Assembly: GCA_009838515.1 (NCBI GenBank)
Contig: VXRL01000080.1
Span: 89,121-153,120, forward strand
Direction of reading: 5' to 3'
Origin: Terriglobia bacterium
GTDB taxonomy: Bacteria; Acidobacteriota; Terriglobia; Bryobacterales; UBA6623
DNA length: 64,000 nt
Part shown: positions 1 through 64,000 of the stretch, piece by piece
Numbering within the stretch: position 1 is the stretch's first letter
Layout: each line of letters starts with the position of its first letter
Made by a program: the position numbers and the translations under genes
The notes under the pieces: generated by a model
The model's database searches: none
The model's input: the letters and a program-made list of their open reading frames with translations, nothing else
What the model was told of the DNA's origin: nothing

Positions 1-1857
1 TAGCACGTCGCCTCGCGGAACCTCGTTGTACCCGGCACCGTCTTCGGTGTAGAAGGCCGGCAAGTCGGCAGGACGCGTCACTTCCCGGTCGCCGATCTTC
101 GCCGTCCCGTGGACCCGTAGGCGCGCCTGGACCCATCCTGTAGCCCCGTCTGGGCGTGACGTATCCGCGTCGTGCCGAATCTCGAGAATGCCCGACGGGT
201 CGTCCGTCCTCAATTGGAGCGCTTCGGCGACCATCCCGGGCGGCAAGCCGTCCGCACGGACATCGACCATGCCCTTGAACCCTTCCTGGGAGCGTAGTGT
301 GACCGGAATCCTTGCTACGCCTCCCAACGGTCCCCGGACGCTCTCCTGGACTACTCCGATGCGGAATCCCGGCGCCCTCTTGCGCACCTTCAGGCGATAG
401 GCGTGGTCCGGGCCACCACGCTTGGAATTGTCCCGGAGCTGCAGGACATAGTCCCCTGCCGCGTCGGCGTCGTTCGGATTCCCGGTCTGGAAATAGTGCC
501 AGAACTTCGAATCCAGCTTCTCTTTCCTGCGCACGGCATTGAAGTACTGGCCGCAGTCCGTGCAGCGGTCGTCGCCGCGATCGATCAGCTCGCCGTCGGG
601 ACGGACCAAGGTCAAGTTCGGGTCCGTAATGTGCGAGCCGAGGCCCTTGGCGTCCACTTCGAATGCCAGTTCGTCGTACTGATTCACCGTGAAGAGAATA
701 CCGTCGATATCGCCTGGGCGGTCGATCCGTCCGTTCAGGACGAGAGGCAAGGAGATCCGCTGGCCTTCGTGGAGGCCGTCGTTCGGTTCCTGCTCGACTG
801 ACTCCGGCGTGTCCCCAACCGAGAATGCCATTGGCATCAAGGTCCCAGACGGGTCTGGGAAGCTCAGGTAGTGGGTCCCCAGAGGAGTGTCTTCGGCGAT
901 GTTGACAGCGAGTTTGTAACGGCAGGCGCAGGGATCGGGAAGCGGCTCCATGGAGGCGCTCAACTTGCTGGTGCTGAATTGGGGTTCCGCCTCGGGGGGA
1001 AGAAAGTCGGCCCGGAGTTCGACTTCGACCGTTGCCCCACGCTTGCCGCCCATGGGGAACACGGACCACAGGATTGGGCTGCGCCCGATCGCGAGCTCGT
1101 ATTGCCAATTGATCTTAGTGTCGTCGGAGAGGATCGTGTAGAAATCCGAGAAGCGTCTGGGAATGACGGTAAGGATGTAGTCTCCGTTCTCCGCGAAGGT
1201 GTAGTCCAGGTAGGGGTCTGTGCCGAAGTAGGAGAGATTTCGGGACAGGACGCGGCCGGAGGCTGTCATCAGGATTGCGACTACGTGGCCGCGCACCTTA
1301 CTGCGCCCCGTGAGAACGTTGAACGCGAGCCGCTCCCCCGCGCTTGCACGAAACCGGAACATATCTGAGTCGTGGACGGTCTCGATCTTGCCTTCGACCA
1401 TTACCGGTGTCGGAACCGACTGGGCCTCTGCGTAGCTGTCGTTCGGCTCGCTCTCCAGGATGCTGGGCCAGCCCGTCACGCGGAACAGGATCCGGTTCGA
1501 GGGCCCCTTAGGGGTCTCCACGACCAGGAACCGAGGACCGGGAGTAGCGGAGGCGCCGGATTCGATCCTCGCCTTGATCTCCAGCGGGTTGCCAGACAGG
1601 ATGGTGGTTTTCAGATCCGCGCAGTCGCAGCGAATGCCCTGCACTTCGTCCAAGTAGTTCCCTCGGAAGGTGACGTCAGCAGCATGGCCGGCACGAACGC
1701 TCAGCGGAAACGCAAACGCCACGTCCGGCCGATTGATCGCCACGTCGGCCGAAGGGGGCTTCGAAGCGGTGGCCGGCAGAAACCCCAGCAGACCGCACCA
1801 AGACAGGCCCGCGATGCGAAAGAGCCGCAAATCGCGTTTGAACGCCCGTAGCGCCAC
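1..1857 (-). CDS. Secreted PPC-domain (bacterial pre-peptidase C-terminal-like) protein, C-terminus off the window
   Basis: This gene is missing from the ORF track because it has no stop inside the window, but the minus strand is open from 1857 to base 1. It begins with GTG preceded by GGAGG at about 5 nt spacing, and a TATAAT lies at 1873-1878 just upstream, without a good -35. The N-terminus (VALRAFKRDLRLFRIAGLSW) is followed by a hydrophobic stretch, consistent with export. Two PPC-like modules are visible, each opening with the typical acidic motif: ESEPNDSYAEAQ (near residue 140) and VEQEPNDG (near residue 330). Between and after them are beta-rich segments. Proteins of this type often sit beside DUF1501 and PSD1 genes in Acidobacteriota and Planctomycetota and are thought to be extracytoplasmic binding or scaffold proteins. 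The catalytic role is unknown. It lies 96 nt downstream of the DUF1501 gene, probably in the same operon. The plus-strand ORFs here are shadows. Confidence 0.72.
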   Translation of the reverse strand, partial: MALRAFKRDLRLFRIAGLSWCGLLGFLPATASKPPSADVAINRPDVAFAFPLSVRAGHAADVTFRGNYLDEVQGIRCDCADLKTTILSGNPLEIKARIESGASATPGPRFLVVETPKGPSNRILFRVTGWPSILESEPNDSYAEAQSVPTPVMVEGKIETVHDSDMFRFRASAGERLAFNVLTGRSKVRGHVVAILMTASGRVLSRNLSYFGTDPYLDYTFAENGDYILTVIPRRFSDFYTILSDDTKINWQYELAIGRSPILWSVFPMGGKRGATVEVELRADFLPPEAEPQFSTSKLSASMEPLPDPCACRYKLAVNIAEDTPLGTHYLSFPDPSGTLMPMAFSVGDTPESVEQEPNDGLHEGQRISLPLVLNGRIDRPGDIDGILFTVNQYDELAFEVDAKGLGSHITDPNLTLVRPDGELIDRGDDRCTDCGQYFNAVRRKEKLDSKFWHYFQTGNPNDADAAGDYVLQLRDNSKRGGPDHAYRLKVRKRAPGFRIGVVQESVRGPLGGVARIPVTLRSQEGFKGMVDVRADGLPPGMVAEALQLRTDDPSGILEIRHDADTSRPDGATGWVQARLRVHGTAKIGDREVTRPADLPAFYTEDGAGYNEVPRGDVL

Positions 1858-1953
1858 TGAGCCTCCAACCAGATTATACGTGTTCGATGCGTTCCTGAAG
1901 TCTTGATTGGCCTCCACGCATTCCTGGTGCCGATTGGTGCGCGCGGCCGGGCA

Positions 1954-3408
1954 CTATCCGATGAGATCGTGCACCACGCGCCCGTGGACATCCGTCAGTG
2001 AAATGTCCCGTCCGCCGAACCGGTAGGTCAGCCGCTCGTGGTCGAGCCCTGCCAAATGCAGAATTGTTGCGTGAAGATCGTGCACGGTCATCACGTCCTC
2101 GACTGCGTGCACGCCCAGCTCGTCAGTGTTGCCGTAAACCAGCCCGTTCCGGGCCCCGCCCCCGGCCAACCAGATCGTGAACCCTGTTTCGTGATGGTCC
2201 CGGCCGTCCCCGTTTCCTGTATCCGGCGTGCGGCCGAATTCCGTGGCCCAGACCACCAGCGTCTCGTCGAGCATCCCTCTGGCCTTCAGGTCGCCGACCA
2301 GCGCTGCGACAGGCCGGTCGGTAATCCTCGCGTTCCCCTCGTGCCCCTTCTTTAGGTCAGTGTGCTGGTCCCAGGTGCCGTTGTTTCCGCCGTAGACCTC
2401 GGCGCAAGTGATTTCGACGAATCGAACCCCCGCCTCGATCAGTCGACGCGCCCTTAGGCACTGCGTCCCGTAGAGCCTTGCCTCCCTTTCTTCCGCCTCG
2501 AGTCCGTAGTTCCGCTTGGTCTCGGCATTCTCGCGGCTGAGGTCCAGCACGTCGGGAAGCAGTGATTGCATGCGGTACGCGAGTTCGTAGTTCCGGATCG
2601 CCGACTCGATTGCGTCGTCGCCTCCCTGCGACCTCGCGAGCAGGCGATCCTGCTCGATGATCGCGTCGAGCTTGGCCCGCTGGACCAGATCCATGTCGGC
2701 GGGAGCCAGATTGTGGATGGGAACGCCGTCAGCGGCGACCGAAGTGGCCTGGTGGCTCGCTGGCAGGAAGCCGCTTGAGAAATTCTCGACCCCACCTGGA
2801 GGGACAGCTCCGCCATCAAGCAGCACGTAGCCCGGGAGATCCCGGTTTTCTGTGCCGAGGCCATAGGTGATCCATGATCCTAGGCTGGGATAGCCGCCGA
2901 CGTTGCGGCCTGTATGCAATTTGATGTTGCTTCGAGGGTGCAGCGGAAAGTCAGATTTCATCGATCGCACGATTGCTAGATCGTCTACGCAGGTTGCGAC
3001 GTGAGGGAAGAGTTCGCTAACCGCAGCCCCGCTCTGGCCGTGCTGCTTGAACTTCCACGGACTTCCCAGCCACTTTCGGTTGGGACCTGCCGTGTAGTTG
3101 TCGAGTGTTGCCTTGGTACCGTTTAGTTCCGCAAGCTTCGGCTTTGGGTCGAACGTGTCCATGTGCGAGACGCCGCCCGACATGAACAGGAACACCACGT
3201 TCTTGGCTGTCGGGGTGTGGTGCGGACCGGGAGTCGCAGCCAAGCCGGCGTACGCCGGATCAGCCATCAAGGCCGAAAGGGCCGTCATGCCAAAACCGGT
3301 GGACATTGTGGACAGCAATTCGCGGCGAGACAGCCCGTGAATCGTGCGTCCGCCGGGCAATCTGGTGCCCGACGGTCGCTGCTGCGGATTCGCTCCTTGG
3401 GGTCTCAT
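1954..3408 (-). CDS. DUF1501 family protein, Tat-exported, sulfatase-like fold
   Basis: This is a 484-residue protein of the DUF1501 family, related to the alkaline phosphatase/sulfatase fold and of unproven function. A twin-arginine signal is visible near residues 25-50 (GLSRRELLSTMSTGFGMTALSALMADPAYA). The mature part opens with the family hallmark VVFLFMSGGVSHMDTFDPKP and ends with VVWATEFGRTPDTGNGDGRDHH followed by the typical C-terminal block. The ATG has GGAGG about 4 nt upstream. It starts 10 nt after the stop of the PSD1-type cytochrome gene, so the two are surely co-transcribed. This PSD1-DUF1501 pairing is very common in Planctomycetota and Acidobacteriota. The partner relation suggests a joint periplasmic or surface role, but the substrate is unknown. 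Confidence 0.88.
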   Translation of the reverse strand: MRPQGANPQQRPSGTRLPGGRTIHGLSRRELLSTMSTGFGMTALSALMADPAYAGLAATPGPHHTPTAKNVVFLFMSGGVSHMDTFDPKPKLAELNGTKATLDNYTAGPNRKWLGSPWKFKQHGQSGAAVSELFPHVATCVDDLAIVRSMKSDFPLHPRSNIKLHTGRNVGGYPSLGSWITYGLGTENRDLPGYVLLDGGAVPPGGVENFSSGFLPASHQATSVAADGVPIHNLAPADMDLVQRAKLDAIIEQDRLLARSQGGDDAIESAIRNYELAYRMQSLLPDVLDLSRENAETKRNYGLEAEEREARLYGTQCLRARRLIEAGVRFVEITCAEVYGGNNGTWDQHTDLKKGHEGNARITDRPVAALVGDLKARGMLDETLVVWATEFGRTPDTGNGDGRDHHETGFTIWLAGGGARNGLVYGNTDELGVHAVEDVMTVHDLHATILHLAGLDHERLTYRFGGRDISLTDVHGRVVHDLIG

Positions 3409-3418
3409 TCCGCCTCCG

Positions 3419-6400
3419 CTATTGAATGTAGATGAATTCCTTCAGATTGAAAATGGTGTGAGCGACATCGCGCCAGACCTGGACACTGGCCAGCATGTCT
3501 TCTTGGCTTTCCTCGTGCAACGTGCCAAAGCGCGAGACGAGAGCCTGCATCCGCTTGAGTTCGCGATTCGTAGGCAGCCGACCCAGCGCAGATCGGTACA
3601 TCGTTCTGAGCCTGGCTTCAACCGACTCGCTGGATTCGGCGATCAGCGCTTGCGCCCAGAATTCCGCTTCCGCGAGTACGAAGCCGTCGTTCATCATCGT
3701 GAGCGCTTGGCGTGGGACGTTCGTGACATCCCTCCGTCCCCTCGCCATCGCCGGTGGAGGGAAGTCCAGGGCTTCGAGAAATGCCGCTCCTTCGTGACGA
3801 GTCACCTTCAGGTAAATGCTCCGCCGACCGCGTCCGTCGAGGGGGCCAGACAGGAGTTTTCTGTAGGCTTTCGGCTTCGCGCGGTAGGGATGGATGCTGG
3901 GCCCAAACATAGTCCTGTCGAGCTTGCCCGAAACCGCGAGGATGGCATCGCGGATCGACTCCGCCTCGAGCCGACGGCCGGGGTATCGATGGAAGAGCTC
4001 ATTGCTTGGATCCGCGTCACTTGCCGCCGCCCGGGCAAGGCTGGCCTGCTGGAAGGCACGCGACAGCACGATCCGCCGGATGGTCTTCTTGATCGACCAG
4101 CCCTCCTCAACGAACCGGCTAGCGAGGTAATCGAGCAGATCGGGATGCGTTGGGCGCTCCCCGAATCGTCCGAGGTTGTCGACCGTGGTGACCAAGCCGC
4201 GGCCGAAGAGGTAGTGCCAGATCCGGTTCACCATCACCCGGGCAGTGAGGGGATTGCGAGGGGTTGCGATCACCTCTGCCATTTCGCGCCGACCGCTTCC
4301 TTCGGGCCGAGCGGGATTGCTCAGGTCGTCGAGCAGTGAGAGGAACCCACGCGGAACGGTCTCTCCGAGGTCTTTGGCGTTGCCCGACCGGAAGATGGGG
4401 GTGTCCTGCCCCTCTTCCATGTCGGACATCCCTTGGATGACCCGAGGGAGGGGCAGTTTCCGCTCAAGGGCTCGGTACAGATCGACAGACTCGCGGAGTC
4501 TCGGTGTCAGGTACTTGGAGTTCGCCAGTAATCCGGTCTCGAGCAGCCACTGGAGCCAGCGCGCTTGGTCGTCGCTTGCGTCACCGTTTCCCCACGATTC
4601 GACCGCCTCGCGCGCGATCCCAGCATATCGAACGGCCATGTCCTCCAGGTCGGCGGGAGGCCCTTGTTCAAAGAGGCGTTCCAGATGGGAGAGTTCGTCC
4701 TTCGGCAACTCGTCGCAGTCATGAAGAACGGCGTGCGTGACGCCGAAGAATGAACGCGGATCTGCCACCTGCTCATCGCTAATTTCCTTCATCCGATCCG
4801 GGCGGTCGGGGAGGCGCGGGTTGTCATGCTTTGTCACGAGCTCCGCGTAGATCCGGTATTCGTCGTGCTTGTCGCGTAGCGGGATCTTGATCCAGCTGAG
4901 CCGGTCTTGATCGAGGACTTGGTATTGCTCGCTGAGCATGCAGTTGTCCAGGACCGTGCGCCAGGCCGCCAGGTTCCCGCCGACAACACGCAGACTCAGG
5001 AACTTCCTATCCCTCGGGAGATACGGGGAGCGAATTGCCCCGTTGAGCTTCTCCGACAGCAAGTGCGTGAACATGCCGGCAGGAAAGATCCCCGACACGA
5101 CTTCGGAACCGGTTGCGGCAATCGAGAACGCGCCGCCGCGGGCCCTGAGCGATTCGAAGGCTCGGCCCTCGGCATTCCAGCCCGGCATCATCCCGGCCCC
5201 GAAGTCGGCAACAGTGTCGAAGGTCTCTGCATTGAAGTCGGTGTGCAAGCGTCGCTGGCGGGCGTACCGCTCCGCAACTCCCTCCCATAATTCCGTCACC
5301 GAAAAACCTGGGCGTTCGGCGCTTGCGCGGGCAACTTCCGACCAGGGAAGCAGCGGATTGTCGAACCCCAGGTCCGGACTCTCCACGAGTTCGCGAATAC
5401 GCTCGCCGCGCTCCGGGTCGAGGACCGGGCCGGATTCGCCATCGGCCCCGGTTTCGGCCGAATGACCAAGCGATGCAAGCAGGTGGCTTGCGAGTTCCTC
5501 CGCTTCGCCCAGCCAGGCGCTGGCCAGCTCCCTGCGGACGGTCTCCTTGATCTTCCGCATCCGGTTCTTCAGGTCCTTGTTGGCATCGTGCGTGTCAACC
5601 GTCCGGGTCACCAGGCGCGAACTGTCCAGCACCCCGTAGAGACCGTAGTAGTCAGCCGTCGGGATCGGGTCCAGCTTGTGGTCGTGGCAGCGGGCGCACG
5701 AGATCGTGAGCCCTTGGAAGGCCTTGCCGAGCGCGTCGATCTGGTCATCCACCACATCGGTCCGGACTTCCCGGAACATCGTGCAGTCGTCGTGGCCCTG
5801 CTCGCCCAGCCGGAAGAAGAATGTCCCGATCAGGGATTCATTGACCCAGCCCCCTTCGTCGACCCGGGGTTCGTCCAGCAGATCCCCGGCGATGTGCTCG
5901 CGAACCAGCTGGTCGTAAGGGACGTCCGCGTTCAACGCTCGAATCATGTAGTCCCGGTACAGCCAAGCTCCGTTGTTCTCGTAGTTCCAGTCGTTTCCAA
6001 GCGTTTCACCGAATCTCACCACGTCCATCCAGTGCCGCGCCCAGTGCTCTCCAAAGTGCGGCGACTCGAGGAGGTTGTCCACGGCCTTGCCATAGGCGTT
6101 CGCCGAGCCGTCGTTCAGGAATTCCGCGACTTGGCGCGTACTCGGGGGCAGGCCGGTCAGGACAAAGCTCAGGCGACGGATGAGAGCGGCCCGCCCGGCC
6201 TGACCGTTCGGTCTCAATGATGCTTCGTCGAGGCGGGCTTGAATGAACCGGTCGATAGGGTGGTCGCTCCAGTTCTTCCGGCTCACACTTGGAAGGGGTG
6301 GATCCTCCACCGGCTGAAATGCCCAGTGCTCGCGTCGCATCGCCTCGTAGTGCTGGGAGACGTCGGACGCGGCGCCTCGCGGCCTTTCCGGCGTCCAGGG

Positions 6401-6787
6401 AAGGCCTCGGCGAACCCACTCTTCAAGGGACGCGATGTTCGCGTCGGAGAGCTTCCCGCCCAGGGGCATGCGAATCGACTCGTGCCTAACTGCTTGGATC
6501 AGGAGGCTGTCGTCCGGGTGCCCCGTTGAGACTGCAGGACCCCGATTCCCGCCCTCAAGCACCGCTTCTCGCGAGTCCAGCCTCAGGCCCGACATCGCGT
6601 TCGATTCGCTGTGGCACGAGGAGCACTGCGTCGCCAGGACGGGCCGGATGTTGCGTTCGAAGAACTCGAGATCCAGCTCGGACCATTCCGCGGCGCCTGC
6701 CAGCGGCGCGCACGACAGTGCAGTAAGCAGGCAAGCAGGGGCTCGCCAGCTCGGAGAGCGCGTTAGCAATCGACGAAATCTAGGCAC
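3419..6787 (-). CDS. PSD1/DUF1549/DUF1553 cytochrome-domain protein
   Basis: This is an 1122-residue exported protein. A signal peptide is visible at residues 1-33 (ending SCAPLAGAAEW). It is followed by a planctomycete-type cytochrome c domain with a single haem-binding CSSCH (near residue 55, VLATQCSSCHSESN). DUF1549 comes next (NWSDHPIDRFIQARLDEASL through CARCHDHKLDPIPTADYYGLYG), including a second CxxCH. A long beta-rich insert separates it from C-terminal DUF1553 (NPLTARVMVNRIWHYLFGRGLVTT and the PRQALTMMNDGFV block). The length and domain order fit the family. GTG is used as start. It is the first gene of the PSD1-DUF1501-PPC operon. The family is thought to be envelope-bound and is often encoded with sulfatases, but its biochemistry is unproven. 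Confidence 0.88.
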   Translation of the reverse strand: MPRFRRLLTRSPSWRAPACLLTALSCAPLAGAAEWSELDLEFFERNIRPVLATQCSSCHSESNAMSGLRLDSREAVLEGGNRGPAVSTGHPDDSLLIQAVRHESIRMPLGGKLSDANIASLEEWVRRGLPWTPERPRGAASDVSQHYEAMRREHWAFQPVEDPPLPSVSRKNWSDHPIDRFIQARLDEASLRPNGQAGRAALIRRLSFVLTGLPPSTRQVAEFLNDGSANAYGKAVDNLLESPHFGEHWARHWMDVVRFGETLGNDWNYENNGAWLYRDYMIRALNADVPYDQLVREHIAGDLLDEPRVDEGGWVNESLIGTFFFRLGEQGHDDCTMFREVRTDVVDDQIDALGKAFQGLTISCARCHDHKLDPIPTADYYGLYGVLDSSRLVTRTVDTHDANKDLKNRMRKIKETVRRELASAWLGEAEELASHLLASLGHSAETGADGESGPVLDPERGERIRELVESPDLGFDNPLLPWSEVARASAERPGFSVTELWEGVAERYARQRRLHTDFNAETFDTVADFGAGMMPGWNAEGRAFESLRARGGAFSIAATGSEVVSGIFPAGMFTHLLSEKLNGAIRSPYLPRDRKFLSLRVVGGNLAAWRTVLDNCMLSEQYQVLDQDRLSWIKIPLRDKHDEYRIYAELVTKHDNPRLPDRPDRMKEISDEQVADPRSFFGVTHAVLHDCDELPKDELSHLERLFEQGPPADLEDMAVRYAGIAREAVESWGNGDASDDQARWLQWLLETGLLANSKYLTPRLRESVDLYRALERKLPLPRVIQGMSDMEEGQDTPIFRSGNAKDLGETVPRGFLSLLDDLSNPARPEGSGRREMAEVIATPRNPLTARVMVNRIWHYLFGRGLVTTVDNLGRFGERPTHPDLLDYLASRFVEEGWSIKKTIRRIVLSRAFQQASLARAAASDADPSNELFHRYPGRRLEAESIRDAILAVSGKLDRTMFGPSIHPYRAKPKAYRKLLSGPLDGRGRRSIYLKVTRHEGAAFLEALDFPPPAMARGRRDVTNVPRQALTMMNDGFVLAEAEFWAQALIAESSESVEARLRTMYRSALGRLPTNRELKRMQALVSRFGTLHEESQEDMLASVQVWRDVAHTIFNLKEFIYIQ

Positions 6788-6893
6788 TCAATTCGTCTGG
6801 GCAGTGAGCCGTGGACGCTTCTACAGTACCTGAGCCGTTGCCTTCGAACAAGTGGCCCGGCCCGCTGACGTGCACCCAGCTGTCAATCATGCA

Positions 6894-6922
6894 TTGACAT
6901 CAGCGCAAACTGGTAGTAGATT
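6894..6922 (+). promoter_or_regulatory. Sigma-70-like promoter for the Oar-like receptor gene
   Basis: A perfect TTGACA lies at 6894-6899, then exactly 17 nt, then TAGATT at 6917-6922 (4 of 6 matches to TATAAT). Transcription would start near 6930, giving a leader of about 55 nt before the GGAGG site and the ATG at 6986. The region is also upstream of the divergent PSD1 operon. The call rests on hexamer match and spacing only. Confidence 0.6.
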
Positions 6923-6985
6923 GGCTTTGCTGATCTGTATGGGGTCAGCATAAACGACGAGGGGTCATTGTACACGGAGGCAACC

Positions 6986-9900
6986 ATGGTCTATTCAGCA
7001 GTCTCGGCCGCCCGATTGGGGGCGGCTTTACTTGTCTTGGCGATGGTTGCGTTCGCACAAACCGAACGCGGAACGGTCCGCGGCACCGTCTCGGACACGA
7101 CGGGCGCCACCATCGGTGACGTCACCGTGACGGCGACCAACCAAGACACCGGAGTGGTGTCGGAAACAGTATCAACAGCTGCGGGCATTTACCAGATCCC
7201 GCAGATCCGGCCAGGAACCTATACGGTCCAGGCCGAGTTTAGCGGGTTCAAGACGTTCGTCCGCGAGAACATCCGCGTCGCGGCGGGAGCGATTGTGCCC
7301 CTCGACCTGCAGATGGAGGTCGGTGACGTGACCGAGAGCGTCACGGTTTCGGCTGCGGCCATAACCCTGAAGACCGAAAGCACCGAAGTCAGCACCGAAG
7401 TGAATCCGAAGTCCTTCGTGGAGTTGCCCTTGCAGGTGGTTGGCGGTAGCGGAAGAGCCGTGGAATCCTTCATCTTCCTCGCCCCCGGGACGAGCGGAAA
7501 CACGTTCGATGCCCACATCAACGGCAGCCAGACCCTGAGCAAAGAGATCCAGATGGACGGGATGAGCATGACGACCGCCGAGGTGGGCGGCGATCCACGG
7601 GTGATTCTCTTGCCTCCCGAGGCAGTACAGGAGTTTTCGCTGCTGACCAACAATTACCCTGCCGAATACGGCAATAGCGGTGGCGGTGTTGAGCGACTCG
7701 TGGTGCGGTCCGGCACAAACGAATTCCACGGGAACGCGTATGAGTTCCTGCGCAACGACAAACTGGACGCGAGTGGCTTTTTCGCGCCCAAGCGATCAAT
7801 TCAGCGCAGGAACGAGTTCGGCGCCAGCTTCGGCGGCCCCATTGTCAGGAATCGCAGCTTCTTCTTCATGAACTGGCATTGGTACAAGTACCGGTCAGGA
7901 GCGCTCAACCAATCCGGGTCTGTTCCGACGCCAATGATGAAGCGGGGTGATTTCAGCGAATTGATTCCAGCAGGGGAAGGAATCATCTACGATCCGGGAA
8001 CGACCCGACCAGTTGGAACAGGATTCGAGCGCGATCCGTTTCCCGGCAACGAGATACCTTCCAGCCTACACAGCTCGATCTCCAACAAGATCTGGGCCTT
8101 GGTCCCGGATCCCGACGGGCCCGGCTTGTTCAACAACATATTCGCCCAGGGAAACTCGCGCAACGACAACCGCAACAACACGATCAAGCTGGACCACAGC
8201 CTCGCCGATGCCCACCGTCTCAGCATCATGTACACCTTCGGAAAGAACACTGACAACGGACCCTTCGCGGTGCTTCCGCAGCCAGTTTCGGACTCGAGGC
8301 AGGGAGTGCGCGGCCCGGTAGCCAACAACGGGCGGATCAACTACGACTGGATTGTCAGCCCCACGATTCTGTTCCACATGGGCGCAGGAATCAGTCGCCA
8401 GGATCAGCTCCTCGTCAACGAGGAGACCGAGGGAATGGGGTGGAACGAGCAGCTCGGGATTCGGGGCACGGATAACGGCCCGTTCCCCGAGATCATAATC
8501 GACCCCTGGAACAGCTACGCCCGTCACCAGCGGGGGCTGTCCACGGTTTCCACGACCTACCTGTACAGTCCCAGCCTGTCCTGGACCAAGGGCAAGCACA
8601 ATGTCAAGTTCGGAGCCGAGGTTCGCAAGCTGCAAAACAATCTTGCGCTTTCGCCGCACACCGGCAACTTCACGTTCAACCGCAATGAAACCGCGTTGCC
8701 GGGTGTTACGGGCACCGGCAACGTCCTGGCCAGTTTCCTTCTGGGCGATGTGGATAGCGGCTCCTTCAACATCCGAGCACGGACGGGCACTCGACATTCC
8801 TACACGGCTCTTTACGTGCAAGACGACTACAAAGTCCTGCCCAACGTAACCCTGAATCTGGGTGTGCGCTGGGACATCTTCACTCCGCTAACGGAGGTCA
8901 ACGACCAGCACTCGGTCATGGATCCCAACTTGCCGAATCCCGGTGCGGACGGCTTTCCCGGCGCGTTGGTATTTGCCGGGGATTGCGACGTCTGTACGGG
9001 GACGAAGCGATTGGTCGGCAACAACACGACCGACTTCAACAGCTTAGGCCCTCGCTTGGGCGTAGCCTGGAAGCTGAATGACAAGCTGGTCTTCCGCACA
9101 GCGTACGCGGTCAGCTACTTCCCGACCGGCGGATTGGGCGGCAGCAATGCCAAGGCCCCGTCGACCGGCTTCACATCGACAGGCCGATTCTTTTCCTCTG
9201 ACCTCGGGGTGACGCCCGGCTTCAACTGGGAGGACGGCTTTCCGCAGGACTTCAAGCGTCCCCCGCTCAGGGACCCCGCTTTCGCCAATGGCCAGAGGGC
9301 CGACCTTTGGAACACCGGCGCGAACCAGCCGATGTACACCCAGAGCTTCAACGCGGGCTTCCAGTACCAGTTGGCGCCTACCTGGCTCTTGGATATCGCG
9401 TGGGTCGGCAATAAATCGACGCGTCTTCCGACCGGAGTCTTCAACCCAATGCAGGTGGACTCGCAACACCTGAGACTGGGGAACCTCCTGACCCTGCCGA
9501 TCGACCATCCGGAAGTCGCCGCAGCGGGATTCGGCCGGCCCTACCCGAGTTTCGAGGGCACTCTCAACCAGTCCTTGAGGCTCTATCCCCAATTCACCAG
9601 CCTGAATTTCACGCAGTCCGCAAACGTTGGGAACTCCTCCTACCACGCACTGCAGGTGAAGGTGGAGAAGGAATTCGACGAAGGGCTGTGGCTCCTGGCC
9701 TCATATACGTGGCAGAAGACCCTGACCGACGCGTCTTCCGCCCTCGGCGCATTTTTCGGGAGCACCGCGCGCGACCACTACAACCGCGGTCTCGAAAAGG
9801 CTCTGGCGCGCTTCGACGTTCCCCACCGGTTCGTGACGGCGTTGAATTTCGAACTCCCGTTCGGAAAGGGGAAGGCACTCGGTGGGAACGCCGGAGGTGT

Positions 9901-10375
9901 CGTCAACGCGATCATCGGGGGATGGCAGTTCAACGCGATCGTCTCCTACCAGGGCGGTACGCCTTCGGAGATCGGGCAGGCCAACAACTCGCCGCTCTTC
10001 GCGAGCAGGCAAGTCCCGAACATTCTCTCGAGCAATATCGACATGCGCGGCGGGAACTTCGACCCGGCGACCGACAAGGCGATGAACATCGGCGCATTCG
10101 AGGAGGTGGGTCCGTTCGACTTCGGCAATGGCACGATCTTTCTGGGCAACTCGCGCAACTTCCCGATTCTGAACGAGGACTTCGGCCTGATGAAACGCGT
10201 TTATGCAACGGAGGACTTCAACGTCGAGTTCCGATTCGAGGTCTTCAATGCGTTCAACCGCGTCGTCTTCGGAGGTGCCGCCGGAAATGTCAGTAATCCG
10301 GCCGGTTTCGGAAGCGTCGGCGGGCAAGGCAACGCGCCACGGAGCGGCCAGGTCGCCCTGAAGATCAACTTCTAG
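6986..10375 (+). CDS. Oar-like TonB-dependent receptor with carboxypeptidase regulatory-like domain
   Basis: This outer-membrane receptor has about 1129 residues. The ORF track starts at a TTG (6968), but the ATG at 6986 is preceded by GGAGG at 5 nt and begins a clean signal peptide ending in VAFAQ. Residues about 26-110 form a carboxypeptidase regulatory-like (CarboxypepD_reg) domain (GTVRGTVSDTTGATIGDVTVTATNQDTG). A plug domain follows (HINGSQTLSKEIQMDGMSMT; VQEFSLLTNNYPAEYGNSGGGV). A large beta-barrel then runs to the C-terminal strand VALKINF, whose terminal Phe fits outer-membrane insertion. No clear TonB box is seen, as is usual for Oar-type receptors. Such receptors are abundant in Acidobacteriota and are inferred to import oligosaccharides or other large ligands. 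It has its own promoter and appears monocistronic. Confidence 0.9.
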   Translation: MVYSAVSAARLGAALLVLAMVAFAQTERGTVRGTVSDTTGATIGDVTVTATNQDTGVVSETVSTAAGIYQIPQIRPGTYTVQAEFSGFKTFVRENIRVAAGAIVPLDLQMEVGDVTESVTVSAAAITLKTESTEVSTEVNPKSFVELPLQVVGGSGRAVESFIFLAPGTSGNTFDAHINGSQTLSKEIQMDGMSMTTAEVGGDPRVILLPPEAVQEFSLLTNNYPAEYGNSGGGVERLVVRSGTNEFHGNAYEFLRNDKLDASGFFAPKRSIQRRNEFGASFGGPIVRNRSFFFMNWHWYKYRSGALNQSGSVPTPMMKRGDFSELIPAGEGIIYDPGTTRPVGTGFERDPFPGNEIPSSLHSSISNKIWALVPDPDGPGLFNNIFAQGNSRNDNRNNTIKLDHSLADAHRLSIMYTFGKNTDNGPFAVLPQPVSDSRQGVRGPVANNGRINYDWIVSPTILFHMGAGISRQDQLLVNEETEGMGWNEQLGIRGTDNGPFPEIIIDPWNSYARHQRGLSTVSTTYLYSPSLSWTKGKHNVKFGAEVRKLQNNLALSPHTGNFTFNRNETALPGVTGTGNVLASFLLGDVDSGSFNIRARTGTRHSYTALYVQDDYKVLPNVTLNLGVRWDIFTPLTEVNDQHSVMDPNLPNPGADGFPGALVFAGDCDVCTGTKRLVGNNTTDFNSLGPRLGVAWKLNDKLVFRTAYAVSYFPTGGLGGSNAKAPSTGFTSTGRFFSSDLGVTPGFNWEDGFPQDFKRPPLRDPAFANGQRADLWNTGANQPMYTQSFNAGFQYQLAPTWLLDIAWVGNKSTRLPTGVFNPMQVDSQHLRLGNLLTLPIDHPEVAAAGFGRPYPSFEGTLNQSLRLYPQFTSLNFTQSANVGNSSYHALQVKVEKEFDEGLWLLASYTWQKTLTDASSALGAFFGSTARDHYNRGLEKALARFDVPHRFVTALNFELPFGKGKALGGNAGGVVNAIIGGWQFNAIVSYQGGTPSEIGQANNSPLFASRQVPNILSSNIDMRGGNFDPATDKAMNIGAFEEVGPFDFGNGTIFLGNSRNFPILNEDFGLMKRVYATEDFNVEFRFEVFNAFNRVVFGGAAGNVSNPAGFGSVGGQGNAPRSGQVALKINF

Positions 10376-10987
10376 CGAGGGAAGTAGGATCAGCGGTGCC
10401 GGAGGTTGCCTCGAGCGGACAGGGCGGCTTCCGGCTCCGCTCCCTGAGGCGGCGGAATCGCTGGGGTTGTGGGAGCCTGTAGGGCCCTGCAACTGGGTGC
10501 GGACAAGAGGAGCTTCGGAAATTCTGCGCCAAATCCGTGTGTGACGTCGGTTGCGAATAGGGCCTATATGGCAGTCGTTGCATTCAGGCCAATAGATCGT
10601 CTGGGGGCTTATCTACGAGAGTTTCGCGCAACGTCTCGATCAAGACCCGGTTTTCGCCAGGAGCGATCGAAGCCGAAGTAGAGCGGCCCGTGCACTCAAT
10701 TCCGCGATTACCGGGACGTTCCCTCGGGCTTGACGCGTCCTCTTCGAGATCGAATGACAGGGACGTAGAGGCCGCGAATCAACGCCCGTGAAATCGGAGG
10801 GACCCGAAGCAAGGAATCTGTCATTGCCGCGAGAGCTGCGACCCGCAAGTCACCTGTCCCAAGCTCGGCTGTATTGCGAGTCGGCCCCGTCGAGCTTGCA
10901 CCTCTGAATCCGGTTCCCGACACCGCGGGCCGGGATCTAGCTTCCCTTGCTAAGCCCCGTCCCTCGCCATTTGCGTTGCAACGACTG
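10376..10987. other. Intergenic region, 612 bp, no supported gene
   Basis: This gap separates convergent genes (the Oar-like receptor and the multiheme cytochrome). The short ORFs listed here (10469-10681, 10708-10998, 10874-11092) have no recognisable domain, no Shine-Dalgarno site and low-complexity composition, so I do not call them. No tRNA cloverleaf or strong stem followed by a T-run was found. Confidence 0.5.
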
Positions 10988-12841
10988 CTAGGGTGCACCC
11001 GGTCTGCGACTGGTCGGCGCTGTCAGGGGTTCACCGGATTCCAAGGCTTGCTTGGCCTGTCTTGCAAAGATGCTGTCGGGGGTGTGTTCTAGGTATCGCT
11101 CCCAGGTTTGCGCCGCCAATCCCGGCTCATCGACGCTTGCGTAGATCTGTGCCAGTACCCGGTAACTTGACTCGACCAAGGGATCTGACTCGATTGCTCG
11201 CTCAAGGGCCTGGACGGCCCCGTTGAAGTTGCCGCTGGCATGTAGGCCGTCGGCTAGGCTCTGAAGCCAGATCGGGTTCCTCGGCTCCACTCTGACAACA
11301 TGTTCGAACAGTTCGGTCGCGAGTTCGGTTCTCCCGCGCAGCAGGAACATGCGGCCCAAGGCATGAGGAATGGCCACGTCGGTTTCTGGGAAGTCCCTCA
11401 TCGCCGGAACGAGATTCCGAAGCGCTGCCTCGCTTTCCTGCTGCGGAGAGTGGCTCCGTTCTGCCAAGCGAGCATAGGCCAGGCCGAGATTCCTCTGCGC
11501 CAGAGAGCCCTGCGGTTCGCGCCACGCCTTCAGTTTCCACAAGGTCTCACCACGCGAAGGTTCTTCTCGATTGCGAGCGATGCTGTGGTCGGTGAAGGCA
11601 CTATGGCCGCTGTCGTAGGCCCGCCGGGAAGGCATGTGGCAGCCGACGCAGTCTTGCAGGGGTTCGGGATGTCGTGCCAGGGCTGTCGGAGTGTGGCATC
11701 CTTGGCATTTCTGCCGGTAGTAGTCCGACCCGTCATCTGGCTTTCCATGTGGGTCGTGACAGGTGCCACACCATAGGGAATCTCCGCTGACCTGAGCGCA
11801 ACGACTCGCTGCGAGTTGCTCGACATGGCTGACTACTTTGAATTCCGGTACGCCCGAACTCGGGCTGGGTTGCTCGTAGAGATAGACCGAGAACACCTCT
11901 TCGAGTTCCATGCCGGGCCGGAAGTCCCCGAACGTTCGATTGGGGTTCAGTATGCGCGCCTCGCCGCTCAGGTGGCACTGCTCACAAATGCTGTCCCTTG
12001 CGCGGGCTGGGAGCTCGGAGGGGCTGAGGATCGTATCGGCTGACGGATTGGCAAGATGCTCTCGTGTCGCCCCGTGGCACCTGTCGCAGGAGATTGCTTC
12101 CGCGTCAAACGACGGATTCCCGTACTGGTTGAGCGTTCCTCGAATCGGCCGGGGCCGCCCAGCGTGGCACCACACGCACTCCGCTGTCACCGGGCGTTCG
12201 AATTCAGGGTGGGCGTTGTCTTCGTATCCCGGAGCGACATCCCATAGGCCGCGTCTCGTGTAGTAGGAAATAGGGGACTGGAACAGGTGCCTGCCGCGCG
12301 CTACCAAGTAACCGAAGGCATGGTTTCCCGATCCGATCACGAACTCGACTCGATTCTCTGAGTCCCAACCGTCTCGCTCCACCCGTTGAAGCATTCCTCT
12401 TGCTGTCGACTCGACAACGAACCGGGATCCGGAGAATTCGTGACTAAACGAGGCGTCCAGCCGGTGGTGTGAGCGGCTCAACGAGCGCCCCATGCCGGTT
12501 TCCAGGTACGCTTCAACCTGCTTGGCGTGACAAGCAGTGCATGGCGAATCGTCAGCGATGCCGGAACCACTCAGAACGGTCAGCATGGCGGCCAACGCGA
12601 ATACCAACGTGCGGATCCTGGTCTTGGCTAAGTCGTAAAATCCGTGCTGGGGCTTTAGACGGCTTCGCCTTGCCGAGGCGAGCCCGGTGGGATACACTCT
12701 TGACCGGCGCGTGCACGGGGCAGCGAATCGCCATCGAACGTCCGGTCCCGCCCAACAGTCCATGCGCTGACTCTCGTGGTCGGCGTACCGAGCGTTGTCG
12801 GTGAACGCGGACGCGGATAGCCAACGATGGTGCTGATGCAT
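10988..12841 (-). CDS. Multiheme c-type cytochrome with C-terminal TPR repeats
   Basis: The protein carries seven CxxCH haem-binding motifs: CTACH, CVWCH, CDRCH, CEQCH, CGTCH, CQGCH and CVGCH. This is cytochrome c554-like. About 200 residues of TPR-like helices follow (LAQRNLGLAYARLAERSHSPQQ to the end). A transmembrane or signal segment (KTRIRTLVFALAAMLTVLSGSGIA) lies directly before the first haem motif, so the cytochrome part is periplasmic. The start is uncertain. The track start (13183) would overlap the upstream gene by 140 nt. The ATG at 12841 has GGGGAG at 7 nt, the best ribosome site, but leaves about 75 unusual residues before the signal segment. GTG at 12697 would give a shorter leader. 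It follows the fused MFS/spermidine synthase gene on the same strand. A role in periplasmic electron transfer or complex assembly is inferred. Confidence 0.75.
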   Translation of the reverse strand: MHQHHRWLSASAFTDNARYADHESQRMDCWAGPDVRWRFAAPCTRRSRVYPTGLASARRSRLKPQHGFYDLAKTRIRTLVFALAAMLTVLSGSGIADDSPCTACHAKQVEAYLETGMGRSLSRSHHRLDASFSHEFSGSRFVVESTARGMLQRVERDGWDSENRVEFVIGSGNHAFGYLVARGRHLFQSPISYYTRRGLWDVAPGYEDNAHPEFERPVTAECVWCHAGRPRPIRGTLNQYGNPSFDAEAISCDRCHGATREHLANPSADTILSPSELPARARDSICEQCHLSGEARILNPNRTFGDFRPGMELEEVFSVYLYEQPSPSSGVPEFKVVSHVEQLAASRCAQVSGDSLWCGTCHDPHGKPDDGSDYYRQKCQGCHTPTALARHPEPLQDCVGCHMPSRRAYDSGHSAFTDHSIARNREEPSRGETLWKLKAWREPQGSLAQRNLGLAYARLAERSHSPQQESEAALRNLVPAMRDFPETDVAIPHALGRMFLLRGRTELATELFEHVVRVEPRNPIWLQSLADGLHASGNFNGAVQALERAIESDPLVESSYRVLAQIYASVDEPGLAAQTWERYLEHTPDSIFARQAKQALESGEPLTAPTSRRPGAP

Positions 12842-13043
12842 TATTTTCTCCCCGCCCAGCATGGTGTGGGAGACCAAGGGTAAGCCGGGAGACGTGAGCG
12901 ACGCGAGAGCCGCAACTTCGTTTCGGTGCGGGCTCAGGCCTCGTGGACCGTCTACCCTAGCGGCCATAACCCCACCTTTCGGTCTGTGGCTCGCGCAGGG
13001 TAGTTCAAAGCGTCCCGCCTCCTGATGGCCTGTAGCCACGTAT

Positions 13044-16000
13044 TCAAGGTCGACTCCCTGCATGGGCCAGCGCCTGATCATATAATTGCTGGATTCTCGG
13101 CGAGGGGACGGGTAGGATTTCCAGCGCCCGCACCAGGACGAGAATTGCGTCCTCCCATCGTCCTTGCAGGGCATAGACTTCACCTAGGCGGCCAAGTGCC
13201 ACAGCGTGTTCCGAATGCTGTTCCACCACCTGCACCAGATGCCCCTCCACCAGTTCCCAGCGACCGTCCTCGGCGTATAGGTCGGCCAGAAGCAGACGGG
13301 GACTTGGCTCATCCGGACGGAGCCTCACAGCCATCTCGAGCAGCGTTGCGGCCCGGTCCCGATCTCCCACGGCTGCATGCAGGCGGCCAATGCTCTCAGA
13401 TGCATGGAAGTCGATGAATGCGTCTTCCGGAGCAAGCGAGCGAGCTTCGCGGAACGCCTGAAAGCCGTCTTCGGCCTGGCCGTTACCGAGGGCGAACGTG
13501 CCACGGTACAAGTGCCGCATAGCGGTTTCGCGGCGTTCGATCCGCCGGATGCTGTCGTTGACATCGGCACCGAGGGATTCAACGTTGAGCAGGGGCACGA
13601 CGCTCGTCTTCAAGCGGGCCAGCTTCTGGATCGTCTCCCAGCCGTACCGCCTGTTGGTGTAGTCGTTGCGTGGAGCCGAGAACTCGATCCTCGGCCGGTC
13701 GTCGGTGTTCAACGGTGCACCGGCAACGAATTCCGCGAGTTCCCGCCCGCGCATCAGGAACGCGCAGAGCAGGCTGGTTTCATCGTTTCCGAAGACGAGC
13801 CCGTCGGAAACTGCCTGGTCCAGCAGGCGTTGGCGCAGGCGAGCGATTTCGAGCAAGGATGAGCCGTTCCTGCCGACCAAGCCGACCACCGGGTACATCA
13901 TGTCCGGATCCCCCAGCCAGAGTTCCGCCTCGGGGAACACTTCTAGGAACGTGGCGGCTATGGTTCGGAACTCCACCTCGGTCAGCTGGTAGAGCGGAAC
14001 CCACTGGACCACGACGCCTCGGTCGGCGAGCCGAGACTTGGCGACCTCGTAGTGCTCGAGGGAATACAGGCTTCCTGTGCCGGCGTCGGCCGGAAAGAAG
14101 ATGTCGGCCACGATCACGTCGAATCGCTCGCTGGTTGTCAGCAAGAAATTGCGTCCGTCCCCGACCACGAAACGCGTTCGCTCGTCCTTCAGGATGTCGT
14201 GGTTCTGCCCGGAGAAGTACGGTGCTGTTTCCGCAAGGCTCTCGACCAGGTCAACGATCCAGATCGTTTCGACGGGATGCCTGGCGACAGCTCCGGCAGT
14301 CATCCCTGCGCCCATCCCGATCGTCAATACCTTACGGGGGTCGGGGTGCAACAGCATCGGAATGTGCCCCAGCCCCTGGGACGAGCGCGCCCCGAGCCTG
14401 CCTGCCTGGACCTTGTTGTCGATCATCAGCAGCACGTTGTCCTCTGTCTGCTCGACTCGCACGTTGGCTACCAATCCGTCCTTGTAAAAGAGGAGTTTCC
14501 TCGCGTCGGCAGACGCGCCAATGCCAACGTAGAGGTCAGTCGCGTGCCCCGCTGCGAGACCGATGGCTGCCAGAGCCACTGTCGCGGCCATCACGGATCG
14601 CTTCGCCGCCCGGCCGGCACCAGGCTCCAGCGCCAGCAAGACCAGCGCCACCGCGATACTGACGGCTGACACGAGCATCATTCCGTACTTCACCCCGATC
14701 GTCGGGATGATCACGAATCCGGCCAGGAAGGAGCCGGCAATCGCGCCGATACAGTTCACCGCGTAGACGCCGCCAACCGTCCTGCCTAATCCTTCCATCC
14801 CGGTTACGCAGATTCGGCTCACAAGCGGAAACGTGCAGCCCAGCAGTAAGGTCGGGATTAGCATGACCGCAAAGCACAGCAGCAGTTGGAGGGCGATCAT
14901 GATTCCCCAATCGGCCTCCGCGGGTTGGATGATTCCCGAAGCCAAGTTGGGCATCACGCGAAAGAAGTGAATCAGTGCCAATGCGTAGAGGCCAACTGCA
15001 GCCTGGATGGTTCCGAACAAGAAGACCGGTCGCCGAGACCGCTGCCAGTACTTTCCGTAGAGGAAGCTCCCTATGCCAATTCCGCACAGGAACGCTGCCA
15101 GGATCAAGGTGAAGCTGTAGGTCGTCGAGTGCAAGGCGACGCCGAGGTTACGAGTCCAGAGGACTTCGTACCCGAGAGCTGCCGCACCGGAGATCCCGAA
15201 CGCGCCAAGAACCAACAGGACGAGTTTCGGCGAGTACACTTCAGCGGCCGAGCCTTGTTTCGATCCGGAACGCGCCGCGCGCTGCGAGCCCCGTCCAAGG
15301 GGCCGTTCACGGCTGTCGCGTGACGACTTGACGCGAAGCCGCGAACCTTTGGGCGTCCGGGTCTCCGCGACTGCCGGGGCAGCGGTGCGGTGCAGGACCA
15401 GTGCGAAGCAGCCAACGGCGAGGTTCAGCACGATCGCCAAGGTATGGGAGGCCGAGACACCCAAGGTCTCGATCAGCAGGAAACCTGTCACCACGCAACC
15501 CAGCGCGGCCCCGATAGTGTTCACCGCGTACAGGTAGCCCAGGCCCCTGCCGATACGGTCACGGGCCTCGACAATAGATCTGCCAAGGACCGGCAGCGAG
15601 GCGCCCATGAGCGTGGTTGGCAGCAGCATCACCAGGAGACTGGCGAGAAAGCGCGCGAGCGAAACACCCAGGAACGAGTCCGGCGCGAGGTGGCTGAGAT
15701 CGGCTGCGATGCCTTGGGCGTGCGGAATCAATGACGGCAGGAAGGCGGCGTATCCGCCGATCCCCAGTTCGAGCAGGCCATAGAGAAGTAGGGGCCTCCC
15801 GAACTGGTCGACGATCCTTCCGAACACCCAGCTGCCCAAGGCCAAGCCGGCAAAATAAGCAGCCAGCACCGTGCTGACCGCCAGGACGGTGGCACCGAAG
15901 ACCACGGTGAACATGCGAGCCCACAGCAGCTCGTACACTAGCCCGGTGAAGCCGGTAACCAGGAATAGGCCTAGCAGTACCGGCTGGAGACGACGCATGT

Positions 16001-16118
16001 CGCGCGTTGCTACGGTCCGTGCCGAAGCGGAACCGTCTAAGCGACACGTTACCGTACCAATTGTTGCGGTGTCCTGCAATGAAGGCTTCGCGGCTGCAGC
16101 CATTCTCATCTGAGCCAT
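13044..16118 (-). CDS. Fused MFS-like membrane domain / spermidine synthase-like domain / TPR protein
   Basis: This 1024-residue protein starts with a hydrophobic domain of many membrane helices in two halves (LQPVLLGLFLVTGFTGLVYELLWARMF near residue 43; LVLLVLGAFGISGAAALGYEVLWTRNLG near residue 300). A SAM-binding spermidine synthase-like domain follows (VLTIGMGAGMTAGAVARHP; FVVGDGRNFLLTTSERFDVIVADIFFP, near residues 610-700). The last 150 residues are TPR-like (AVGDRDRAATLLEMAVRLRPDEPSPRLLLADLYAEDGRW). The architecture matches the 'fused MFS/spermidine synthase' family of unproven activity. In the synthase motif the canonical DxPxG is replaced by DIFFPADAG, so true aminopropyl transfer is doubtful. 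ATG at 15998 (MRRLQPVLLGLF) is a credible shorter start because residues 1-40 look unstructured. It probably forms an operon with the downstream cytochrome gene. Confidence 0.82.
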   Translation of the reverse strand: MAQMRMAAAAKPSLQDTATIGTVTCRLDGSASARTVATRDMRRLQPVLLGLFLVTGFTGLVYELLWARMFTVVFGATVLAVSTVLAAYFAGLALGSWVFGRIVDQFGRPLLLYGLLELGIGGYAAFLPSLIPHAQGIAADLSHLAPDSFLGVSLARFLASLLVMLLPTTLMGASLPVLGRSIVEARDRIGRGLGYLYAVNTIGAALGCVVTGFLLIETLGVSASHTLAIVLNLAVGCFALVLHRTAAPAVAETRTPKGSRLRVKSSRDSRERPLGRGSQRAARSGSKQGSAAEVYSPKLVLLVLGAFGISGAAALGYEVLWTRNLGVALHSTTYSFTLILAAFLCGIGIGSFLYGKYWQRSRRPVFLFGTIQAAVGLYALALIHFFRVMPNLASGIIQPAEADWGIMIALQLLLCFAVMLIPTLLLGCTFPLVSRICVTGMEGLGRTVGGVYAVNCIGAIAGSFLAGFVIIPTIGVKYGMMLVSAVSIAVALVLLALEPGAGRAAKRSVMAATVALAAIGLAAGHATDLYVGIGASADARKLLFYKDGLVANVRVEQTEDNVLLMIDNKVQAGRLGARSSQGLGHIPMLLHPDPRKVLTIGMGAGMTAGAVARHPVETIWIVDLVESLAETAPYFSGQNHDILKDERTRFVVGDGRNFLLTTSERFDVIVADIFFPADAGTGSLYSLEHYEVAKSRLADRGVVVQWVPLYQLTEVEFRTIAATFLEVFPEAELWLGDPDMMYPVVGLVGRNGSSLLEIARLRQRLLDQAVSDGLVFGNDETSLLCAFLMRGRELAEFVAGAPLNTDDRPRIEFSAPRNDYTNRRYGWETIQKLARLKTSVVPLLNVESLGADVNDSIRRIERRETAMRHLYRGTFALGNGQAEDGFQAFREARSLAPEDAFIDFHASESIGRLHAAVGDRDRAATLLEMAVRLRPDEPSPRLLLADLYAEDGRWELVEGHLVQVVEQHSEHAVALGRLGEVYALQGRWEDAILVLVRALEILPVPSPRIQQLYDQALAHAGSRP

Positions 16119-16470
16119 CGCCCGATATTTCGGCGTGTAGTACCAGCCACCCGCCGCTCCCCCGCAAACCGATACATTCCGTTACAGGACGTGGGCCGGA
16201 GCGGGAATTGACCTGTTGCTACGCCTGCCGGACCGGCGTCCCTGGGCGATCGGGGTCAAGCGCGAATCGGCACCCAAGCTGAGCAAGGGATTCCGAATTG
16301 CCGCAGCTGAGCCCTAATCCTCGGAGCAGTTCGTCGTCTACGCGGGAGAGGAAGAGTTCCCGGTCGACTGCCGCGGTACCCTTGCCGGAGCTGATGAATC
16401 GTCTCCTGGCGATGGCCTTCCGCACCTTGACGGGTTCTACGAGATAGCGCCAGCCAAGGCCATGTTTCGA
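16119..16470. other. Intergenic region, about 350 bp, no supported gene
   Basis: Both flanking genes are on the minus strand. Small minus-strand ORFs (16219-16425 and 16256-16474) overlap each other in different frames, lack ribosome sites and match nothing I recognise. The region probably contains the promoter of the 13044-16118 gene, but no convincing -35/-10 pair was seen. Confidence 0.4.
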
Positions 16471-18186
16471 TCACTCGGGAGTCCCCCGCTCCTCAAGGGT
16501 GACCCACTGATTCGCACGGACGCTTTCAAGTTCTTGGCGCCTGCCCCGCGCCCATTCGACTGTCACGCGCCCTGGGACATCGCAGTTGCCAATGCCAACA
16601 TGCACTCGCGGATCGCTTCTGGACGCGTAGCTGCCCCCGTTACGAACCGCAACGCCTTGCACCTTTCCGCAGAATTCGACCTCCACCAGCGAGCCTATTC
16701 CTTCCCGGTTTACGCGAGTTCCCTGCAGCCTTACGCCTAGCCAGGAGTTCGGAGCAGTGGAGCGATTCCTCAGCACCGCGGGAATTCCGTCGATTGGCAG
16801 CATGAGCAGATCGATCCTGCCGTCGTTGTCGAAGTCAACGCTTGCGGCTCCCCGGTAGGAACTGGGTTCTGTTTGCTCAACCGCACCTTCAGAGACGCCG
16901 AACCGGCCCTGTATGTTCTCCAGGATGCCGATGCGCTGGTGGTAGGAGGTTGTCGCCAACTCGCCTGCCGTAGGGTAGACGTGGCCATTGGCGACCCAGA
17001 GGTCGCCATCCCCGTCGTTGTCCAGGTCCGAGAACCCACATCCCCATCCGAGATACGGCACGGTGGCGTTCCGTAGCCCGACACGGAAAGACACGTCCTC
17101 GAAAAGCCCGGGCTCCTGCTGCTGGAAGAGCGGGAAGTGGTCCTCGGAAAAGGTCGTGGTGAGAAGATCCGGGTCGCCGTCTCCGTCGTAGTCGCCGACG
17201 CAGACTCCCATGTCAGCCTGGGTCTCGCCATCGGCGTTGTAGGCGAGCCCCGCGGCTAGCGCGTCGTTCAGGAAGCTGCTCCCTCCCTGGTTGACAAACA
17301 GGAAATTCGCCGACGAGTCGTTTGACACGAAGATGTCAGGCAGCCCGTCTCCATTGAAATCGCCGATCAAGGGCGTGAATCCGTAGCCCGGCGTTTCCGC
17401 CAGGACGCCGGACTCGTCCGTGATGTCGGAGAATGTTCCATCTCCGTTGTTTCGATACAAGACATCCACCCCAGGCTCGAGCTGCATTGGCCCGCAGAAC
17501 ACGTTCAGACCCCGGTAGTCGCACACTGGTGGCTCTCCCTCGACTGGAAGCGTGTCCAGCCTCAGGTAGGCGGCCACGTAGAGATCGAGGTCGCCATCTG
17601 CGTCGATGTCGCCGAAGCTGCTCCCGGTGTGCCACGCGTGGCTATCAAGCAAGCCAGACGCCACACCGGTCTCAGTGAAGCTGCCGTCTCCATCGTTCCG
17701 AAACAGCAGGTCCCTTCCGATTGTCGTGATCAGGACGTCCACGTCGCCGTCATTGTCATAGTCTGCGGCGTTGGCACCGGTGCTCCAGTATTGGCAGGCT
17801 AGCCCTGACTCCTCAGTGACGTCTTCGAATTCGCGGCCCTCGAGATTTCGGTACAAATACACGCGGCGGGCGGACCGGGAGGGTGTGCGTCCGGCAACGA
17901 TCTCGCGAAGGTCGCTCATCGTCGCTCCGCTCACGATAAGGATGTCCATCCAGCCGTCGTTGTCGTAGTCGAGAACCGCCGTGCCACTCCCATTGGCTTC
18001 TGCGATCCAGTTCTTCTGGGGCCCGCCGTGAGCGACCTGGGGAGTCAGCCCGACCTCCCCAGCGACATTGACGAACCGCAGGGGGGCGCCCGCAGCTCCT
18101 GAATGAGCATGAGGCGCGCCCAATGCAAGCAGGGCCAGAGAGGTCAGGGCGGCACATTTTTCGGCCAGCGAGGACGATATCCTCAC
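16471..18186 (-). CDS. CRTAC1 family protein (FG-GAP/VCBS repeats plus ASPIC/UnbV)
   Basis: This is a 571-residue secreted protein with a signal peptide at residues 1-32 (ALTSLALLALGAPHAHSGAAG). Multiple FG-GAP/VCBS-type calcium-binding repeats carry the D-x-D-x-DG pattern (LDYDNDGWMDILIV, ADYDNDGDVDVLIT, GDIDADGDLDLYVA, GDFNGDGLPDIFVS, GDYDGDGDPDLLTT, VDFDNDGRIDLLML). These predict a beta-propeller. A C-terminal ASPIC/UnbV domain follows (NSWLGVRLQGTRVNREGIGSLVEVE). The start is a GTG overlapping the stop of the upstream TPR gene (GTGA), indicating translational coupling. CRTAC1/UnbV proteins paired with TPR proteins are common in Acidobacteriota. An extracellular binding role is likely, but the ligand is unknown. 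Confidence 0.88.
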   Translation of the reverse strand: MRISSSLAEKCAALTSLALLALGAPHAHSGAAGAPLRFVNVAGEVGLTPQVAHGGPQKNWIAEANGSGTAVLDYDNDGWMDILIVSGATMSDLREIVAGRTPSRSARRVYLYRNLEGREFEDVTEESGLACQYWSTGANAADYDNDGDVDVLITTIGRDLLFRNDGDGSFTETGVASGLLDSHAWHTGSSFGDIDADGDLDLYVAAYLRLDTLPVEGEPPVCDYRGLNVFCGPMQLEPGVDVLYRNNGDGTFSDITDESGVLAETPGYGFTPLIGDFNGDGLPDIFVSNDSSANFLFVNQGGSSFLNDALAAGLAYNADGETQADMGVCVGDYDGDGDPDLLTTTFSEDHFPLFQQQEPGLFEDVSFRVGLRNATVPYLGWGCGFSDLDNDGDGDLWVANGHVYPTAGELATTSYHQRIGILENIQGRFGVSEGAVEQTEPSSYRGAASVDFDNDGRIDLLMLPIDGIPAVLRNRSTAPNSWLGVRLQGTRVNREGIGSLVEVEFCGKVQGVAVRNGGSYASRSDPRVHVGIGNCDVPGRVTVEWARGRRQELESVRANQWVTLEERGTPE

Positions 18187-19205
18187 GGCTCGCGGAACCT
18201 TTCGAACAGCTCGAGGTGCTTCCGTCCTTCGTCCTTCAGGCCGAGCTTCATCAGGACCCGCCCCAGCTGGTAGTGGGCATCCGCATCGGTGGGCTCCTCC
18301 AGAACAACCGCGCGGAGCTGCTTTTCCGCATCCGCCAGACGGGACGCAGCGCTGTAGGCGGCGCCAAGCCTAGTTCGGGTCTGCAACGAGGACGGGTTGC
18401 GGGCGAGAGCCTCCTCGAGGAGCGTGACTGCTTTCTCGGTGTCCCCTTCGGCGAGCAATAGGGAGCCTAGGTTGTAGTACGGCCATTCGGACCGTTCCGC
18501 ACCCTCCTTTTCGACGTGGATCGCGTCCCGGTAGGCATCTTCGGCCTCCTCGAATCGCGTCAGCCCTTCCAGCGTCTGCCCTAGGTGGTTGCGAGCTTTC
18601 GCACTCCGAGGATCCAGCTCGATGGCTTTTCGAAATGCGCTCAGCGCAAGTGTGAGCTTGGAGCCCTCGAAGTAAACGCGGCCGAGGTAGTAATGCGCAT
18701 CGAAATCCTGTGGCAGCAGCCTAGCTGCCCGCTTCAGGTCGAGCTCGGCGCCGGGCCGGTCACCGAGCATGAACCGGGCCAATCCAGAGATCTTCCGAGT
18801 CTCGCCCCCATCCGGGCGCTGGTCCAGATAATGTCCAGTCCAGCCCAAGGCTTCGCTGTAGCGCCCTGCTGAGAACTCGAAATAGGCCTTGAGGTGGACT
18901 GCAGGAAGGTAGCCGGAATCCCGGGCGAGGGCGAGATCCAGGTTCGTATCGGCAGCATGTTTCCGGCCTTGTCGCGCATCGCAGAGAGCAAGGTGGTAGT
19001 AGGCTTCGGCGGGCACGTTCGACGAGTCCTGCACCAAGGTTTCCAAGATCTTCCTTGCTTCCGCAAAACGCTCTTGACGGACGAGTTCCGCCGCAATCCC
19101 GAGGGACTCCCGCTGAGCAAGCTGGCCTGTCGCGACGCCTAGGTGTAGGATCACTGCAACAAGCACCGATGCCGCGCCTCGCAGGCTTCCAGATCCGCGA
19201 TTCAT
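18183..19205 (-). CDS. TPR-repeat protein, exported, coupled to CRTAC1 gene
   Basis: This 340-residue protein is built almost wholly of tetratricopeptide repeats (for example AEAYYHLALCDARQGRKHAADTNLDLALARDSG; FDAHYYLGRVYFEGSKLTLALSAFRKAIELDPRS; DADAHYQLGRVLMKLGLKDEGRKHLELFERF). An N-terminal hydrophobic signal is present (GAASVLVAVILHLGVATGQLAQ). It starts at ATG 19205 and its TGA overlaps the GTG of the CRTAC1 gene by 4 nt, so the two products are probably made together and may interact. It diverges from the next TPR gene, leaving a shared intergenic region of about 125 nt. Confidence 0.85.
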   Translation of the reverse strand: MNRGSGSLRGAASVLVAVILHLGVATGQLAQRESLGIAAELVRQERFAEARKILETLVQDSSNVPAEAYYHLALCDARQGRKHAADTNLDLALARDSGYLPAVHLKAYFEFSAGRYSEALGWTGHYLDQRPDGGETRKISGLARFMLGDRPGAELDLKRAARLLPQDFDAHYYLGRVYFEGSKLTLALSAFRKAIELDPRSAKARNHLGQTLEGLTRFEEAEDAYRDAIHVEKEGAERSEWPYYNLGSLLLAEGDTEKAVTLLEEALARNPSSLQTRTRLGAAYSAASRLADAEKQLRAVVLEEPTDADAHYQLGRVLMKLGLKDEGRKHLELFERFREP

Positions 19206-19329
19206 CGATACTTCCGGGCGTCCGGCTCCATCTTACTTGAGTTCTGCGGACGCCCGGCGCGGACGAAGGCTTGCTTGCTTCCAAGGGCGTTCTCTCGGAT
19301 TTCGAGCGAGTGCTACCATCGATACCGCG

Positions 19330-20904
19330 ATGCGGGACGTTCGGGCCCAATGGCGTCCAACTGCGGATCGCCCCAAGGGTGCTGATCGCCCGCCCCAGGG
19401 GTTTTCGCACCGAGATTTCTGGATCCGTTCCAAGCCTCTTCGGGCCTTAGTCGTCATGCTTGCGGGGCTCTGGCTGTGTCCGGGCACCGCACTTGCGCAG
19501 GAGGCCCGGCTGCGCGAGCTCTACGAGAGTGCCCAGGCAGCTCAGCAGGCCGGCGACTTCCGGTCCGCGGCCAGCCACTACGAAGAACTCCTGGGCCTCG
19601 TACCGGATCTTGCCGAAGCGCACGCCAATCTCGGCTCGATCTACTACCAGATGCGAGAGGACGCAAAGGCCAAGGCGGCCCTTGAGAAGGCGCTCGAACT
19701 GAATCCGCGACTAGGTGCCGGGCCCCATTTTTTCTTGGGAGTCATCGCCGCTCGGCACCAACAGCACGAGCAATCGATTCGTCACCTGGTTACCGCGCAG
19801 GGAATCGATCCCTCCAATCTGGTTGTCGCCTACTATCTCGGGGAAGCTTACTTTGCGACCGGCCGTTACTCGGACGCAATCGGGCCTTTTCGGAAGGCAA
19901 CCGCCCAGCCTGAATTCCGCGCCGATTCCTACTACTACTTGAGCAAGTCTTACGGAACGTTATCCAGGCAAGCGATGGAAACGCTGGGCGCAAAGTACCG
20001 TCGCTCCTTTTATATTCAACTCGCTCGGGGCTATTTCGAGGAAGGGCGGAAGAACTGGCAAGAGGCAGAGGATGCGTACCGCATGGCCCTAGAGATCAAC
20101 CCGGGAGCCGCGGGCGTGGAGGAGCGGCGCCGATGGGTCAACCTCCACGTGGATTCCGACCGTCCGGCGGGTGCCCCGCCGCCGCTTCCCGACGCGGAGC
20201 CGACGATGCTGTCCATGCTGTACCGGCCGCCACCCGACCAAGCGATCGACACCCTTTTGGGCCAGTACGCGGACCGGTTGCAGCGCACGCCTGAGCTCGA
20301 CGGCACGGAGCGGGAGATCTACCGGATCGCGGAGGACTACCAGATCGTCTCCTATTTGGCGGCGCGCTGGATCAGCAAGAACGATCCCGGATCCTACCGG
20401 GCTCACCAGCTCAGAGCGCAGCTGCATGAAGCGAAGGGTGAAGTCGATGATGCGATGCGGGAATATCATGCGGCTCTCAGGATCATGCCAGACCTGCAAA
20501 ACGTCCATTTCGCAATCGGGACCATGCTCTGGGCCGCGTCGCGGCTTGAGGAGGCGAAACGCGAGTTGGAAGCCGAATTGCGGATCAACCCGAACCACGC
20601 CGAAGCGCACTATGTGCTGGGGGACATCCTGCAGGTCGACGGGCGCAAGAGCGAAGCGAAGACGCATCTTCTCGAAGCGCTGCGATTGAAGGAGGACCTC
20701 TTCGAGGCCCATCTTGCGATTGAACGGATCTATTTCGCCGAAGGACGTTTCGACAAGGCGCTTGAGGAGCTGAGGATCGCCGCGCAACTGTCGCCGGATG
20801 ACCCGACCCCTCACTATCGAATGGCGATGGTTCACCGCCGCCTGGGCAACGCGGAGGAGGCTCGAAAGGAGCTTGAGACCTTTCAGCGGCTCCAGGGCCG
20901 CTAG
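19330..20904 (+). CDS. TPR-repeat protein, exported
   Basis: This is a TPR protein of about 524 residues. The track start at 19237 adds 31 unlikely residues; ATG 19330 is the first ATG in frame, although no strong ribosome site precedes it. A signal segment (LRALVVMLAGLWLCPGTALAQ) ends before TPR helices that fill the rest of the protein (EARLRELYESAQAAQQAGDFRSAASHYEELLGLVPDLAEAHANLGSIYYQ; YRMALEINPGAAG; HYRMAMVHRRLGNAEEARKELETFQRL). It is divergent from the CRTAC1/TPR pair, so all three may share regulation. A periplasmic scaffold role is inferred; no catalytic domain is visible. Confidence 0.82.
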   Translation: MRDVRAQWRPTADRPKGADRPPQGFSHRDFWIRSKPLRALVVMLAGLWLCPGTALAQEARLRELYESAQAAQQAGDFRSAASHYEELLGLVPDLAEAHANLGSIYYQMREDAKAKAALEKALELNPRLGAGPHFFLGVIAARHQQHEQSIRHLVTAQGIDPSNLVVAYYLGEAYFATGRYSDAIGPFRKATAQPEFRADSYYYLSKSYGTLSRQAMETLGAKYRRSFYIQLARGYFEEGRKNWQEAEDAYRMALEINPGAAGVEERRRWVNLHVDSDRPAGAPPPLPDAEPTMLSMLYRPPPDQAIDTLLGQYADRLQRTPELDGTEREIYRIAEDYQIVSYLAARWISKNDPGSYRAHQLRAQLHEAKGEVDDAMREYHAALRIMPDLQNVHFAIGTMLWAASRLEEAKRELEAELRINPNHAEAHYVLGDILQVDGRKSEAKTHLLEALRLKEDLFEAHLAIERIYFAEGRFDKALEELRIAAQLSPDDPTPHYRMAMVHRRLGNAEEARKELETFQRLQGR

Positions 20905-21088
20905 GGCGGGTCAGCTTCGGAGGGCCCCGTTCCGCCTCGTCGTCGGTGGCGTGACCTGACGCGAGGCGATTTCGGGCGCCTTCGGGATTTTTCCCGGGAT
21001 TCCCCCTAAAGTTCCCCTGATGACATTGAGTTTTCGGGGTACGGTCGATTCCCAAAAGCGCTCAAATTCCACTCCCGGGAGGAGTGAG

Positions 21089-21412
21089 ATGACTCATCTC
21101 ATGTCCTTTGCTGCACGCATTGCAGTGGGAGGCCTCGGGTTGCTCTTGCCTGTTGCGGGTCTCGCGCAGACATCCACATCCGCCATTAACGGCACCATCC
21201 AGGACACATGGAGGGTCTCGGACAAGCTCACGTTCGATTGGGGCATTCGCTTCGACCACACATTGATTCCGGTCTACGGCAACGCCAGGGACAACAACGG
21301 CGAAGTAGGAAACATGGACCTCGTCTTCGGGCGATACACCCTCGAGCCCGCATATCTCACCAACTTGGTAAGGATCGGGTTGCGGCGTCTTGGTCAACCT
21401 TCGCGTGCGTGA
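21089..21412 (+). pseudogene. Internally deleted and 3'-truncated remnant of an Oar-like TonB receptor
   Basis: The reading frame begins at ATG 21089 behind a strong GGGAGGAG site and encodes a normal signal peptide (ARIAVGGLGLLLPVAGLAQ). It then shows only the first residues of a carboxypeptidase-like domain (TSTSAINGTI). It jumps directly into mid-barrel sequence (QDTWRVSDKLTFDWGIRFDHTLIPVYGNARDNNGEV). The same barrel block occurs about 600 residues into the intact receptor of this window (VQDDYKVLPNVTLNLGVRWDIFTPLTEVNDQH). The frame ends after 107 codons, 14 nt before the convergent gcvPB stop, so the rest of the barrel is gone. A functional micro-protein cannot be excluded because the start signals are intact. 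Confidence 0.7.
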
Positions 21413-21426
21413 GGCCCCAGCTTTTC

Positions 21427-22905
21427 CTAGCCCGCGCCCTGCCACTTGAGGATCGGCTTGCGGGCCGCCCTGGTCTCGTCCACGCGGCTCGTGCGGGTCG
21501 TGACCGGGGAACGGTGGATCAGCTCTGGGTCCCGCTCGGCCTCTTCGGCGATGGACCGCATCGCCGCGACGAACTCGTCGAGCTCGTGCCTGCTCTCAGT
21601 CTCGGTGGGCTCGATCATCAGAGCTCCCCGAACGATCAGCGGAAAGCTGACAGTATAGGGGTGGAAGCCGTAGTCAATCAACCGCTTTGCGATGTCGCCT
21701 GTCTTCACGCCATGCTTGGCTTGACGGCTATCGCTGAAGATGCACTCGTGCATCGAGGGAGCTTCGTAGGGAAGCTCGTAGTGGCCCTCGAGCCCCTTGC
21801 GGATGTAGTTTGCGTTCAAGACCGCATCCACTGTTGCGTTGCGCAAGCCGTCCCCGCCGTGCGCGAGGATGTATGCCAACGCGCGGACGAGCACCCCGAA
21901 GTTCCCGTAGAAGGCGCGAACCCGTCCGATCGAAGCGGGGCGATCCCAGTCAAAGTGCAGGCCTGATTCCGCGGCCCGAATACGCGGTAACGGCAGATGC
22001 GGCTCGAGGTGGCGCTTGACCGCCACCGGGCCTGCACCGGGGCCGCCTCCTCCGTGGGGGGTGGAGAAGGTCTTGTGCAAGTTTAGGTGCATCACGTCGA
22101 CGCCGAAATCGCCTGGCCGGGCGATGCCGACCAAGGCGTTCATGTTGGCGCCGTCCATGTAGAGCTGGGCCCCGCGCTCGTGCAGCGCTGCCGCCACTTC
22201 CGCGATGTCCTGCTCGAAGATGCCGACCGTGTTCGGATTGGTCACCATCAGGGCCGCGACCGAATCGTCGACAGCGTCGCGCAGTGTCGCCAGATCGATC
22301 ATGCCCAAGCGGTTCGAGGGGATCTCGACGACTTCGTAACCCGCGATGCTGGCTGTGGCGGGATTGGTCCCGTGAGCCGAGTCCGGGATCAAGACCACGC
22401 GGCGAGCGTCCCCTTGAGACTCGAGGTAAGCCCGGATCAGCAGCAGCCCCGTCAGCTCACCATGGGCCCCTGCTGCTGGCTGGAGAGTCACCGCATCCAT
22501 GCCGCAGATTTCCGTCAGGTACGCTTCCAGCGTGCGCTGGATCTGCAACATGCCCTGAGCCAGGCATTCGGGCTGGTAAGGGTGGGCGTCGATGATGCCG
22601 TCGATGCGAGCCACCGCCTCGTTGAGGCGGGGATTGTACTTCATCGTGCACGAGCCGAGCGGATACATCCCGGAGTCGATGGCATAGTTCCAGCTCGACA
22701 GCCGCGTGAAGTGGCGGATCACCTCGACCTCGCTGACCTCCGGGAAGCCCGGGATCTCCTCGCGTACGTGCTCGGAGCCCAAGGCCTCCTCCGGATCAAC
22801 CGACGGTACGTCTAGGCCGGGCAATTGGTAGCCGACCTTGCCCGGAGAGGAACGCTCGAACAGGAGCCGTTCTTCCAAGGCCTGGTGCTGGCGGATCCTA
22901 CCCAT
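21427..22905 (-). CDS. gcvPB: Glycine dehydrogenase (aminomethyl-transferring) subunit 2
   Basis: This is the PLP-binding subunit of the split P-protein of the glycine cleavage system. It decarboxylates glycine and passes the aminomethyl group to lipoyl-GcvH. The PLP lysine motif is plain (DVMHLNLHKTFSTPHGGGGPGAGP, near residue 270). Other family blocks are SGMYPLGSCTMKYNPR and LQPAAGAHGELTGL. The track start (23031) would run deep into gcvPA. The ATG at 22905 overlaps the end of gcvPA by 8 nt and gives 492 residues, the usual family length. It is the last gene of gcvT-gcvH-gcvPA-gcvPB. Confidence 0.95.
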   Translation of the reverse strand: MGRIRQHQALEERLLFERSSPGKVGYQLPGLDVPSVDPEEALGSEHVREEIPGFPEVSEVEVIRHFTRLSSWNYAIDSGMYPLGSCTMKYNPRLNEAVARIDGIIDAHPYQPECLAQGMLQIQRTLEAYLTEICGMDAVTLQPAAGAHGELTGLLLIRAYLESQGDARRVVLIPDSAHGTNPATASIAGYEVVEIPSNRLGMIDLATLRDAVDDSVAALMVTNPNTVGIFEQDIAEVAAALHERGAQLYMDGANMNALVGIARPGDFGVDVMHLNLHKTFSTPHGGGGPGAGPVAVKRHLEPHLPLPRIRAAESGLHFDWDRPASIGRVRAFYGNFGVLVRALAYILAHGGDGLRNATVDAVLNANYIRKGLEGHYELPYEAPSMHECIFSDSRQAKHGVKTGDIAKRLIDYGFHPYTVSFPLIVRGALMIEPTETESRHELDEFVAAMRSIAEEAERDPELIHRSPVTTRTSRVDETRAARKPILKWQGAG

Positions 22906-24241
22906 CAGCCGCCTCCCGGAAGCAGTCGGCGTAGCCTTCGATCTGCTCGCGCTTGGCAGTCTCTGTCGCGCAGACCAGCAGCGAGCCTGCCAGCTCGGGG
23001 TAGAAGCGGCCGAGATCCAAGCCGCCGACAATCTTCCGCTCTAGGGCGAGATCGTTGACCTCGCTGGCGGAGCACCCGACGGGACGGACAGCGAATTCGT
23101 TAAAGAACGGCCCGGAAAATGGCAGCTCCGCTCCCGCCGAGCGCAGCGCGCCGGCCAGGAAGTGCGCCTTGGAGAGGTTTTGCTCGGCCAGCTCGCGCAG
23201 GCCGCGCTTGCCTAGCAGGGCCATGTAGACGGTCGCCATCAGGGCGACCAGAGCTTGGTTCGTGCAGATGTTGGAAGTTGCCTTGGCCCGCCGGATGTGT
23301 TGCTCGCGCGTTGACAGAGTCAGGCAGAAAGCGCGCCGACCATCCGCATCCAGCGTCTCGCCCACCAGTCGGCCCGGCATCTGGCGAAGGTACTTGGCCT
23401 TCGTTGCGAGGATCCCCACGTATGGCCCTCCGAAGCTGGGTGGATGGGCGAACGATTGGAACTCGCCCGCGACGATGTCAGCCTCCTCGGGAGGCTGGAG
23501 CAGTCCGAGCGAAGCCGCTTCGGAAAAGATCACGACTAGCAGCGCCCCATGCTTGTGGGCGAGTTCGGCTGCTTCGCGGACGGGCTCGACAATGCCGAAG
23601 AAATTGGGCGACTGCACCAAAACCGCCGCCACGTCGGAAGACAGCCTGGCATCGAGATCCTCTAGGTCCAACCGGCCAGTCTGCGGGTCGTATGCCACGG
23701 TTTCCGAGGGCAGTCCTTGGTAGCGGTCGTACGTGTCCATCACTTGGCGGTACTCCGGATGGAGCGAACGCGCTACTAGCAGGCGGTTGCGCCGCGTGAC
23801 GCGCGCGGCCATCATCCCGGCTTCGGGGACGGCCGTGGACCCGTCGTACATCGAGGCGTTTGCAACGTCCATGCCGGTGAGCTGGGCCACCATAGTTTGG
23901 AATTCGAAGATCGTCGTCAGGACACCTTGGGAAATCTCGGCTTGGTACGGCGTGTAAGCGGTCAGGAATTCGCCCCGCGTAGCGACCGAGTCGATCACCA
24001 CCGGTCTGTAGTGGTGGTAGGCGCCGGCGCCGAGGAAGCACGCGTAGCCGCGAGCGGCGTCTCGTGCCCGCGCCTCGAAATAGTCCCTGATCTCGTACTC
24101 GGACTGCCCTGGCGGAATCGACAGGGGGTCTTGCTGGCGCAGGTCCGCGGGGATACTCGCGAACAGGTCTTCCTCGGAAGCCAGCCCCAGCTCGGCGAAC
24201 ATCGCCGCGCGCTCGCTGGGGGACTTGGGCAGGTAGCGCAC
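22898..24241 (-). CDS. gcvPA: Glycine dehydrogenase (aminomethyl-transferring) subunit 1
   Basis: This 447-residue protein is the non-PLP-lysine subunit of split glycine decarboxylase. Family blocks include MRYLPKSPSERAAMFAELGL at the start, FLGAGAYHHYRPVVIDSVATRGEFLTAYTPYQAEISQGVL, and TGMDVANASMYDGSTAVPEA. It starts with GTG, 15 nt after the gcvH stop, and overlaps gcvPB by 8 nt, so the two P subunits are translationally coupled. The length matches the family. No oddities were seen. Confidence 0.95.
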   Translation of the reverse strand: MRYLPKSPSERAAMFAELGLASEEDLFASIPADLRQQDPLSIPPGQSEYEIRDYFEARARDAARGYACFLGAGAYHHYRPVVIDSVATRGEFLTAYTPYQAEISQGVLTTIFEFQTMVAQLTGMDVANASMYDGSTAVPEAGMMAARVTRRNRLLVARSLHPEYRQVMDTYDRYQGLPSETVAYDPQTGRLDLEDLDARLSSDVAAVLVQSPNFFGIVEPVREAAELAHKHGALLVVIFSEAASLGLLQPPEEADIVAGEFQSFAHPPSFGGPYVGILATKAKYLRQMPGRLVGETLDADGRRAFCLTLSTREQHIRRAKATSNICTNQALVALMATVYMALLGKRGLRELAEQNLSKAHFLAGALRSAGAELPFSGPFFNEFAVRPVGCSASEVNDLALERKIVGGLDLGRFYPELAGSLLVCATETAKREQIEGYADCFREAADG

Positions 24242-24256
24242 GAAGTGGATCCTGGC

Positions 24257-24658
24257 CTACCCGTCGGTTTCGGCCGCGACGTATTCGGCGTACTGCTCCG
24301 CGCTCAGCAGAAGCGGGAGTTCATTGCTGTCGGCCACTGTCAGGCGCACCAGCCAGCCCTCGCCGTGGGGGTCCTCGTTGATCTTCTCAGGAGCGTCGAT
24401 CAGTGAATCGTTCACTTCGGTAACGTCACCGCTGATCGGGGCGTAGATATCCGAGACGGCCTTGACGGACTCGACCGCCCCGAACGGGCCGCCCGCCTGC
24501 AGTCTCGCGCCGATGGCCGGCAATTCGACAAAGACCACGTCGCCGAGTTGGTCTTGCGCATGGTGTGTGATGCCTACGGTGGCCGTACTACCGGTGATCT
24601 GCACCCACTCGTGCTCTCGGGTGTAGCGATATTCCGCCGGATACTCCATGAAACTCAT
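24257..24658 (-). CDS. gcvH: Glycine cleavage system H protein
   Basis: This is the lipoyl carrier of the glycine cleavage system, shuttling the aminomethyl group between P, T and L proteins. The lipoylation lysine lies in GAVESVKAVSDIYAPISG, and the lipoyl fold core is clear (EYRYTREHEWVQITGSTATVGITHHAQDQLGDVVFVELP). The track start at 24796 is inside gcvT. The ATG at 24658 forms an ATGA overlap with the gcvT stop and gives 133 residues, the normal size. ATG 24649 is a minor alternative. Confidence 0.95.
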   Translation of the reverse strand: MSFMEYPAEYRYTREHEWVQITGSTATVGITHHAQDQLGDVVFVELPAIGARLQAGGPFGAVESVKAVSDIYAPISGDVTEVNDSLIDAPEKINEDPHGEGWLVRLTVADSNELPLLLSAEQYAEYVAAETDG

Positions 24659-25770
24659 TGCCTCGTGCGCTTGTAGAACGGTGTGCGGACGGTCTTGGCC
24701 CCTACGGGCCGGCCCCGGATTGCGATATCGATCTCCCGGCCGGACCGCGCATGCTCCACGGGCAGCATGCAGAGGCCGATGTTCTTGTCGAGCCACGGTG
24801 CTGGAGAAGCACTCGTAACGTGGCCCAGCTCGGTGCCTTCGACTAGCACGCCGTAGCCGTCCCGGGCGATTCCGCGCTCTGTCATCTCGAAGCCGACAAG
24901 TTTGCGACTCACGCCGCGCTGCTTCTGCTCGGCCAGCACGTCGCGCCCGCAGAAGGCTGGCTTGTCCAACTTGACGATCCAGCCCAAGCCCGCCTCGTAC
25001 GGCGTGACGGTGGCATCGATTTCGTGCCCGTAGAGGGACATCGCAGCCTCGAGCCGGAGGGTGTTCCGCGCTCCGAGCCCGCAGGGACGGATCGAGTGTT
25101 CAGCGCCTGCGTCCAAGATCGCCTGCCACACGGCGACAGCGTCCCCCGGAGCCGCGTAGATTTCGAATCCGTCCTCGCCGGTGTACCCGGTGCGGGCGAC
25201 CAGGGCGGGTGCCCCGGCGAACTCGCCCGACTCAAACCAGTAGTATCGCATCGCGGCGAGGTCGAGTTCCGTTAGCTTCGAGGCCGTGGCCAGCGCTCGA
25301 GGCCCTTGGATCGCGAGCTGGGCATAGTCGGCGCTAGCAAACGTCACTTCCGCGTCGAACGAGTTGTGGTCGCTGATCCAAGCGAAGTCCCCCTCCTGGT
25401 TGGCAGCGTTGACGCACAGGAAATAGTGGTCTGAGGCGATCCGGTGGACCAGCAGGTCGTCCACGAACCCACCTTGGGGATTGAGCAGTCCGGAGTACTG
25501 GGCTTGTCCGTCTTGGAGGTCTGCGGCACGGTTGGAACACAGCGAGTCGATCAGGTCAACGCCCTGGGGGCCGCGGATCACGATCTCGCCCATGTGGCTG
25601 ACGTCGAACAGACCGACGCCCGAGCGCACGGCGTTGTGCTCGGCAACGATCCCGTCATACTCGACCGGCATGTGCCAACCGCCGAAGTCCACCATGCGGG
25701 CCTTGGCTTCGCAGTGGACGCCGTGCAGTGGCGTCTGCTTCAGCGTGGGTTGGCTTTCAGCTGTCGTCAT
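24655..25770 (-). CDS. gcvT: Glycine cleavage system T protein (aminomethyltransferase)
   Basis: This is the folate-dependent aminomethyltransferase that releases ammonia and forms methylene-tetrahydrofolate. The GCV_T domain shows TPLHGVHCEAKARMVDFGGWHMPVEYDG, FDVSHMGEIVIRGPQGVDLIDSL and ARTGYTGEDGFEIY, with the C-terminal barrel SPAPWLDKNIGLCMLP. The track ORF starts 387 nt too early in a low-complexity Arg/Ala stretch; ATG 25770 gives 371 residues, the family norm. It is the first gene of the gcv operon. The upstream 170 nt are shared with the divergent DUF1592-type gene, and I see no glycine riboswitch there. Confidence 0.95.
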   Translation of the reverse strand: MTTAESQPTLKQTPLHGVHCEAKARMVDFGGWHMPVEYDGIVAEHNAVRSGVGLFDVSHMGEIVIRGPQGVDLIDSLCSNRAADLQDGQAQYSGLLNPQGGFVDDLLVHRIASDHYFLCVNAANQEGDFAWISDHNSFDAEVTFASADYAQLAIQGPRALATASKLTELDLAAMRYYWFESGEFAGAPALVARTGYTGEDGFEIYAAPGDAVAVWQAILDAGAEHSIRPCGLGARNTLRLEAAMSLYGHEIDATVTPYEAGLGWIVKLDKPAFCGRDVLAEQKQRGVSRKLVGFEMTERGIARDGYGVLVEGTELGHVTSASPAPWLDKNIGLCMLPVEHARSGREIDIAIRGRPVGAKTVRTPFYKRTRQ

Positions 25771-25970
25771 GTGGCTGGACCGCCGGAATTGAACGCGGCC
25801 CCAAGGATAGAAGCGTAACGTAGCAGCAGCGCCGAGGGGTGTCAAATCCGCGCCGCAGCGCCGCCAGCGAGGCGCGCGTCGGGGCCGAGCTGCCGCGGGT
25901 AGCGCAGCACGGGTTGAATTCGAGTGGGAACTAGCGCAGACTGTTGAATGGTGCCGGTTGGGCGCTGCCA

Positions 25971-28253
25971 ATGCAAGCCTGCCTGAGGATGGCGCTCTGC
26001 GCCGCCGCGAGTGTCGCGCTACTGGTCGCGAGCGAGTTCGAATCCAGCATCCGGCCAGTCTTGGTCGAGTATTGCGGCGCGTGCCACTCCCCCGGTACCG
26101 ACAACCGGATTCGCTTCCTGGAAGCGAGTTCGGCGGATTCCGTCTCTGCGGAGCCAAGCCTGTGGCGCAACGTTGCGATGCAGTTGCGCAACCGCACGAT
26201 GCCGCCGACCGGACCGCAGCCGTCCGAAGGAGACCGCATGCGCGTCGCTGATTGGATCGACCGCACGCTGCGCGCCGGAGCGTGCGACCTAGGAGTGTAT
26301 GCCGGCCCTGTGACCGTGCGGCGACTCAACCGAGCCGAGTACCAGAACACCGTGCGGGACCTGACCGGGCTGCCCATCGATGTCGCGGAGCTGTTTCCGG
26401 TGGATGGCTCGGGAGGGGAAGGCTTCGACAACAACGGCGAGACGCTGTTCCTCTCGCCACTGCTGGCCGAGCGTTATCTGGAAGTGGCGGACCTGATTCT
26501 GGACCAAGTGGTGATCACGCCCGACCTGACTCGATCGTTCGTAGCGACTGACCTCCTGCCTGGGCGGGAAGCGGACGAGCAAAACTCGGTCGCCATGGCC
26601 GAAGGGGACTCGGTGAGTCGGACGCTCTCGTTCTACGAGGACGGGGAGTACGCCGTCCGCGCAGTGATCAGCTCGCCCGAAGCGAACCAGGAGCCGGTGA
26701 TGGACATCTTGCTCGACGGTCGTCCCGCGGGCAAGCTTCGCTTCGCATGGTCGGCGGCAGAGGCTTCTTCTCACTCCAGGGACATTCCCGCCACCCGCGG
26801 CGAGCACACGGTCACGCTCAAGGTGGCCGACCAGAGCCCGATGCTGAGGCTCGTCACGCTGGACATCGCCCAGAAGCGCGACGATCCGGCGACTGCCAAG
26901 CGTGCAGCGCACCTGCGGCTGTTTGGCAGCGAGTCCGGGGAGGCTGTGATCTCGCCGCGCGCCGAGGCGGCCCGACTCCTGCGCCGCTTCATGACGCGGG
27001 CGTTCCGGCGACCTCTCAAGCCGGACGAGGAGGAGCCTTACCTGAGCTTGTTCGATCGCTCCGCCGAGCGCGGCGATCCATTCGAGGTGTCCGTCCGGCT
27101 GGCGCTGAAAGCGGTTCTCGTGTCGCCTGCCTTCCTGTACCGCATCGAGGAACCGGCCGCCCGGCCCGAGATCAAGCCTCTGTCCGGCCACGAATTGGCA
27201 ACTCGTCTGTCGTACTTCTTGTGGGGCACGACGCCGGATTCGGAATTGATGCACCTAGCGAGCGCAGGTCGCTTGCAGGACGACGAGGTGCTAGCGGCCC
27301 AGGTTGACCGCCTGATCGATCATCCGCGCTCGCGCTTCTTCGCGCGCACGTTCATCGGCCAGTGGCTGGGCACAAAGGATGTGGGCGGGCGTGTCGCGCC
27401 GACCCTGAACGAGATCCAGCATTTCTACACGCCGCGAATCGCAGCCGATATGCGCGAAGAGCCGGTGCTGCTATTCCAGCGAATGCTGGCCGAAGATCGG
27501 AGCATGCTCGAGTTCGTCTCGGCTGACTACACCTATCTCACGGAACGCCTGGCGCAGTTCTACGGCATCCCGGACGCCGTGCAGGGGAACGACTTCCAGC
27601 TGGTGCACGCGCTCGAGGGCCAGCGGGGCGGGCTCTTGGGCCTGGGAGCTGTGCAGGCGATGAATGCCGGCTACAAGCGGACCAGTCCAGTGCTACGCGG
27701 AGTGTGGGTGCTGGAGACGCTGCTCGGCACGAAGATTCCCACGCCGCCGCCGGACATTCCGGAACTGGAAGACGACGCAGGCAACGCCCACGGCCAGACG
27801 ATGCGCGAAATCCTGAACGGGCATCGTGCCGATCCCTCGTGCGCGGCCTGCCATGACTTGATCGATCCGATCGGATTTGGCCTCGAGAACTATGACTGGC
27901 TCGGCCGTTGGCGAGACGCTGACGAGGGAGGACGACCCGTCGATGCAACCGGCACGCTGCCTTCGGGAGAATCATTTGACGGCCCGGCAGAATTGCGGGG
28001 CGTGCTGCTGGCCAAGCAGGAACAGCTGCTGCGGCAGATCGCTCGCAAAGTCCTCGGCTACGCGCTAGGGCGGAGCTTGCTGGATCGCGACGAATGCGCG
28101 GTCGAAACCATCCTCCGCGAGTTGGAGGACTCCAACTACGGCACGCGATCGCTCATTCGGCGGATCGTGCTCAGCGTACCGTTTCGCTTCACGCAGAATG
28201 CAGAGGCCGATTCTCTCGCCTCGCGTGATACGATTGAGGCGCAAGTGAGGTAG
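25971..28253 (+). CDS. DUF1592/DUF1588/DUF1585 planctomycete-type cytochrome protein
   Basis: This exported protein of about 760 residues has a signal segment (LRMALCAAASVALLVAS) and a cytochrome-like CGACH near residue 35. The domain chain is DUF1587 (VRRLNRAEYQNTVRDLTGLP), DUF1595 (LLRRFMTRAFRRPLKPDEEEPYL), DUF1592 (ELATRLSYFLWGTTPDSEL), DUF1588 (GLLGLGAVQAMNAGYKRTSPVLRGVWVLE) and DUF1585 near the C-terminus. A second CxxCH is SCAACHDLIDPIGFGLENYD. The track start is a TTG at 25944; the ATG at 25971 is an equally good choice and neither has a strong ribosome site. It is followed 4 nt later by the DUF1552 gene, the usual partner. The biochemical role is unproven. Confidence 0.85.
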   Translation: MQACLRMALCAAASVALLVASEFESSIRPVLVEYCGACHSPGTDNRIRFLEASSADSVSAEPSLWRNVAMQLRNRTMPPTGPQPSEGDRMRVADWIDRTLRAGACDLGVYAGPVTVRRLNRAEYQNTVRDLTGLPIDVAELFPVDGSGGEGFDNNGETLFLSPLLAERYLEVADLILDQVVITPDLTRSFVATDLLPGREADEQNSVAMAEGDSVSRTLSFYEDGEYAVRAVISSPEANQEPVMDILLDGRPAGKLRFAWSAAEASSHSRDIPATRGEHTVTLKVADQSPMLRLVTLDIAQKRDDPATAKRAAHLRLFGSESGEAVISPRAEAARLLRRFMTRAFRRPLKPDEEEPYLSLFDRSAERGDPFEVSVRLALKAVLVSPAFLYRIEEPAARPEIKPLSGHELATRLSYFLWGTTPDSELMHLASAGRLQDDEVLAAQVDRLIDHPRSRFFARTFIGQWLGTKDVGGRVAPTLNEIQHFYTPRIAADMREEPVLLFQRMLAEDRSMLEFVSADYTYLTERLAQFYGIPDAVQGNDFQLVHALEGQRGGLLGLGAVQAMNAGYKRTSPVLRGVWVLETLLGTKIPTPPPDIPELEDDAGNAHGQTMREILNGHRADPSCAACHDLIDPIGFGLENYDWLGRWRDADEGGRPVDATGTLPSGESFDGPAELRGVLLAKQEQLLRQIARKVLGYALGRSLLDRDECAVETILRELEDSNYGTRSLIRRIVLSVPFRFTQNAEADSLASRDTIEAQVR

Positions 28254-28257
28254 ATCA

Positions 28258-29610
28258 ATGCGACAGGCCCTCTCTCGCCGGACGATTCTGCGCGGCGCAG
28301 GTGTCAGCTTGGCGCTGCCGTGGCTGGAGGCCTTGGCGCCTGCTGCCGCGGTGGGGCCGGGCAAGCTGGCGGAGCCGCCGCTGCGCCTTGCGTTCTTGTT
28401 CATGCCGTGCGGCGTGAATCCGGACAAGTGGTTCCCGGAGGGTTCCGGGGACGACTACGCGATCAAGGAGCATCTCGAACCACTGGCGCCCTTGAAGAGC
28501 GAGATCTTGTTGCTGGAGAATCTCTGGAACGCCAATGCGGTCGGCCGCAACGGCCACTGGGCGAAGGTTCCCGCTTGGCTGTCCGGCGGATATGTCGAGC
28601 GCTCCACGGGCAGGGACATCAACACCGGGGGCACTTCTGTAGATCAACTCATCTCCAGTCGCATCGGGACGCACACCCCGCTGCCGGCCGTTCACTTTGG
28701 CGTGGATGCCCCCCGGACTGGCGTGGACAACATCGGAGGCGGATTCGCGCGGATCGTCGGATCGTACATTTCTTGGCGAGACCCGCACACGCCGGCGGCC
28801 AAGGAAATCGTCCCCGCGCTCGCGTTTGACAGGCTCTTCCGCAACGGCGCTCCGGGGGCTGACGGGACGCCTTCGTCGCACCGGCGCGACGAGGCCAGCA
28901 TCTTGGACGTGGTGCTCGACGAGGCCGCTGCTGTGCGAAGGCGCGGTAGCGGGCGTGACCGGCACAAGCTCGACGAATACATGGAATCGGTCCGCTCGGT
29001 GGAGACTCGCATCCAGGCCTCGATGAAGCCCCAGCAGCGCTGGGTCAACGAAGGCGACCTGGGAGTGAGACGACCCGATGACGGCATCCCCGAAAGCCAC
29101 GAAGAACATGTACGGCTGATGCTGGATATCCTGCTGCTGGCTTTCTGGACTGACACCACCCGAGTCGCGACGTTCATGTATGGCGACGCCCAGACCGGCC
29201 GAAACTTCTCGTTCCTGGACGGTGTAAACAGCACCTTCCACGGAATCTCGCACCATCGCGACGAGCCCGATCGGCTCGCCGAATACGAGACGATCATCAA
29301 CTGGCACGTGCGCCAGACCGCGTACTTCCTGACCCGCATGAGGGACTTGGACGAGGGCGGCTCGTCCCTGCTGGACAATTCCATGGTGATGTTCGGATCC
29401 TCGCTGCGCGACGGCAACGCCCACGATCCATCGAACCTCCCGCTAGTCTTGGCAGGGCGGGGCAAGGGCTCGCTGCGTCCGGGGCGAAGGCTGACCGCCA
29501 AGGAAGACACGCCCTTGTGCAACCTATACCTAGCTTTGACGCACCGAATGGGTCTGCACGATATCGGTTCGTTCGGGGACAGCACGGAACCGCTGGCCGG
29601 GCTGGCGTAA
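28258..29610 (+). CDS. DUF1552 (HxxSHH) family protein, Tat-exported
   Basis: This 450-residue protein starts with a twin-arginine signal (LSRRTILRGAGVSLALPWLEALAP). It contains the family's signature HGISHH (STFHGISHHRDEPDRL, near residue 325) and the MVMFGSSLRDGNAHDPSNLPLVLAGRGKG block near the end. DUF1552 proteins are distant relatives of DUF1501 and the sulfatase fold. They are almost always encoded next to a DUF1592-type cytochrome protein, as here with a 4-nt gap. The function is unknown but clearly extracytoplasmic. Confidence 0.88.
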   Translation: MRQALSRRTILRGAGVSLALPWLEALAPAAAVGPGKLAEPPLRLAFLFMPCGVNPDKWFPEGSGDDYAIKEHLEPLAPLKSEILLLENLWNANAVGRNGHWAKVPAWLSGGYVERSTGRDINTGGTSVDQLISSRIGTHTPLPAVHFGVDAPRTGVDNIGGGFARIVGSYISWRDPHTPAAKEIVPALAFDRLFRNGAPGADGTPSSHRRDEASILDVVLDEAAAVRRRGSGRDRHKLDEYMESVRSVETRIQASMKPQQRWVNEGDLGVRRPDDGIPESHEEHVRLMLDILLLAFWTDTTRVATFMYGDAQTGRNFSFLDGVNSTFHGISHHRDEPDRLAEYETIINWHVRQTAYFLTRMRDLDEGGSSLLDNSMVMFGSSLRDGNAHDPSNLPLVLAGRGKGSLRPGRRLTAKEDTPLCNLYLALTHRMGLHDIGSFGDSTEPLAGLA

Positions 29611-29764
29611 CGGGCTTGCCGGCACCGGCTTCCGAGCTCAGGCCTCACCTGCGTCTCGTCTGAAGTGTCTAGGCTGGCAGGCTTGGGAATGCGATCGCAC
29701 TGTGCGTAGGCACCGCTCGTGGTTTGGGGCCGTCGCCACGGCCGCTGGCTAGAATACGAAGCTA

Positions 29765-31207
29765 ATGCCTGACTCCCGGCCGAACATCATTTTCATCATC
29801 ACCGACCAACAACGCTTCGACACGATTCGCGAACTGGGCCATGGCCACATGGACACGCCCAACCTCGACCGGCTCGTGCGCGAAGGGGTGACGTTCACCA
29901 ATTGCTACATACCTGCGGCATCTTGCGCGCCGTGCCGCGCGAGCCTCTTCACCGGCCAATACCCGCATTCTCACGGCGTCTTGCGCAATGGCGATCGCTG
30001 GAGACATTGTTGGGTCGAGAACCTGAAGCGTTCCGGTTACAACACGATCAACATCGGCAAGATGCACACCTTCCCATACAACGAACTGTTCGGGTTCCGG
30101 CAGCGCTACACGGTGGAGAACAAAGACAGGCACTTGGAAGGCCGTTACTTCTTTGACGAGTGGGACAAGGCCTTGAAGGCTCGCGGACTCAAAAAGCCCG
30201 GGCGTCTGTCCTACCGCAGCATGCCCGACTACCGCGAGCGGCTCGGAGCCTTCGAGTGGCCCATCGACGAAGACATGCATCCGGACACCTTCGTGGGCGA
30301 GACGGCCACTTGGTGGCTTGAGAACTACCCCAGGGCAGAGCCGTTGTTCTTGGAAATCGGGTTTCCCGGGCCACACCCGCCGTACGATCCGCCGACGCGC
30401 TATTCCGACTCGTACATGGACAGGGATCTGCCGCTGCTGGAGGTCACGCAAGAGGAACTGGACAGCCAGCCCGAGGCGTATCGCGGCATGATCCAGCACA
30501 ACTGCGAGGTGGATCACGACTCGGTCGTGCATCAGTGGCATCCATCGCATGAGGCGCGGCACCGCCAACGCGCCTACTATTGCGGGAACGTGACCCTGAT
30601 CGACGAACAGATCGGCAGGATCATGGCGACGCTCGAGACCACCGGATACCTCGACAACTCGATCGTGATCTTCACATCGGATCACGGGGACTGCCTGACT
30701 GACCACGGGCACAGCCAGAAATGGACGATGTATGACACCGTTACGAGAATGCCCCTGATCGTGTGGTCGCCGAAACGCTTTGGCGGAGGTCGCAGGCTGG
30801 ACGGGCTATGCTCGCTGCTAGATCTGGGGCCCACGATTCTCGAGATGGCAGGGCTGGAGCCGCCGCGCAAGATGGAGGCCGAGTCACTGCTAGGTGCGCT
30901 GCGGGGCGAGCCTTGGGAAGGCCGGGATCAGGTTTTCTGCGAGTCGGCTCGGGACGTGAACTTCACGACCAACGATTTTCAGACCATGATCCGAACGCGC
31001 GACTGGAAGCTTGTCCACTTTTTGGATGCCGAAGACGGCCAGTTGTTCGACCTGGCCAATGATCCCGATGAAGTCCGCAATCTGTGGAACGATCATGACA
31101 GCCAAGCCAAGAAGCGCGAGCTGCTCGATGCGCTGCTGACATGGCGCATTCGCAGCCAGTATGACCATGCGGGCTGGGAGGGCGAGTTTCTGGATGCCAC
31201 CCGCTGA
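29765..31207 (+). CDS. Type I sulfatase
   Basis: This is a 480-residue arylsulfatase-type hydrolase that removes sulfate esters, possibly from sulfated polysaccharides. The formylglycine motif C-x-P-x-R is present as SCAPCRASLFTG near residue 60; the first Cys would be converted by an anaerobic-type or FGE maturase, and none is encoded in the window. Metal-binding blocks are the N-terminal NIIFIITDQQRFD and IVIFTSDHGDCLTDHGHSQK. No signal peptide is visible (it starts MPDSRPNIIFI), so it is predicted cytoplasmic unless exported otherwise. It stands alone, 154 nt after the DUF1552 gene. The substrate cannot be read from sequence. Confidence 0.9.
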   Translation: MPDSRPNIIFIITDQQRFDTIRELGHGHMDTPNLDRLVREGVTFTNCYIPAASCAPCRASLFTGQYPHSHGVLRNGDRWRHCWVENLKRSGYNTINIGKMHTFPYNELFGFRQRYTVENKDRHLEGRYFFDEWDKALKARGLKKPGRLSYRSMPDYRERLGAFEWPIDEDMHPDTFVGETATWWLENYPRAEPLFLEIGFPGPHPPYDPPTRYSDSYMDRDLPLLEVTQEELDSQPEAYRGMIQHNCEVDHDSVVHQWHPSHEARHRQRAYYCGNVTLIDEQIGRIMATLETTGYLDNSIVIFTSDHGDCLTDHGHSQKWTMYDTVTRMPLIVWSPKRFGGGRRLDGLCSLLDLGPTILEMAGLEPPRKMEAESLLGALRGEPWEGRDQVFCESARDVNFTTNDFQTMIRTRDWKLVHFLDAEDGQLFDLANDPDEVRNLWNDHDSQAKKRELLDALLTWRIRSQYDHAGWEGEFLDATR

Positions 31208-31249
31208 AGACACGACGCGCACCAGCTCCTTCAAGAAACAACTGGAACA

Positions 31250-31636
31250 ATGCCAGAGATCGAACCTTGGGCCGTCGTCGGTGTCGTGGGGGGCTTCTAC
31301 TTGCTCTTGACCTTGAGGGACTTGAGGAACTTTCTCGTCCAGACGCTAGCATCCGAAGACCCTGAATTCTGTGAACGGTTTTTGCAGAAGTTCTACGGTC
31401 GCACCAGAAGGTACGTGGCCAAGACCAAGGCACGGCTCTACCGAGACGCGCCTCGATTTGAGGGAATGTCACACCCGCTTCCGGGCGGATGGTGGCTGGC
31501 CACACACTGCGCCAATAGCCAGAAGGTTAGGTGGATTAAGGACGCGTGCGAGGTCGCTGGCCTAGAATTCGGGACGGAGTTGGTAGCACACATTCCAAGT
31601 CGGACTGCCAACAAGCAGGAGCAGCCTGCAAGCTAG
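31250..31636 (+). CDS. Small membrane-anchored protein of unknown function
   Basis: This 128-residue protein has an N-terminal membrane helix (PWAVVGVVGGFYLLLTL) followed by a charged, soluble domain (CERFLQKFYGRTRRYVAKTKARLYRDAP; SHPLPGGWWLATHCANSQKVRWIKDACEVAGLEFG). I do not recognise a domain. Its start and membrane anchor resemble those of the SNase-like protein 850 bp downstream: both begin at aacaATGCCAG, both read MPxxE, and both have LxLxLxDL after the helix. It may be co-transcribed with the sulfatase (42 nt gap). Confidence 0.55.
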   Translation: MPEIEPWAVVGVVGGFYLLLTLRDLRNFLVQTLASEDPEFCERFLQKFYGRTRRYVAKTKARLYRDAPRFEGMSHPLPGGWWLATHCANSQKVRWIKDACEVAGLEFGTELVAHIPSRTANKQEQPAS

Positions 31637-32101
31637 ACCAGTAATCATCCACGACTATTCCAATTGCGCGGCGGACGATTTCATGACGGTCGGTCTCGAC
31701 CCCGACGATGGAGGGAGTGGTGTTCAAATTCCTTCCGAATCTGAGATAGAGAACTGACGTGCGGGAACAGCGCAAGGATACGATATACTAGGCCGCATAA
31801 GGAGTCGGAAGAACCTCACCGTCTTGGGACCATCGCGGAAGAGCCTCGACATAACCACAGGCACGGTGCCCGGCCCTCTGCCCGACCCGCAGCGGTCGAC
31901 AGATCCACAGAAGTAGCCGAAGGCACCTAGCCTAGCTCATATTCCAAGCAGGAAACGAAACGGTGAGTCGAGTGAACGCCGCGGGGATGACTCGTGGGCG
32001 AAGAGCGATATCAGTCTGCGGCGGGGCCGCCGACTGGAAAGAAGGCCGTAGCCCCTCATCCCCCCGCCACAAGGCAGGCACCGCATCATACGATTGAAAC
32101 A
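31637..32101 (+). other. Intergenic region, 465 bp, no supported gene
   Basis: No ORF with recognisable coding character is present. A TATACT occurs near 31785 without a matching -35. The segment looks more A/T-rich than neighbouring genes. It separates two genes that share a similar 5' end, so it may be a duplication or rearrangement scar. Confidence 0.35.
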
Positions 32102-32680
32102 ATGCCAGTAACCGAACTTTTGATGCTCCTTGCCGTCATGGTGAGCCTCTGTCTCTACCTGTTCTTGAAGGACTTGATGTCCCTTCGTCCCCTCCGTCTC
32201 CGAGGCTCTTCCGTCGCTGCCCGCTTGGCCAGTCTTGCGTTCTGGTGGGCCGGTCGTCCACGAACCATTTCCGGCAGAGCAAGTGTCGGTGACGGCGATG
32301 GCATACTTGTGTCCGGACAGAGAGTCCGGTTTGTCGGCCTCGATGTGCCCAGGTGGGGCCAAGTTGCCAGGGGCCGCGACGGATATTGGTTCAACCACGG
32401 AAGGCATGTCAAGAAGGCGTTGGAACGGTTGATCGAAGGGAAGTCCGTCCACGTTAAGGTTGAGGACTACGACGCCTACGGGCGCGCAGTCGGCATAGTG
32501 ACCTGCAACGGTGAAGATGTCGGGGAATGGCTAGTCCGGGAGGGGCACGCGACCGTTGCGTCCGGTGCCAGATACAAGCACGTCGAACAGGAAGCCCGGG
32601 GAACTCGACGTGGGATGTGGGACCACGGGGTGGGCCTTGACCCCCGCGCGTGGCAACACAGCACTTCAGCGCGGAATTGA
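32102..32680 (+). CDS. Membrane-anchored SNase-like (thermonuclease family) protein
   Basis: The protein has 192 residues from ATG 32102; the track start (31994) adds a non-conserved Pro/Ala tail. An N-terminal helix (TELLMLLAVMVSLCLYLFL) is followed by a staphylococcal nuclease-like OB fold: ASVGDGDGILVSGQRVRFVGLDVP, KSVHVKVEDYDAYGRAVGIVTCNGEDVGEWLVREGHATVA, and EARGTRRGMWDHG. The metal-binding DGD is present, as is the catalytic-region R of VRFVGLD. The second Arg region appears as YGRAVGIV. It is probably a membrane-tethered nuclease. The anchor replaces the usual cleaved signal and resembles that of the small protein upstream. Confidence 0.75.
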   Translation: MPVTELLMLLAVMVSLCLYLFLKDLMSLRPLRLRGSSVAARLASLAFWWAGRPRTISGRASVGDGDGILVSGQRVRFVGLDVPRWGQVARGRDGYWFNHGRHVKKALERLIEGKSVHVKVEDYDAYGRAVGIVTCNGEDVGEWLVREGHATVASGARYKHVEQEARGTRRGMWDHGVGLDPRAWQHSTSARN

Positions 32681-32920
32681 TTCCGCAGCACCTGCGAGCG
32701 ACCGGTCGAGCGGTCGCTCGCGCGGCGACAGAAACCGTCCGCCCACAGCTCGGGGAGCTAGGTCCTACGGTTCGAAAGCACAACGTCGGCTGCCACGGCT
32801 CAGCTCTCGGTCTAGCGGCACTACGTGGGCCGTTCAAGGATCTGGACCCACGGGATACTTGCAACAGAACGGCTTGTGCGTGTTTGAGTGGCCGAGGACC
32901 TGCGAGATACACTTGAGTTC

Positions 32921-33733
32921 ATGAGCAGTGGCCTAACGCTTGGCATTGTCGGGGTAGGAAATCTTGGCGGCGCACTGGCTGAGGGCGCCCTCGAGGCCGG
33001 TGCAGTGGCACGGATCGCTGCATTCGATGTTGCCGAGGAAAGGCTCGGGGAACTCGCCGGTCGCATCGGCCGTTCGTTCGCTCCGGCGAGTATTACCGAG
33101 GTCGCCGGTCAGGCTGACGTGCTGGTGTTCGCTGTCAAGCCACACATCCTTCCGAGAGCGCTTGCAGAGGCTCGGCCCGCGCTGTCGCGGGCCTGTCCGG
33201 TTGTGTCTGTGGCTGCTGGCGTCCAGATCGGCCGCATAGAGGCGGGGCTCCCCGACGAGTGGCCGGTCGTGCGGGCCATGCCCAACCTCGCCATGCTGGT
33301 GGGCGAAAGCGCGACGGCGATCTGCGCAAACCAATTCGCCACCTCAGAGCAGGTGTCGCAAGTCGAATCGATCTTCCGTTCCGTAGGGAGGGTCGTGCGC
33401 GTGGAAGAGCGCCAGATGCACGCTGTCACGGGCTTAACAGGTAGCGGTCCGGCCTACGTGAGCTTGATTGTGGAGGGTCTGGTAGCTGGTGCGATCAAGA
33501 AGGGACTCCAGCCCGCGCTAGCTCAGGAGCTTGCGTGCCAGCTGCTGTTCGGCTCGGCCAAGTTGCTGCTTGAGAAGGGGCTGCATCCGGCAGTGCTGAA
33601 GGATCAGGTCTCGACTCCGGGAGGAACGACCATCGCTGGGCTGCAGGAATTGGAGTCACACGCCGTGCGCGGCGCCTTGCTGGCCGCGGTAGAGGCTGCC
33701 AGCGAACGCTCGGAAGAGCTTGCCCAGGACTGA
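32921..33733 (+). CDS. proC: Pyrroline-5-carboxylate reductase
   Basis: This enzyme catalyses the last step of proline synthesis, NAD(P)H-dependent reduction of pyrroline-5-carboxylate. The Rossmann motif GIVGVGNLGGALAEGAL opens the protein, FAVKPHILPRAL and VVRAMPNLAMLVG follow, and the C-terminal signature is AVTGLTGSGPAYVSLIVEGLVAGAIKKGL with DQVSTPGGTTIAGLQELE. The track begins at GTG 32888; ATG 32921 gives 270 residues, the family norm, and starts right before the Rossmann fold. It appears monocistronic and converges on the next gene (8 nt between stops). Confidence 0.94.
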   Translation: MSSGLTLGIVGVGNLGGALAEGALEAGAVARIAAFDVAEERLGELAGRIGRSFAPASITEVAGQADVLVFAVKPHILPRALAEARPALSRACPVVSVAAGVQIGRIEAGLPDEWPVVRAMPNLAMLVGESATAICANQFATSEQVSQVESIFRSVGRVVRVEERQMHAVTGLTGSGPAYVSLIVEGLVAGAIKKGLQPALAQELACQLLFGSAKLLLEKGLHPAVLKDQVSTPGGTTIAGLQELESHAVRGALLAAVEAASERSEELAQD

Positions 33734-33740
33734 CGAGGCG

Positions 33741-35702
33741 TCACAGCAGGATCCGGCCCTTCAAGCCGAAAGGCTTGGCTATTCCGAAGAAGTCGAGGAT
33801 GGTCGTCGGCAGATCCATGATGTTCGGATGTTCGAAGTTGACCGCATGGCTGCTGAACAGGCATCCAGGCACTAGATCCCTCGCCATGGAATGATCTCCC
33901 CCCCACGCCCACGGATTGAGGTTCAGGATCTCGCTGCCGCTCTCGCCCATCACCGACTCGGAAGATGACCGGTACCCGGGAGTGTACCCGACCAGAAGCT
34001 CCGGCATCTCGCGGGAGAATTCGCCGCCGTAGACTTCTCCTTTGCGATATGCGCGGTGTACCGGGCGCTCGCCAGTGTCCGGGTCGCGGATCGCTTCGAG
34101 CTCCCCCGCGATGCGCTCTGCCAGCCGACCGGCCTCGTCATCGCCCAAGACGCCTTGGCCCTCTCTGCCCAAGCGATTGATATACAGGCCGTTGAACCCT
34201 ATGCCATAGGCTGCCGTGGCTGTCCAGTCGATATCGAGAACGCTCGCCTTGTCCTTGCTCGCGGCTTCGTCCTTGATCGCCAGGTAGCCCTGCTGACGCA
34301 GCCAGGAATTGAGGTGGAACTGGCGGCCGAACGGCGCGAAACCGTGGTCAGAGCACACCAGTAGCAGCGTGTCATCGTCCGCTGCGGGCAGGACGCGGCC
34401 GAGGAGCTTGTCCATTTCTTCGTAAAGGTGGTGGATATACCCCGAGTAGCGGACATCGCTGGCGGCATGCATCGGATGGGTATCGTCCATGTTGCGCCAC
34501 AACATGTGCGTGTCTTGGTCGGTGCTCGAGACGTAGAAAAAGAACAGGCCCTCGCGAAAGCGCTCCCACTCGTGCTCGAAAAGGCGTATGCGGTCCTTGA
34601 GGATCAGCTCGGCCTGCTTGACATAGCCCTCGTCGTCCAGGATGCGGTAGTCGAGGGCCTTGGTGTCCGACGGCAGCCCCTTGGTCCAGAACGGACCGAT
34701 CGCGCTGGCGATCTCGCCGCCGACCTCCTGTGGATGGGAGACAGGCATTGCTTGCGCTGCCGGGTCGATGTTGATGGGAGTGACGTAAAGCTGCAACTGG
34801 GGGTGCGCCTGCTTGAGGTAGAAGCGGCAGATGCCCGCGACACCCACCAGGCCCGAAGCCATTCCGAACCGCACTCTCGTCCAGTCGCTGTACTCGCCTT
34901 CTTGGAGCAGGTGCTGCTGGCCTTGGATAGCAACCAAAACGGCGCTGTTGACCGGATCGACATCAATGGTGAACGGGATCGAGGTGGCGGGCTTGTCCTT
35001 GTGAAGGGAGTCCTCCGGCCCGGCGAGTTCTGTCGTGACGCGGCCCTCGCTGAGCGTGACATGGTGCACGATCCCACCGGTCAAGCTGGGATACAGCTCC
35101 TGCCTGTCAGTCGTGAAGTAGTTGAATCGACCGAACGAGTCTGCCAAGTCTGGCGTTCCCATGCCGCTCAGGGCCCGGGTCGCGGTGTCGTCGACCGGAA
35201 AATTCGTCGGGATCTTGATCACCGTGGAGGGAATCCCGGCATCGGTGAGGTAGGTCCAGAATGGCACCCCGACGCGCTTGTTGACGATGCCCGGGCCGCC
35301 CATGGCGAGTTCGTAGTCGCCCAGGCTGAACGTGCGAGCGGGCGGGCTCGACTCCCAGATCGAGAAGTACGGTTCGTAGGTCAACGGATCGCGCATGATG
35401 AAGTCCGCGATCGTGTGGCTGCCCGGGTCCGTTCCGGTGATGAAGGTGCTCCAAGCGACAGGGCTAAGCGCCGGCATGGTCGTGCCGAGCTCGCGGAACG
35501 AGCCCATCGCTGCCAGCTTGCTAAAGTTCGGAGCCCGCCCTTCGTCCATCAGGGCTTGGATGATCTTGGGGTCAAGACCGTCTAGGCCGAGCACGACCAC
35601 CCGGCGGCCGTTTCCTGGGAGCTGGGGATTCCGACGGCAGCCCAGCCCCGCACTGGAAGCTCCGGCAAGCAGGGAAGTTGCGAACGCCCGTCGCGTGATC
35701 AT
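33741..35702 (-). CDS. Alkaline phosphatase superfamily / type I phosphodiesterase-like protein, Tat-exported
   Basis: The protein has about 653 residues from ATG 35702, with a twin-arginine-like signal (MITRRAFATSLLAGASSAGLG). The phosphodiesterase/nucleotide pyrophosphatase fold is evident: VVVLGLDGLDPKIIQAL (metal Asp), PALSPVAWSTFITGTDPGSH (nucleophile region), LLLVCSDHGFAPFGRQFHLNSWL (metal Asp/His), and GGDHSMARDLVPG near the end. It is probably a periplasmic phosphohydrolase or phosphodiesterase, but the substrate cannot be predicted. It lies 48 nt after uxaC on the same strand, so co-transcription is possible. Confidence 0.85.
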   Translation of the reverse strand: MITRRAFATSLLAGASSAGLGCRRNPQLPGNGRRVVVLGLDGLDPKIIQALMDEGRAPNFSKLAAMGSFRELGTTMPALSPVAWSTFITGTDPGSHTIADFIMRDPLTYEPYFSIWESSPPARTFSLGDYELAMGGPGIVNKRVGVPFWTYLTDAGIPSTVIKIPTNFPVDDTATRALSGMGTPDLADSFGRFNYFTTDRQELYPSLTGGIVHHVTLSEGRVTTELAGPEDSLHKDKPATSIPFTIDVDPVNSAVLVAIQGQQHLLQEGEYSDWTRVRFGMASGLVGVAGICRFYLKQAHPQLQLYVTPINIDPAAQAMPVSHPQEVGGEIASAIGPFWTKGLPSDTKALDYRILDDEGYVKQAELILKDRIRLFEHEWERFREGLFFFYVSSTDQDTHMLWRNMDDTHPMHAASDVRYSGYIHHLYEEMDKLLGRVLPAADDDTLLLVCSDHGFAPFGRQFHLNSWLRQQGYLAIKDEAASKDKASVLDIDWTATAAYGIGFNGLYINRLGREGQGVLGDDEAGRLAERIAGELEAIRDPDTGERPVHRAYRKGEVYGGEFSREMPELLVGYTPGYRSSSESVMGESGSEILNLNPWAWGGDHSMARDLVPGCLFSSHAVNFEHPNIMDLPTTILDFFGIAKPFGLKGRILL

Positions 35703-35750
35703 GATCTGCCGGATCGCGACCAAGCCGCAGCCATCGCTGTCCTACGACCC

Positions 35751-37157
35751 CTAGACACCAGCGAGCGCGAGGTAGTCACGAACGTTGCTAAAGCACAACC
35801 GCCGAACCAGATCGCCCACGAGCGCTTCGTCATTGGGAATCTCACCCTTGGCCATGTCGTTGCCGAGCAGGTTGCACAGCACGCGGCGGAAGTACTCGTG
35901 GCGCGGATAGGACATGAATGAGCGCGAATCCGTCAGCATGCCCACGAAGCGGGACAGCAGGCCGACGTTGGACAGGCAGTTCAACTGCCACTCCATCGCC
36001 TCCTTCTGGTCGAGGTACCACCAGCCCGAGCCGAATTGCATCTTGCCGGGGATCTTGCCGTCCTGGAAGTTGCCCAGCATGGTCGCGAAGGTGTAGTTGT
36101 CGTTCGGGTTGTTGTTGTACAAGATGAGGCGCGGCAGCGCGTCTTCGTGGTCGAGGCGATCCAGGTACCGACCTAGGGCGTCGACCTGGGGCCAGTCTCC
36201 GACCGAATCGAAGCCCGTGTCCGCGCCGGCGGCGCGGAACCCCCGCGTGTTGTTGTTGCGGCGCGCGCCGAGATGCATCTGCTTGGTCCAGCCCCTGGCC
36301 GAATCGAGCTGGCCGAAGTACAGCATCATGAACGCGGCAAACTGGCCGTGCTCGGCTCCCGAGGCGGCAAGCCCGCTCCGCGCCGAGTCGAAGATCGTGC
36401 TGGCAGTAGACTCGGCGGGAAAATTGCAGAAGGCCTGATCCAGGCCGTGGTCTGAGAGGCGGCAGCCCATCTGGTCAAAGAAGTCGTGCCGCTGTTCCAG
36501 CGCGGACAGGAAGTCTTGGAAGGAGCTGATCTTGAGGTTGGCAGCTTGCTCGAGCTTCGCTACCCAAGCGTTAAACGTGTCCGGCTGGTTCACCGTCAAC
36601 GCCCTGTCCGGACGGAAGGCTGGATAGACCTTGGTTTCGAGGTCCGATTCGGCGATCGCTTGGTGGTGAGACAGATCATCTGTCGGATCGTCCGTGGTGC
36701 ACAGAGCCCGGACATCGAACCTGCGAAGAATACCGAACACTCTGAATTCTTCGGTCGCCAGCTTGTCGTTGCAGAGCTGCCAGACTTCTTCAGCATTCGA
36801 TTCGTCGAGCAGGCCGTCGAAGCCGAAATAGCGCTTCAGCTCAAGATGGCTCCAATGGTAAAGAGGGTTGCGCAAGGTATGCGGCATGGTCTTGGCCCAC
36901 GCTAGGAACTTGTCGTGCGGGTCAGCTTCGCCGGTGCAATAGGCTTCGCCCACACCATTGGCGCGCATGGCGCGCCATTTGTAGTGGTCGCCCTCGAGCC
37001 AGATCTCGAATAGGTTCTGGAACTGCCGGTTGGAAGCCACGTCCTGGGGCGGCAGGTGGCAGTGGTAATCGAGGATGGGCTCGTCCTTGGCATAGCCGTG
37101 GTAGAGCCGCTTGGCGTGCTCGGTCTGGAGTAAGAAGTCTTCGTGGATAAAGGACAT
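35751..37157 (-). CDS. uxaC: Uronate (glucuronate) isomerase
   Basis: This enzyme isomerises D-glucuronate to D-fructuronate and D-galacturonate to D-tagaturonate, the first step of hexuronate catabolism. The protein shows the amidohydrolase-like DYHCHLPPQDVASN near residue 30 and the family blocks HWSHLELKRYFG, LCTTDDPTDDLSHH, HLGARRNNN and RLILYNNNPNDNYTFATMLGNFQDG. ATG 37157 is chosen over the TTG 37175 of the track and yields 468 residues, the normal length. It pairs functionally with the tagaturonate epimerase at 53577-54827, on the far side of the defence island. Confidence 0.93.
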   Translation of the reverse strand: MSFIHEDFLLQTEHAKRLYHGYAKDEPILDYHCHLPPQDVASNRQFQNLFEIWLEGDHYKWRAMRANGVGEAYCTGEADPHDKFLAWAKTMPHTLRNPLYHWSHLELKRYFGFDGLLDESNAEEVWQLCNDKLATEEFRVFGILRRFDVRALCTTDDPTDDLSHHQAIAESDLETKVYPAFRPDRALTVNQPDTFNAWVAKLEQAANLKISSFQDFLSALEQRHDFFDQMGCRLSDHGLDQAFCNFPAESTASTIFDSARSGLAASGAEHGQFAAFMMLYFGQLDSARGWTKQMHLGARRNNNTRGFRAAGADTGFDSVGDWPQVDALGRYLDRLDHEDALPRLILYNNNPNDNYTFATMLGNFQDGKIPGKMQFGSGWWYLDQKEAMEWQLNCLSNVGLLSRFVGMLTDSRSFMSYPRHEYFRRVLCNLLGNDMAKGEIPNDEALVGDLVRRLCFSNVRDYLALAGV

Positions 37158-37369
37158 CCGGCTGCTCCGGCGCAATTCCCATCATACGCACAAGGCGGCC
37201 AAGCGGGGAGGCGAGAGCAATCCGTGGCGTTCCCCTCCGACACGGTACCGCGACATCCACTTCGGGCTTGCGTGGATGGATGGCAATTCTGGAGACGAAG
37301 CGCCATTAGGCGATGTTCGCCATCTTGACAGGCGCGATTTCGTGGGGGTTCCCCATCCTTCTAAGGGTC

Positions 37370-37397
37370 TGTCAGTTTTGCGATCATATTTCTGACA
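37370..37397 (+). promoter_or_regulatory. Inverted repeat upstream of AbiE-type pair, candidate operator
   Basis: TGTCAG (37370-37375) and CTGACA (37392-37397) form a perfect inverted repeat with a 16-nt AT-rich spacer (ttttgcgatcatattt). The repeat sits 20 nt upstream of the antitoxin ATG. AbiEi antitoxins are known to autoregulate by binding inverted repeats in their own promoter, so an operator role is plausible. A short ribosome site (AGGAG, 37403-37407) follows. No clean -35/-10 pair was identified. Confidence 0.45.
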
Positions 37398-37416
37398 TCA
37401 GTAGGAGCAGATCATC

Positions 37417-38013
37417 ATGCCCGGCCTACCTCGCCAGATTGAAGACTACGCGGCGACTTTGCCCGAGGGTGCACCCTTGTGCCCAAGCGCATTGTTGCAT
37501 CTAGGCACTCGCGCGGCGGTCGATCAGGCGTTGTCCCGGCTTGCTCGCCGCGGGCGGCTCATGCGTATCTGCCAGGGCGTCTACATGCGACCGATTAAGA
37601 CACGATTTGGCGAATGCTCGCCTGCAATCGAGAGAGTGATCCCATCGCTATCGAAGTTGTGGGGCGAGGTCATCGTCCCTTGCGGTGGCGGCTCTGCCAA
37701 TGTCCTCGGCCTGACGAACCAGGTGCCGGTACGGTTGGTCTTCCTGACCTCTGGACCTGATCGCAATCTCTGGATTGACGGCCAGCCGGTGGTTTTGCGA
37801 CATGCTCCACGCTGGCAGCTGGTCGCTCCGAATCGGCTTGCTGGCAATATCGTCCGGGCTCTCGCTTGGCTGGGGCCCCAAGAGGTGAATGACGGATTGG
37901 ATCGACTAGCTCCCCGGATTTCGGCTGAGGATCTTGCGGAACTCGCTAGCGTCCGTGCCGTACTGCCAGCCTGGCTCGCAGAGCCGATCAGCCGGTTGGT
38001 GGCCCATGCATAA
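37417..38013 (+). CDS. AbiEi/DUF6088-type antitoxin
   Basis: This 198-residue protein has an N-terminal winged-helix region (ALLHLGTRAAVDQALSRLARRGRLMRICQGVYMRP) and a C-terminal domain typical of DUF6088/AbiEi antitoxins (SANVLGLTNQVPVRLVFLTSGPDRNLWIDGQPVVLRHAPRWQL). It is the predicted transcriptional autorepressor and antitoxin for the nucleotidyltransferase encoded next. The start ATG has AGGAG 9 nt upstream. The stop overlaps the toxin start by 8 nt, the usual arrangement. It marks the left edge of the defence island. Confidence 0.8.
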   Translation: MPGLPRQIEDYAATLPEGAPLCPSALLHLGTRAAVDQALSRLARRGRLMRICQGVYMRPIKTRFGECSPAIERVIPSLSKLWGEVIVPCGGGSANVLGLTNQVPVRLVFLTSGPDRNLWIDGQPVVLRHAPRWQLVAPNRLAGNIVRALAWLGPQEVNDGLDRLAPRISAEDLAELASVRAVLPAWLAEPISRLVAHA

Positions 38014-39031
38014 GGCCTGGTTTCCATCCCTGTCGTCCAACGACCGTCAATATGCACTCAGGGTCGCTGCGCCCCGGTGCGGGCGCAGGCCATATTTGCT
38101 CGAAAAGGACATCTGGGTAGTCCAGGCCTTGAGCGTTCTGTTCTCGGCCCCATTTGCCAACGATCTGGTGTTTCAGGGAGGTACGTCGCTCTCGAAGGCC
38201 TACGACATAATCCGGCGCCTTTCGGAGGACATTGACATCACATACGATATTCGGGCCTTCGCCCCTGACTTCGCAGCCGACAGCGAGGAGCCACTACCGC
38301 CCACGCGCAGTCAGGAGAAACGCTGGACGCGGGCGATCCGAGCTCGGCTGGCGGAGTGGACAAAGGAATATGCGTTGCCCGCAGTCCAAGAGGGATTGGC
38401 AAGGAGTCGTTGCGCTGCCGACGTGCGTGCAGACGCTGACCGGATCTACATCGGCTACACACCTCTCTTTGATGGCTATGGATTCGTCAAACCGGAAGTA
38501 AAGCTCGAATTCGGCGCGCGTTCGACCGGCGAGCCGCGGAAGCGGCGTCCCGTCGTCTGCGATGCGTCATTACACCTGCCCGACCTTGCGTTTCCTGCCG
38601 CGTCCCCATCGGTCATGCTGGCCGAGCGCACCTTCTGGGAAAAGGCTACCGCCATGCACGTATTCTGTAAGCGGGAGCGCGGTCGCGGCGACCGGCTTTC
38701 TAGGCACTGGCACGACTTGGTTCGATTGGCCGATGGCGGTTACGCCGCGACCGCGTTGGCCGACCGCAAGCTCGCACGCACCGTCGCACGGAACAAATCC
38801 GTCTTCTTCCGAGAGAAGGACGCGGCGGGCGGTTGGATCGACTATCGAGCGGCGGTGACGGGTGGTTTGCAACTCGTTCCGACCGGCACGGCGCGTGGCG
38901 TGCTTGCCGACGACTATGGCAGGATGCTCCGTGACGGTATGCTCCTCGGCGATGGGGAGACGTTCGAAGACATCATGGGCCGCTGTGCCGATATAGACCT
39001 GAGAGCCAATAGCTACGAGGGCAATGCATAG
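38006..39031 (+). CDS. AbiEii/AbiGii family nucleotidyltransferase toxin
   Basis: The protein has about 341 residues. The track start (37934) lies inside the antitoxin gene; ATG 38006 overlaps it by 8 nt. The nucleotidyltransferase signature is complete: LVFQGGTSLSKAYDIIRRLSEDIDITYDI, i.e. GG(T)S followed by SxDxD. Further family blocks are LLEKDIWVVQALSVLFS near the start, and LAERTFWEKATAMHVFCKRERGRGDRLSRHWHDLVRL. Type IV-like AbiE toxins act as tRNA or NTP nucleotidyltransferases and give abortive phage resistance. All visible catalytic residues are intact, so the pair is probably functional. Confidence 0.88.
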   Translation: MHKAWFPSLSSNDRQYALRVAAPRCGRRPYLLEKDIWVVQALSVLFSAPFANDLVFQGGTSLSKAYDIIRRLSEDIDITYDIRAFAPDFAADSEEPLPPTRSQEKRWTRAIRARLAEWTKEYALPAVQEGLARSRCAADVRADADRIYIGYTPLFDGYGFVKPEVKLEFGARSTGEPRKRRPVVCDASLHLPDLAFPAASPSVMLAERTFWEKATAMHVFCKRERGRGDRLSRHWHDLVRLADGGYAATALADRKLARTVARNKSVFFREKDAAGGWIDYRAAVTGGLQLVPTGTARGVLADDYGRMLRDGMLLGDGETFEDIMGRCADIDLRANSYEGNA

Positions 39032-39039
39032 ATTCTGAG

Positions 39040-39273
39040 CTACGCGTCGAAGTAGGGCGCGGAGCACTCACGTCGACTACTCTTACCGGCTGTGGGGATG
39101 TGGCAAACGCGCAGACCTTGAGCTTGGAAGCCCCAACGTAGCACCACTATGCTGATGCGCACGCCCTCATCATCACGAACACGGCGAACGATGGCGAATG
39201 ACGCTATCGCCGAAGTCTCCGGCCAGTCCTTCTGGACACATGACCGCCGTACCAAACCAATGTCGAAGGACAT
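39040..39273 (-). CDS. Possible small protein after the NERD-helicase gene
   Basis: A 77-codon frame starts at ATG 39273, 16 nt after the stop of the last defence-operon gene, and runs to the end of the island's minus strand. It has no recognisable domain. Its content (IASFAIVRRVRDDEGVRISIVVLRWGFQ) could be a small structured peptide or chance. No strong ribosome site is seen. I include it only because of its position. Confidence 0.2.
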   Translation of the reverse strand: MSFDIGLVRRSCVQKDWPETSAIASFAIVRRVRDDEGVRISIVVLRWGFQAQGLRVCHIPTAGKSSRRECSAPYFDA

Positions 39274-39289
39274 GCACAAGCCGACACCA

Positions 39290-40852
39290 TCAGCAACAGA
39301 TCATGCTCAGCAGTGCGCGCGCCCTACTCATTCCGACATAGTGGTAAGCCCGCAGACTCTCGCTACGTCCGGGTCTAGGCATATCAACAAGAACAATTAC
39401 CTCGCTCTCAAGGCCTTTGAAATCTCCAATCTGAGCAAAACCGATTGCATTACGATTCGAGTTTCGGGGAGAGAAATGATCCAGAACTGCGATCGAATCG
39501 CGAAATTTCGCGGACAGAGAAGACGTCCAAGAATGCGCAAACACATGGGGCGAAAGTATGACTATGTCTCTCGGGTTGAATCCCTCTCGATCAACTAGCC
39601 TACGCAGCTCTCTCTCTAGAGCTTGGATCGCAGTGTCTGAGTCGGCGACATTGACTTCACGTACAGCCGGGCCATCACCAACCCCTGAATTCCCAATATC
39701 GGCGTCAAGATCACCTTGTATCCGTTGCAGGATCGGCAGAGAGTTCCGGCAATTCGTCTTGAGTGGGATGCGAACCGGGTTAAAACTCTCCAAATAATCA
39801 TAAGCGTCGGGCACATAAGAGCCGCACAAGCCGGATTGATTGTTGGCGTCATGAAAAAAGCACCAACGTCCTTCGCCTATTCCACCCTGTAGATAGTTAT
39901 CCAGCTGGGCCAAGGCATCCATGTTCAATATGTCCTGGCCTTCATCGACGATCAGTGCATCGAATTTCTCGATGCCGACACGCTTGGCTGCGACATGAAT
40001 CGACTCCGCCAAACTGACGGTCAACCCGGGCGCCACGCTACGCTCTAAGAATCCCTTGAGCCACGGCGAATGACAGGTCAGTGCGGTCTTCATTCCAGAT
40101 GCGCCCCAGCGCTTCGCCAATTCAAGCGCTAACATAGTCTTCCCCGTACCAGCACCGCCCGAGCATATCACCCGAGGGTTGGCTTCGACGACATCGATGA
40201 GCCGAAGCTGATCCGCTGTCAGCCGTGCGATGCGCGTTTCGACATTATGGGCAGAAATGTGCAACGGTACCACAGCCTCAAAATCAGGGCGCAAATGCTG
40301 CTGCAAAGCTTTCAGATGCGAAGGGATTGCGGTAGGTTTTCGAGAGTCCTTCACGCGCCAGTGACTGAAAAATATCTCCAGCCACTTCTCGAATTGTCTA
40401 AAGTCCGATCCATCTGCGAGAGTGGCACGGTCCCACTCCGCACTATCAGGAAGCCGATCGACATCTGGCATAACAACTCCGTAGCCCACCACGAACAGAT
40501 TGGCAAGAGAAGCGGGCAACTTTTCCAGTAGACCATGTAGTGCTCCCTCAGCTTGCCTGAATGGAGACTCACGCAAACGCTTGGTTTCACCGTACCGATT
40601 TGTAGTTACCCAGATGCCATCATTGCAGGATACTCCGCCACCCTTCACCTCTAGTACAAAGAGACCATGTGGTCCGCAAACAACAAAGTCGATCTCTCCG
40701 AATCGTTTATATTCATGCCGCGGAAGGTTGAGCGAGTGCATCGAAAACCAAGTAGTTTGGTCTGGGCGGGAAAAGGTTGCACGCAGCTGGTCGAACGTAC
40801 GCAATTCCGCTTGGCTGCTGGTGTTCAATGCTTGGTTAGGAATCATTCGCAT
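39290..40852 (-). CDS. NERD nuclease domain fused to UvrD-like SF1 helicase
   Basis: This 520-residue protein is the last gene of the five-gene defence operon. Residues about 10-110 form a NERD-type PD-(D/E)xK nuclease (Nuclease-Related Domain): RFGEIDFVVCGPHGLFVLEVKGG has the Asp and the ExK catalytic pattern. Residues about 210-520 are a superfamily 1 helicase core: Walker A SGGAGTGKTMLA, Walker B ALIVDEGQDIL, GRWCFFHDANNQSG (motif III), LKTNCRNSLPIL (motif IV), FKGLESEVIVLVD (motif V) and YHYVGMSRARALL (motif VI). It starts at ATG 40852, overlapping the previous gene by 10 nt. Its predicted role is DNA unwinding coupled to cleavage. GC and codon use look lower than in the surrounding metabolic genes. 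Confidence 0.85.
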   Translation of the reverse strand: MRMIPNQALNTSSQAELRTFDQLRATFSRPDQTTWFSMHSLNLPRHEYKRFGEIDFVVCGPHGLFVLEVKGGGVSCNDGIWVTTNRYGETKRLRESPFRQAEGALHGLLEKLPASLANLFVVGYGVVMPDVDRLPDSAEWDRATLADGSDFRQFEKWLEIFFSHWRVKDSRKPTAIPSHLKALQQHLRPDFEAVVPLHISAHNVETRIARLTADQLRLIDVVEANPRVICSGGAGTGKTMLALELAKRWGASGMKTALTCHSPWLKGFLERSVAPGLTVSLAESIHVAAKRVGIEKFDALIVDEGQDILNMDALAQLDNYLQGGIGEGRWCFFHDANNQSGLCGSYVPDAYDYLESFNPVRIPLKTNCRNSLPILQRIQGDLDADIGNSGVGDGPAVREVNVADSDTAIQALERELRRLVDREGFNPRDIVILSPHVFAHSWTSSLSAKFRDSIAVLDHFSPRNSNRNAIGFAQIGDFKGLESEVIVLVDMPRPGRSESLRAYHYVGMSRARALLSMICC

Positions 40853-42471
40853 GGTTTGCTGTTCTCATTGCCCGGTTCCTCGATTCCCTCTGCGTTCATT
40901 AAGTTCGTACGGATCTCGGCCTCGATCTGAGGATCAATCAGCGGCCAACGCCCCAAGCGGCGCAGAAATTTGTCCATATCAACTTCTTCAGTAACAGCCT
41001 TTAACATACCGGGCAATACAACCTCCAGGGCGTTTCGTTCGAAACTATGCGGATAATTACCTTCCACCAGAGTGATTCGGGTTTGGATGCAATCGTTCCA
41101 CTTGCACTTCCGCGCAAGCTCCAGTGCCAAGCGCCGTCGTTGGCTGTTCCACTCACGGCCGGAGGACGTAAAGAATCCTCGTAATGGTTTCGGACCGGGA
41201 GGTATATTCACAGAAATGCTATCGCAGTGATTCAAGTGCTCTGCATTTGCCATCCAATAAGCTACGTAGGCAGACACGTCCGGATGACGTAGTTCTTTTG
41301 GAATCTGTAGCCAGCCATCGCGCACACCGAAGAGAATGCCAGCAAGTATGTGCTCAGAATCGTTCAGTAACGGATGTGAAAACTCCAGCAGATCCGTACA
41401 AGTGTCACGTAGGCAGAACAATAGCAGTGGTCTCGACAGAGATCCCTTGTGATGTTGGAGTAGCTCGGTGATTGTTCCACTTCCCAAGCCAAGACAACCG
41501 CGCATATCCACGATCAATCGCTCCAAGCGTGGCCCGATTTCCGATTTTCTTAGAAGCTTGCTCTGACCTTCCAAGTAACCAATTGCGACATCCAATGGTG
41601 TTTGCGGACGTTCCTGAAATTGCGCGGAGGAGAGCGATTGTATTACCCCCAGAAAAATCCGTGTACGCGTATCTGCTTGGGTAGATATCTCACCGCTTTT
41701 CATCCAGTTGGAGATCTCGAAAAGAATGGGATCGCTTTGAGATAGGTCATCATTTCCGTCAGGCGTTCCTTCAGTAACTGACCGGAAAACGGCGAGCCCA
41801 AGATCACTTCGATTCGCGAAGTGGTACAGCATCGCGAGCGCACCACCAAGCGCCTGTCCAAGAGCAGGGAATTCATTATGCCTATCCTCAAAAAGTTGCT
41901 CTTCCGGTTGCCTTAACGGCAACCCGACGTGCGTATCAGTGTCAAATAATGACTCCGAGACTACAAGCTGACGAGACTTTAGATCCACATTTGAAACATC
42001 GTGTGCGGCGCGCTCGAATGCTTGCATGTCGGCGGAAGAACGAAAGTTAATTCTGAGTAGCAACGTCGTCGGCAATGGCGCTCGAATCAGTATGGCAACA
42101 TCGTCCCGCCGTTTTCTTGTAGCTGGTGAGGCCACGTCCCGCGTAACGCCGTTTCGCGAGAGCATGCGAACGGGACCGGACAGGTCGCTCAAATCGAATG
42201 ACGCGATGCAGGGCAACAAGTGCTTACGCTCAACGGTTGCATGATTCACTGCGTCATCTGGAATCATCTCCTTGGCCCGGAACAACGGAATCCACCCTGG
42301 ATAAAGTTCCAAAGAATCGGAATAGTACTTACCGCGAAAACCAGCGGGGCTCATCACCATATCGGCAGCCAGCATATAGAGCATGTTGGGATGGTTGGTT
42401 ACCAGGTGCCATATGCGGGCGGTTCGCCGCCGACGTGTCGGTTTCTTCAGAGAGCCGCTTAGCGTGGTCAT
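40843..42471 (-). CDS. Unassigned 542-residue protein of the DrmA/DrmB-type operon
   Basis: I do not recognise any domain in this protein. The N-terminus is basic (KKPTRRRRTARIWHLV). A patterned block follows (HPNMLYMLAADMVMSPAGFRGKYYSDSLELYPGWIPLFRAKEMIP). The rest is mixed alpha/beta with an acidic middle and ends in EEPGNENSKPCE. There are no membrane helices, Walker motifs, DxD/ExK clusters or zinc knuckles that I can see. It starts 3 nt after the UvrD-like gene and its end overlaps the NERD-helicase gene by 10 nt, so it is clearly part of the operon. It may be a specificity or effector subunit. Lower GC than flanking genes suggests transfer. Confidence 0.7.
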   Translation of the reverse strand: MTTLSGSLKKPTRRRRTARIWHLVTNHPNMLYMLAADMVMSPAGFRGKYYSDSLELYPGWIPLFRAKEMIPDDAVNHATVERKHLLPCIASFDLSDLSGPVRMLSRNGVTRDVASPATRKRRDDVAILIRAPLPTTLLLRINFRSSADMQAFERAAHDVSNVDLKSRQLVVSESLFDTDTHVGLPLRQPEEQLFEDRHNEFPALGQALGGALAMLYHFANRSDLGLAVFRSVTEGTPDGNDDLSQSDPILFEISNWMKSGEISTQADTRTRIFLGVIQSLSSAQFQERPQTPLDVAIGYLEGQSKLLRKSEIGPRLERLIVDMRGCLGLGSGTITELLQHHKGSLSRPLLLFCLRDTCTDLLEFSHPLLNDSEHILAGILFGVRDGWLQIPKELRHPDVSAYVAYWMANAEHLNHCDSISVNIPPGPKPLRGFFTSSGREWNSQRRRLALELARKCKWNDCIQTRITLVEGNYPHSFERNALEVVLPGMLKAVTEEVDMDKFLRRLGRWPLIDPQIEAEIRTNLMNAEGIEEPGNENSKPCE

Positions 42472-42474
42472 GAC

Positions 42475-43659
42475 CTACTTCCTAGCAAGAATAGCGGGTT
42501 CGGTAGGTAGCAGCCCATCGACAACTGGACAGGCATCGCCGGTACGAAGGAGGATGACCTGTTCTCGGGCACGCGCCACCATCACGTAAAACCGTGCCTT
42601 GAGCGCGTGCCGGTCCTGCTTAGGTTGGTGCTGGTCTATATCGGCCAAGATGGCTGTATCAAATTCAAGGCCCTTGCAGGACTGGGCGTTGATGATCATG
42701 ATGCCACCCTGGCTAAAATTTGGTAGTTCCCGCTGGCCGGAAACGAAGGTCTGGATCGGTGGCTTGCCGTTATCGAGGTTCGGGTTGGCACGAACAAGTC
42801 CATCATTGAATTTATTTCGCACTTTATTGTCTGGGGTAATGATTCCAATTAGCCTGCGTGGGTTGCGGTCGCTCAGTTGGAGGATACGATCCGCAAGTTC
42901 GGCAAATGATTGGGTGCTTGTCTGACCATAAGTCCAAAGTTCTGGCGTCACAGCGGATGAACTGGAGTGAGGTAAGTCAGGCTTCGGGCTGGCCGGATCA
43001 GCTGGATAGAAGTGTTGCGCTAATGACGCGATTGTCCGTGTGTTTCGGTAGTTGATTTTGAGCTCTACTGTGTCGCCTTGGTCGATAGCAAGGAGGTCCT
43101 CGATATCCTGCCGTGAACTACACCTATCAGGCTGTATCTGCTGATTCTGGTCTGCCGCTACATAGAAGTTCTCGAAGCCAAGCTGGGTCAGAGTGCGATA
43201 GAAAGCGGGGGGCATATCCTGACCTTCATCGATTACCAGATATTTTCCGTTCAAATTCTTGTTAGTGAATTCTCCCTGAGCCAACTGCTCAACAGCCTCC
43301 CAATCAATTGGCCGGTAACCGCCAGCGTACTCTGGTTCGCGTGTTGGAACAGTGTCAAAAAAGTATTTGAAGATTCCTCGGAACCAAGAGTCCCAAGTCT
43401 TGGCGGAGAAAGGCTGTTTACTGCCAAACAGATGTCGGTTTGAATGATCCAGCAAGTGGTTGTAAACGAGAGTTCGGTAGGTCCTCTCGTCCTGCGCCAA
43501 GCGTCGTGCCCGCAACAGCGCCACGACTGACTTACCTGTGCCAGGGCCGCCGACTACCAAGTGTTGTCCCTCCAGTGGCAAAGCCAGGGCTTCATCTTGA
43601 TCCTTGTTCAGATCCTGAATCCCTGGCAGCGTGAATCGGCGGCTGCGGTCTACTGGCAC
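42475..43659 (-). CDS. Compact UvrD-like SF1 helicase
   Basis: This 394-residue ATPase/helicase contains a nearly complete SF1 core without the large inserts of UvrD. Visible motifs are Q-like NKDQDEALALPLEGQH, Walker A VVGGPGTGKSVVAL, Walker B YLVIDEGQDMPPAFY, motif III FYVAADQNQQI, motif IV KINYRNTRTIASL, motif V IINAQSCKGLEFDTAIL and motif VI FYVMVARAREQVIL. It starts with GTG 2 nt after the DrmB-like stop, so the two are tightly coupled. A second UvrD-like helicase lies two genes downstream, so the operon encodes three NTPases with the DrmA-like protein. A phage-DNA processing role is inferred. Confidence 0.85.
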   Translation of the reverse strand: MPVDRSRRFTLPGIQDLNKDQDEALALPLEGQHLVVGGPGTGKSVVALLRARRLAQDERTYRTLVYNHLLDHSNRHLFGSKQPFSAKTWDSWFRGIFKYFFDTVPTREPEYAGGYRPIDWEAVEQLAQGEFTNKNLNGKYLVIDEGQDMPPAFYRTLTQLGFENFYVAADQNQQIQPDRCSSRQDIEDLLAIDQGDTVELKINYRNTRTIASLAQHFYPADPASPKPDLPHSSSSAVTPELWTYGQTSTQSFAELADRILQLSDRNPRRLIGIITPDNKVRNKFNDGLVRANPNLDNGKPPIQTFVSGQRELPNFSQGGIMIINAQSCKGLEFDTAILADIDQHQPKQDRHALKARFYVMVARAREQVILLRTGDACPVVDGLLPTEPAILARK

Positions 43660-43661
43660 GG

Positions 43662-45485
43662 TTAGGACATACCAAAGAAGGAAGGCATTCCGTTGGCGGC
43701 ATCGCCTTTGACGAAAACTCGGTCCAGCAAGGTGTTTCCGTATTCGCAGGCAGGCTCGGGTACCAGCGCGCAGGCATGGCAGGCGGCGCGGTTCAGCACG
43801 CTCGGACCCTGACCCTCATGCTCGCTGCAGACTGGATCCAGCGAACACCAGCGTGAATGCTCTAGTGCACGAGTCAGAATGCCTAGAGAGCGTCGGGGTT
43901 CGCTTAGCTCGGCCAGCCCACCCAAAGAGCCGGCAACGTCGGGAACAGCTACATGAATGAGAATTCCGGCCATGGGTTCGGGTAAGTTGGCACAATAGAT
44001 GCGTTCAATCAGCGACGCACCAGGATATCCTCCCTCAGACTCGATTTGTCGCATCAGCAGATGTGACAGCGTATGCAGTAACAGGAAGCGTGCTGTCAGT
44101 GGGATAGGGGAGTCGCGACCAGATTGTGCGAATCGGGGAAGAAGTCGATTAAGTCGCGAAGTGACTGCGGTTTCTTGCTCCCAGTCCTGGAGTCGCTCTT
44201 CGTCGAGTACGACAAATATGCCTTCGCCATACAATTCGGTGGCGGGCAACCAGTCAGATTGTCCGACGATGTCTGGCGGCACTACCTCTTTGCCGCCCAT
44301 GCGGGTGAATCCCTTAAATGCTTTCACCGCCTTAAGCCGGTCGACGCGAACGAGGTGCCGGATGCCTTGGACTATTTTCCTAGCGTGACTGTCCGATACA
44401 TCTGCGTTTCCCAGTTCACGCCACCCGGCGCTGTTATTGCGTGTGACCAAGTCCTCGTCATCGCGCTGGTCTTGCCGTACCTCCAGAAACGCCTCGAACT
44501 CGCTTTCGCGTAATTGGCCAGGCGTAAGGTTCTTACCGTACAAGGGATAGCCGCGGTTGAGCTCAGCCAAAGCGGTCTTGATATCGTCGTATGAGCAACG
44601 ATACTCCGTCGCCAGCGCATTTATCATGCCTTTTCTCGCCAATGGCGTTTTCGCCCCGTCGATTCGGGCGCGATGATCTGAATTGCGATACAGGTTATCA
44701 ACGACTGTCCCCTTTCTCACGCGGGATTCAGGTGGAACTACCAGCACGGATTCATCGATTGGCACGTAAGCCCGAGTGTCGTTGATAGCCAGCACTTGCG
44801 CGAGATCATTGCCTTCTTTCTCAACGGCCTCTCTCGGCGGTACTAGATCGTGTTCGGTCCAGGGTTGCATTCGGCCTTGACCGAAGCTCAATCGCTCATC
44901 GCCACGAAACCTGACCTCAGCGTGGCAGGCATCGCACTGTAACGTGCGTTCTTCGTAGCCGCGTTCGATCAATCGAAGTTGGTCTCTGACCTCACAGTTG
45001 GCCTGCGCAGGATTGCGTGTGTCCCTGTGCGCGAGAAAGTGCCACGGCACATCGGCAAGGAATCCACCGGGATCCGCAAGTATCCAGTTCACCTGCTCAA
45101 GAATCGGGTGGGATTCGCATTCCTTTCGAATACAAGGAGGGGAATAGTCAAGTCGATCCCGTTTCCACGGCCATCGGTACAGTGCACCGCAACTGGGGCA
45201 CCGAGCCCACGACGGAAATCGCGTTGTCGGTACACAAACACCATCCACTTGGCCATTCTTCAGTTGCGTCGCCACAGGTGGGCCACGCAGTTGCTGGTCG
45301 ATTCCCAACGCGGAGCGCACACGCTCTACGTACGGAATCACTTTGCCAGCCACGATACCCCGGCGATCCGTCCATTGACGAGTGTCCTGAACGACCACCA
45401 GCCCATTCGGCCACCGAACAATCGCCCCTACACTGCTTTGACCGAGTAGGTGGGAGAGGCGTATAGGAATCAGTCCATCGGACAC
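43662..45485 (-). CDS. drmB-like: DrmB-like DUF1998 protein
   Basis: This 607-residue protein resembles DISARM DrmB. The N-terminal part begins with an (L)GQSSVGAIVRW block followed by cysteine clusters (CPSCGALYRW, CIRKEC, CDACHAEV) likely to bind zinc. The DUF1998 hallmark is LLHTLSHLLMRQIESEGGYPGASLIERIYC near residue 475. The C-terminal cluster CSLDPVCSEHEGQGPSVLNRAACHACALVPEPACEYGN holds the expected cysteines. It starts with GTG 3 nt after the DrmA-like stop. In DISARM, DrmA and DrmB form a DNA-binding complex that blocks phage DNA, and the same is inferred here. Annotation as 'DISARM' is not supported by the rest of the operon. Confidence 0.85.
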   Translation of the reverse strand: MSDGLIPIRLSHLLGQSSVGAIVRWPNGLVVVQDTRQWTDRRGIVAGKVIPYVERVRSALGIDQQLRGPPVATQLKNGQVDGVCVPTTRFPSWARCPSCGALYRWPWKRDRLDYSPPCIRKECESHPILEQVNWILADPGGFLADVPWHFLAHRDTRNPAQANCEVRDQLRLIERGYEERTLQCDACHAEVRFRGDERLSFGQGRMQPWTEHDLVPPREAVEKEGNDLAQVLAINDTRAYVPIDESVLVVPPESRVRKGTVVDNLYRNSDHRARIDGAKTPLARKGMINALATEYRCSYDDIKTALAELNRGYPLYGKNLTPGQLRESEFEAFLEVRQDQRDDEDLVTRNNSAGWRELGNADVSDSHARKIVQGIRHLVRVDRLKAVKAFKGFTRMGGKEVVPPDIVGQSDWLPATELYGEGIFVVLDEERLQDWEQETAVTSRLNRLLPRFAQSGRDSPIPLTARFLLLHTLSHLLMRQIESEGGYPGASLIERIYCANLPEPMAGILIHVAVPDVAGSLGGLAELSEPRRSLGILTRALEHSRWCSLDPVCSEHEGQGPSVLNRAACHACALVPEPACEYGNTLLDRVFVKGDAANGMPSFFGMS

Positions 45486-45488
45486 GGT

Positions 45489-48400
45489 TCATAGCACCTT
45501 AAGCAGGGCAGTGTCCTCCACGTTGCGTAGCGACTGCAAGGTCGCCCACAGGCCGCGAATTTTGTCGTCGTGGTTGTATAGCAGGCGGTCGCGGCCGGTG
45601 TTCTGATTTGGAACCTGATACTCCAGCTTTCTTCTACCATTACAACGTTTGACCTCAGACTGCCAGTCTATCATGAGAGATGTGATATGCCGCTGTACTT
45701 CATCGGCCTGATCGGGTGCGGCCTGTGCGCAACGCCGTCCAAGACGTTCCGCGGCCTCGGCGACGCTTAGATTCTTTGGATCAAAGTCGGCAGCGGTATC
45801 ATTCCCGAGCAGCCCCAGCCTAGCATGACGCATCACGATCACCAGCGCCGCGTGCAGAGCACGATTGCGTGCCTGGTAGGTATAAGGCGTAATGCTGGTG
45901 GGCTCGACAAAGCGGTAGAAGGCCTCATGATAGGGGCGAAAACTCTCGTAATGTGACAGACTGCGCGCCTGATCGCGATAGTAGTTGGCGAACACTAGAC
46001 CGGCCACTTCGCCCCGACCCACTCGACTACTGGCCTGGATGTATTCCGCCGCGGTTAACGGCTGGCCATTGATGATCATCAGTGCAAGCCGGGCCACGTC
46101 AAGCCCGACCGAGATCATGTTGGTAGCCAGTACTGCATCGAGGCAGCCGACCTTATCGCGCTCCTTTTTCAATCGGCCGAATATTTCTGCATTCTGCTCG
46201 GCCGTCTGCGAACTGGTGAGCTGGGCAATGCTTGGCGTCGAGCGTCGTTGATTCGGCGTTCTCTCGTTTTCCTGAGATCGGGCACGCGCGACGCCGGGCA
46301 ACAACTGCATGTATTCGCGCACATCGCTGGCAAATGCCGCATGGCTGTTTGCGACGCCTTTCAGGCTTCCGTGATACACCACCTGCGTCCACCAGGCATC
46401 CAAGAGTTCTCGTGAGTCCCGTTCACCCTCGAACAAGGTAAATGGGGCCAGCAGCAGTGCTGCCGCCAAAGGGGCCATACACTGCTGACGGTTTAGCATC
46501 GGTGCCAGATAGCCGACGTAGATGCGACCCGGGCGTTGCTCCAACGGTACGGTACGAGAGAAATAGGCGTCGTCGCAGCTCAGCCCGGGTGGTGGGAACA
46601 CGGCCACTTCTCGGCCATATAGTCGTTTCACCTGTTGATCCGCCATGCGGATGGTGGCGGTCGAGGCGATGTACTTCGGGTACACGCCGCGCAGCTGCAG
46701 GACGGTGTCGATGGCGGCCTCATATAGGCCGGCCAGCGAGCCCAGGGTGCTGGAGATCAGGTGCAACTCATCTTGGATGATAAGTTCCGGCGGTCGATGT
46801 AGCTCACCGCCAAAGAACGCGTTGGCGCGCTCTTCCCAAGTGAGTCTGGCGAATTTGTCCACCGTGGCGACCAGCATGGTCGGTGCTTCGGCATACAACG
46901 CTTCGTCAACGACATTACAGGGAAGCATGCCATCTGCGGACACGCCGAAGGTACAGTTTGGGTTACGGCAGAGGAAGTGGAAGTGCTTCGCGGTGCTCTC
47001 GTAGTTGCGAGTCGAGTCAAACTCTTGCTCACACCACGGGCAACCAAATAGGACCAGCGCAGGCTTTTCACCGGTAGTGCGCGCCTTGTCTACAAGCTCG
47101 GCGGCTTTCTGGAAGCTGTTTGGGCTGATGGCCTCTCCTACCCACATGCCGATAGTGACCGGGGCCGAGCCGAGATCCGCTCGTTCACGCCGAATCAGTT
47201 CTAGTGCACAGATGAGACGGGTGGCGCGTATGAACTGATCGCGGGTCAACAGGCGAAGGGTGTAACGCATCAGGACAGCAGTTCCGCCTCCAGTATCGGG
47301 ATGACGAAGGCGCCGCAGCGCAATCTGGAATGCTACTAAGCCGAGGTAAGCCTCCGTCTTACCCCCACCCGTTGGGAACCATATCAGGTCGACCGTATCG
47401 CGGAATTCGCTGTCCTCGTTCGCCGTAGATTCCAGAGTGGTCAACAGGAAGGCCAACTGAAACGGGCGCCAGCGATAGGCATCGTCCGCACGGGACTTGC
47501 CCTGTAAACGATCGTGCTGGCGCATCTGGTCCAGCATGGCTCGATTGGCCAGAGCGAATGCCAGTCTTGCCTGTGAATTCACGTCCAGCAGGCGCAGGCT
47601 GGCTCGCATGCGCTGGACAGCCATATTCATTCGGGCGACCAAGCGGTTCCCCACCACATGATCATCAAGCTGCAGGACCGAGATTTGCCCCTGCTGCCTT
47701 GTGACCCATTCGGCGTATTCATCGACGAACGCAGCCAGCGCGGGCAGGAGGGTTGGGTACATGTCGTGGATTTCCGCCAATCGCGCCAGCGACAACACAG
47801 GTTCACCACCCGATCCGGTGTCTGCCGTCATCTGCGGAACCTCCACCAGTGGCATCGTCTCGGAGCGCAGCTCAACTACCTTGCCGCCCTTCAATTCCCA
47901 GTTGGCAGCACAGCCATGCCCGACTGCGTAGATACGCCGATCCTTATACTGGAGTTCGATTTCCTGCTCTTCAGGGTCGAGCAGACTACGATCAACACGT
48001 GGATAGACGCCAATTTCCCCGGAATCGATCACGCAGCGCAGGCTGGCCTCGAACAGGGTCTTTTTCGCGCGCTCGAAGACATAGTCTCTACCCGTCTCTT
48101 TGTCGCTCAGGTCCTGTGTATTGCATAGAGAAACCGTGACGATCCACCCACCGAAGAAATGACGCCACTGAACATCCACGCGCGCCTTTCCTTCTAGCTT
48201 GAGAAAGCTCTGGCGCTGGTCGTCTCCGGGACAACTGATGTTCTCAAACTCCTCGTCATGTCCTTGTGCTGATACTAGGCTGTGGCGGTTCCATTCGTTC
48301 TTATACCGTCCTCGTTCGTCACGTTCTGCAGGCTCATATCCCACGGCACGGCACAATACCTCAAACCGAAGATCATTGCCTTCGATGAAAAACGAGAAGC

Positions 48401-48671
48401 CCAACGATGACGGCGGGATGTATCGCCGCACGATGGCAGGTTCAGTAATGCTTTCACCCGCGACTTCGCCCGCACCTTCACTCTCATCCACGTCTTCGCC
48501 AGTGGGATCAAGGCCTTCACCCCACCGGGATGTAGGGTAGAGCGCACCGCAGGGGAACCGTTCTGTAGGCAGGACGCCACGGAGGTGTGGGCCATCATCC
48601 ACTGGCTCAGGTGGCCCGATGAGTTGCTTGCGCACCCAGTCGATCAGATTCCTACGCGGTTCAGTGAACAT
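45489..48671 (-). CDS. drmA-like: DrmA-like helicase-domain protein
   Basis: This is a protein of about 1060 residues with the DISARM DrmA layout. The N-terminal segment (NLIDWVRKQLIGPPEP, PTERFPCGALYPTSRWGEG, LGFSFFIEGNDLRFEV) precedes a SF2 helicase core with Walker A WFPTGGGKTEAYLGL near residue 420, a zinc-like CPWCEQEF/CRNPNC pair and LIIQDELHLISSTLGSLAGLYE (Walker B DELH). The C-terminal helicase domain is AVLATNMISVGLDVARLALMIINGQPLTAAEYIQASSRVGRG. The ATG at 48671 is preferred to the TTG at 48677. It is the first gene of the operon, and its 5' end sits 38 nt from the IS66 remnant, so the promoter must lie in or just before that remnant. All helicase motifs look intact. Confidence 0.88.
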   Translation of the reverse strand: MFTEPRRNLIDWVRKQLIGPPEPVDDGPHLRGVLPTERFPCGALYPTSRWGEGLDPTGEDVDESEGAGEVAGESITEPAIVRRYIPPSSLGFSFFIEGNDLRFEVLCRAVGYEPAERDERGRYKNEWNRHSLVSAQGHDEEFENISCPGDDQRQSFLKLEGKARVDVQWRHFFGGWIVTVSLCNTQDLSDKETGRDYVFERAKKTLFEASLRCVIDSGEIGVYPRVDRSLLDPEEQEIELQYKDRRIYAVGHGCAANWELKGGKVVELRSETMPLVEVPQMTADTGSGGEPVLSLARLAEIHDMYPTLLPALAAFVDEYAEWVTRQQGQISVLQLDDHVVGNRLVARMNMAVQRMRASLRLLDVNSQARLAFALANRAMLDQMRQHDRLQGKSRADDAYRWRPFQLAFLLTTLESTANEDSEFRDTVDLIWFPTGGGKTEAYLGLVAFQIALRRLRHPDTGGGTAVLMRYTLRLLTRDQFIRATRLICALELIRRERADLGSAPVTIGMWVGEAISPNSFQKAAELVDKARTTGEKPALVLFGCPWCEQEFDSTRNYESTAKHFHFLCRNPNCTFGVSADGMLPCNVVDEALYAEAPTMLVATVDKFARLTWEERANAFFGGELHRPPELIIQDELHLISSTLGSLAGLYEAAIDTVLQLRGVYPKYIASTATIRMADQQVKRLYGREVAVFPPPGLSCDDAYFSRTVPLEQRPGRIYVGYLAPMLNRQQCMAPLAAALLLAPFTLFEGERDSRELLDAWWTQVVYHGSLKGVANSHAAFASDVREYMQLLPGVARARSQENERTPNQRRSTPSIAQLTSSQTAEQNAEIFGRLKKERDKVGCLDAVLATNMISVGLDVARLALMIINGQPLTAAEYIQASSRVGRGEVAGLVFANYYRDQARSLSHYESFRPYHEAFYRFVEPTSITPYTYQARNRALHAALVIVMRHARLGLLGNDTAADFDPKNLSVAEAAERLGRRCAQAAPDQADEVQRHITSLMIDWQSEVKRCNGRRKLEYQVPNQNTGRDRLLYNHDDKIRGLWATLQSLRNVEDTALLKVL

Positions 48672-48709
48672 TCGCAACTGCCCAGGTAATCCTCAAGCGC
48701 AAGCACTGA

Positions 48710-49297
48710 TCAATGGGATGGCCGGGATTCCACTCTCGCCAGCAGGGCCGGCGGCCCTTGCAGCAAGAACTCAATACGGTTCAGACCCTGCTTCGGCGCA
48801 GTCAATAGTACGCTGCGCAGCGTGGCGAAATCTCGTGCCCCGTGCTTGGAGCGGCACCCACCCGAGATCTTCATGCCCAGATTAATCATGCGCAGATACC
48901 GTTCCGCCTGATCGTTGGTGAAGTGCACCCTGTTATCCCACGGAATGCGTAGCACCGATTCCCGCCTCTCCCTCAGCCTCAACGCCAGATTGTGACTTGG
49001 TCGGCGCATTTTGCGACCCCGTCGTCCGCTCGGCAAGGCGGTCAGCGCTTGGTAACGGGTCTGCGCTTCCCGCACCAATTGGTCGAAGCGCCGCTCGAGC
49101 CTCTCCAGCAGCGAGCGCGGCAGTGCCGTGCCCTGCTCCCACACGATCCACCCTGCCCGGTTCGCCCGCCTGAGCAGCTGTTGCATTCGCCGCGCCCAAG
49201 CTTGCCCGTCGATCTCCGCCAAGACCTCTGCATCGAGCAAATGATGGGCACTACACATCGCGTGCGAGACTCCCCCGACCTTTAAGTGGGACGCCAA
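48710..49297 (-). pseudogene. C-terminal remnant of an IS66-family transposase
   Basis: This 195-codon frame matches only the C-terminal half of IS66-type transposases: MCSAHHLLDAEVLAE near the start, then FTNDQAERYLRMINLGMKISGGCRSKHGARDFATLRSVLLTAPKQGLNRIEFLL. The N-terminal zinc finger, leucine zipper and first catalytic Asp block are missing, and no terminal inverted repeats were found. It is a decayed insertion, on the same strand and directly upstream of the DrmA-like gene. It could supply the operon's promoter or mark how the island arrived. Confidence 0.8.
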
Positions 49298-49619
49298 GTA
49301 GGGTGGCTACAGAACGGTAGACAGGTAGAGATGCGGCAGCAACGGTTACTCCGCAACAGACTGCATTATGATGGCCGAGTAGGCCGAAGAAGTCAACGTC
49401 ATCATCATCCCTTCTTCTCGCTTTTCCTTCCGCAGTCTTGAGGGAGGCTGCTTCAGCTAGGCGGAATAGGGCTGTTTGGGGCAAATTTGAACAGGCACGG
49501 CCACCAGAACGGGCACGTCGTGCGCCCGGCTATAGCCGGAAGAGATTAGCAGTCGACGCCGCCCCTCTCCGTAGCATATTCGTTCGCTTTCTCACCCAAT
49601 CCGTCTCGAAATAATCTGA
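49298..49619. other. Gap between IS66 and Mrr remnants, no supported gene
   Basis: The only frame here (49251-49484, minus, 77 codons) overlaps the IS66 remnant in another frame and has no domain I recognise. The stretch looks like decayed mobile or restriction-system DNA. Confidence 0.4.
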
Positions 49620-49960
49620 ACCGGCAGGATCAAGATCGGCATCACCGCATTCAAGGTGGTCGTCCAAGTCAAGTGGTATGCCAAGATCGTTCAGCGCAGC
49701 GTGCTCGAAGCTCTTAGGGGATCACTCCATCACTTCGATGCTGTCCGAAAAACGATCGTTGCTACATCCGAATCCAGATGAGGTACGGAGTGCGCTGCGT
49801 TTGAGAAGGGGCTGCTTCAATTACGCTCTTCGATGTCGATAGACTAATCGATCTGATCGAACATGGCATCGGTGTTCGCAAAGAAAGAGTCCAAGTCCTG
49901 AAGATTGATCGCCAGGCGATAGACGACTCGGTGGGGCCATCAGCGGATACCGCAGTGTGA
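49620..49960 (+). pseudogene. Broken Mrr-type restriction endonuclease remnant
   Basis: This is not in the ORF track because it is broken. In one plus frame (49620-49781) the peptide RIKIGITAFKVVVQVKWYAKIVQRSVLEALRGSLHHFD matches the Mrr_cat core, with the QxK motif as VQVKW and the typical RSVLEALRGSLHHFDA helix. The frame ends at TGA 49779-49781. A second frame (49805-49960, ending TGA 49958-49960) resumes the family's C-terminal block, SITLFDVDRLIDLIEHGIGVRKERVQVLKID. The upstream catalytic residues are absent. Frameshift, stop and missing 5' end show decay. It would have been a methylation- or modification-dependent DNA endonuclease of the Mrr family. Confidence 0.68.
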
Positions 49961-49992
49961 CCCAGCGCCACAACCATTGGTCGCGGGCTCAG

Positions 49993-50367
49993 TCAGCCCG
50001 CCCGCAGCAGTATCCGGGTCCAGCCGAACGCCATCGCAAACAATAGCGCAGCCAGTCCGGTGGCTTGCATCCACGGCTCAGCTACGATGGCCAGTTCTAG
50101 CGGTGCGACCGCAACGTGACTCCACCAGAATGCTAGTAGTCCGGCGACGGAACTGAGCATTAGTGGACGAGTCCAAGCCAAGAGCGCGTCAGCCCCAGAG
50201 CGCCGCCGGATCTTCGCTTCGAATTGAGCGACCAGCAGAATCGAGCGGGCACTGGGGATCTGGTCCCGTTGCGCCTCGATTTCCCGAGAGAACTCGTGCG
50301 TGAGCACATCTTGTACAGCGTCCCGAGGATTCTCGTGCAGTGCACTCGCGCGGCGAACGGGTTTCAT
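49993..50367 (-). CDS. Small two-helix membrane protein after an ECF sigma gene, possible anti-sigma
   Basis: The track ORF (to 50790) covers the sigma gene in another frame; the real start is ATG 50367, overlapping the sigma stop by 4 nt (ATGA). The 124-residue product has a basic N-terminal segment (FSREIEAQRDQIPSARSILLVAQFEAKIRRRSG) and two membrane helices (LMLSSVAGLLAFWWSHVAVAP; LAALLFAMAFGWTRILL). No zinc anti-sigma (HxxxCxxC) motif is present, so an anti-sigma role is inferred only from coupling and topology. Confidence 0.65.
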   Translation of the reverse strand: MKPVRRASALHENPRDAVQDVLTHEFSREIEAQRDQIPSARSILLVAQFEAKIRRRSGADALLAWTRPLMLSSVAGLLAFWWSHVAVAPLELAIVAEPWMQATGLAALLFAMAFGWTRILLRAG

Positions 50368-50876
50368 GAACTGGTGTCCTCTCCCGGGACTAGGATGCGC
50401 TTGAGCTTCTTGCGGGCGCGAAAGGTCAACACTCGCACGCTGGCTTGACTCAGCTTCATGATACGGGCAACCTCCCTGTGCGAGAAGCCCTCCGCATAGA
50501 CGAGCCAGAGTAGCTGCTGTTCGCGCCTGGAGAGGCTGGAGAGCGCCTCGCGTAGTTCGATGCTCTCCAGCGCAGATGTCGGCCGCACTTGGGCGACGGG
50601 CTGTTGGGCAGACGCTTCGAACCGTGCCGCCCGTTGCAGCGCGCGGCCGTGGTCCGCCATGACGTTTGATGCGATCCGGTAAAGGTACGCCTTTGCTTCG
50701 ACCGCTTGCGGGGTCTTGGCCATCCGACTTGCCAGGAACTTGCTGTAGGTGGTTTGGAATAGGTCGTCGATCGAACTGCGATCTCCACAATGCCGCAACA
50801 GGTAGGCCCTAATCGAGGGTGCGGTGGCCGCATAGAACTGCTCAAAGCCTTCGACATCGGAACCCCCTAGCGGCAT
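50364..50876 (-). CDS. ECF-family RNA polymerase sigma factor
   Basis: This 170-residue sigma-70 family protein has region 2 near the start (FEQFYAATAPSIRAYLLRHCGDRSSIDDLFQTTYSKFLA; KAYLYRIASNVMADHGR) and region 4 at the end (SLSRREQQLLWLVYAEGFSHREVARIMKLSQASVRVLTFRARKKLKRIL, a helix-turn-helix). No region 3, so it is ECF type. Upstream and downstream genes are small membrane proteins, suggesting an envelope-linked signalling unit. The target regulon cannot be read from this window. Confidence 0.88.
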   Translation of the reverse strand: MPLGGSDVEGFEQFYAATAPSIRAYLLRHCGDRSSIDDLFQTTYSKFLASRMAKTPQAVEAKAYLYRIASNVMADHGRALQRAARFEASAQQPVAQVRPTSALESIELREALSSLSRREQQLLWLVYAEGFSHREVARIMKLSQASVRVLTFRARKKLKRILVPGEDTSS

Positions 50877-50905
50877 CGAACTCGTGTTCGGCGGTCGGAT
50901 TCAAG

Positions 50906-51379
50906 CTACGGGGCATCCGGGCGAGAAACACTGGATTGGGGTGGAGCGACATCGTCGCCGTCGCTACTCTCGTCTTTGTCGTCTCGGTCCACGCGCCAGG
51001 CCACATAGCTTGAAACTAGGAGGGCAACGCCTACCGAACCGATGACGACCGCAGGGATTCGATAGACCTGATCCATCATCAGTGACAGCCCGACAAATCC
51101 AAGCCCGAGGGCGGTCAGAATCGATCCGGGCACGAACAGACCAACCCACGGCCGCATGGGTGCCTCTCGTGAGAGCGACAGAGCGTCGGCAAGCTTGGAG
51201 CCTTCCGGGCTTTGCATGGCTTGGGCGAACGCCTCTCCGGTCGAGAACTTGTCGATGAGCTGCCGGATCAGTTCGGCTCTCCGGTCCGTATCCCTTCGCC
51301 GGTTTACGGTGCCCAACCAAACCACCACGGTGATCATGGCAAAGAAGGCAATTGGGATCAAGACGGATCCAAGCGGCAT
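50906..51379 (-). CDS. Small membrane protein upstream of the ECF sigma factor
   Basis: This 157-residue protein has three hydrophobic segments: the N-terminal LIPIAFFAMITVVVWLGTV, GLFVPGSILTALGLGFVGLSLMM, and PAVVIGSVGVALLVSSYVAW. They are separated by a soluble helical stretch (RRAELIRQLIDKFSTGEAFAQAMQSPEGSKLADAL) and followed by an acidic tail. I recognise no family with confidence; DUF6249-like proteins have a similar layout. Only 29 nt separates it from the sigma gene, so it is likely in the same operon and may take part in sensing. Confidence 0.7.
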   Translation of the reverse strand: MPLGSVLIPIAFFAMITVVVWLGTVNRRRDTDRRAELIRQLIDKFSTGEAFAQAMQSPEGSKLADALSLSREAPMRPWVGLFVPGSILTALGLGFVGLSLMMDQVYRIPAVVIGSVGVALLVSSYVAWRVDRDDKDESSDGDDVAPPQSSVSRPDAP

Positions 51380-51574
51380 TGTCTTCGACTCTCCTTGGGA
51401 ACGGCAGGTGGCGCCAACGGTGGCTTGATGCGCTCCTCACTCAGAAAAACAGCGTTGCCGACCGGTTGGTTAACAGCAAGTTGCAGATCTTGACCCGGTT
51501 GGTCCCCCGGACGGGCCCAGTCAATTGTGTACCAGTCGGAACTGGTCAGTCCGCTCGGGGCGCCGGGACTCGCC

Positions 51575-52711
51575 CTAGACACCCGCCACGGTGGCGTCGA
51601 TCAGCCAGTCCACTACCCGCACGAGCGCCTCTTCGTGGGTAGCGCCGGAACCGATCGCCTGCCGATAGGTCTCGCGCTGTTGATGCGAGCTGGTGCCTCG
51701 GGAAACGATCGTGCGGGCGTGCTCGATCTCTCTGGCACAGTCGAAGTACTCGGAATCGTCGCCCAAGATCGTTATCAGCTCTTCCATCAGGTCCAGGAAG
51801 GGCACGATTTCGCCGCGACCGAAGTCCACCATGCCCCGATCGACGCCGTAGCGCTGCGCGCGCCAGCGATTCTCATCGACCAGCATCCGTGCGTATACCC
51901 GCCAGCGCTGGTTGTCGCGCCGCAAGCGATACAGCATGCGGCACAGGCAGCGGTAGTATGCCGCGCAGCAAATCGCGTCTTCAACCCGCGTGCACACGTC
52001 GGTGATGCGCATTTCCAAGGTGGGAAACCGAGCGCTTGGCCTGACGTCCCACCAGATCTTGGTGGCGTCTTCTAGCAAGCCCGCCGAAATCATCAAATCG
52101 ACCGCTCGGCGGTACTCTCCGTAGCTTTCGAAGCGCTCGGGCAGTCCGGTGCGCGGGAGCTCATCGAATACACACAGCCGGTAGGCGCGCAGCCCGGTGT
52201 CCGTGCCTTCCCAGAACGGGGACGAAGTGCTCAGAGCGAGCAGGTGCGGCAGGAAGTACGCGATCTGGTTGAGCGTGTCGATCCGGAGATTGTCGTCCTC
52301 AATGCCGACATGCACGTGCATGCCGCAGATCAGCAGCCTGTCCGCGACCAGCTGCATGTCCTGTTGCAGCACGTGGTAGCGTTCCTTGTCCGTGCGCTTT
52401 TGGTCCTTCCAGCGGGCGAACGGATGGGTCGACGCGGCGATCGGGGCCAGGCCGTGCTCCGCGGACAGGTCGGCCACAGTGCGCCGCAGGCGCGTGACCT
52501 CCTCGCGGACCTGCGAAATCGTGTGGCAGATCGAGGTGCCCACTTCCACCTGAGTGCGCAGCATCTCCGTGCTGAAGTGGCCCTTGAGATGGGTCTCGAA
52601 CGCTTCGACGAGCGCGGCTGGCGGTTCGTCAACCAGATTTCGGGACTCGCGGTTGACGAGGAGGTACTCCTCTTCGATTCCGATGCTGAAGCTGGGCTCG
52701 GGCAGCGGCAC
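51575..52711 (-). CDS. YbdK-type carboxylate-amine ligase (GCS2 family)
   Basis: This 378-residue protein of the glutamate-cysteine ligase type 2 family is expected to make a gamma-glutamyl or other carboxylate-amine bond using ATP. Family blocks are FSIGIEEEYLLVNRESRNLVD at the start, LRTQVEVGTSICHTISQVREEVTRLRR, ICGMHVHVGIEDDNLRIDTLNQIAYFLPHLLALSTSSPFWEGTDTGLRAYR, and ARFPTLEMRITDVCTRVEDA. The start is a GTG that directly abuts the TAG stop of the preceding gene with no gap. Its partner is an N-formylglutamate amidohydrolase. The true substrate is unknown. Confidence 0.88.
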   Translation of the reverse strand: MPLPEPSFSIGIEEEYLLVNRESRNLVDEPPAALVEAFETHLKGHFSTEMLRTQVEVGTSICHTISQVREEVTRLRRTVADLSAEHGLAPIAASTHPFARWKDQKRTDKERYHVLQQDMQLVADRLLICGMHVHVGIEDDNLRIDTLNQIAYFLPHLLALSTSSPFWEGTDTGLRAYRLCVFDELPRTGLPERFESYGEYRRAVDLMISAGLLEDATKIWWDVRPSARFPTLEMRITDVCTRVEDAICCAAYYRCLCRMLYRLRRDNQRWRVYARMLVDENRWRAQRYGVDRGMVDFGRGEIVPFLDLMEELITILGDDSEYFDCAREIEHARTIVSRGTSSHQQRETYRQAIGSGATHEEALVRVVDWLIDATVAGV

Positions 52712-53536
52712 CTAGAGCCCCTGCCACTCGCACCCGGCAGCTTCAAGGGCCCGCTCCAATGCATCGCCGAGCATGTTTGAGAAATATGTGATCCTGCGTG
52801 GACTGGCCAGCAGGTCCTCGCGGATCTCCACCAAGGCGTAAGGCAGTCCCCCGGTTGAGGCGTGGTGCATCCGAGAGAAGTCGAACTTTCCTTGGGCCGA
52901 ATAGGGCTGGTTGTCGCCGACCACGATTCCGGGATTGCGCCGCAGCTCGGCGATCAGCTTGTGGGCCAGGGTGGTGTCGCGGTCCCAAAGGACGCCGAAG
53001 TGCCACGGGCGCTTGAAGCCGTTCATCCTTGGCGTGAACGTATGCATGGCGATGTAGATCGGAATCGTTCCGCCCTCGCGTATCTCTTGCAGCAGTTCGC
53101 TGATCGCGGCGTGATAGGGCTTGAACAGAGCGTCTTCCCGCCTTGCCGCCTCCGACTGCGACAGCCCTTGGTTGCCCGGGATCGTCGTGCCATCGCTAGT
53201 CTCCGCGATCGAGCCCGCGCTGCGCGGCGTGCGGTTGCAATCGATCACGAGCCTTGAATAGCGGGTCATGATCGCGGGAGCGTCGAAGCGCCTTGCGAGC
53301 CGGACGGTTGCCTCGGCCGCGCCACGGTCCCAGCCGATGTGGCGCTGCAGGTCGCTTGCTTGTAAGCCTAGGCTGTCGAGGCTCTCCGGCACCGCCCATG
53401 ACGCGTGGTCGCAGGTGAACAGCACAGGCGACCGTCCGTCGGCGTTCTCGATCCGGTAAGGCCGAGGTTCGTGCGGTGCCAGCAGCGGGCTGGTGCCTTG
53501 GGACGGCTCGCTCGCTCCGATCACGTCTTTCTGCAC
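52712..53536 (-). CDS. N-formylglutamate amidohydrolase family protein
   Basis: This 274-residue zinc-dependent amidohydrolase-like protein has SPVLFTCDHASWAVPESLDSLGL (metal-site region), RHIGWDRGAAEATVRLARRFDAPAIMTRYSRLVIDCNR, IPIYIAMHTFTPRMNG, and a C-terminal ALVEIREDLLASPRRITYFSNML. The family hydrolyses N-formylglutamate or related N-acyl amino acids. Its stop is followed immediately by the start of the YbdK-type ligase, a pairing common in bacterial genomes that may make and break the same amide. GTG is the likely start. Confidence 0.87.
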   Translation of the reverse strand: MQKDVIGASEPSQGTSPLLAPHEPRPYRIENADGRSPVLFTCDHASWAVPESLDSLGLQASDLQRHIGWDRGAAEATVRLARRFDAPAIMTRYSRLVIDCNRTPRSAGSIAETSDGTTIPGNQGLSQSEAARREDALFKPYHAAISELLQEIREGGTIPIYIAMHTFTPRMNGFKRPWHFGVLWDRDTTLAHKLIAELRRNPGIVVGDNQPYSAQGKFDFSRMHHASTGGLPYALVEIREDLLASPRRITYFSNMLGDALERALEAAGCEWQGL

Positions 53537-53576
53537 TGGAGTCTCTCGGTCGGTGCGGAAGCTTGGCGTCGAGCGG

Positions 53577-54827
53577 TCAGGGCGCGAGGAACAGCGGCCT
53601 GATGTGTCTCTCGTAGAGGTTCTCGGTCACGTTCTTGGAGATCGTCTCCTCGCACTCGCCGAGCATGCGGAGGTAGCGGTCGCCCATCTTGGCCGCGATC
53701 TTGTAACCCACATGGAGCAGCTGTCGCACGTGGGGGTTGAATTGCGGGCAGCTCTGGTCGTGCCGCAGCGCCGAGGTGTATTGGGCGGCATCCCAGCCGG
53801 CGACCTCTGCTGGGGCCGGAAGCTTGCCAGCGTCGATGTCGATGACGGCCGAGTATGGGGCGCACAGTGCCTCGCGTGCCTCGTAGGCCGCCGAGTAGAC
53901 GTCCTTGGCCAGCGCCAAGCCCTCGCCGCCACCCTCGGCCAGGCCGATCAGTTCTTCGAGCCAGTTGGTGCCCGCGGTCTTGACGTGGACGCCCGCCCCG
54001 AACTTGCGGGTGCCGCTGCGAATGGCGTCGTAGATCGAGAACTTGTCCGAGCCTGAGTGGACGCTGAGCTTTAGGCCTGCGGGCAGGCCGTACGCTCGCA
54101 CCGCGTGGCGGATGACGGCCATGTCGTCCGAGAACTCCTTGTTGAACTGGCCCGTGTCGCCGACATAATCGACGCCCTTGTTGAAGCGGCCCGTGAATTT
54201 CGGCGCGATTGTCTGAATCGGGATGCCCTCATCGGCTATGGCCGCGAGGATGACCAACAGTTCGGCAGGAGTCTGCGGACTGTCGGTCTCGTCCATTGAG
54301 ACCTCGGTGATGAAGTTCCCGCTGCCCTTGGCGGATTCGATGTGCCGGTAGATTCGACCCGCCTCTTGCACGGCGAAGAGGAACTGGGCAGCAGTGCGCT
54401 CGACGCTTTCCTGTGTGGTTTCAAAGGCCTCGTCGACGCCCTCGATTTCGATCTTGCCGATGAGTTCGGGATGGCCGCCGATCAAGGTGTCGACCGCCGC
54501 CCGCTCGGCGGGCTTTCCGATGGCATACGCGACGTCGAGCGTGAAGAAGTCGCTCGTGTCAACGTAGCCATCGACCGTGTCGAGGTTGATGTGGTCGGCA
54601 TCGACGTAGTAGGCCTTGCTCCAGCCCAGTTCGCGGACGGCCTCGTCCGCCGCAGCCCGCACGCTGGGGGGCTGGGTGCCGACGATGAGGTGCTCGCGGT
54701 GGGACTTGTTCCAAGTCGGGATCACCTCGATGCCTTGCTCCGCGGCCAGCATGCAGGCCCGCAGCTGCGGTCGCGCTTGGTGAGCGAATCTGTCACCGAC
54801 TCCAAAGGTATACTTTTCGATTTGCAT
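53577..54827 (-). CDS. uxaE: Tagaturonate epimerase (UxaE family)
   Basis: This 416-residue protein matches the UxaE family, which epimerises D-tagaturonate to D-fructuronate and bypasses the oxidoreductase route of galacturonate breakdown. Recognised blocks are MQIEKYTFGVGDRFAHQARPQLRA, IPTWNKSHREHLIVG, YYVDADHINLDTVDGYVDTSDFFTLDVAYAIG, NFITEVSMDETDSPQTP, and IAPKFTGRFNKGVDYVGD. The start ATG gives the family length. It complements uxaC at 35751-37157 in a hexuronate pathway. It is on the same strand as the ligase and amidohydrolase genes, 40 nt upstream of them. Confidence 0.78.
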   Translation of the reverse strand: MQIEKYTFGVGDRFAHQARPQLRACMLAAEQGIEVIPTWNKSHREHLIVGTQPPSVRAAADEAVRELGWSKAYYVDADHINLDTVDGYVDTSDFFTLDVAYAIGKPAERAAVDTLIGGHPELIGKIEIEGVDEAFETTQESVERTAAQFLFAVQEAGRIYRHIESAKGSGNFITEVSMDETDSPQTPAELLVILAAIADEGIPIQTIAPKFTGRFNKGVDYVGDTGQFNKEFSDDMAVIRHAVRAYGLPAGLKLSVHSGSDKFSIYDAIRSGTRKFGAGVHVKTAGTNWLEELIGLAEGGGEGLALAKDVYSAAYEAREALCAPYSAVIDIDAGKLPAPAEVAGWDAAQYTSALRHDQSCPQFNPHVRQLLHVGYKIAAKMGDRYLRMLGECEETISKNVTENLYERHIRPLFLAP

Positions 54828-55022
54828 TGCAGGGAAACCATCCGGGGACGATATGGGACTACGAGAGCTCGTCCGAGGCGGCTAGTGCCATCTTAGCGAA
54901 CACCCCCGCTGCTAGCCGGTAGTCGCTCGGTCGGATGCAGAGTCATCAAGCACCGGAAACGAGTGGCTGGCCATCCGAAGGTAGGCTCCGAAGCAGCCCG
55001 GGCTCAGCAGCGCCGACCAAGC

Positions 55023-56279
55023 CTACGAGAACGCGCCGAGCGGCTCGAACTCACCCTTCAGGATCGAGCGCGTGTCCGCATGCCCCATCCACTCGCCGAT
55101 CATGGTTGCGTACACCCGCCGGAAGTCTGTCGTCATCTTCAGATTGCCGGCATCGGTGTCGGTCAGGCTCGGCGTTGCGCCGTAGAACCCGCCCTTGACG
55201 CTCTCGCCGACCAAGAACATCGGCCCGGCCGTGCCGTGGTCTGTGCCCTCGCTGGCGTTTTCCTCGATGCGTCGGCCGAACTCGGTGAACACCATCAGCG
55301 AGACGTCGGCCGAGCGCCCGATGCGGCCCATGTCCAGCATGAATCCCCGGATCGCGTCGGCCGTGTACATCAGCAGCCGGGTGTGCAGGTCCGCCTGATG
55401 CACGTGCGTGTCGAAGGAGTTTCCGCGGTAGGCCACGTAATACACCTGTGTCGGCAGTCCGGCAGCGATCAGAGCCGCCACCTTGCGCAGATCGCTGGAA
55501 AGACCCCCGGCGATGCCGTAATCGACCGGCGTGCGATACGAACTCCAGGCGTCACGCACCAAGGCCCCGCTGTCCGCTGCATTGCGTGCGACCGAGCGCA
55601 GGAATGCCAGTGTCGGATTCTGCGATTCAGCGTTGAGATCAAAGGCTGCGATCGAGCGCTTTTCGATTTCCGACCCGGTTCGCCGTAGCTGCGCAGGCTC
55701 GGCGAAGACCAGTGGCGGGTGCAGCCTGCCTCTCACCGCCAGCGATTGCGAACTTCCTATATTCACGATCGCGTTGCGTGTGCCGGGGGCGGAGTAGGCG
55801 TCCGCGAATCTCCCGACCCATCCCAAGGTCTCGCCGCCGTTCGGCACGCCAGTGTGCCAAAAGCTCATGGATGAGAAGTGGGACAGGCTCGGGTCGGGAT
55901 AGCCGCACCCCTCTACCACGGCCAGCTTGCCGTCCTTGTACAGCCTCTCGAAGCCCACCAGCGACGGGTGGAACCCCGCCTCGTCGCTGATCTCAATGGC
56001 ATCTTTCCTGCGAATCCCGATGCGCGGGCGCACGCGGTAATACTCATCGTTGCGGTACGGAACGACGGTGTTGAGCCCGTCGTTGCCGCCGGTCAGTTCC
56101 ACCACGACCAGAATTCGTTCCGGATTCGATCCCGGCTTGCCTTCCAGCGTGTCCGCCGCGAGCGCATCTGAGGTCCAGCGGAGCAGGGCCGGCAGGCCTA
56201 GGCCGACACCAAGCCCGTTCAGACCCTGTCGCAAGAAATCTCGCCGCCGCGGTTCCTTGGATAAGTGACGCAGGTTCAT
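55023..56279 (-). CDS. DUF1501 family protein, Tat-exported, DUF1800 partner
   Basis: This 418-residue DUF1501 protein carries a twin-arginine signal (EPRRRDFLRQGLNGLGVGLGLPALLRWTSDALA). Family blocks include ILVVVELTGGNDGLNTVVPYRNDEYYRVRPRIGI, FSSMSFWHTGVPNGGETLGWVGRFAD, and VMVFTEFGRRIEENASEGTDHGTAGPMFLVGESVKGG. It lies 4 nt after the DUF1800 gene, a standard operon pair. It is a different subfamily from the DUF1501 at 1954-3408 (the latter is the PSD1 partner), so the window holds two types. Confidence 0.9.
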   Translation of the reverse strand: MNLRHLSKEPRRRDFLRQGLNGLGVGLGLPALLRWTSDALAADTLEGKPGSNPERILVVVELTGGNDGLNTVVPYRNDEYYRVRPRIGIRRKDAIEISDEAGFHPSLVGFERLYKDGKLAVVEGCGYPDPSLSHFSSMSFWHTGVPNGGETLGWVGRFADAYSAPGTRNAIVNIGSSQSLAVRGRLHPPLVFAEPAQLRRTGSEIEKRSIAAFDLNAESQNPTLAFLRSVARNAADSGALVRDAWSSYRTPVDYGIAGGLSSDLRKVAALIAAGLPTQVYYVAYRGNSFDTHVHQADLHTRLLMYTADAIRGFMLDMGRIGRSADVSLMVFTEFGRRIEENASEGTDHGTAGPMFLVGESVKGGFYGATPSLTDTDAGNLKMTTDFRRVYATMIGEWMGHADTRSILKGEFEPLGAFS

Positions 56280-56283
56280 GGTA

Positions 56284-58119
56284 TTACCCCACTTGGTATT
56301 CCGGGGAGCACAGTACGACGTACAAAACGCTCCGAAGCGCGGCTTCCAGCTCCGCCCGGTCGTCTCCTAGCGCCCGCGATCCGATCTGTTCTGTCAGCAG
56401 GTCGACCAGCTCCTGTCTGTCAGCGGCCGCCAGCGGCGTGCGCAGAAAGCGCTTCACCAGATGGTCGACCGCCTCGCTGGCATTCGCCGCACCGGACCCT
56501 CGCACGATCGCCGCGAGCTTGAAGTCGGCCGAGTGACGCGGTACGAGCTTGACCCGCTCGTATGCCAGCACATAGCCCCGGTAGCCCCCGTAGCGCGTGT
56601 TGTACTCCTCGTCAGCGTCGGCCAGCATGCTCGAACCCGAATCCCCCGAGCGGGTGGCGTTGGTGATGTTCATGCCCTGTGCCAGGCGCTGGGCCACGCG
56701 CGCGTAGATGCCCGGAAGGCGTCGTTCTGGATGCCCGAACGACTCCGAATCCTGCGGGAACAGCACGTCCCGCATGGAGTTGCCCCGCTCGAGCAGGGTC
56801 GCGGGGGTGATCCACGTGCGCCCCCCGGACCAGCCAGCCACGTTGGGGGGATAGAGCAGCGCCTGGCCCAATCTTCGCGATTGCGCGTTGAAGTCCGGAA
56901 TCGTGGGAGCCCCCGAGAGTCCCAGCTTGCGGTAGGTGGAAACGAGGAGCTGGACCGGGCTCTTAATCTGAGTGGCTACCGACGGGTCGCTATAGAAGTC
57001 GCGGGAAAGGAAGATCGCCCCGAGCAGCGGCTTGAGTTCGTAGTCCGCTTCGCGGAAGACACGCGCCAGACGGGTCTTGGTGGTTGCGGACAGGTCTTCC
57101 CGCACGAAGAAGCGGTAGAGCTTCGAGGATACGAATTCCGCCGTCACGGGCTGGGCCAAGATGATGTCGACGATGTCATCCCCGCCGAAGGCACCGCGCT
57201 GCCCCAAGAATTCCTTCGTGCCGTCGTCGTGCTTGTCCCGGTCGAATCGGAATTCGACTGCGTCGTTCGTCCAGCCGGTGAATGCGCGGGAGGCTTCGCG
57301 GATGTCGCGCTCGGTGTAGTTTCCGACGCCCATGGTGAACAGTTCCAGCAACTCCCTTCCAAAGTTCTCGTTGGGATGGTCCTTGATGTTTTGCCCGTTG
57401 TCCAGGTACACCAGCATTGCTGGATCGCGCATCACCGCCATCAATAGGTCGCGGAAGTTTCCGGTGGCGTGCTCTCGCAGCGTACGGTTCTGGCGCAGGA
57501 GCTTCCGATAGTCGCGCACCTTGGTCTCCGAGGTGGCGAAGTGCCCGTGCCAGAACAGAGTCATCTTCTCTTCTAGCGGGCGTGGTGTTGCCACCATGCG
57601 ATCGCCCCACCAAAGCGCCAGGCGGCGGGTCTCTAGCGCGTTGGCGCGCAATCCGTAGAAGAACTTGTCCACCACGGGCTGCAGCCGACGGGTCGATCCC
57701 GGGGGCAGCACGTCCACGCCCAAGGCACGCCCCTCGGCCCGTGCGATCCGCACCGCTTCCGCCCGGCTCGGCGGGAACGGGTCCATGCCGCCGTCCCACA
57801 CGCTCGACTCGTCGAAGTCCTCCAGCGCCGGTGCATCGATGCCCTCGTAGTTGACGACGCGGTCTATCGCTTCGGCCACGGGCATGTCAGCCAGTGCTTG
57901 GATTTCTTGCGGGGTGCCGCCAAAGCCCGCTCGCTCCAACAAGTGCCCGGCCAGATCGTAGTTCCACTCAGCTTGGCTGATCGCGGTCAGGTCGTCGACC
58001 CAGCTGGTCGCTGGCAGGTTTTCCGATCCTGCCAGCGCAGGAATCCACAACAGAGTTCCTGCCAGACTCGCCCGAATTATTGGTGCGCAGATGCGCCGAT
58101 ACCCATCGCTGCTCTGCAT
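56284..58119 (-). CDS. DUF1800 family protein, exported
   Basis: This 611-residue protein has a signal peptide (residues 10-32, ASLAGTLLWIPALAG). DUF1800 fills the rest: AGHLLERAGFGGTPQEIQALADMPVAEAIDRVVNY, RLALWWGDRMVATPRPLEEKMTLFWHGHFATSETKVRDYRKLL, and DIREASRAFTGWTNDAVEFRF. It precedes the DUF1501 gene by 4 nt. The pair occurs in many environmental bacteria and is thought to act in the envelope; the function is not known. Length and order are normal. Confidence 0.9.
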   Translation of the reverse strand: MQSSDGYRRICAPIIRASLAGTLLWIPALAGSENLPATSWVDDLTAISQAEWNYDLAGHLLERAGFGGTPQEIQALADMPVAEAIDRVVNYEGIDAPALEDFDESSVWDGGMDPFPPSRAEAVRIARAEGRALGVDVLPPGSTRRLQPVVDKFFYGLRANALETRRLALWWGDRMVATPRPLEEKMTLFWHGHFATSETKVRDYRKLLRQNRTLREHATGNFRDLLMAVMRDPAMLVYLDNGQNIKDHPNENFGRELLELFTMGVGNYTERDIREASRAFTGWTNDAVEFRFDRDKHDDGTKEFLGQRGAFGGDDIVDIILAQPVTAEFVSSKLYRFFVREDLSATTKTRLARVFREADYELKPLLGAIFLSRDFYSDPSVATQIKSPVQLLVSTYRKLGLSGAPTIPDFNAQSRRLGQALLYPPNVAGWSGGRTWITPATLLERGNSMRDVLFPQDSESFGHPERRLPGIYARVAQRLAQGMNITNATRSGDSGSSMLADADEEYNTRYGGYRGYVLAYERVKLVPRHSADFKLAAIVRGSGAANASEAVDHLVKRFLRTPLAAADRQELVDLLTEQIGSRALGDDRAELEAALRSVLYVVLCSPEYQVG

Positions 58120-58464
58120 GCGCGTCGCACCTAGCCGGTGGAGGAAACTTCCACCTGCTCAATCGTAGCTTAATTGTGTCGCGTTTGGATGGCTCGCAAG
58201 CCCGTTTCAGCGCTCGCTGCCCAGCGGGATTCCTTGAGCGCGGGATAGTGAAATCTGTGCCCGCGGCTTCGCGCAGTCCTCTTCCAAACGGCGGGCCAAG
58301 CATAGCGGCGAATGGGTTGGGCTTCGGTGTGGTGAGATGAATCCCAGGCGTCCCCGCTTGGCCGCACCAGATCGCCTTGAGAATGCTTGCGATCAGCTCT
58401 TGACAGGGACATCCATAAAAGATATTGAGTCTTGATATCAATACTTGATATATATTGGGTAGTT
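58120..58464 (+). promoter_or_regulatory. Divergent region DUF1800/mazEF with TTGACA and palindromic operator
   Basis: No gene is supported in this 345-bp stretch. Toward its end lies TTGACA (58400-58405), with TATTGA at the right spacing (58423-58428), a weak -10. A perfect 10-bp palindrome TTGATATCAA occupies 58432-58441, and a second half-site TTGATAT starts at 58445. The track's antitoxin start (58432, TTG) falls inside this palindrome and is therefore unlikely. The layout fits autorepression of the toxin-antitoxin operon. Confidence 0.55.
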
Positions 58465-58701
58465 ATGCCGGCGATCTCCCTGAAGCTCTCGGAACGATTA
58501 CTCGCTACGTCCGGTGAGTGTGCCGCAGCCCTGCAGTTGTCGCGTGCCGAGTACACTCGCCAGGCGCTAGAGCGCATGAACCGCCACACGCGGGCCCACC
58601 TACGCGCACAGCGGCTTCGGGCTGCCTCTCGCCGGGTCCGCCAGGAGAGCAGCCGCATCAACGCCGAGTTCGACGCCATCGAAGGGGACGTCAATGCCTG
58701 A
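58465..58701 (+). CDS. MazE-like ribbon-helix-helix antitoxin
   Basis: This 78-residue protein starts at ATG 58465. The N-terminal strand and helices (MPAISLKLSERLLATSGECAAALQLSRAEYTRQALERMNR) fit a ribbon-helix-helix DNA-binding domain, and the charged C-terminal helix (QRLRAASRRVRQESSRINAEFDAIEGD) would neutralise the toxin. It overlaps the MazF-like gene by 8 nt. The palindrome 24 nt upstream is its probable operator. Confidence 0.75.
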   Translation: MPAISLKLSERLLATSGECAAALQLSRAEYTRQALERMNRHTRAHLRAQRLRAASRRVRQESSRINAEFDAIEGDVNA

Positions 58702-59044
58702 GCGCGGTGATGTGTGGATCGCGGATCTGAATCCGCGGAGCGGAACCGAGCCCGGGAAAGCCCGCCCCGTGCTGATCGTGCAGGCCCAGGCGTTGCTGGA
58801 CGCAGAGCATCCGTCGACTCTCGTGACTCCGCTTACGACTCGCTTGGTGGATGAGGCCGAGCCGCTGCGGATCAGGGTCCCGGCGGCGGGAGATCTGCGG
58901 CAGGATTCGGACGTGCTGATCGATCAACTGCGTGCGATCGACAACCGCCGACTGGTTCGTGGGCCACTCACTCAGGTGGGCGGGCACCTGATGACTAGAG
59001 TGGGAGAGGCCTTGCTCGAGGTCCTCGACTTGGCCAAGGACTGA
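58694..59044 (+). CDS. MazF/PemK-family endoribonuclease toxin
   Basis: This 116-residue toxin of the type II MazEF family cuts mRNA or tRNA at specific short sites. Conserved blocks are MPERGDVWIADLNPRSGTEPGKARPVLIVQ (with the catalytic-region Arg), STLVTPLTTRLVDEAEPLRIRVPA, and LIDQLRAIDNRRLVRGPLTQVGG. All look intact, and the start overlaps the antitoxin stop. The cleavage site cannot be predicted from sequence. Confidence 0.9.
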   Translation: MPERGDVWIADLNPRSGTEPGKARPVLIVQAQALLDAEHPSTLVTPLTTRLVDEAEPLRIRVPAAGDLRQDSDVLIDQLRAIDNRRLVRGPLTQVGGHLMTRVGEALLEVLDLAKD

Positions 59045-59292
59045 ACGCTGGGAACGTGCGCAGCTTGGGCGGGAGCCCGCGGATCCGAGTTTCCAAGGAC
59101 TGAGGTCTGCGGACACCTTGGTGGTCCGGCCTTCGCGCCTCTCGGATGCGTTCGGCCGAGACGTTACGGGCGGCGAGTAGCCCGTGGTCCGAACCTCGTG
59201 ACCCGTGCGCTTCGGCACCATGCGAGACAAGGCACGGCGCCCGGCGTCTGACCTGGTGCCTCGCCAACCGCGGATTGGCTCGCTCCTTCCTT

Positions 59293-60534
59293 CTATCCGT
59301 CGGTGATTTCCCGCGTGTCTGGATTGAAGACCTTGCGCGTTCCGCTCCAAAGCGAATCGGTGGCCATGATGCCTGCGATCGAATGTCCGTAGCCCGCTTC
59401 GACCGGCGCGTAGACCGCGTCGCGTTCTCGTCGCCGAATCGCGTCGAGCCAGTTGGCCATGTGGTGATCGCTTGGCTTCTCAGGGACCTCTTGTTCGTCG
59501 GGGAGCGCGTCCGGATGCTCGCTGCCGTCTCCGGACACCCGCCAGGTGTCTTCGACTTCCAGCATTCCCAACGTGCCCAGCACATGCGTGGCCCTGCCGC
59601 CCTTCGTGCTGAGGCAGACGGAGAAACTTGCCGGGAACTTCTTGTCACCGTGACCATACTCGAGAGCGACTTGAACCGTGTCGGGGTTTTCGCGGTAGTC
59701 GTGATAGCGATACAGGCCTCCGTGCGCCATGAGACTTGCCGGATAGAGTTCGCCAGTCAGCATGTGAACCACGTCGATGCCGTGGGACATCCACTGGTCG
59801 ATGATCGCGCTCGAGAAGTCCCGGAACAGCCGGAACGAGCGATAGATCTTCGGATCGAACGGCCGGTGCGGCTTCCCCATCAGGAACGCCTCCCAGTTGA
59901 TATCGCTCTCTTTCACCGAATCGAGGTCTTCCTGAGACTTGGCCCAGCGGTAAGGGCTGTACATGTTCCAGACCACGTCCGCCTTGACGATTTCTCCGAT
60001 GCGGCCTTCCCTGACAATATCGGCGGCGGACCGGTAGCGAGGGAAACTTCGCCGCTGGGTGCCCACTTGGATCACGCGGTCTGATCTCTCGGCTGTCTCG
60101 AGTGCCTCGTTGACTTCCGATAGCACGTTGCCCATAGGCTTCTCGACATAGACATCTTTGCCAGCCTTCAAGGCGGCCGTCATCATCTTGGCGTGCGTAT
60201 GATCAGGCGTGGCGATCATGACCGCGTCGAGTTCTTGGTCCGCCAGCATGTCCTCGAAATGGCCGTACGATTTCGGCTTGGCACCGTAGGACTCGCCCAC
60301 CAGCTTGGCTGCTGCCTCGAGGTGCCTGGTCCAGGTGTCGCAGACCGCTCCGACCCGGGCGTTGTACTTGCTGCCGTATTCGATGCATTGCTTGGTCAGC
60401 TGCATGCCCCGCACACCAGGGCCAATGATGCCGACCTGGATGCGATCATTGGCGCCTTGGGAGGTCGCGGGCCCTCGTGTCGTGGCGAGCGCCAAGCCGG
60501 CGGAGGAAGTTCTGAGGAAATTGCGGCGGTTCAT
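59293..60534 (-). CDS. Gfo/Idh/MocA family oxidoreductase, Tat-exported
   Basis: The track ORF starts at 60657; ATG 60534 gives a 413-residue protein with a twin-arginine-type signal (MNRRNFLRTSSAGLALA). The Rossmann fold (QVGIIGPGVRGMQLTKQ) and the catalytic-lysine region (DVYVEKPMGNVLSEV) are clear, as is the ATPDHTHAKMMTAALKAG block. This oxidoreductase family acts on sugars or inositol-type compounds with NAD(P). The export signal suggests a periplasmic glycoside-type oxidoreductase of the kind frequent in Acidobacteriota and Planctomycetota. The substrate is unknown. Confidence 0.88.
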   Translation of the reverse strand: MNRRNFLRTSSAGLALATTRGPATSQGANDRIQVGIIGPGVRGMQLTKQCIEYGSKYNARVGAVCDTWTRHLEAAAKLVGESYGAKPKSYGHFEDMLADQELDAVMIATPDHTHAKMMTAALKAGKDVYVEKPMGNVLSEVNEALETAERSDRVIQVGTQRRSFPRYRSAADIVREGRIGEIVKADVVWNMYSPYRWAKSQEDLDSVKESDINWEAFLMGKPHRPFDPKIYRSFRLFRDFSSAIIDQWMSHGIDVVHMLTGELYPASLMAHGGLYRYHDYRENPDTVQVALEYGHGDKKFPASFSVCLSTKGGRATHVLGTLGMLEVEDTWRVSGDGSEHPDALPDEQEVPEKPSDHHMANWLDAIRRRERDAVYAPVEAGYGHSIAGIMATDSLWSGTRKVFNPDTREITDG

Positions 60535-60805
60535 GGGGATTCGTGCATTATTGTGCCTGATCCGCTTCGTGGAAGCGCGCTCACAGTCGCGGCTGTGTGA
60601 TCGTATGGCGAGTAGACGCGCGTCCGGCCCGGCTGCTTCGCACCGTCCCTCGGTCATGCACGATCACTCTGCGGAAGCAACCACTTGCTAGCCGGGGGGC
60701 GTGGATCGCAATCCGGTCGCCGGCCGGATTTCGTGTGCCGTCTATAATTCTCCTTCTGAATCGCGGTAATTGGGTCGGGGCGCCAATGGCGAGGATCGGG
60801 GATTG

Positions 60806-61993
60806 ATGGCGGGTGTACTTGACGGCGTGCGCGTTGTCGACTTCGGGCGGTATATCGCCGGTCCGTGGTGTGCGGCGCTGCTGGGTGACTTCGGGGCAGA
60901 CGTGATTCGGGTCGAGAAGGTCGAGGGCGGAGAGGACCGCTTCATCAGCCAGATCAGCCGCGAGGACTGCAGCGGCGCGATGTACCTCCAAGTCAACCGC
61001 AACAAGCGCTGCCTCACTCTCGATCCCACCACCGAGGCGGGCAGGGAAGTGCAACGTCGGCTCGTGGCGACCGCCGACGTCGTGGTCGCCAACATGCCGC
61101 AGCGCGCTCTCGAGAAGCTCGGACTTGACTACGCCGCGCTAAGCGCCATCCGTCCCGATGTGATCCTAGTCTCGAACACTTGTTTCGGAAACGCCGGCCC
61201 GTACGCGGCCAAGCTCGGATTCGACGGTCTGGCCCAGGCGATGTGCGGGAACATGCATCTCAGCGGCACGCCGGAAGAGCCGATGAAATCCTACGCTCCG
61301 TGGGTCGACTTCGGCACTGCCGCGCTGTGCGCCCTCGGCACTGTCGTCGCCCTGATGGCGCGCCAACAGACCGGTCGGGGTCAGGAAGTGCAAGGTGCTC
61401 TGCTGATGACAGCGCTAACCACTGCCAGCCCGGCCCTGATCGAGCAGGCCGTCAACAAGCCTGATCGCGTGGCGACCGGTAACCGCGGCCAGCTCAATGC
61501 TCCGTCCGACGTGTTCGAGACGCAGGATGGTCGCATCATGATCTTGGTCACTGGAACGCCCATGTACGCCCGCTGGGCGAAGTTTCTCGGCGAGCCGCAT
61601 TGGCTCGACGACGAGCGTTTCCAAACGGACGATTCCAGGGGGGAGCATGGCGAGATCTTCAGTGCGCGCATGGCGGAGTGGTGCGCTAGTAGGACCACCG
61701 AGCAGGCGCTCGCGGAGTTAGAGGCAGCGCGAGTGCCAGCCGGACCCGTCTACACGCCCCAGCAGGCCTTAGACGATCCCCAGGTCAGGGCGAGTGGGTT
61801 TCTCGAGGAGTTCGCCTATCCTGGCGCCCCTGCCCCGGCGCCGCTCGTGCCGACGCCGGTGCGGCTCGCCGACACGCCGGGCGGGATTCGCCGACGCGCG
61901 CCTCAGCTGGGCGAGCATACGGGCGAGATCTTGGCGGAACTTGGCTACGCACCGGACGAAGTGGGGCGCTTGCGGGCCGTGCGCGTGGTCTAG
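60806..61993 (+). CDS. Class III CoA transferase (CaiB/BaiF family)
   Basis: The protein has about 395 residues from ATG 60806 (the track start at 60770 adds 12 unsupported residues). The N-terminal block DGVRVVDFGRYIAGPWCAALLGDFGADVIRVEKVEGG and the catalytic-Asp region SYAPWVDFGTAALCALGTVVALMARQQTGRGQEV are typical. The C-terminal GIRRRAPQLGEHTGEILAELGY is the family tail. It transfers CoA between acyl donors and acceptors; the substrate is unknown. TATAAT lies at 60743-60748 without an obvious -35. Its stop overlaps the convergent hisS stop by 4 nt. Confidence 0.9.
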   Translation: MAGVLDGVRVVDFGRYIAGPWCAALLGDFGADVIRVEKVEGGEDRFISQISREDCSGAMYLQVNRNKRCLTLDPTTEAGREVQRRLVATADVVVANMPQRALEKLGLDYAALSAIRPDVILVSNTCFGNAGPYAAKLGFDGLAQAMCGNMHLSGTPEEPMKSYAPWVDFGTAALCALGTVVALMARQQTGRGQEVQGALLMTALTTASPALIEQAVNKPDRVATGNRGQLNAPSDVFETQDGRIMILVTGTPMYARWAKFLGEPHWLDDERFQTDDSRGEHGEIFSARMAEWCASRTTEQALAELEAARVPAGPVYTPQQALDDPQVRASGFLEEFAYPGAPAPAPLVPTPVRLADTPGGIRRRAPQLGEHTGEILAELGYAPDEVGRLRAVRVV

Positions 61994-63402
61994 TCGCGAC
62001 CCAACAGGGAAGCGAGCGTTTGGACTATGTCCGCCCGAGCGACCTCGCGCTGGCCGAAGCGGGCTGCTTTCCAGTCCTCGTGTTGATCGATTGCGGCGCC
62101 TGCTTGGTGAGCGACCTCCATCTGCTTGAGGGTTACGACCCCCCGCTCGGCCTCGTCGCCGCCCATTAGGACCGCGTACGGGATGCCGAGTCTGTCGGCG
62201 CGCTTGAGCTGCTTTCCGAGCCTGCCGGAACCCACGTGGATCTCGGTGTGAATCCCGGCTCGGCGCAGTTCGAAGGCGAGTTGCAGGCACTCTTGCCTCA
62301 GGGCGCCGTCCATCACCGTCACTAGCACCTCGGCGGGGGTCTTGGCTGACCGGACCTTGCCGAGATGCTCCATGGCAGCCAAGATGCGGTCCACTCCTAG
62401 CGAAGCCCCGGTCGCGGGGATGGGCGGGCCTCCGAAGCGGGCGACCAAGTTGTCGTAGCGCCCCCCGCCGAAAACTGACCCGAACTGGGGCGCGTCCAGC
62501 AACACGGCCTCGAAGACCGGGCCGGTGTAGTACGCCAAGCCGCGCGCGATGCTCACGTCCAGAGCCACGCGATCACTGCCGTAACCTAGCGCGTCGAGGT
62601 CTGACGAGATGCTCTCGATCACATCGAGCTGCTCCGCGCTCGTCTCCACGTGCCGGAACAGCGAGCGCAGCTGCCGCAGGACATCCCCTCGGCTGGTGCC
62701 AGTGATCGACAGAAACTGCTCGATGGAGGCGACTTGACGGTCGCTGAGCCCTACTCCGCGGATGGTATCCCCGGACTCGTCTCGATAGCCGTGCGTGAGC
62801 TCGAGCTTGACCTTTTCGGCCCCGATCTTCTCGAGCTTGTCGAGCACGCGGAAGACGTCTTCGGCCCGGTCTGCGCCGATGGACGCGTGCTGCAGCAAGA
62901 GGTTCAGGACTTCCCGGCTGGAAAATCGCACTTGGTACGGCCCGACGTCGATGGCGCCGAGCGAGTCGCAGATGGCGGCGATGATCTCGGTGTCGGCCGT
63001 GCCGCAGGGTGCGCCGACCGCATCAAGGTCGAATTGGGTGAACTGCCGGTAGCGTCCCGGGTGGGGCTTGTCTGCCCGCCACACCTGGGCGACTTGGTAG
63101 CGCCTGAACGGCAGCGTGACCTCCGGGTACTGGCTCACAACCCTGGAAAGCGGAACCGTGAGGTCAAAGCGTAGGCCGAGTTCTTCGTCCTCGGGGTTCG
63201 AGACTCGGAAAATTGACTGCTGCGCTTCCTGGCCGGCCGAGCCCGAGAGCACTTCGAGATACTCGATCGCAGGCGTGTCGAGGGGTGCGAAACCGTAGGT
63301 TTCGTAGACTTTGCGAACCGTGTCGATCAGGCGCTGGCGTGCCAGCATCATATCGGGCAGCAAGTCGCGCAAGCCTCGCGACAGCCTTGGCTTGATGCTC
63401 AT
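61990..63402 (-). CDS. hisS: Histidyl-tRNA synthetase
   Basis: This 470-residue class II aminoacyl-tRNA synthetase charges tRNA-His. Motif 1 region is GLRDLLPDMMLARQRLIDTVRKVYETYGF; motif 2 LPFRRYQVAQVWRADKPHPGRYRQFTQFDLDAVG; the histidine-binding loop ARGLAYYTGPVFE; motif 3 GASLGVDRIL. The anticodon-binding domain closes the protein (VLVTVMDGALRQECLQLAFELRRAGI...). The start ATG has GGAG 11 nt upstream. Single-copy housekeeping gene, normal length. Confidence 0.96.
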   Translation of the reverse strand: MSIKPRLSRGLRDLLPDMMLARQRLIDTVRKVYETYGFAPLDTPAIEYLEVLSGSAGQEAQQSIFRVSNPEDEELGLRFDLTVPLSRVVSQYPEVTLPFRRYQVAQVWRADKPHPGRYRQFTQFDLDAVGAPCGTADTEIIAAICDSLGAIDVGPYQVRFSSREVLNLLLQHASIGADRAEDVFRVLDKLEKIGAEKVKLELTHGYRDESGDTIRGVGLSDRQVASIEQFLSITGTSRGDVLRQLRSLFRHVETSAEQLDVIESISSDLDALGYGSDRVALDVSIARGLAYYTGPVFEAVLLDAPQFGSVFGGGRYDNLVARFGGPPIPATGASLGVDRILAAMEHLGKVRSAKTPAEVLVTVMDGALRQECLQLAFELRRAGIHTEIHVGSGRLGKQLKRADRLGIPYAVLMGGDEAERGVVTLKQMEVAHQAGAAIDQHEDWKAARFGQREVARADIVQTLASLLGRD

Positions 63403-63588
63403 GGGAAGCTAACTCCAACCATATCATGAGCTTGTCGAGTGCCACCGTGCCCCGCTAGCTTCCGGGGCCGGCTGCCACGTGGCCTGAATGTTCAGCCCTG
63501 CAACCAGCTGTCGCGCCCTTAGGCAAATCTGCATGGATTTCGTAACCTAGCGCCTACGGGTCTGCGCCATAATGGGGGGGTAAAAGCC

Positions 63589-64000
63589 ATGTCTTGCCTA
63601 ACTTCATCACGCTCCAGGCTCGTCTTGCCACTCCTGCTCGGGTTGGTGGTCCTGACCACGGCATTGTACGGTGCCGGGTTCTGGGACAAGAAGGATTTCA
63701 AGCAGTGGACGCCCAAGGAAGTGGAGAAGATGTACATGGACTCGCCGTGGTCCAAGCGCGTGAGCATCGCGATGGGCTCGCCGATGGCCGCGTTTAGCGG
63801 TGGCGGTGCCGGGGCTGGCCGTCGTGGCGGCGGTGCTCCCGGCGGCGGCGGTGGCGGTGGCGGCGCTCCGGGTGGCGGTGGCGGTGGCGGTGGGCCCCCC
63901 GGCGGGGGCGGGGGGGGGGGAGGCGGGGCGGACGGGGGGCAGGCCCGCCGGATGAAACGTCAGGTTAGGTTTGGGGCAGGCACCCCGCACAAGCCTAGCC
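63589..64000 (+). CDS. Secreted protein with glycine-rich tract, GWxTD-like, cut by window end
   Basis: This frame is open from ATG 63589 to the window end and absent from the ORF track. A GGGGGG(T) ribosome site lies 8 nt upstream. The signal segment is LVLPLLLGLVVLTTALYG, and the mature start FWDKKDFKQWTPKEVEKMYMDSPWSKRVSIAMG resembles short acidobacterial proteins often labelled GWxTD-like. A long glycine-rich low-complexity tract follows (encoded by GGC/GGT and a run of ten G near 63911-63920), then ARRMKRQVRFG. The homopolymer makes frame errors likely, so the downstream part is uncertain. Confidence 0.6.
   Translation, partial: MSCLTSSRSRLVLPLLLGLVVLTTALYGAGFWDKKDFKQWTPKEVEKMYMDSPWSKRVSIAMGSPMAAFSGGGAGAGRRGGGAPGGGGGGGGAPGGGGGGGGPPGGGGGGGGGADGGQARRMKRQVRFGAGTPHKPS

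Follow-up and report, generated by a model that had tools for sequence, protein, structure and literature searches.

Within the window, a stretch of 64,000 nucleotides from contig VXRL01000080.1 of a Terriglobia bacterium, two adjacent and co-directional genes on the forward strand were identified. The first gene, abiEi (37417-38013), encodes a predicted autorepressor antitoxin of 198 amino acids, a DUF6088 protein with a winged helix-turn-helix and a C-terminal domain, and is preceded by the sequence AGGAG (37403-37407), a probable ribosome binding site 9 nt upstream of its ATG. The second gene, abiEii (38006-39031), encodes a protein of 341 amino acids, which by homology is a nucleotidyltransferase toxin and whose ATG is located inside the end of abiEi. 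Both open reading frames lie where a previous sequence-only reading of this DNA had placed them, and the 8-nt overlap it described could be read as ATGCATAA. Among known systems, both proteins are matched best by the PADLOC models PDLC02226 (AbiEi, 2.4e-53) and PDLC02289 (AbiEii, 8.5e-90) and by the Pfam models DUF6088 (5.9e-20) and AbiEii (1.4e-32), all of which are silent on an operator. By homology, the pair is an AbiE-type (type IV) toxin-antitoxin system. The residues G58, G59, D75, D77, K213 and D237 of AbiEii are invariant in an alignment of 39 toxins. They include the GG of motif I (58-59), the D75-x-D77 of motif II, which follows after a gap of 15 residues, and K213 of motif III, and the earlier statement that the catalytic residues are intact is borne out for these three motifs. 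Motif IV reads R233-H-W-x-D237 and is likewise invariant in the 39 homologues; its last aspartate is kept and the first is a histidine, and the +DxxD form published for Streptococcus agalactiae AbiEii was not found for this AbiEii in the same alignment. As judged from these homologues, RHWxD is a variant of motif IV that is fixed in the subfamily, not a sign of decay. Within the genus, pairwise dN/dS values of abiEi range from 0.09 to 0.24.

As a search of the AbiEi profile against PDB sequences gave nothing significant, a comparison of folds was used in its place. The AlphaFold2 model of AbiEi (pLDDT 93.3) has M. tuberculosis Rv2827c (1zel) and S. agalactiae AbiEi (6y8q) as its best PDB folds, with a Foldseek probability of 1.00 and an E value of ~2e-3, and according to this model the N-terminal part of the protein is the winged helix of the AbiEi fold. 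The AbiEii model (pLDDT 91.1) is most similar to MenT4 (6y56, 2.4e-6) and MenT3/TglT. The pair resembles Rv2827c/Rv2826c (MenA4/MenT4) in the folds of antitoxin and toxin, with low sequence identities of 17% and 15%, respectively. The toxins MenT4 and MenT3/TglT attach nucleotides to tRNA (PMC10435456), and tRNA is therefore our best guess for the target of AbiEii.

Upstream of abiEi, a putative 28-bp operator is located at positions 37370-37397 of the forward strand, in which the arms TGTCAGTT (37370-37377) and TTCTGACA (37390-37397) are separated by a spacer of 12 nt. The family consensus is TGTCAGAA-N12-TTCTGACA, of which TGTCAG-N16-CTGACA forms the core. This core had been noticed before and is indeed present, although its distance from the abiEi ATG is 19 nt and not the 20 nt given at the time. 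In the window, the left arm has six of the eight consensus bases and is an imperfect mirror of the right arm; 0.02 TGTCAG/CTGACA pairs with spacers of 14-18 nt are expected by chance in the window. A probable -10 element, CATATT (37385-37390), is situated inside the operator and touches the right arm. Homologues have TATATT, TATACT or TATAAT at this place, and columns 16-21 of the operator alignment show T, A, T, A, any base and T, with frequencies of 88, 95, 83 and 90% for the first four positions and 100% for the last (42 loci). The alignment hence places TATA(T/C)T between the arms, with a weak TTGAAA 17 bp upstream of the -10 element, and the operator would therefore cover the -10 element together with the site at which transcription is expected to begin. 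A scan with the sigma-70 consensus found no promoter and no good -35 element was recognised, the scan being blank because the -35 is poor; the -10 element was recognised from the alignment of homologues. In most promoters of a set of loci from the same order (L014-L027, family f3), the abiEi start lies only 1-7 nt past the operator, so that the transcripts of this group probably have little or no leader.

To compare the repeat among homologues, AbiEi proteins were gathered from related genomes and, via AbiEii, from GTDB genomes; the counts given here refer to related sequences, and to allow for kinship, duplicates were collapsed and shuffles and a tree were used. All 16 arm positions are present in 30 of 88 non-redundant loci and 14 or 15 positions in 14 more, and 35 of 36 exact TGTCAG/CTGACA pairs have the N16 spacing. 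The arm columns contain 1.55-2.0 bits of information, the flanks mostly less than 0.5. The same contrast is seen among six congeneric genomes of the clade to which the window belongs, where 13 of the 16 positions in the arms do not vary, compared to 12 of the 59 in the flanks (Fisher p = 1.3e-5). The exact operator is found upstream of AbiEi homologues with identities down to 43%, and among the loci in the tree exact copies occur in Acidobacteriota, Pseudomonadota, Cyanobacteriota, Chloroflexota and Rhodothermota, and a copy with 15 of 16 positions in Gemmatimonadota. The sequence-only reading had named a comparison in close homologues as a check on the repeat, and there the repeat is conserved. 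In a maximum-likelihood tree of 86 AbiEi proteins, almost every deep branch has the full operator. In one crown group, two clades show an eroding left arm; they are named MR and MK after the first residues of their proteins, and in MK the expected position of the left arm is occupied by a TTATATT box. In the MN clade, no recognisable operator was found; helix residue 37 has changed from glutamine to arginine in 13 of 13 proteins and Asp36 is lost, whereas Gln37 is present in 41 of 41 full-operator sequences outside the MR, MK and MN clades. Two further arrangements were observed. The source genome contains a second, diverged AbiE pair with 35-39% identity (L288/L002, contig C2 of G000, ~17300-18900), which keeps a -10-like box beside TTCTGAC and lacks the left arm, and several AbiEi-family genes are arranged in tandem over ~4.5 kb on contig C153 of genome G265 (L310).

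The presence of related clades with only the right arm or with no recognisable operator indicates that one half-site may suffice or that other operators exist. AbiEi might accordingly bind a single half-site, the right arm TTCTGACA beside the -10 element, the left arm being an eroding relic. Such an arrangement would fit with a drifting left arm next to a perfect right arm in both the window clade and the MR clade, with the -10-like character of the box that replaces the left arm in the MK clade, and with the single arm retained by the second pair of this genome. However, the six congeneric genomes all share GTCAG in the left arm while differing in the flanks, and both arms are exact across most of the deeper tree, so that we regard a function of the right half-site alone as possible but doubtful.

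In bacterial genomes, hardly any copies of the operator occur away from abiE promoters. A gene-blind search of 200 related genomes returned 12 exact sites, 11 of which are located directly upstream of abiEi, and the reversed pattern, used as a control, gave no site in the same genomes. No AbiEi open reading frame is present at the twelfth site (L115), which may be a relic. In the 5.8-Mb source genome, a relaxed version of the operator matches only once, namely at the abiE promoter (37370-37397). Exact sites were also found in 14 of 20 genomes of other groups, which belong to several phyla and were chosen for holding an abiE pair; all 15 sites precede an abiE pair, and through one of them Afipia birgiae was found to hold a second pair that had gone unnoticed. 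Homologues are furthermore encoded on plasmids (456 records), and among ten plasmid homologues sampled across the ranking, with 35-52% identity, eight match the operator at 15-16 of 16 positions, their spacers being 12-14 nt long. The Pseudomonas brassicacearum plasmid homologue, with K37, has 14 of 16 positions with N14, and no site was found for the P. putida plasmid homologue, which has R37. The motif lacks this specificity in a collection of viral contigs, where only 6 of 70 exact matches adjoin abiEi; most of the others come from two families of repeated phage sequence whose fixed spacers are non-promoter sequence. One viral contig (L144, 10467-12007) carries an AbiEi of the family with an exact operator and, ~290 nt further on, an open reading frame of 191 amino acids, which contains LYHGCDKEVAESVL and looks like an ADP-ribosyltransferase. 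No AbiEii was found in this region, and this AbiEi possibly has a different partner.

The half-sites vary among clades together with the predicted recognition helix of AbiEi, which comprises residues 32-44 (codons 37510-37548, forward strand) and in which D36, Q37 and S40 are the positions that change with the half-site. A sequence-blind search for palindromes, which also covered more distant homologues and required 8-bp arms that are complementary at 7 or more of their 8 positions and have AA at the inner ends, found such palindromes upstream of 93 of 171 AbiEi genes, compared to 0.9% in shuffled sequences. At least eight different half-sites are used among the clades, and both arms are altered together. 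The half-site TGTCAGAA is found with D36 Q37 S40 and a TGTCAGAA-like half-site with D36 K37 S40; TGTCCGAA occurs with D36 K37 Q40, TGTCCAAA with D36 R37, TGCAAGAA with D36 S37 H40, TGAAAGAA with D36 L37 M40 and TTCCAGAA with D36 E37, while TGTCACAA and TGTAACAA accompany R36 Q37 S40 and R36 Q37 A40, respectively. In a count of distinct classes, G occupies position 6 of the half-site in 7 of the 8 classes that have D36, compared to 1 of the 5 that lack it; for example, D36 goes with G at this position and R36 with C. Among the K37 forms, S40 or Q40 goes with A or C, respectively, at half-site position 5. The symmetric changes of the arms are, in our view, the strongest evidence that one protein would read both arms via the AbiEi helix 32-44. 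As the classes are few and related, we treat a recognition code as a hypothesis. We nevertheless lean towards the view that DUF6088-type AbiEi proteins are a large family of self-repressors, whose operators have been altered on both arms many times over and track helix residues 36, 37 and 40 in the manner of a readable DNA-recognition code.

From their conservation and covariation with AbiEi, the two arms very probably constitute the AbiEi operator. TGTCA/TGACA-like half-sites are common to several repressor families, and the repeat could for this reason be the operator of another, host-encoded regulator, with AbiEi not binding to it. We consider this very improbable: in genomes of several phyla the site is almost confined to abiE promoters, on plasmids it accompanies abiEi, and its half-site varies with the recognition-helix residues of AbiEi itself.

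The gene content of related genomes is in accordance with a toxin-antitoxin pair. In two congeners (G010 and G001, loci L005 and L009), abiEii is gone and abiEi is intact with its operator, and abiEii is likewise lost with retention of abiEi and operator at three more distant loci (L025, L026 and L027); at these five loci, AbiEii is deleted or present as fragments. Conversely, a full abiEi is located upstream in 63 of 66 loci with a complete toxin gene, and of the three exceptions one lies at a contig edge, one is affected by masked sequence and one has a broken abiEi. The toxin is therefore lost while the antitoxin is kept and not the reverse, an asymmetry that is predicted for a toxin-antitoxin pair.

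Downstream of abiEii, an insertion (39071-49992) contains a DrmA/DrmB-type operon convergent to abiE and an IS66 transposase remnant (48713-49297, reverse strand). The operon (39290-48677, reverse strand) encodes proteins of the DrmA (1062 amino acids) and DrmB (607 amino acids) types, followed by a UvrD-like helicase (394 amino acids), and also includes genes for a 542-amino acid protein without a Pfam or PADLOC match and a NERD-helicase (520 amino acids). Genes for a methyltransferase or a phospholipase D were not seen in it, and we therefore describe it as a DISARM-like operon with unusual content. It had been suggested that the island here holds at least two separate defence modules, and AbiE and the DrmA operon are indeed adjacent and convergent. 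However, three genomes of sister species (L034-L036) align with ~86-90% identity over 33005-39071 and again from 49992, and the intervening 10.9 kb are absent from them. This places abiE in a shared backbone, into which the DrmA/DrmB operon and the IS66 remnant were inserted. The insertion is specific to the source genome among those compared and is later than abiE, the two being separate events. As the Drm insertion is missing from sister genomes that hold AbiE together with its flanks, a common origin is refuted, and a single functional defence island made up of AbiE and the DrmA operon is very improbable.

We propose, with considerable confidence, a type IV AbiE-type operon in which AbiEi would occlude its own promoter via two half-sites and a MenT-like AbiEii would be neutralised by AbiEi. 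To this end, AbiEi, probably as a dimer, would bind to two 8-bp half-sites spaced about two helical turns apart (20 bp from centre to centre). These half-sites bracket the -10 element and, probably, the start of transcription; their occupation would exclude RNA polymerase from the abiE promoter. A function of the repeat as RNA, in the form of a leader hairpin or terminator as its position near the start codon might suggest, is the least credible alternative and can be set aside, as the repeat folds no better than shuffled sequence (z = -0.12), no terminator-like site was found at it, the -10 element lies inside the repeat and the left arm would therefore be untranscribed, and the arms and the spacer length are conserved, not a loop or stem. 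AbiEii would be translated from the overlapping start and, as a MenT-like nucleotidyltransferase, would halt growth, probably via tRNA modification, unless AbiEi neutralises it. Binding, dimerisation and repression by AbiEi are steps that we infer, as we do the toxicity of AbiEii, its tRNA target and any anti-phage role of the pair. Repression of its own promoter by occlusion is very likely. The S. agalactiae AbiEi has been described as binding as one monomer per repeat (PMC7319586), and the dimer is hence an assumption here.

Autorepression is expected by analogy with the S. agalactiae AbiEi, but the operator here has another sequence, length and spacing. Like the S. agalactiae system, the pair described here is a two-gene operon with a winged-helix antitoxin, an AbiEii protein with GG-x15-DxD and a fold match to 6y8q. 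S. agalactiae AbiE is autorepressed via inverted repeats that overlap the promoter, and the likeness seen here lies in the position of the operator in the sequence. The S. agalactiae operator consists of the 11-bp repeats TGTTGCTTTTA-N27-TAAAAGCAACA (PMC3985639) and extends to two 23-bp repeats 3 bp apart (PMC3985639, PMC7319586). In contrast, the operator described here has 28 bp with 8-bp arms, a spacer of 12 nt (13-14 in some clades) and an unrelated sequence, and S. agalactiae-type arms (TGTTGCTTTTA) with a 27-bp separation were not found in it. The systems also differ in that the antitoxin here is a DUF6088 protein and that motif IV of the toxin is RHWxD and not +DxxD. To judge from the sequences, the operator is therefore analogous to that of S. 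agalactiae, but shorter and of a different architecture. The sequence-only reading had taken the repeat as a match to the known autorepression by AbiEi; an inverted repeat at the promoter, with conservation and covariation, agrees with this, but a match to the published operator in sequence or layout does not exist. The M. tuberculosis pair Rv2827c/Rv2826c is also autoregulated through inverted repeats (PMC7319586), but there four 23-bp repeats act with negative cooperativity, whereas here one short palindrome is present. A rhizobial AbiE pair has been described in Mesorhizobium huakuii, in which mutation of abiEi alters nodulation and the stress response and AbiEi has 221 amino acids compared to 198 here; as a prior description of the exact operator this work was discounted, as no operator sequence was found in the parts of it available to us (PMC8436566). 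A literature search with the arm sequences gave only unrelated papers among the matches listed, and a full-text search returned almost nothing on DUF6088 antitoxins, with only two papers in which DUF6088 is named.

Taken together, AbiEi operators have so far been defined in few species. As the operator described here occurs almost only at abiE promoters in bacterial genomes, it can serve as a finder of unannotated pairs, as in Afipia birgiae, and of toxin-less loci with a regulated antitoxin. With one palindrome present across five phyla and others in related clades, the matching of antitoxin to DNA becomes testable via residues 36, 37 and 40. If the recognition code is true, coexisting AbiE systems would be mutually insulated, and the operator of any member of the family would be predictable from its sequence.
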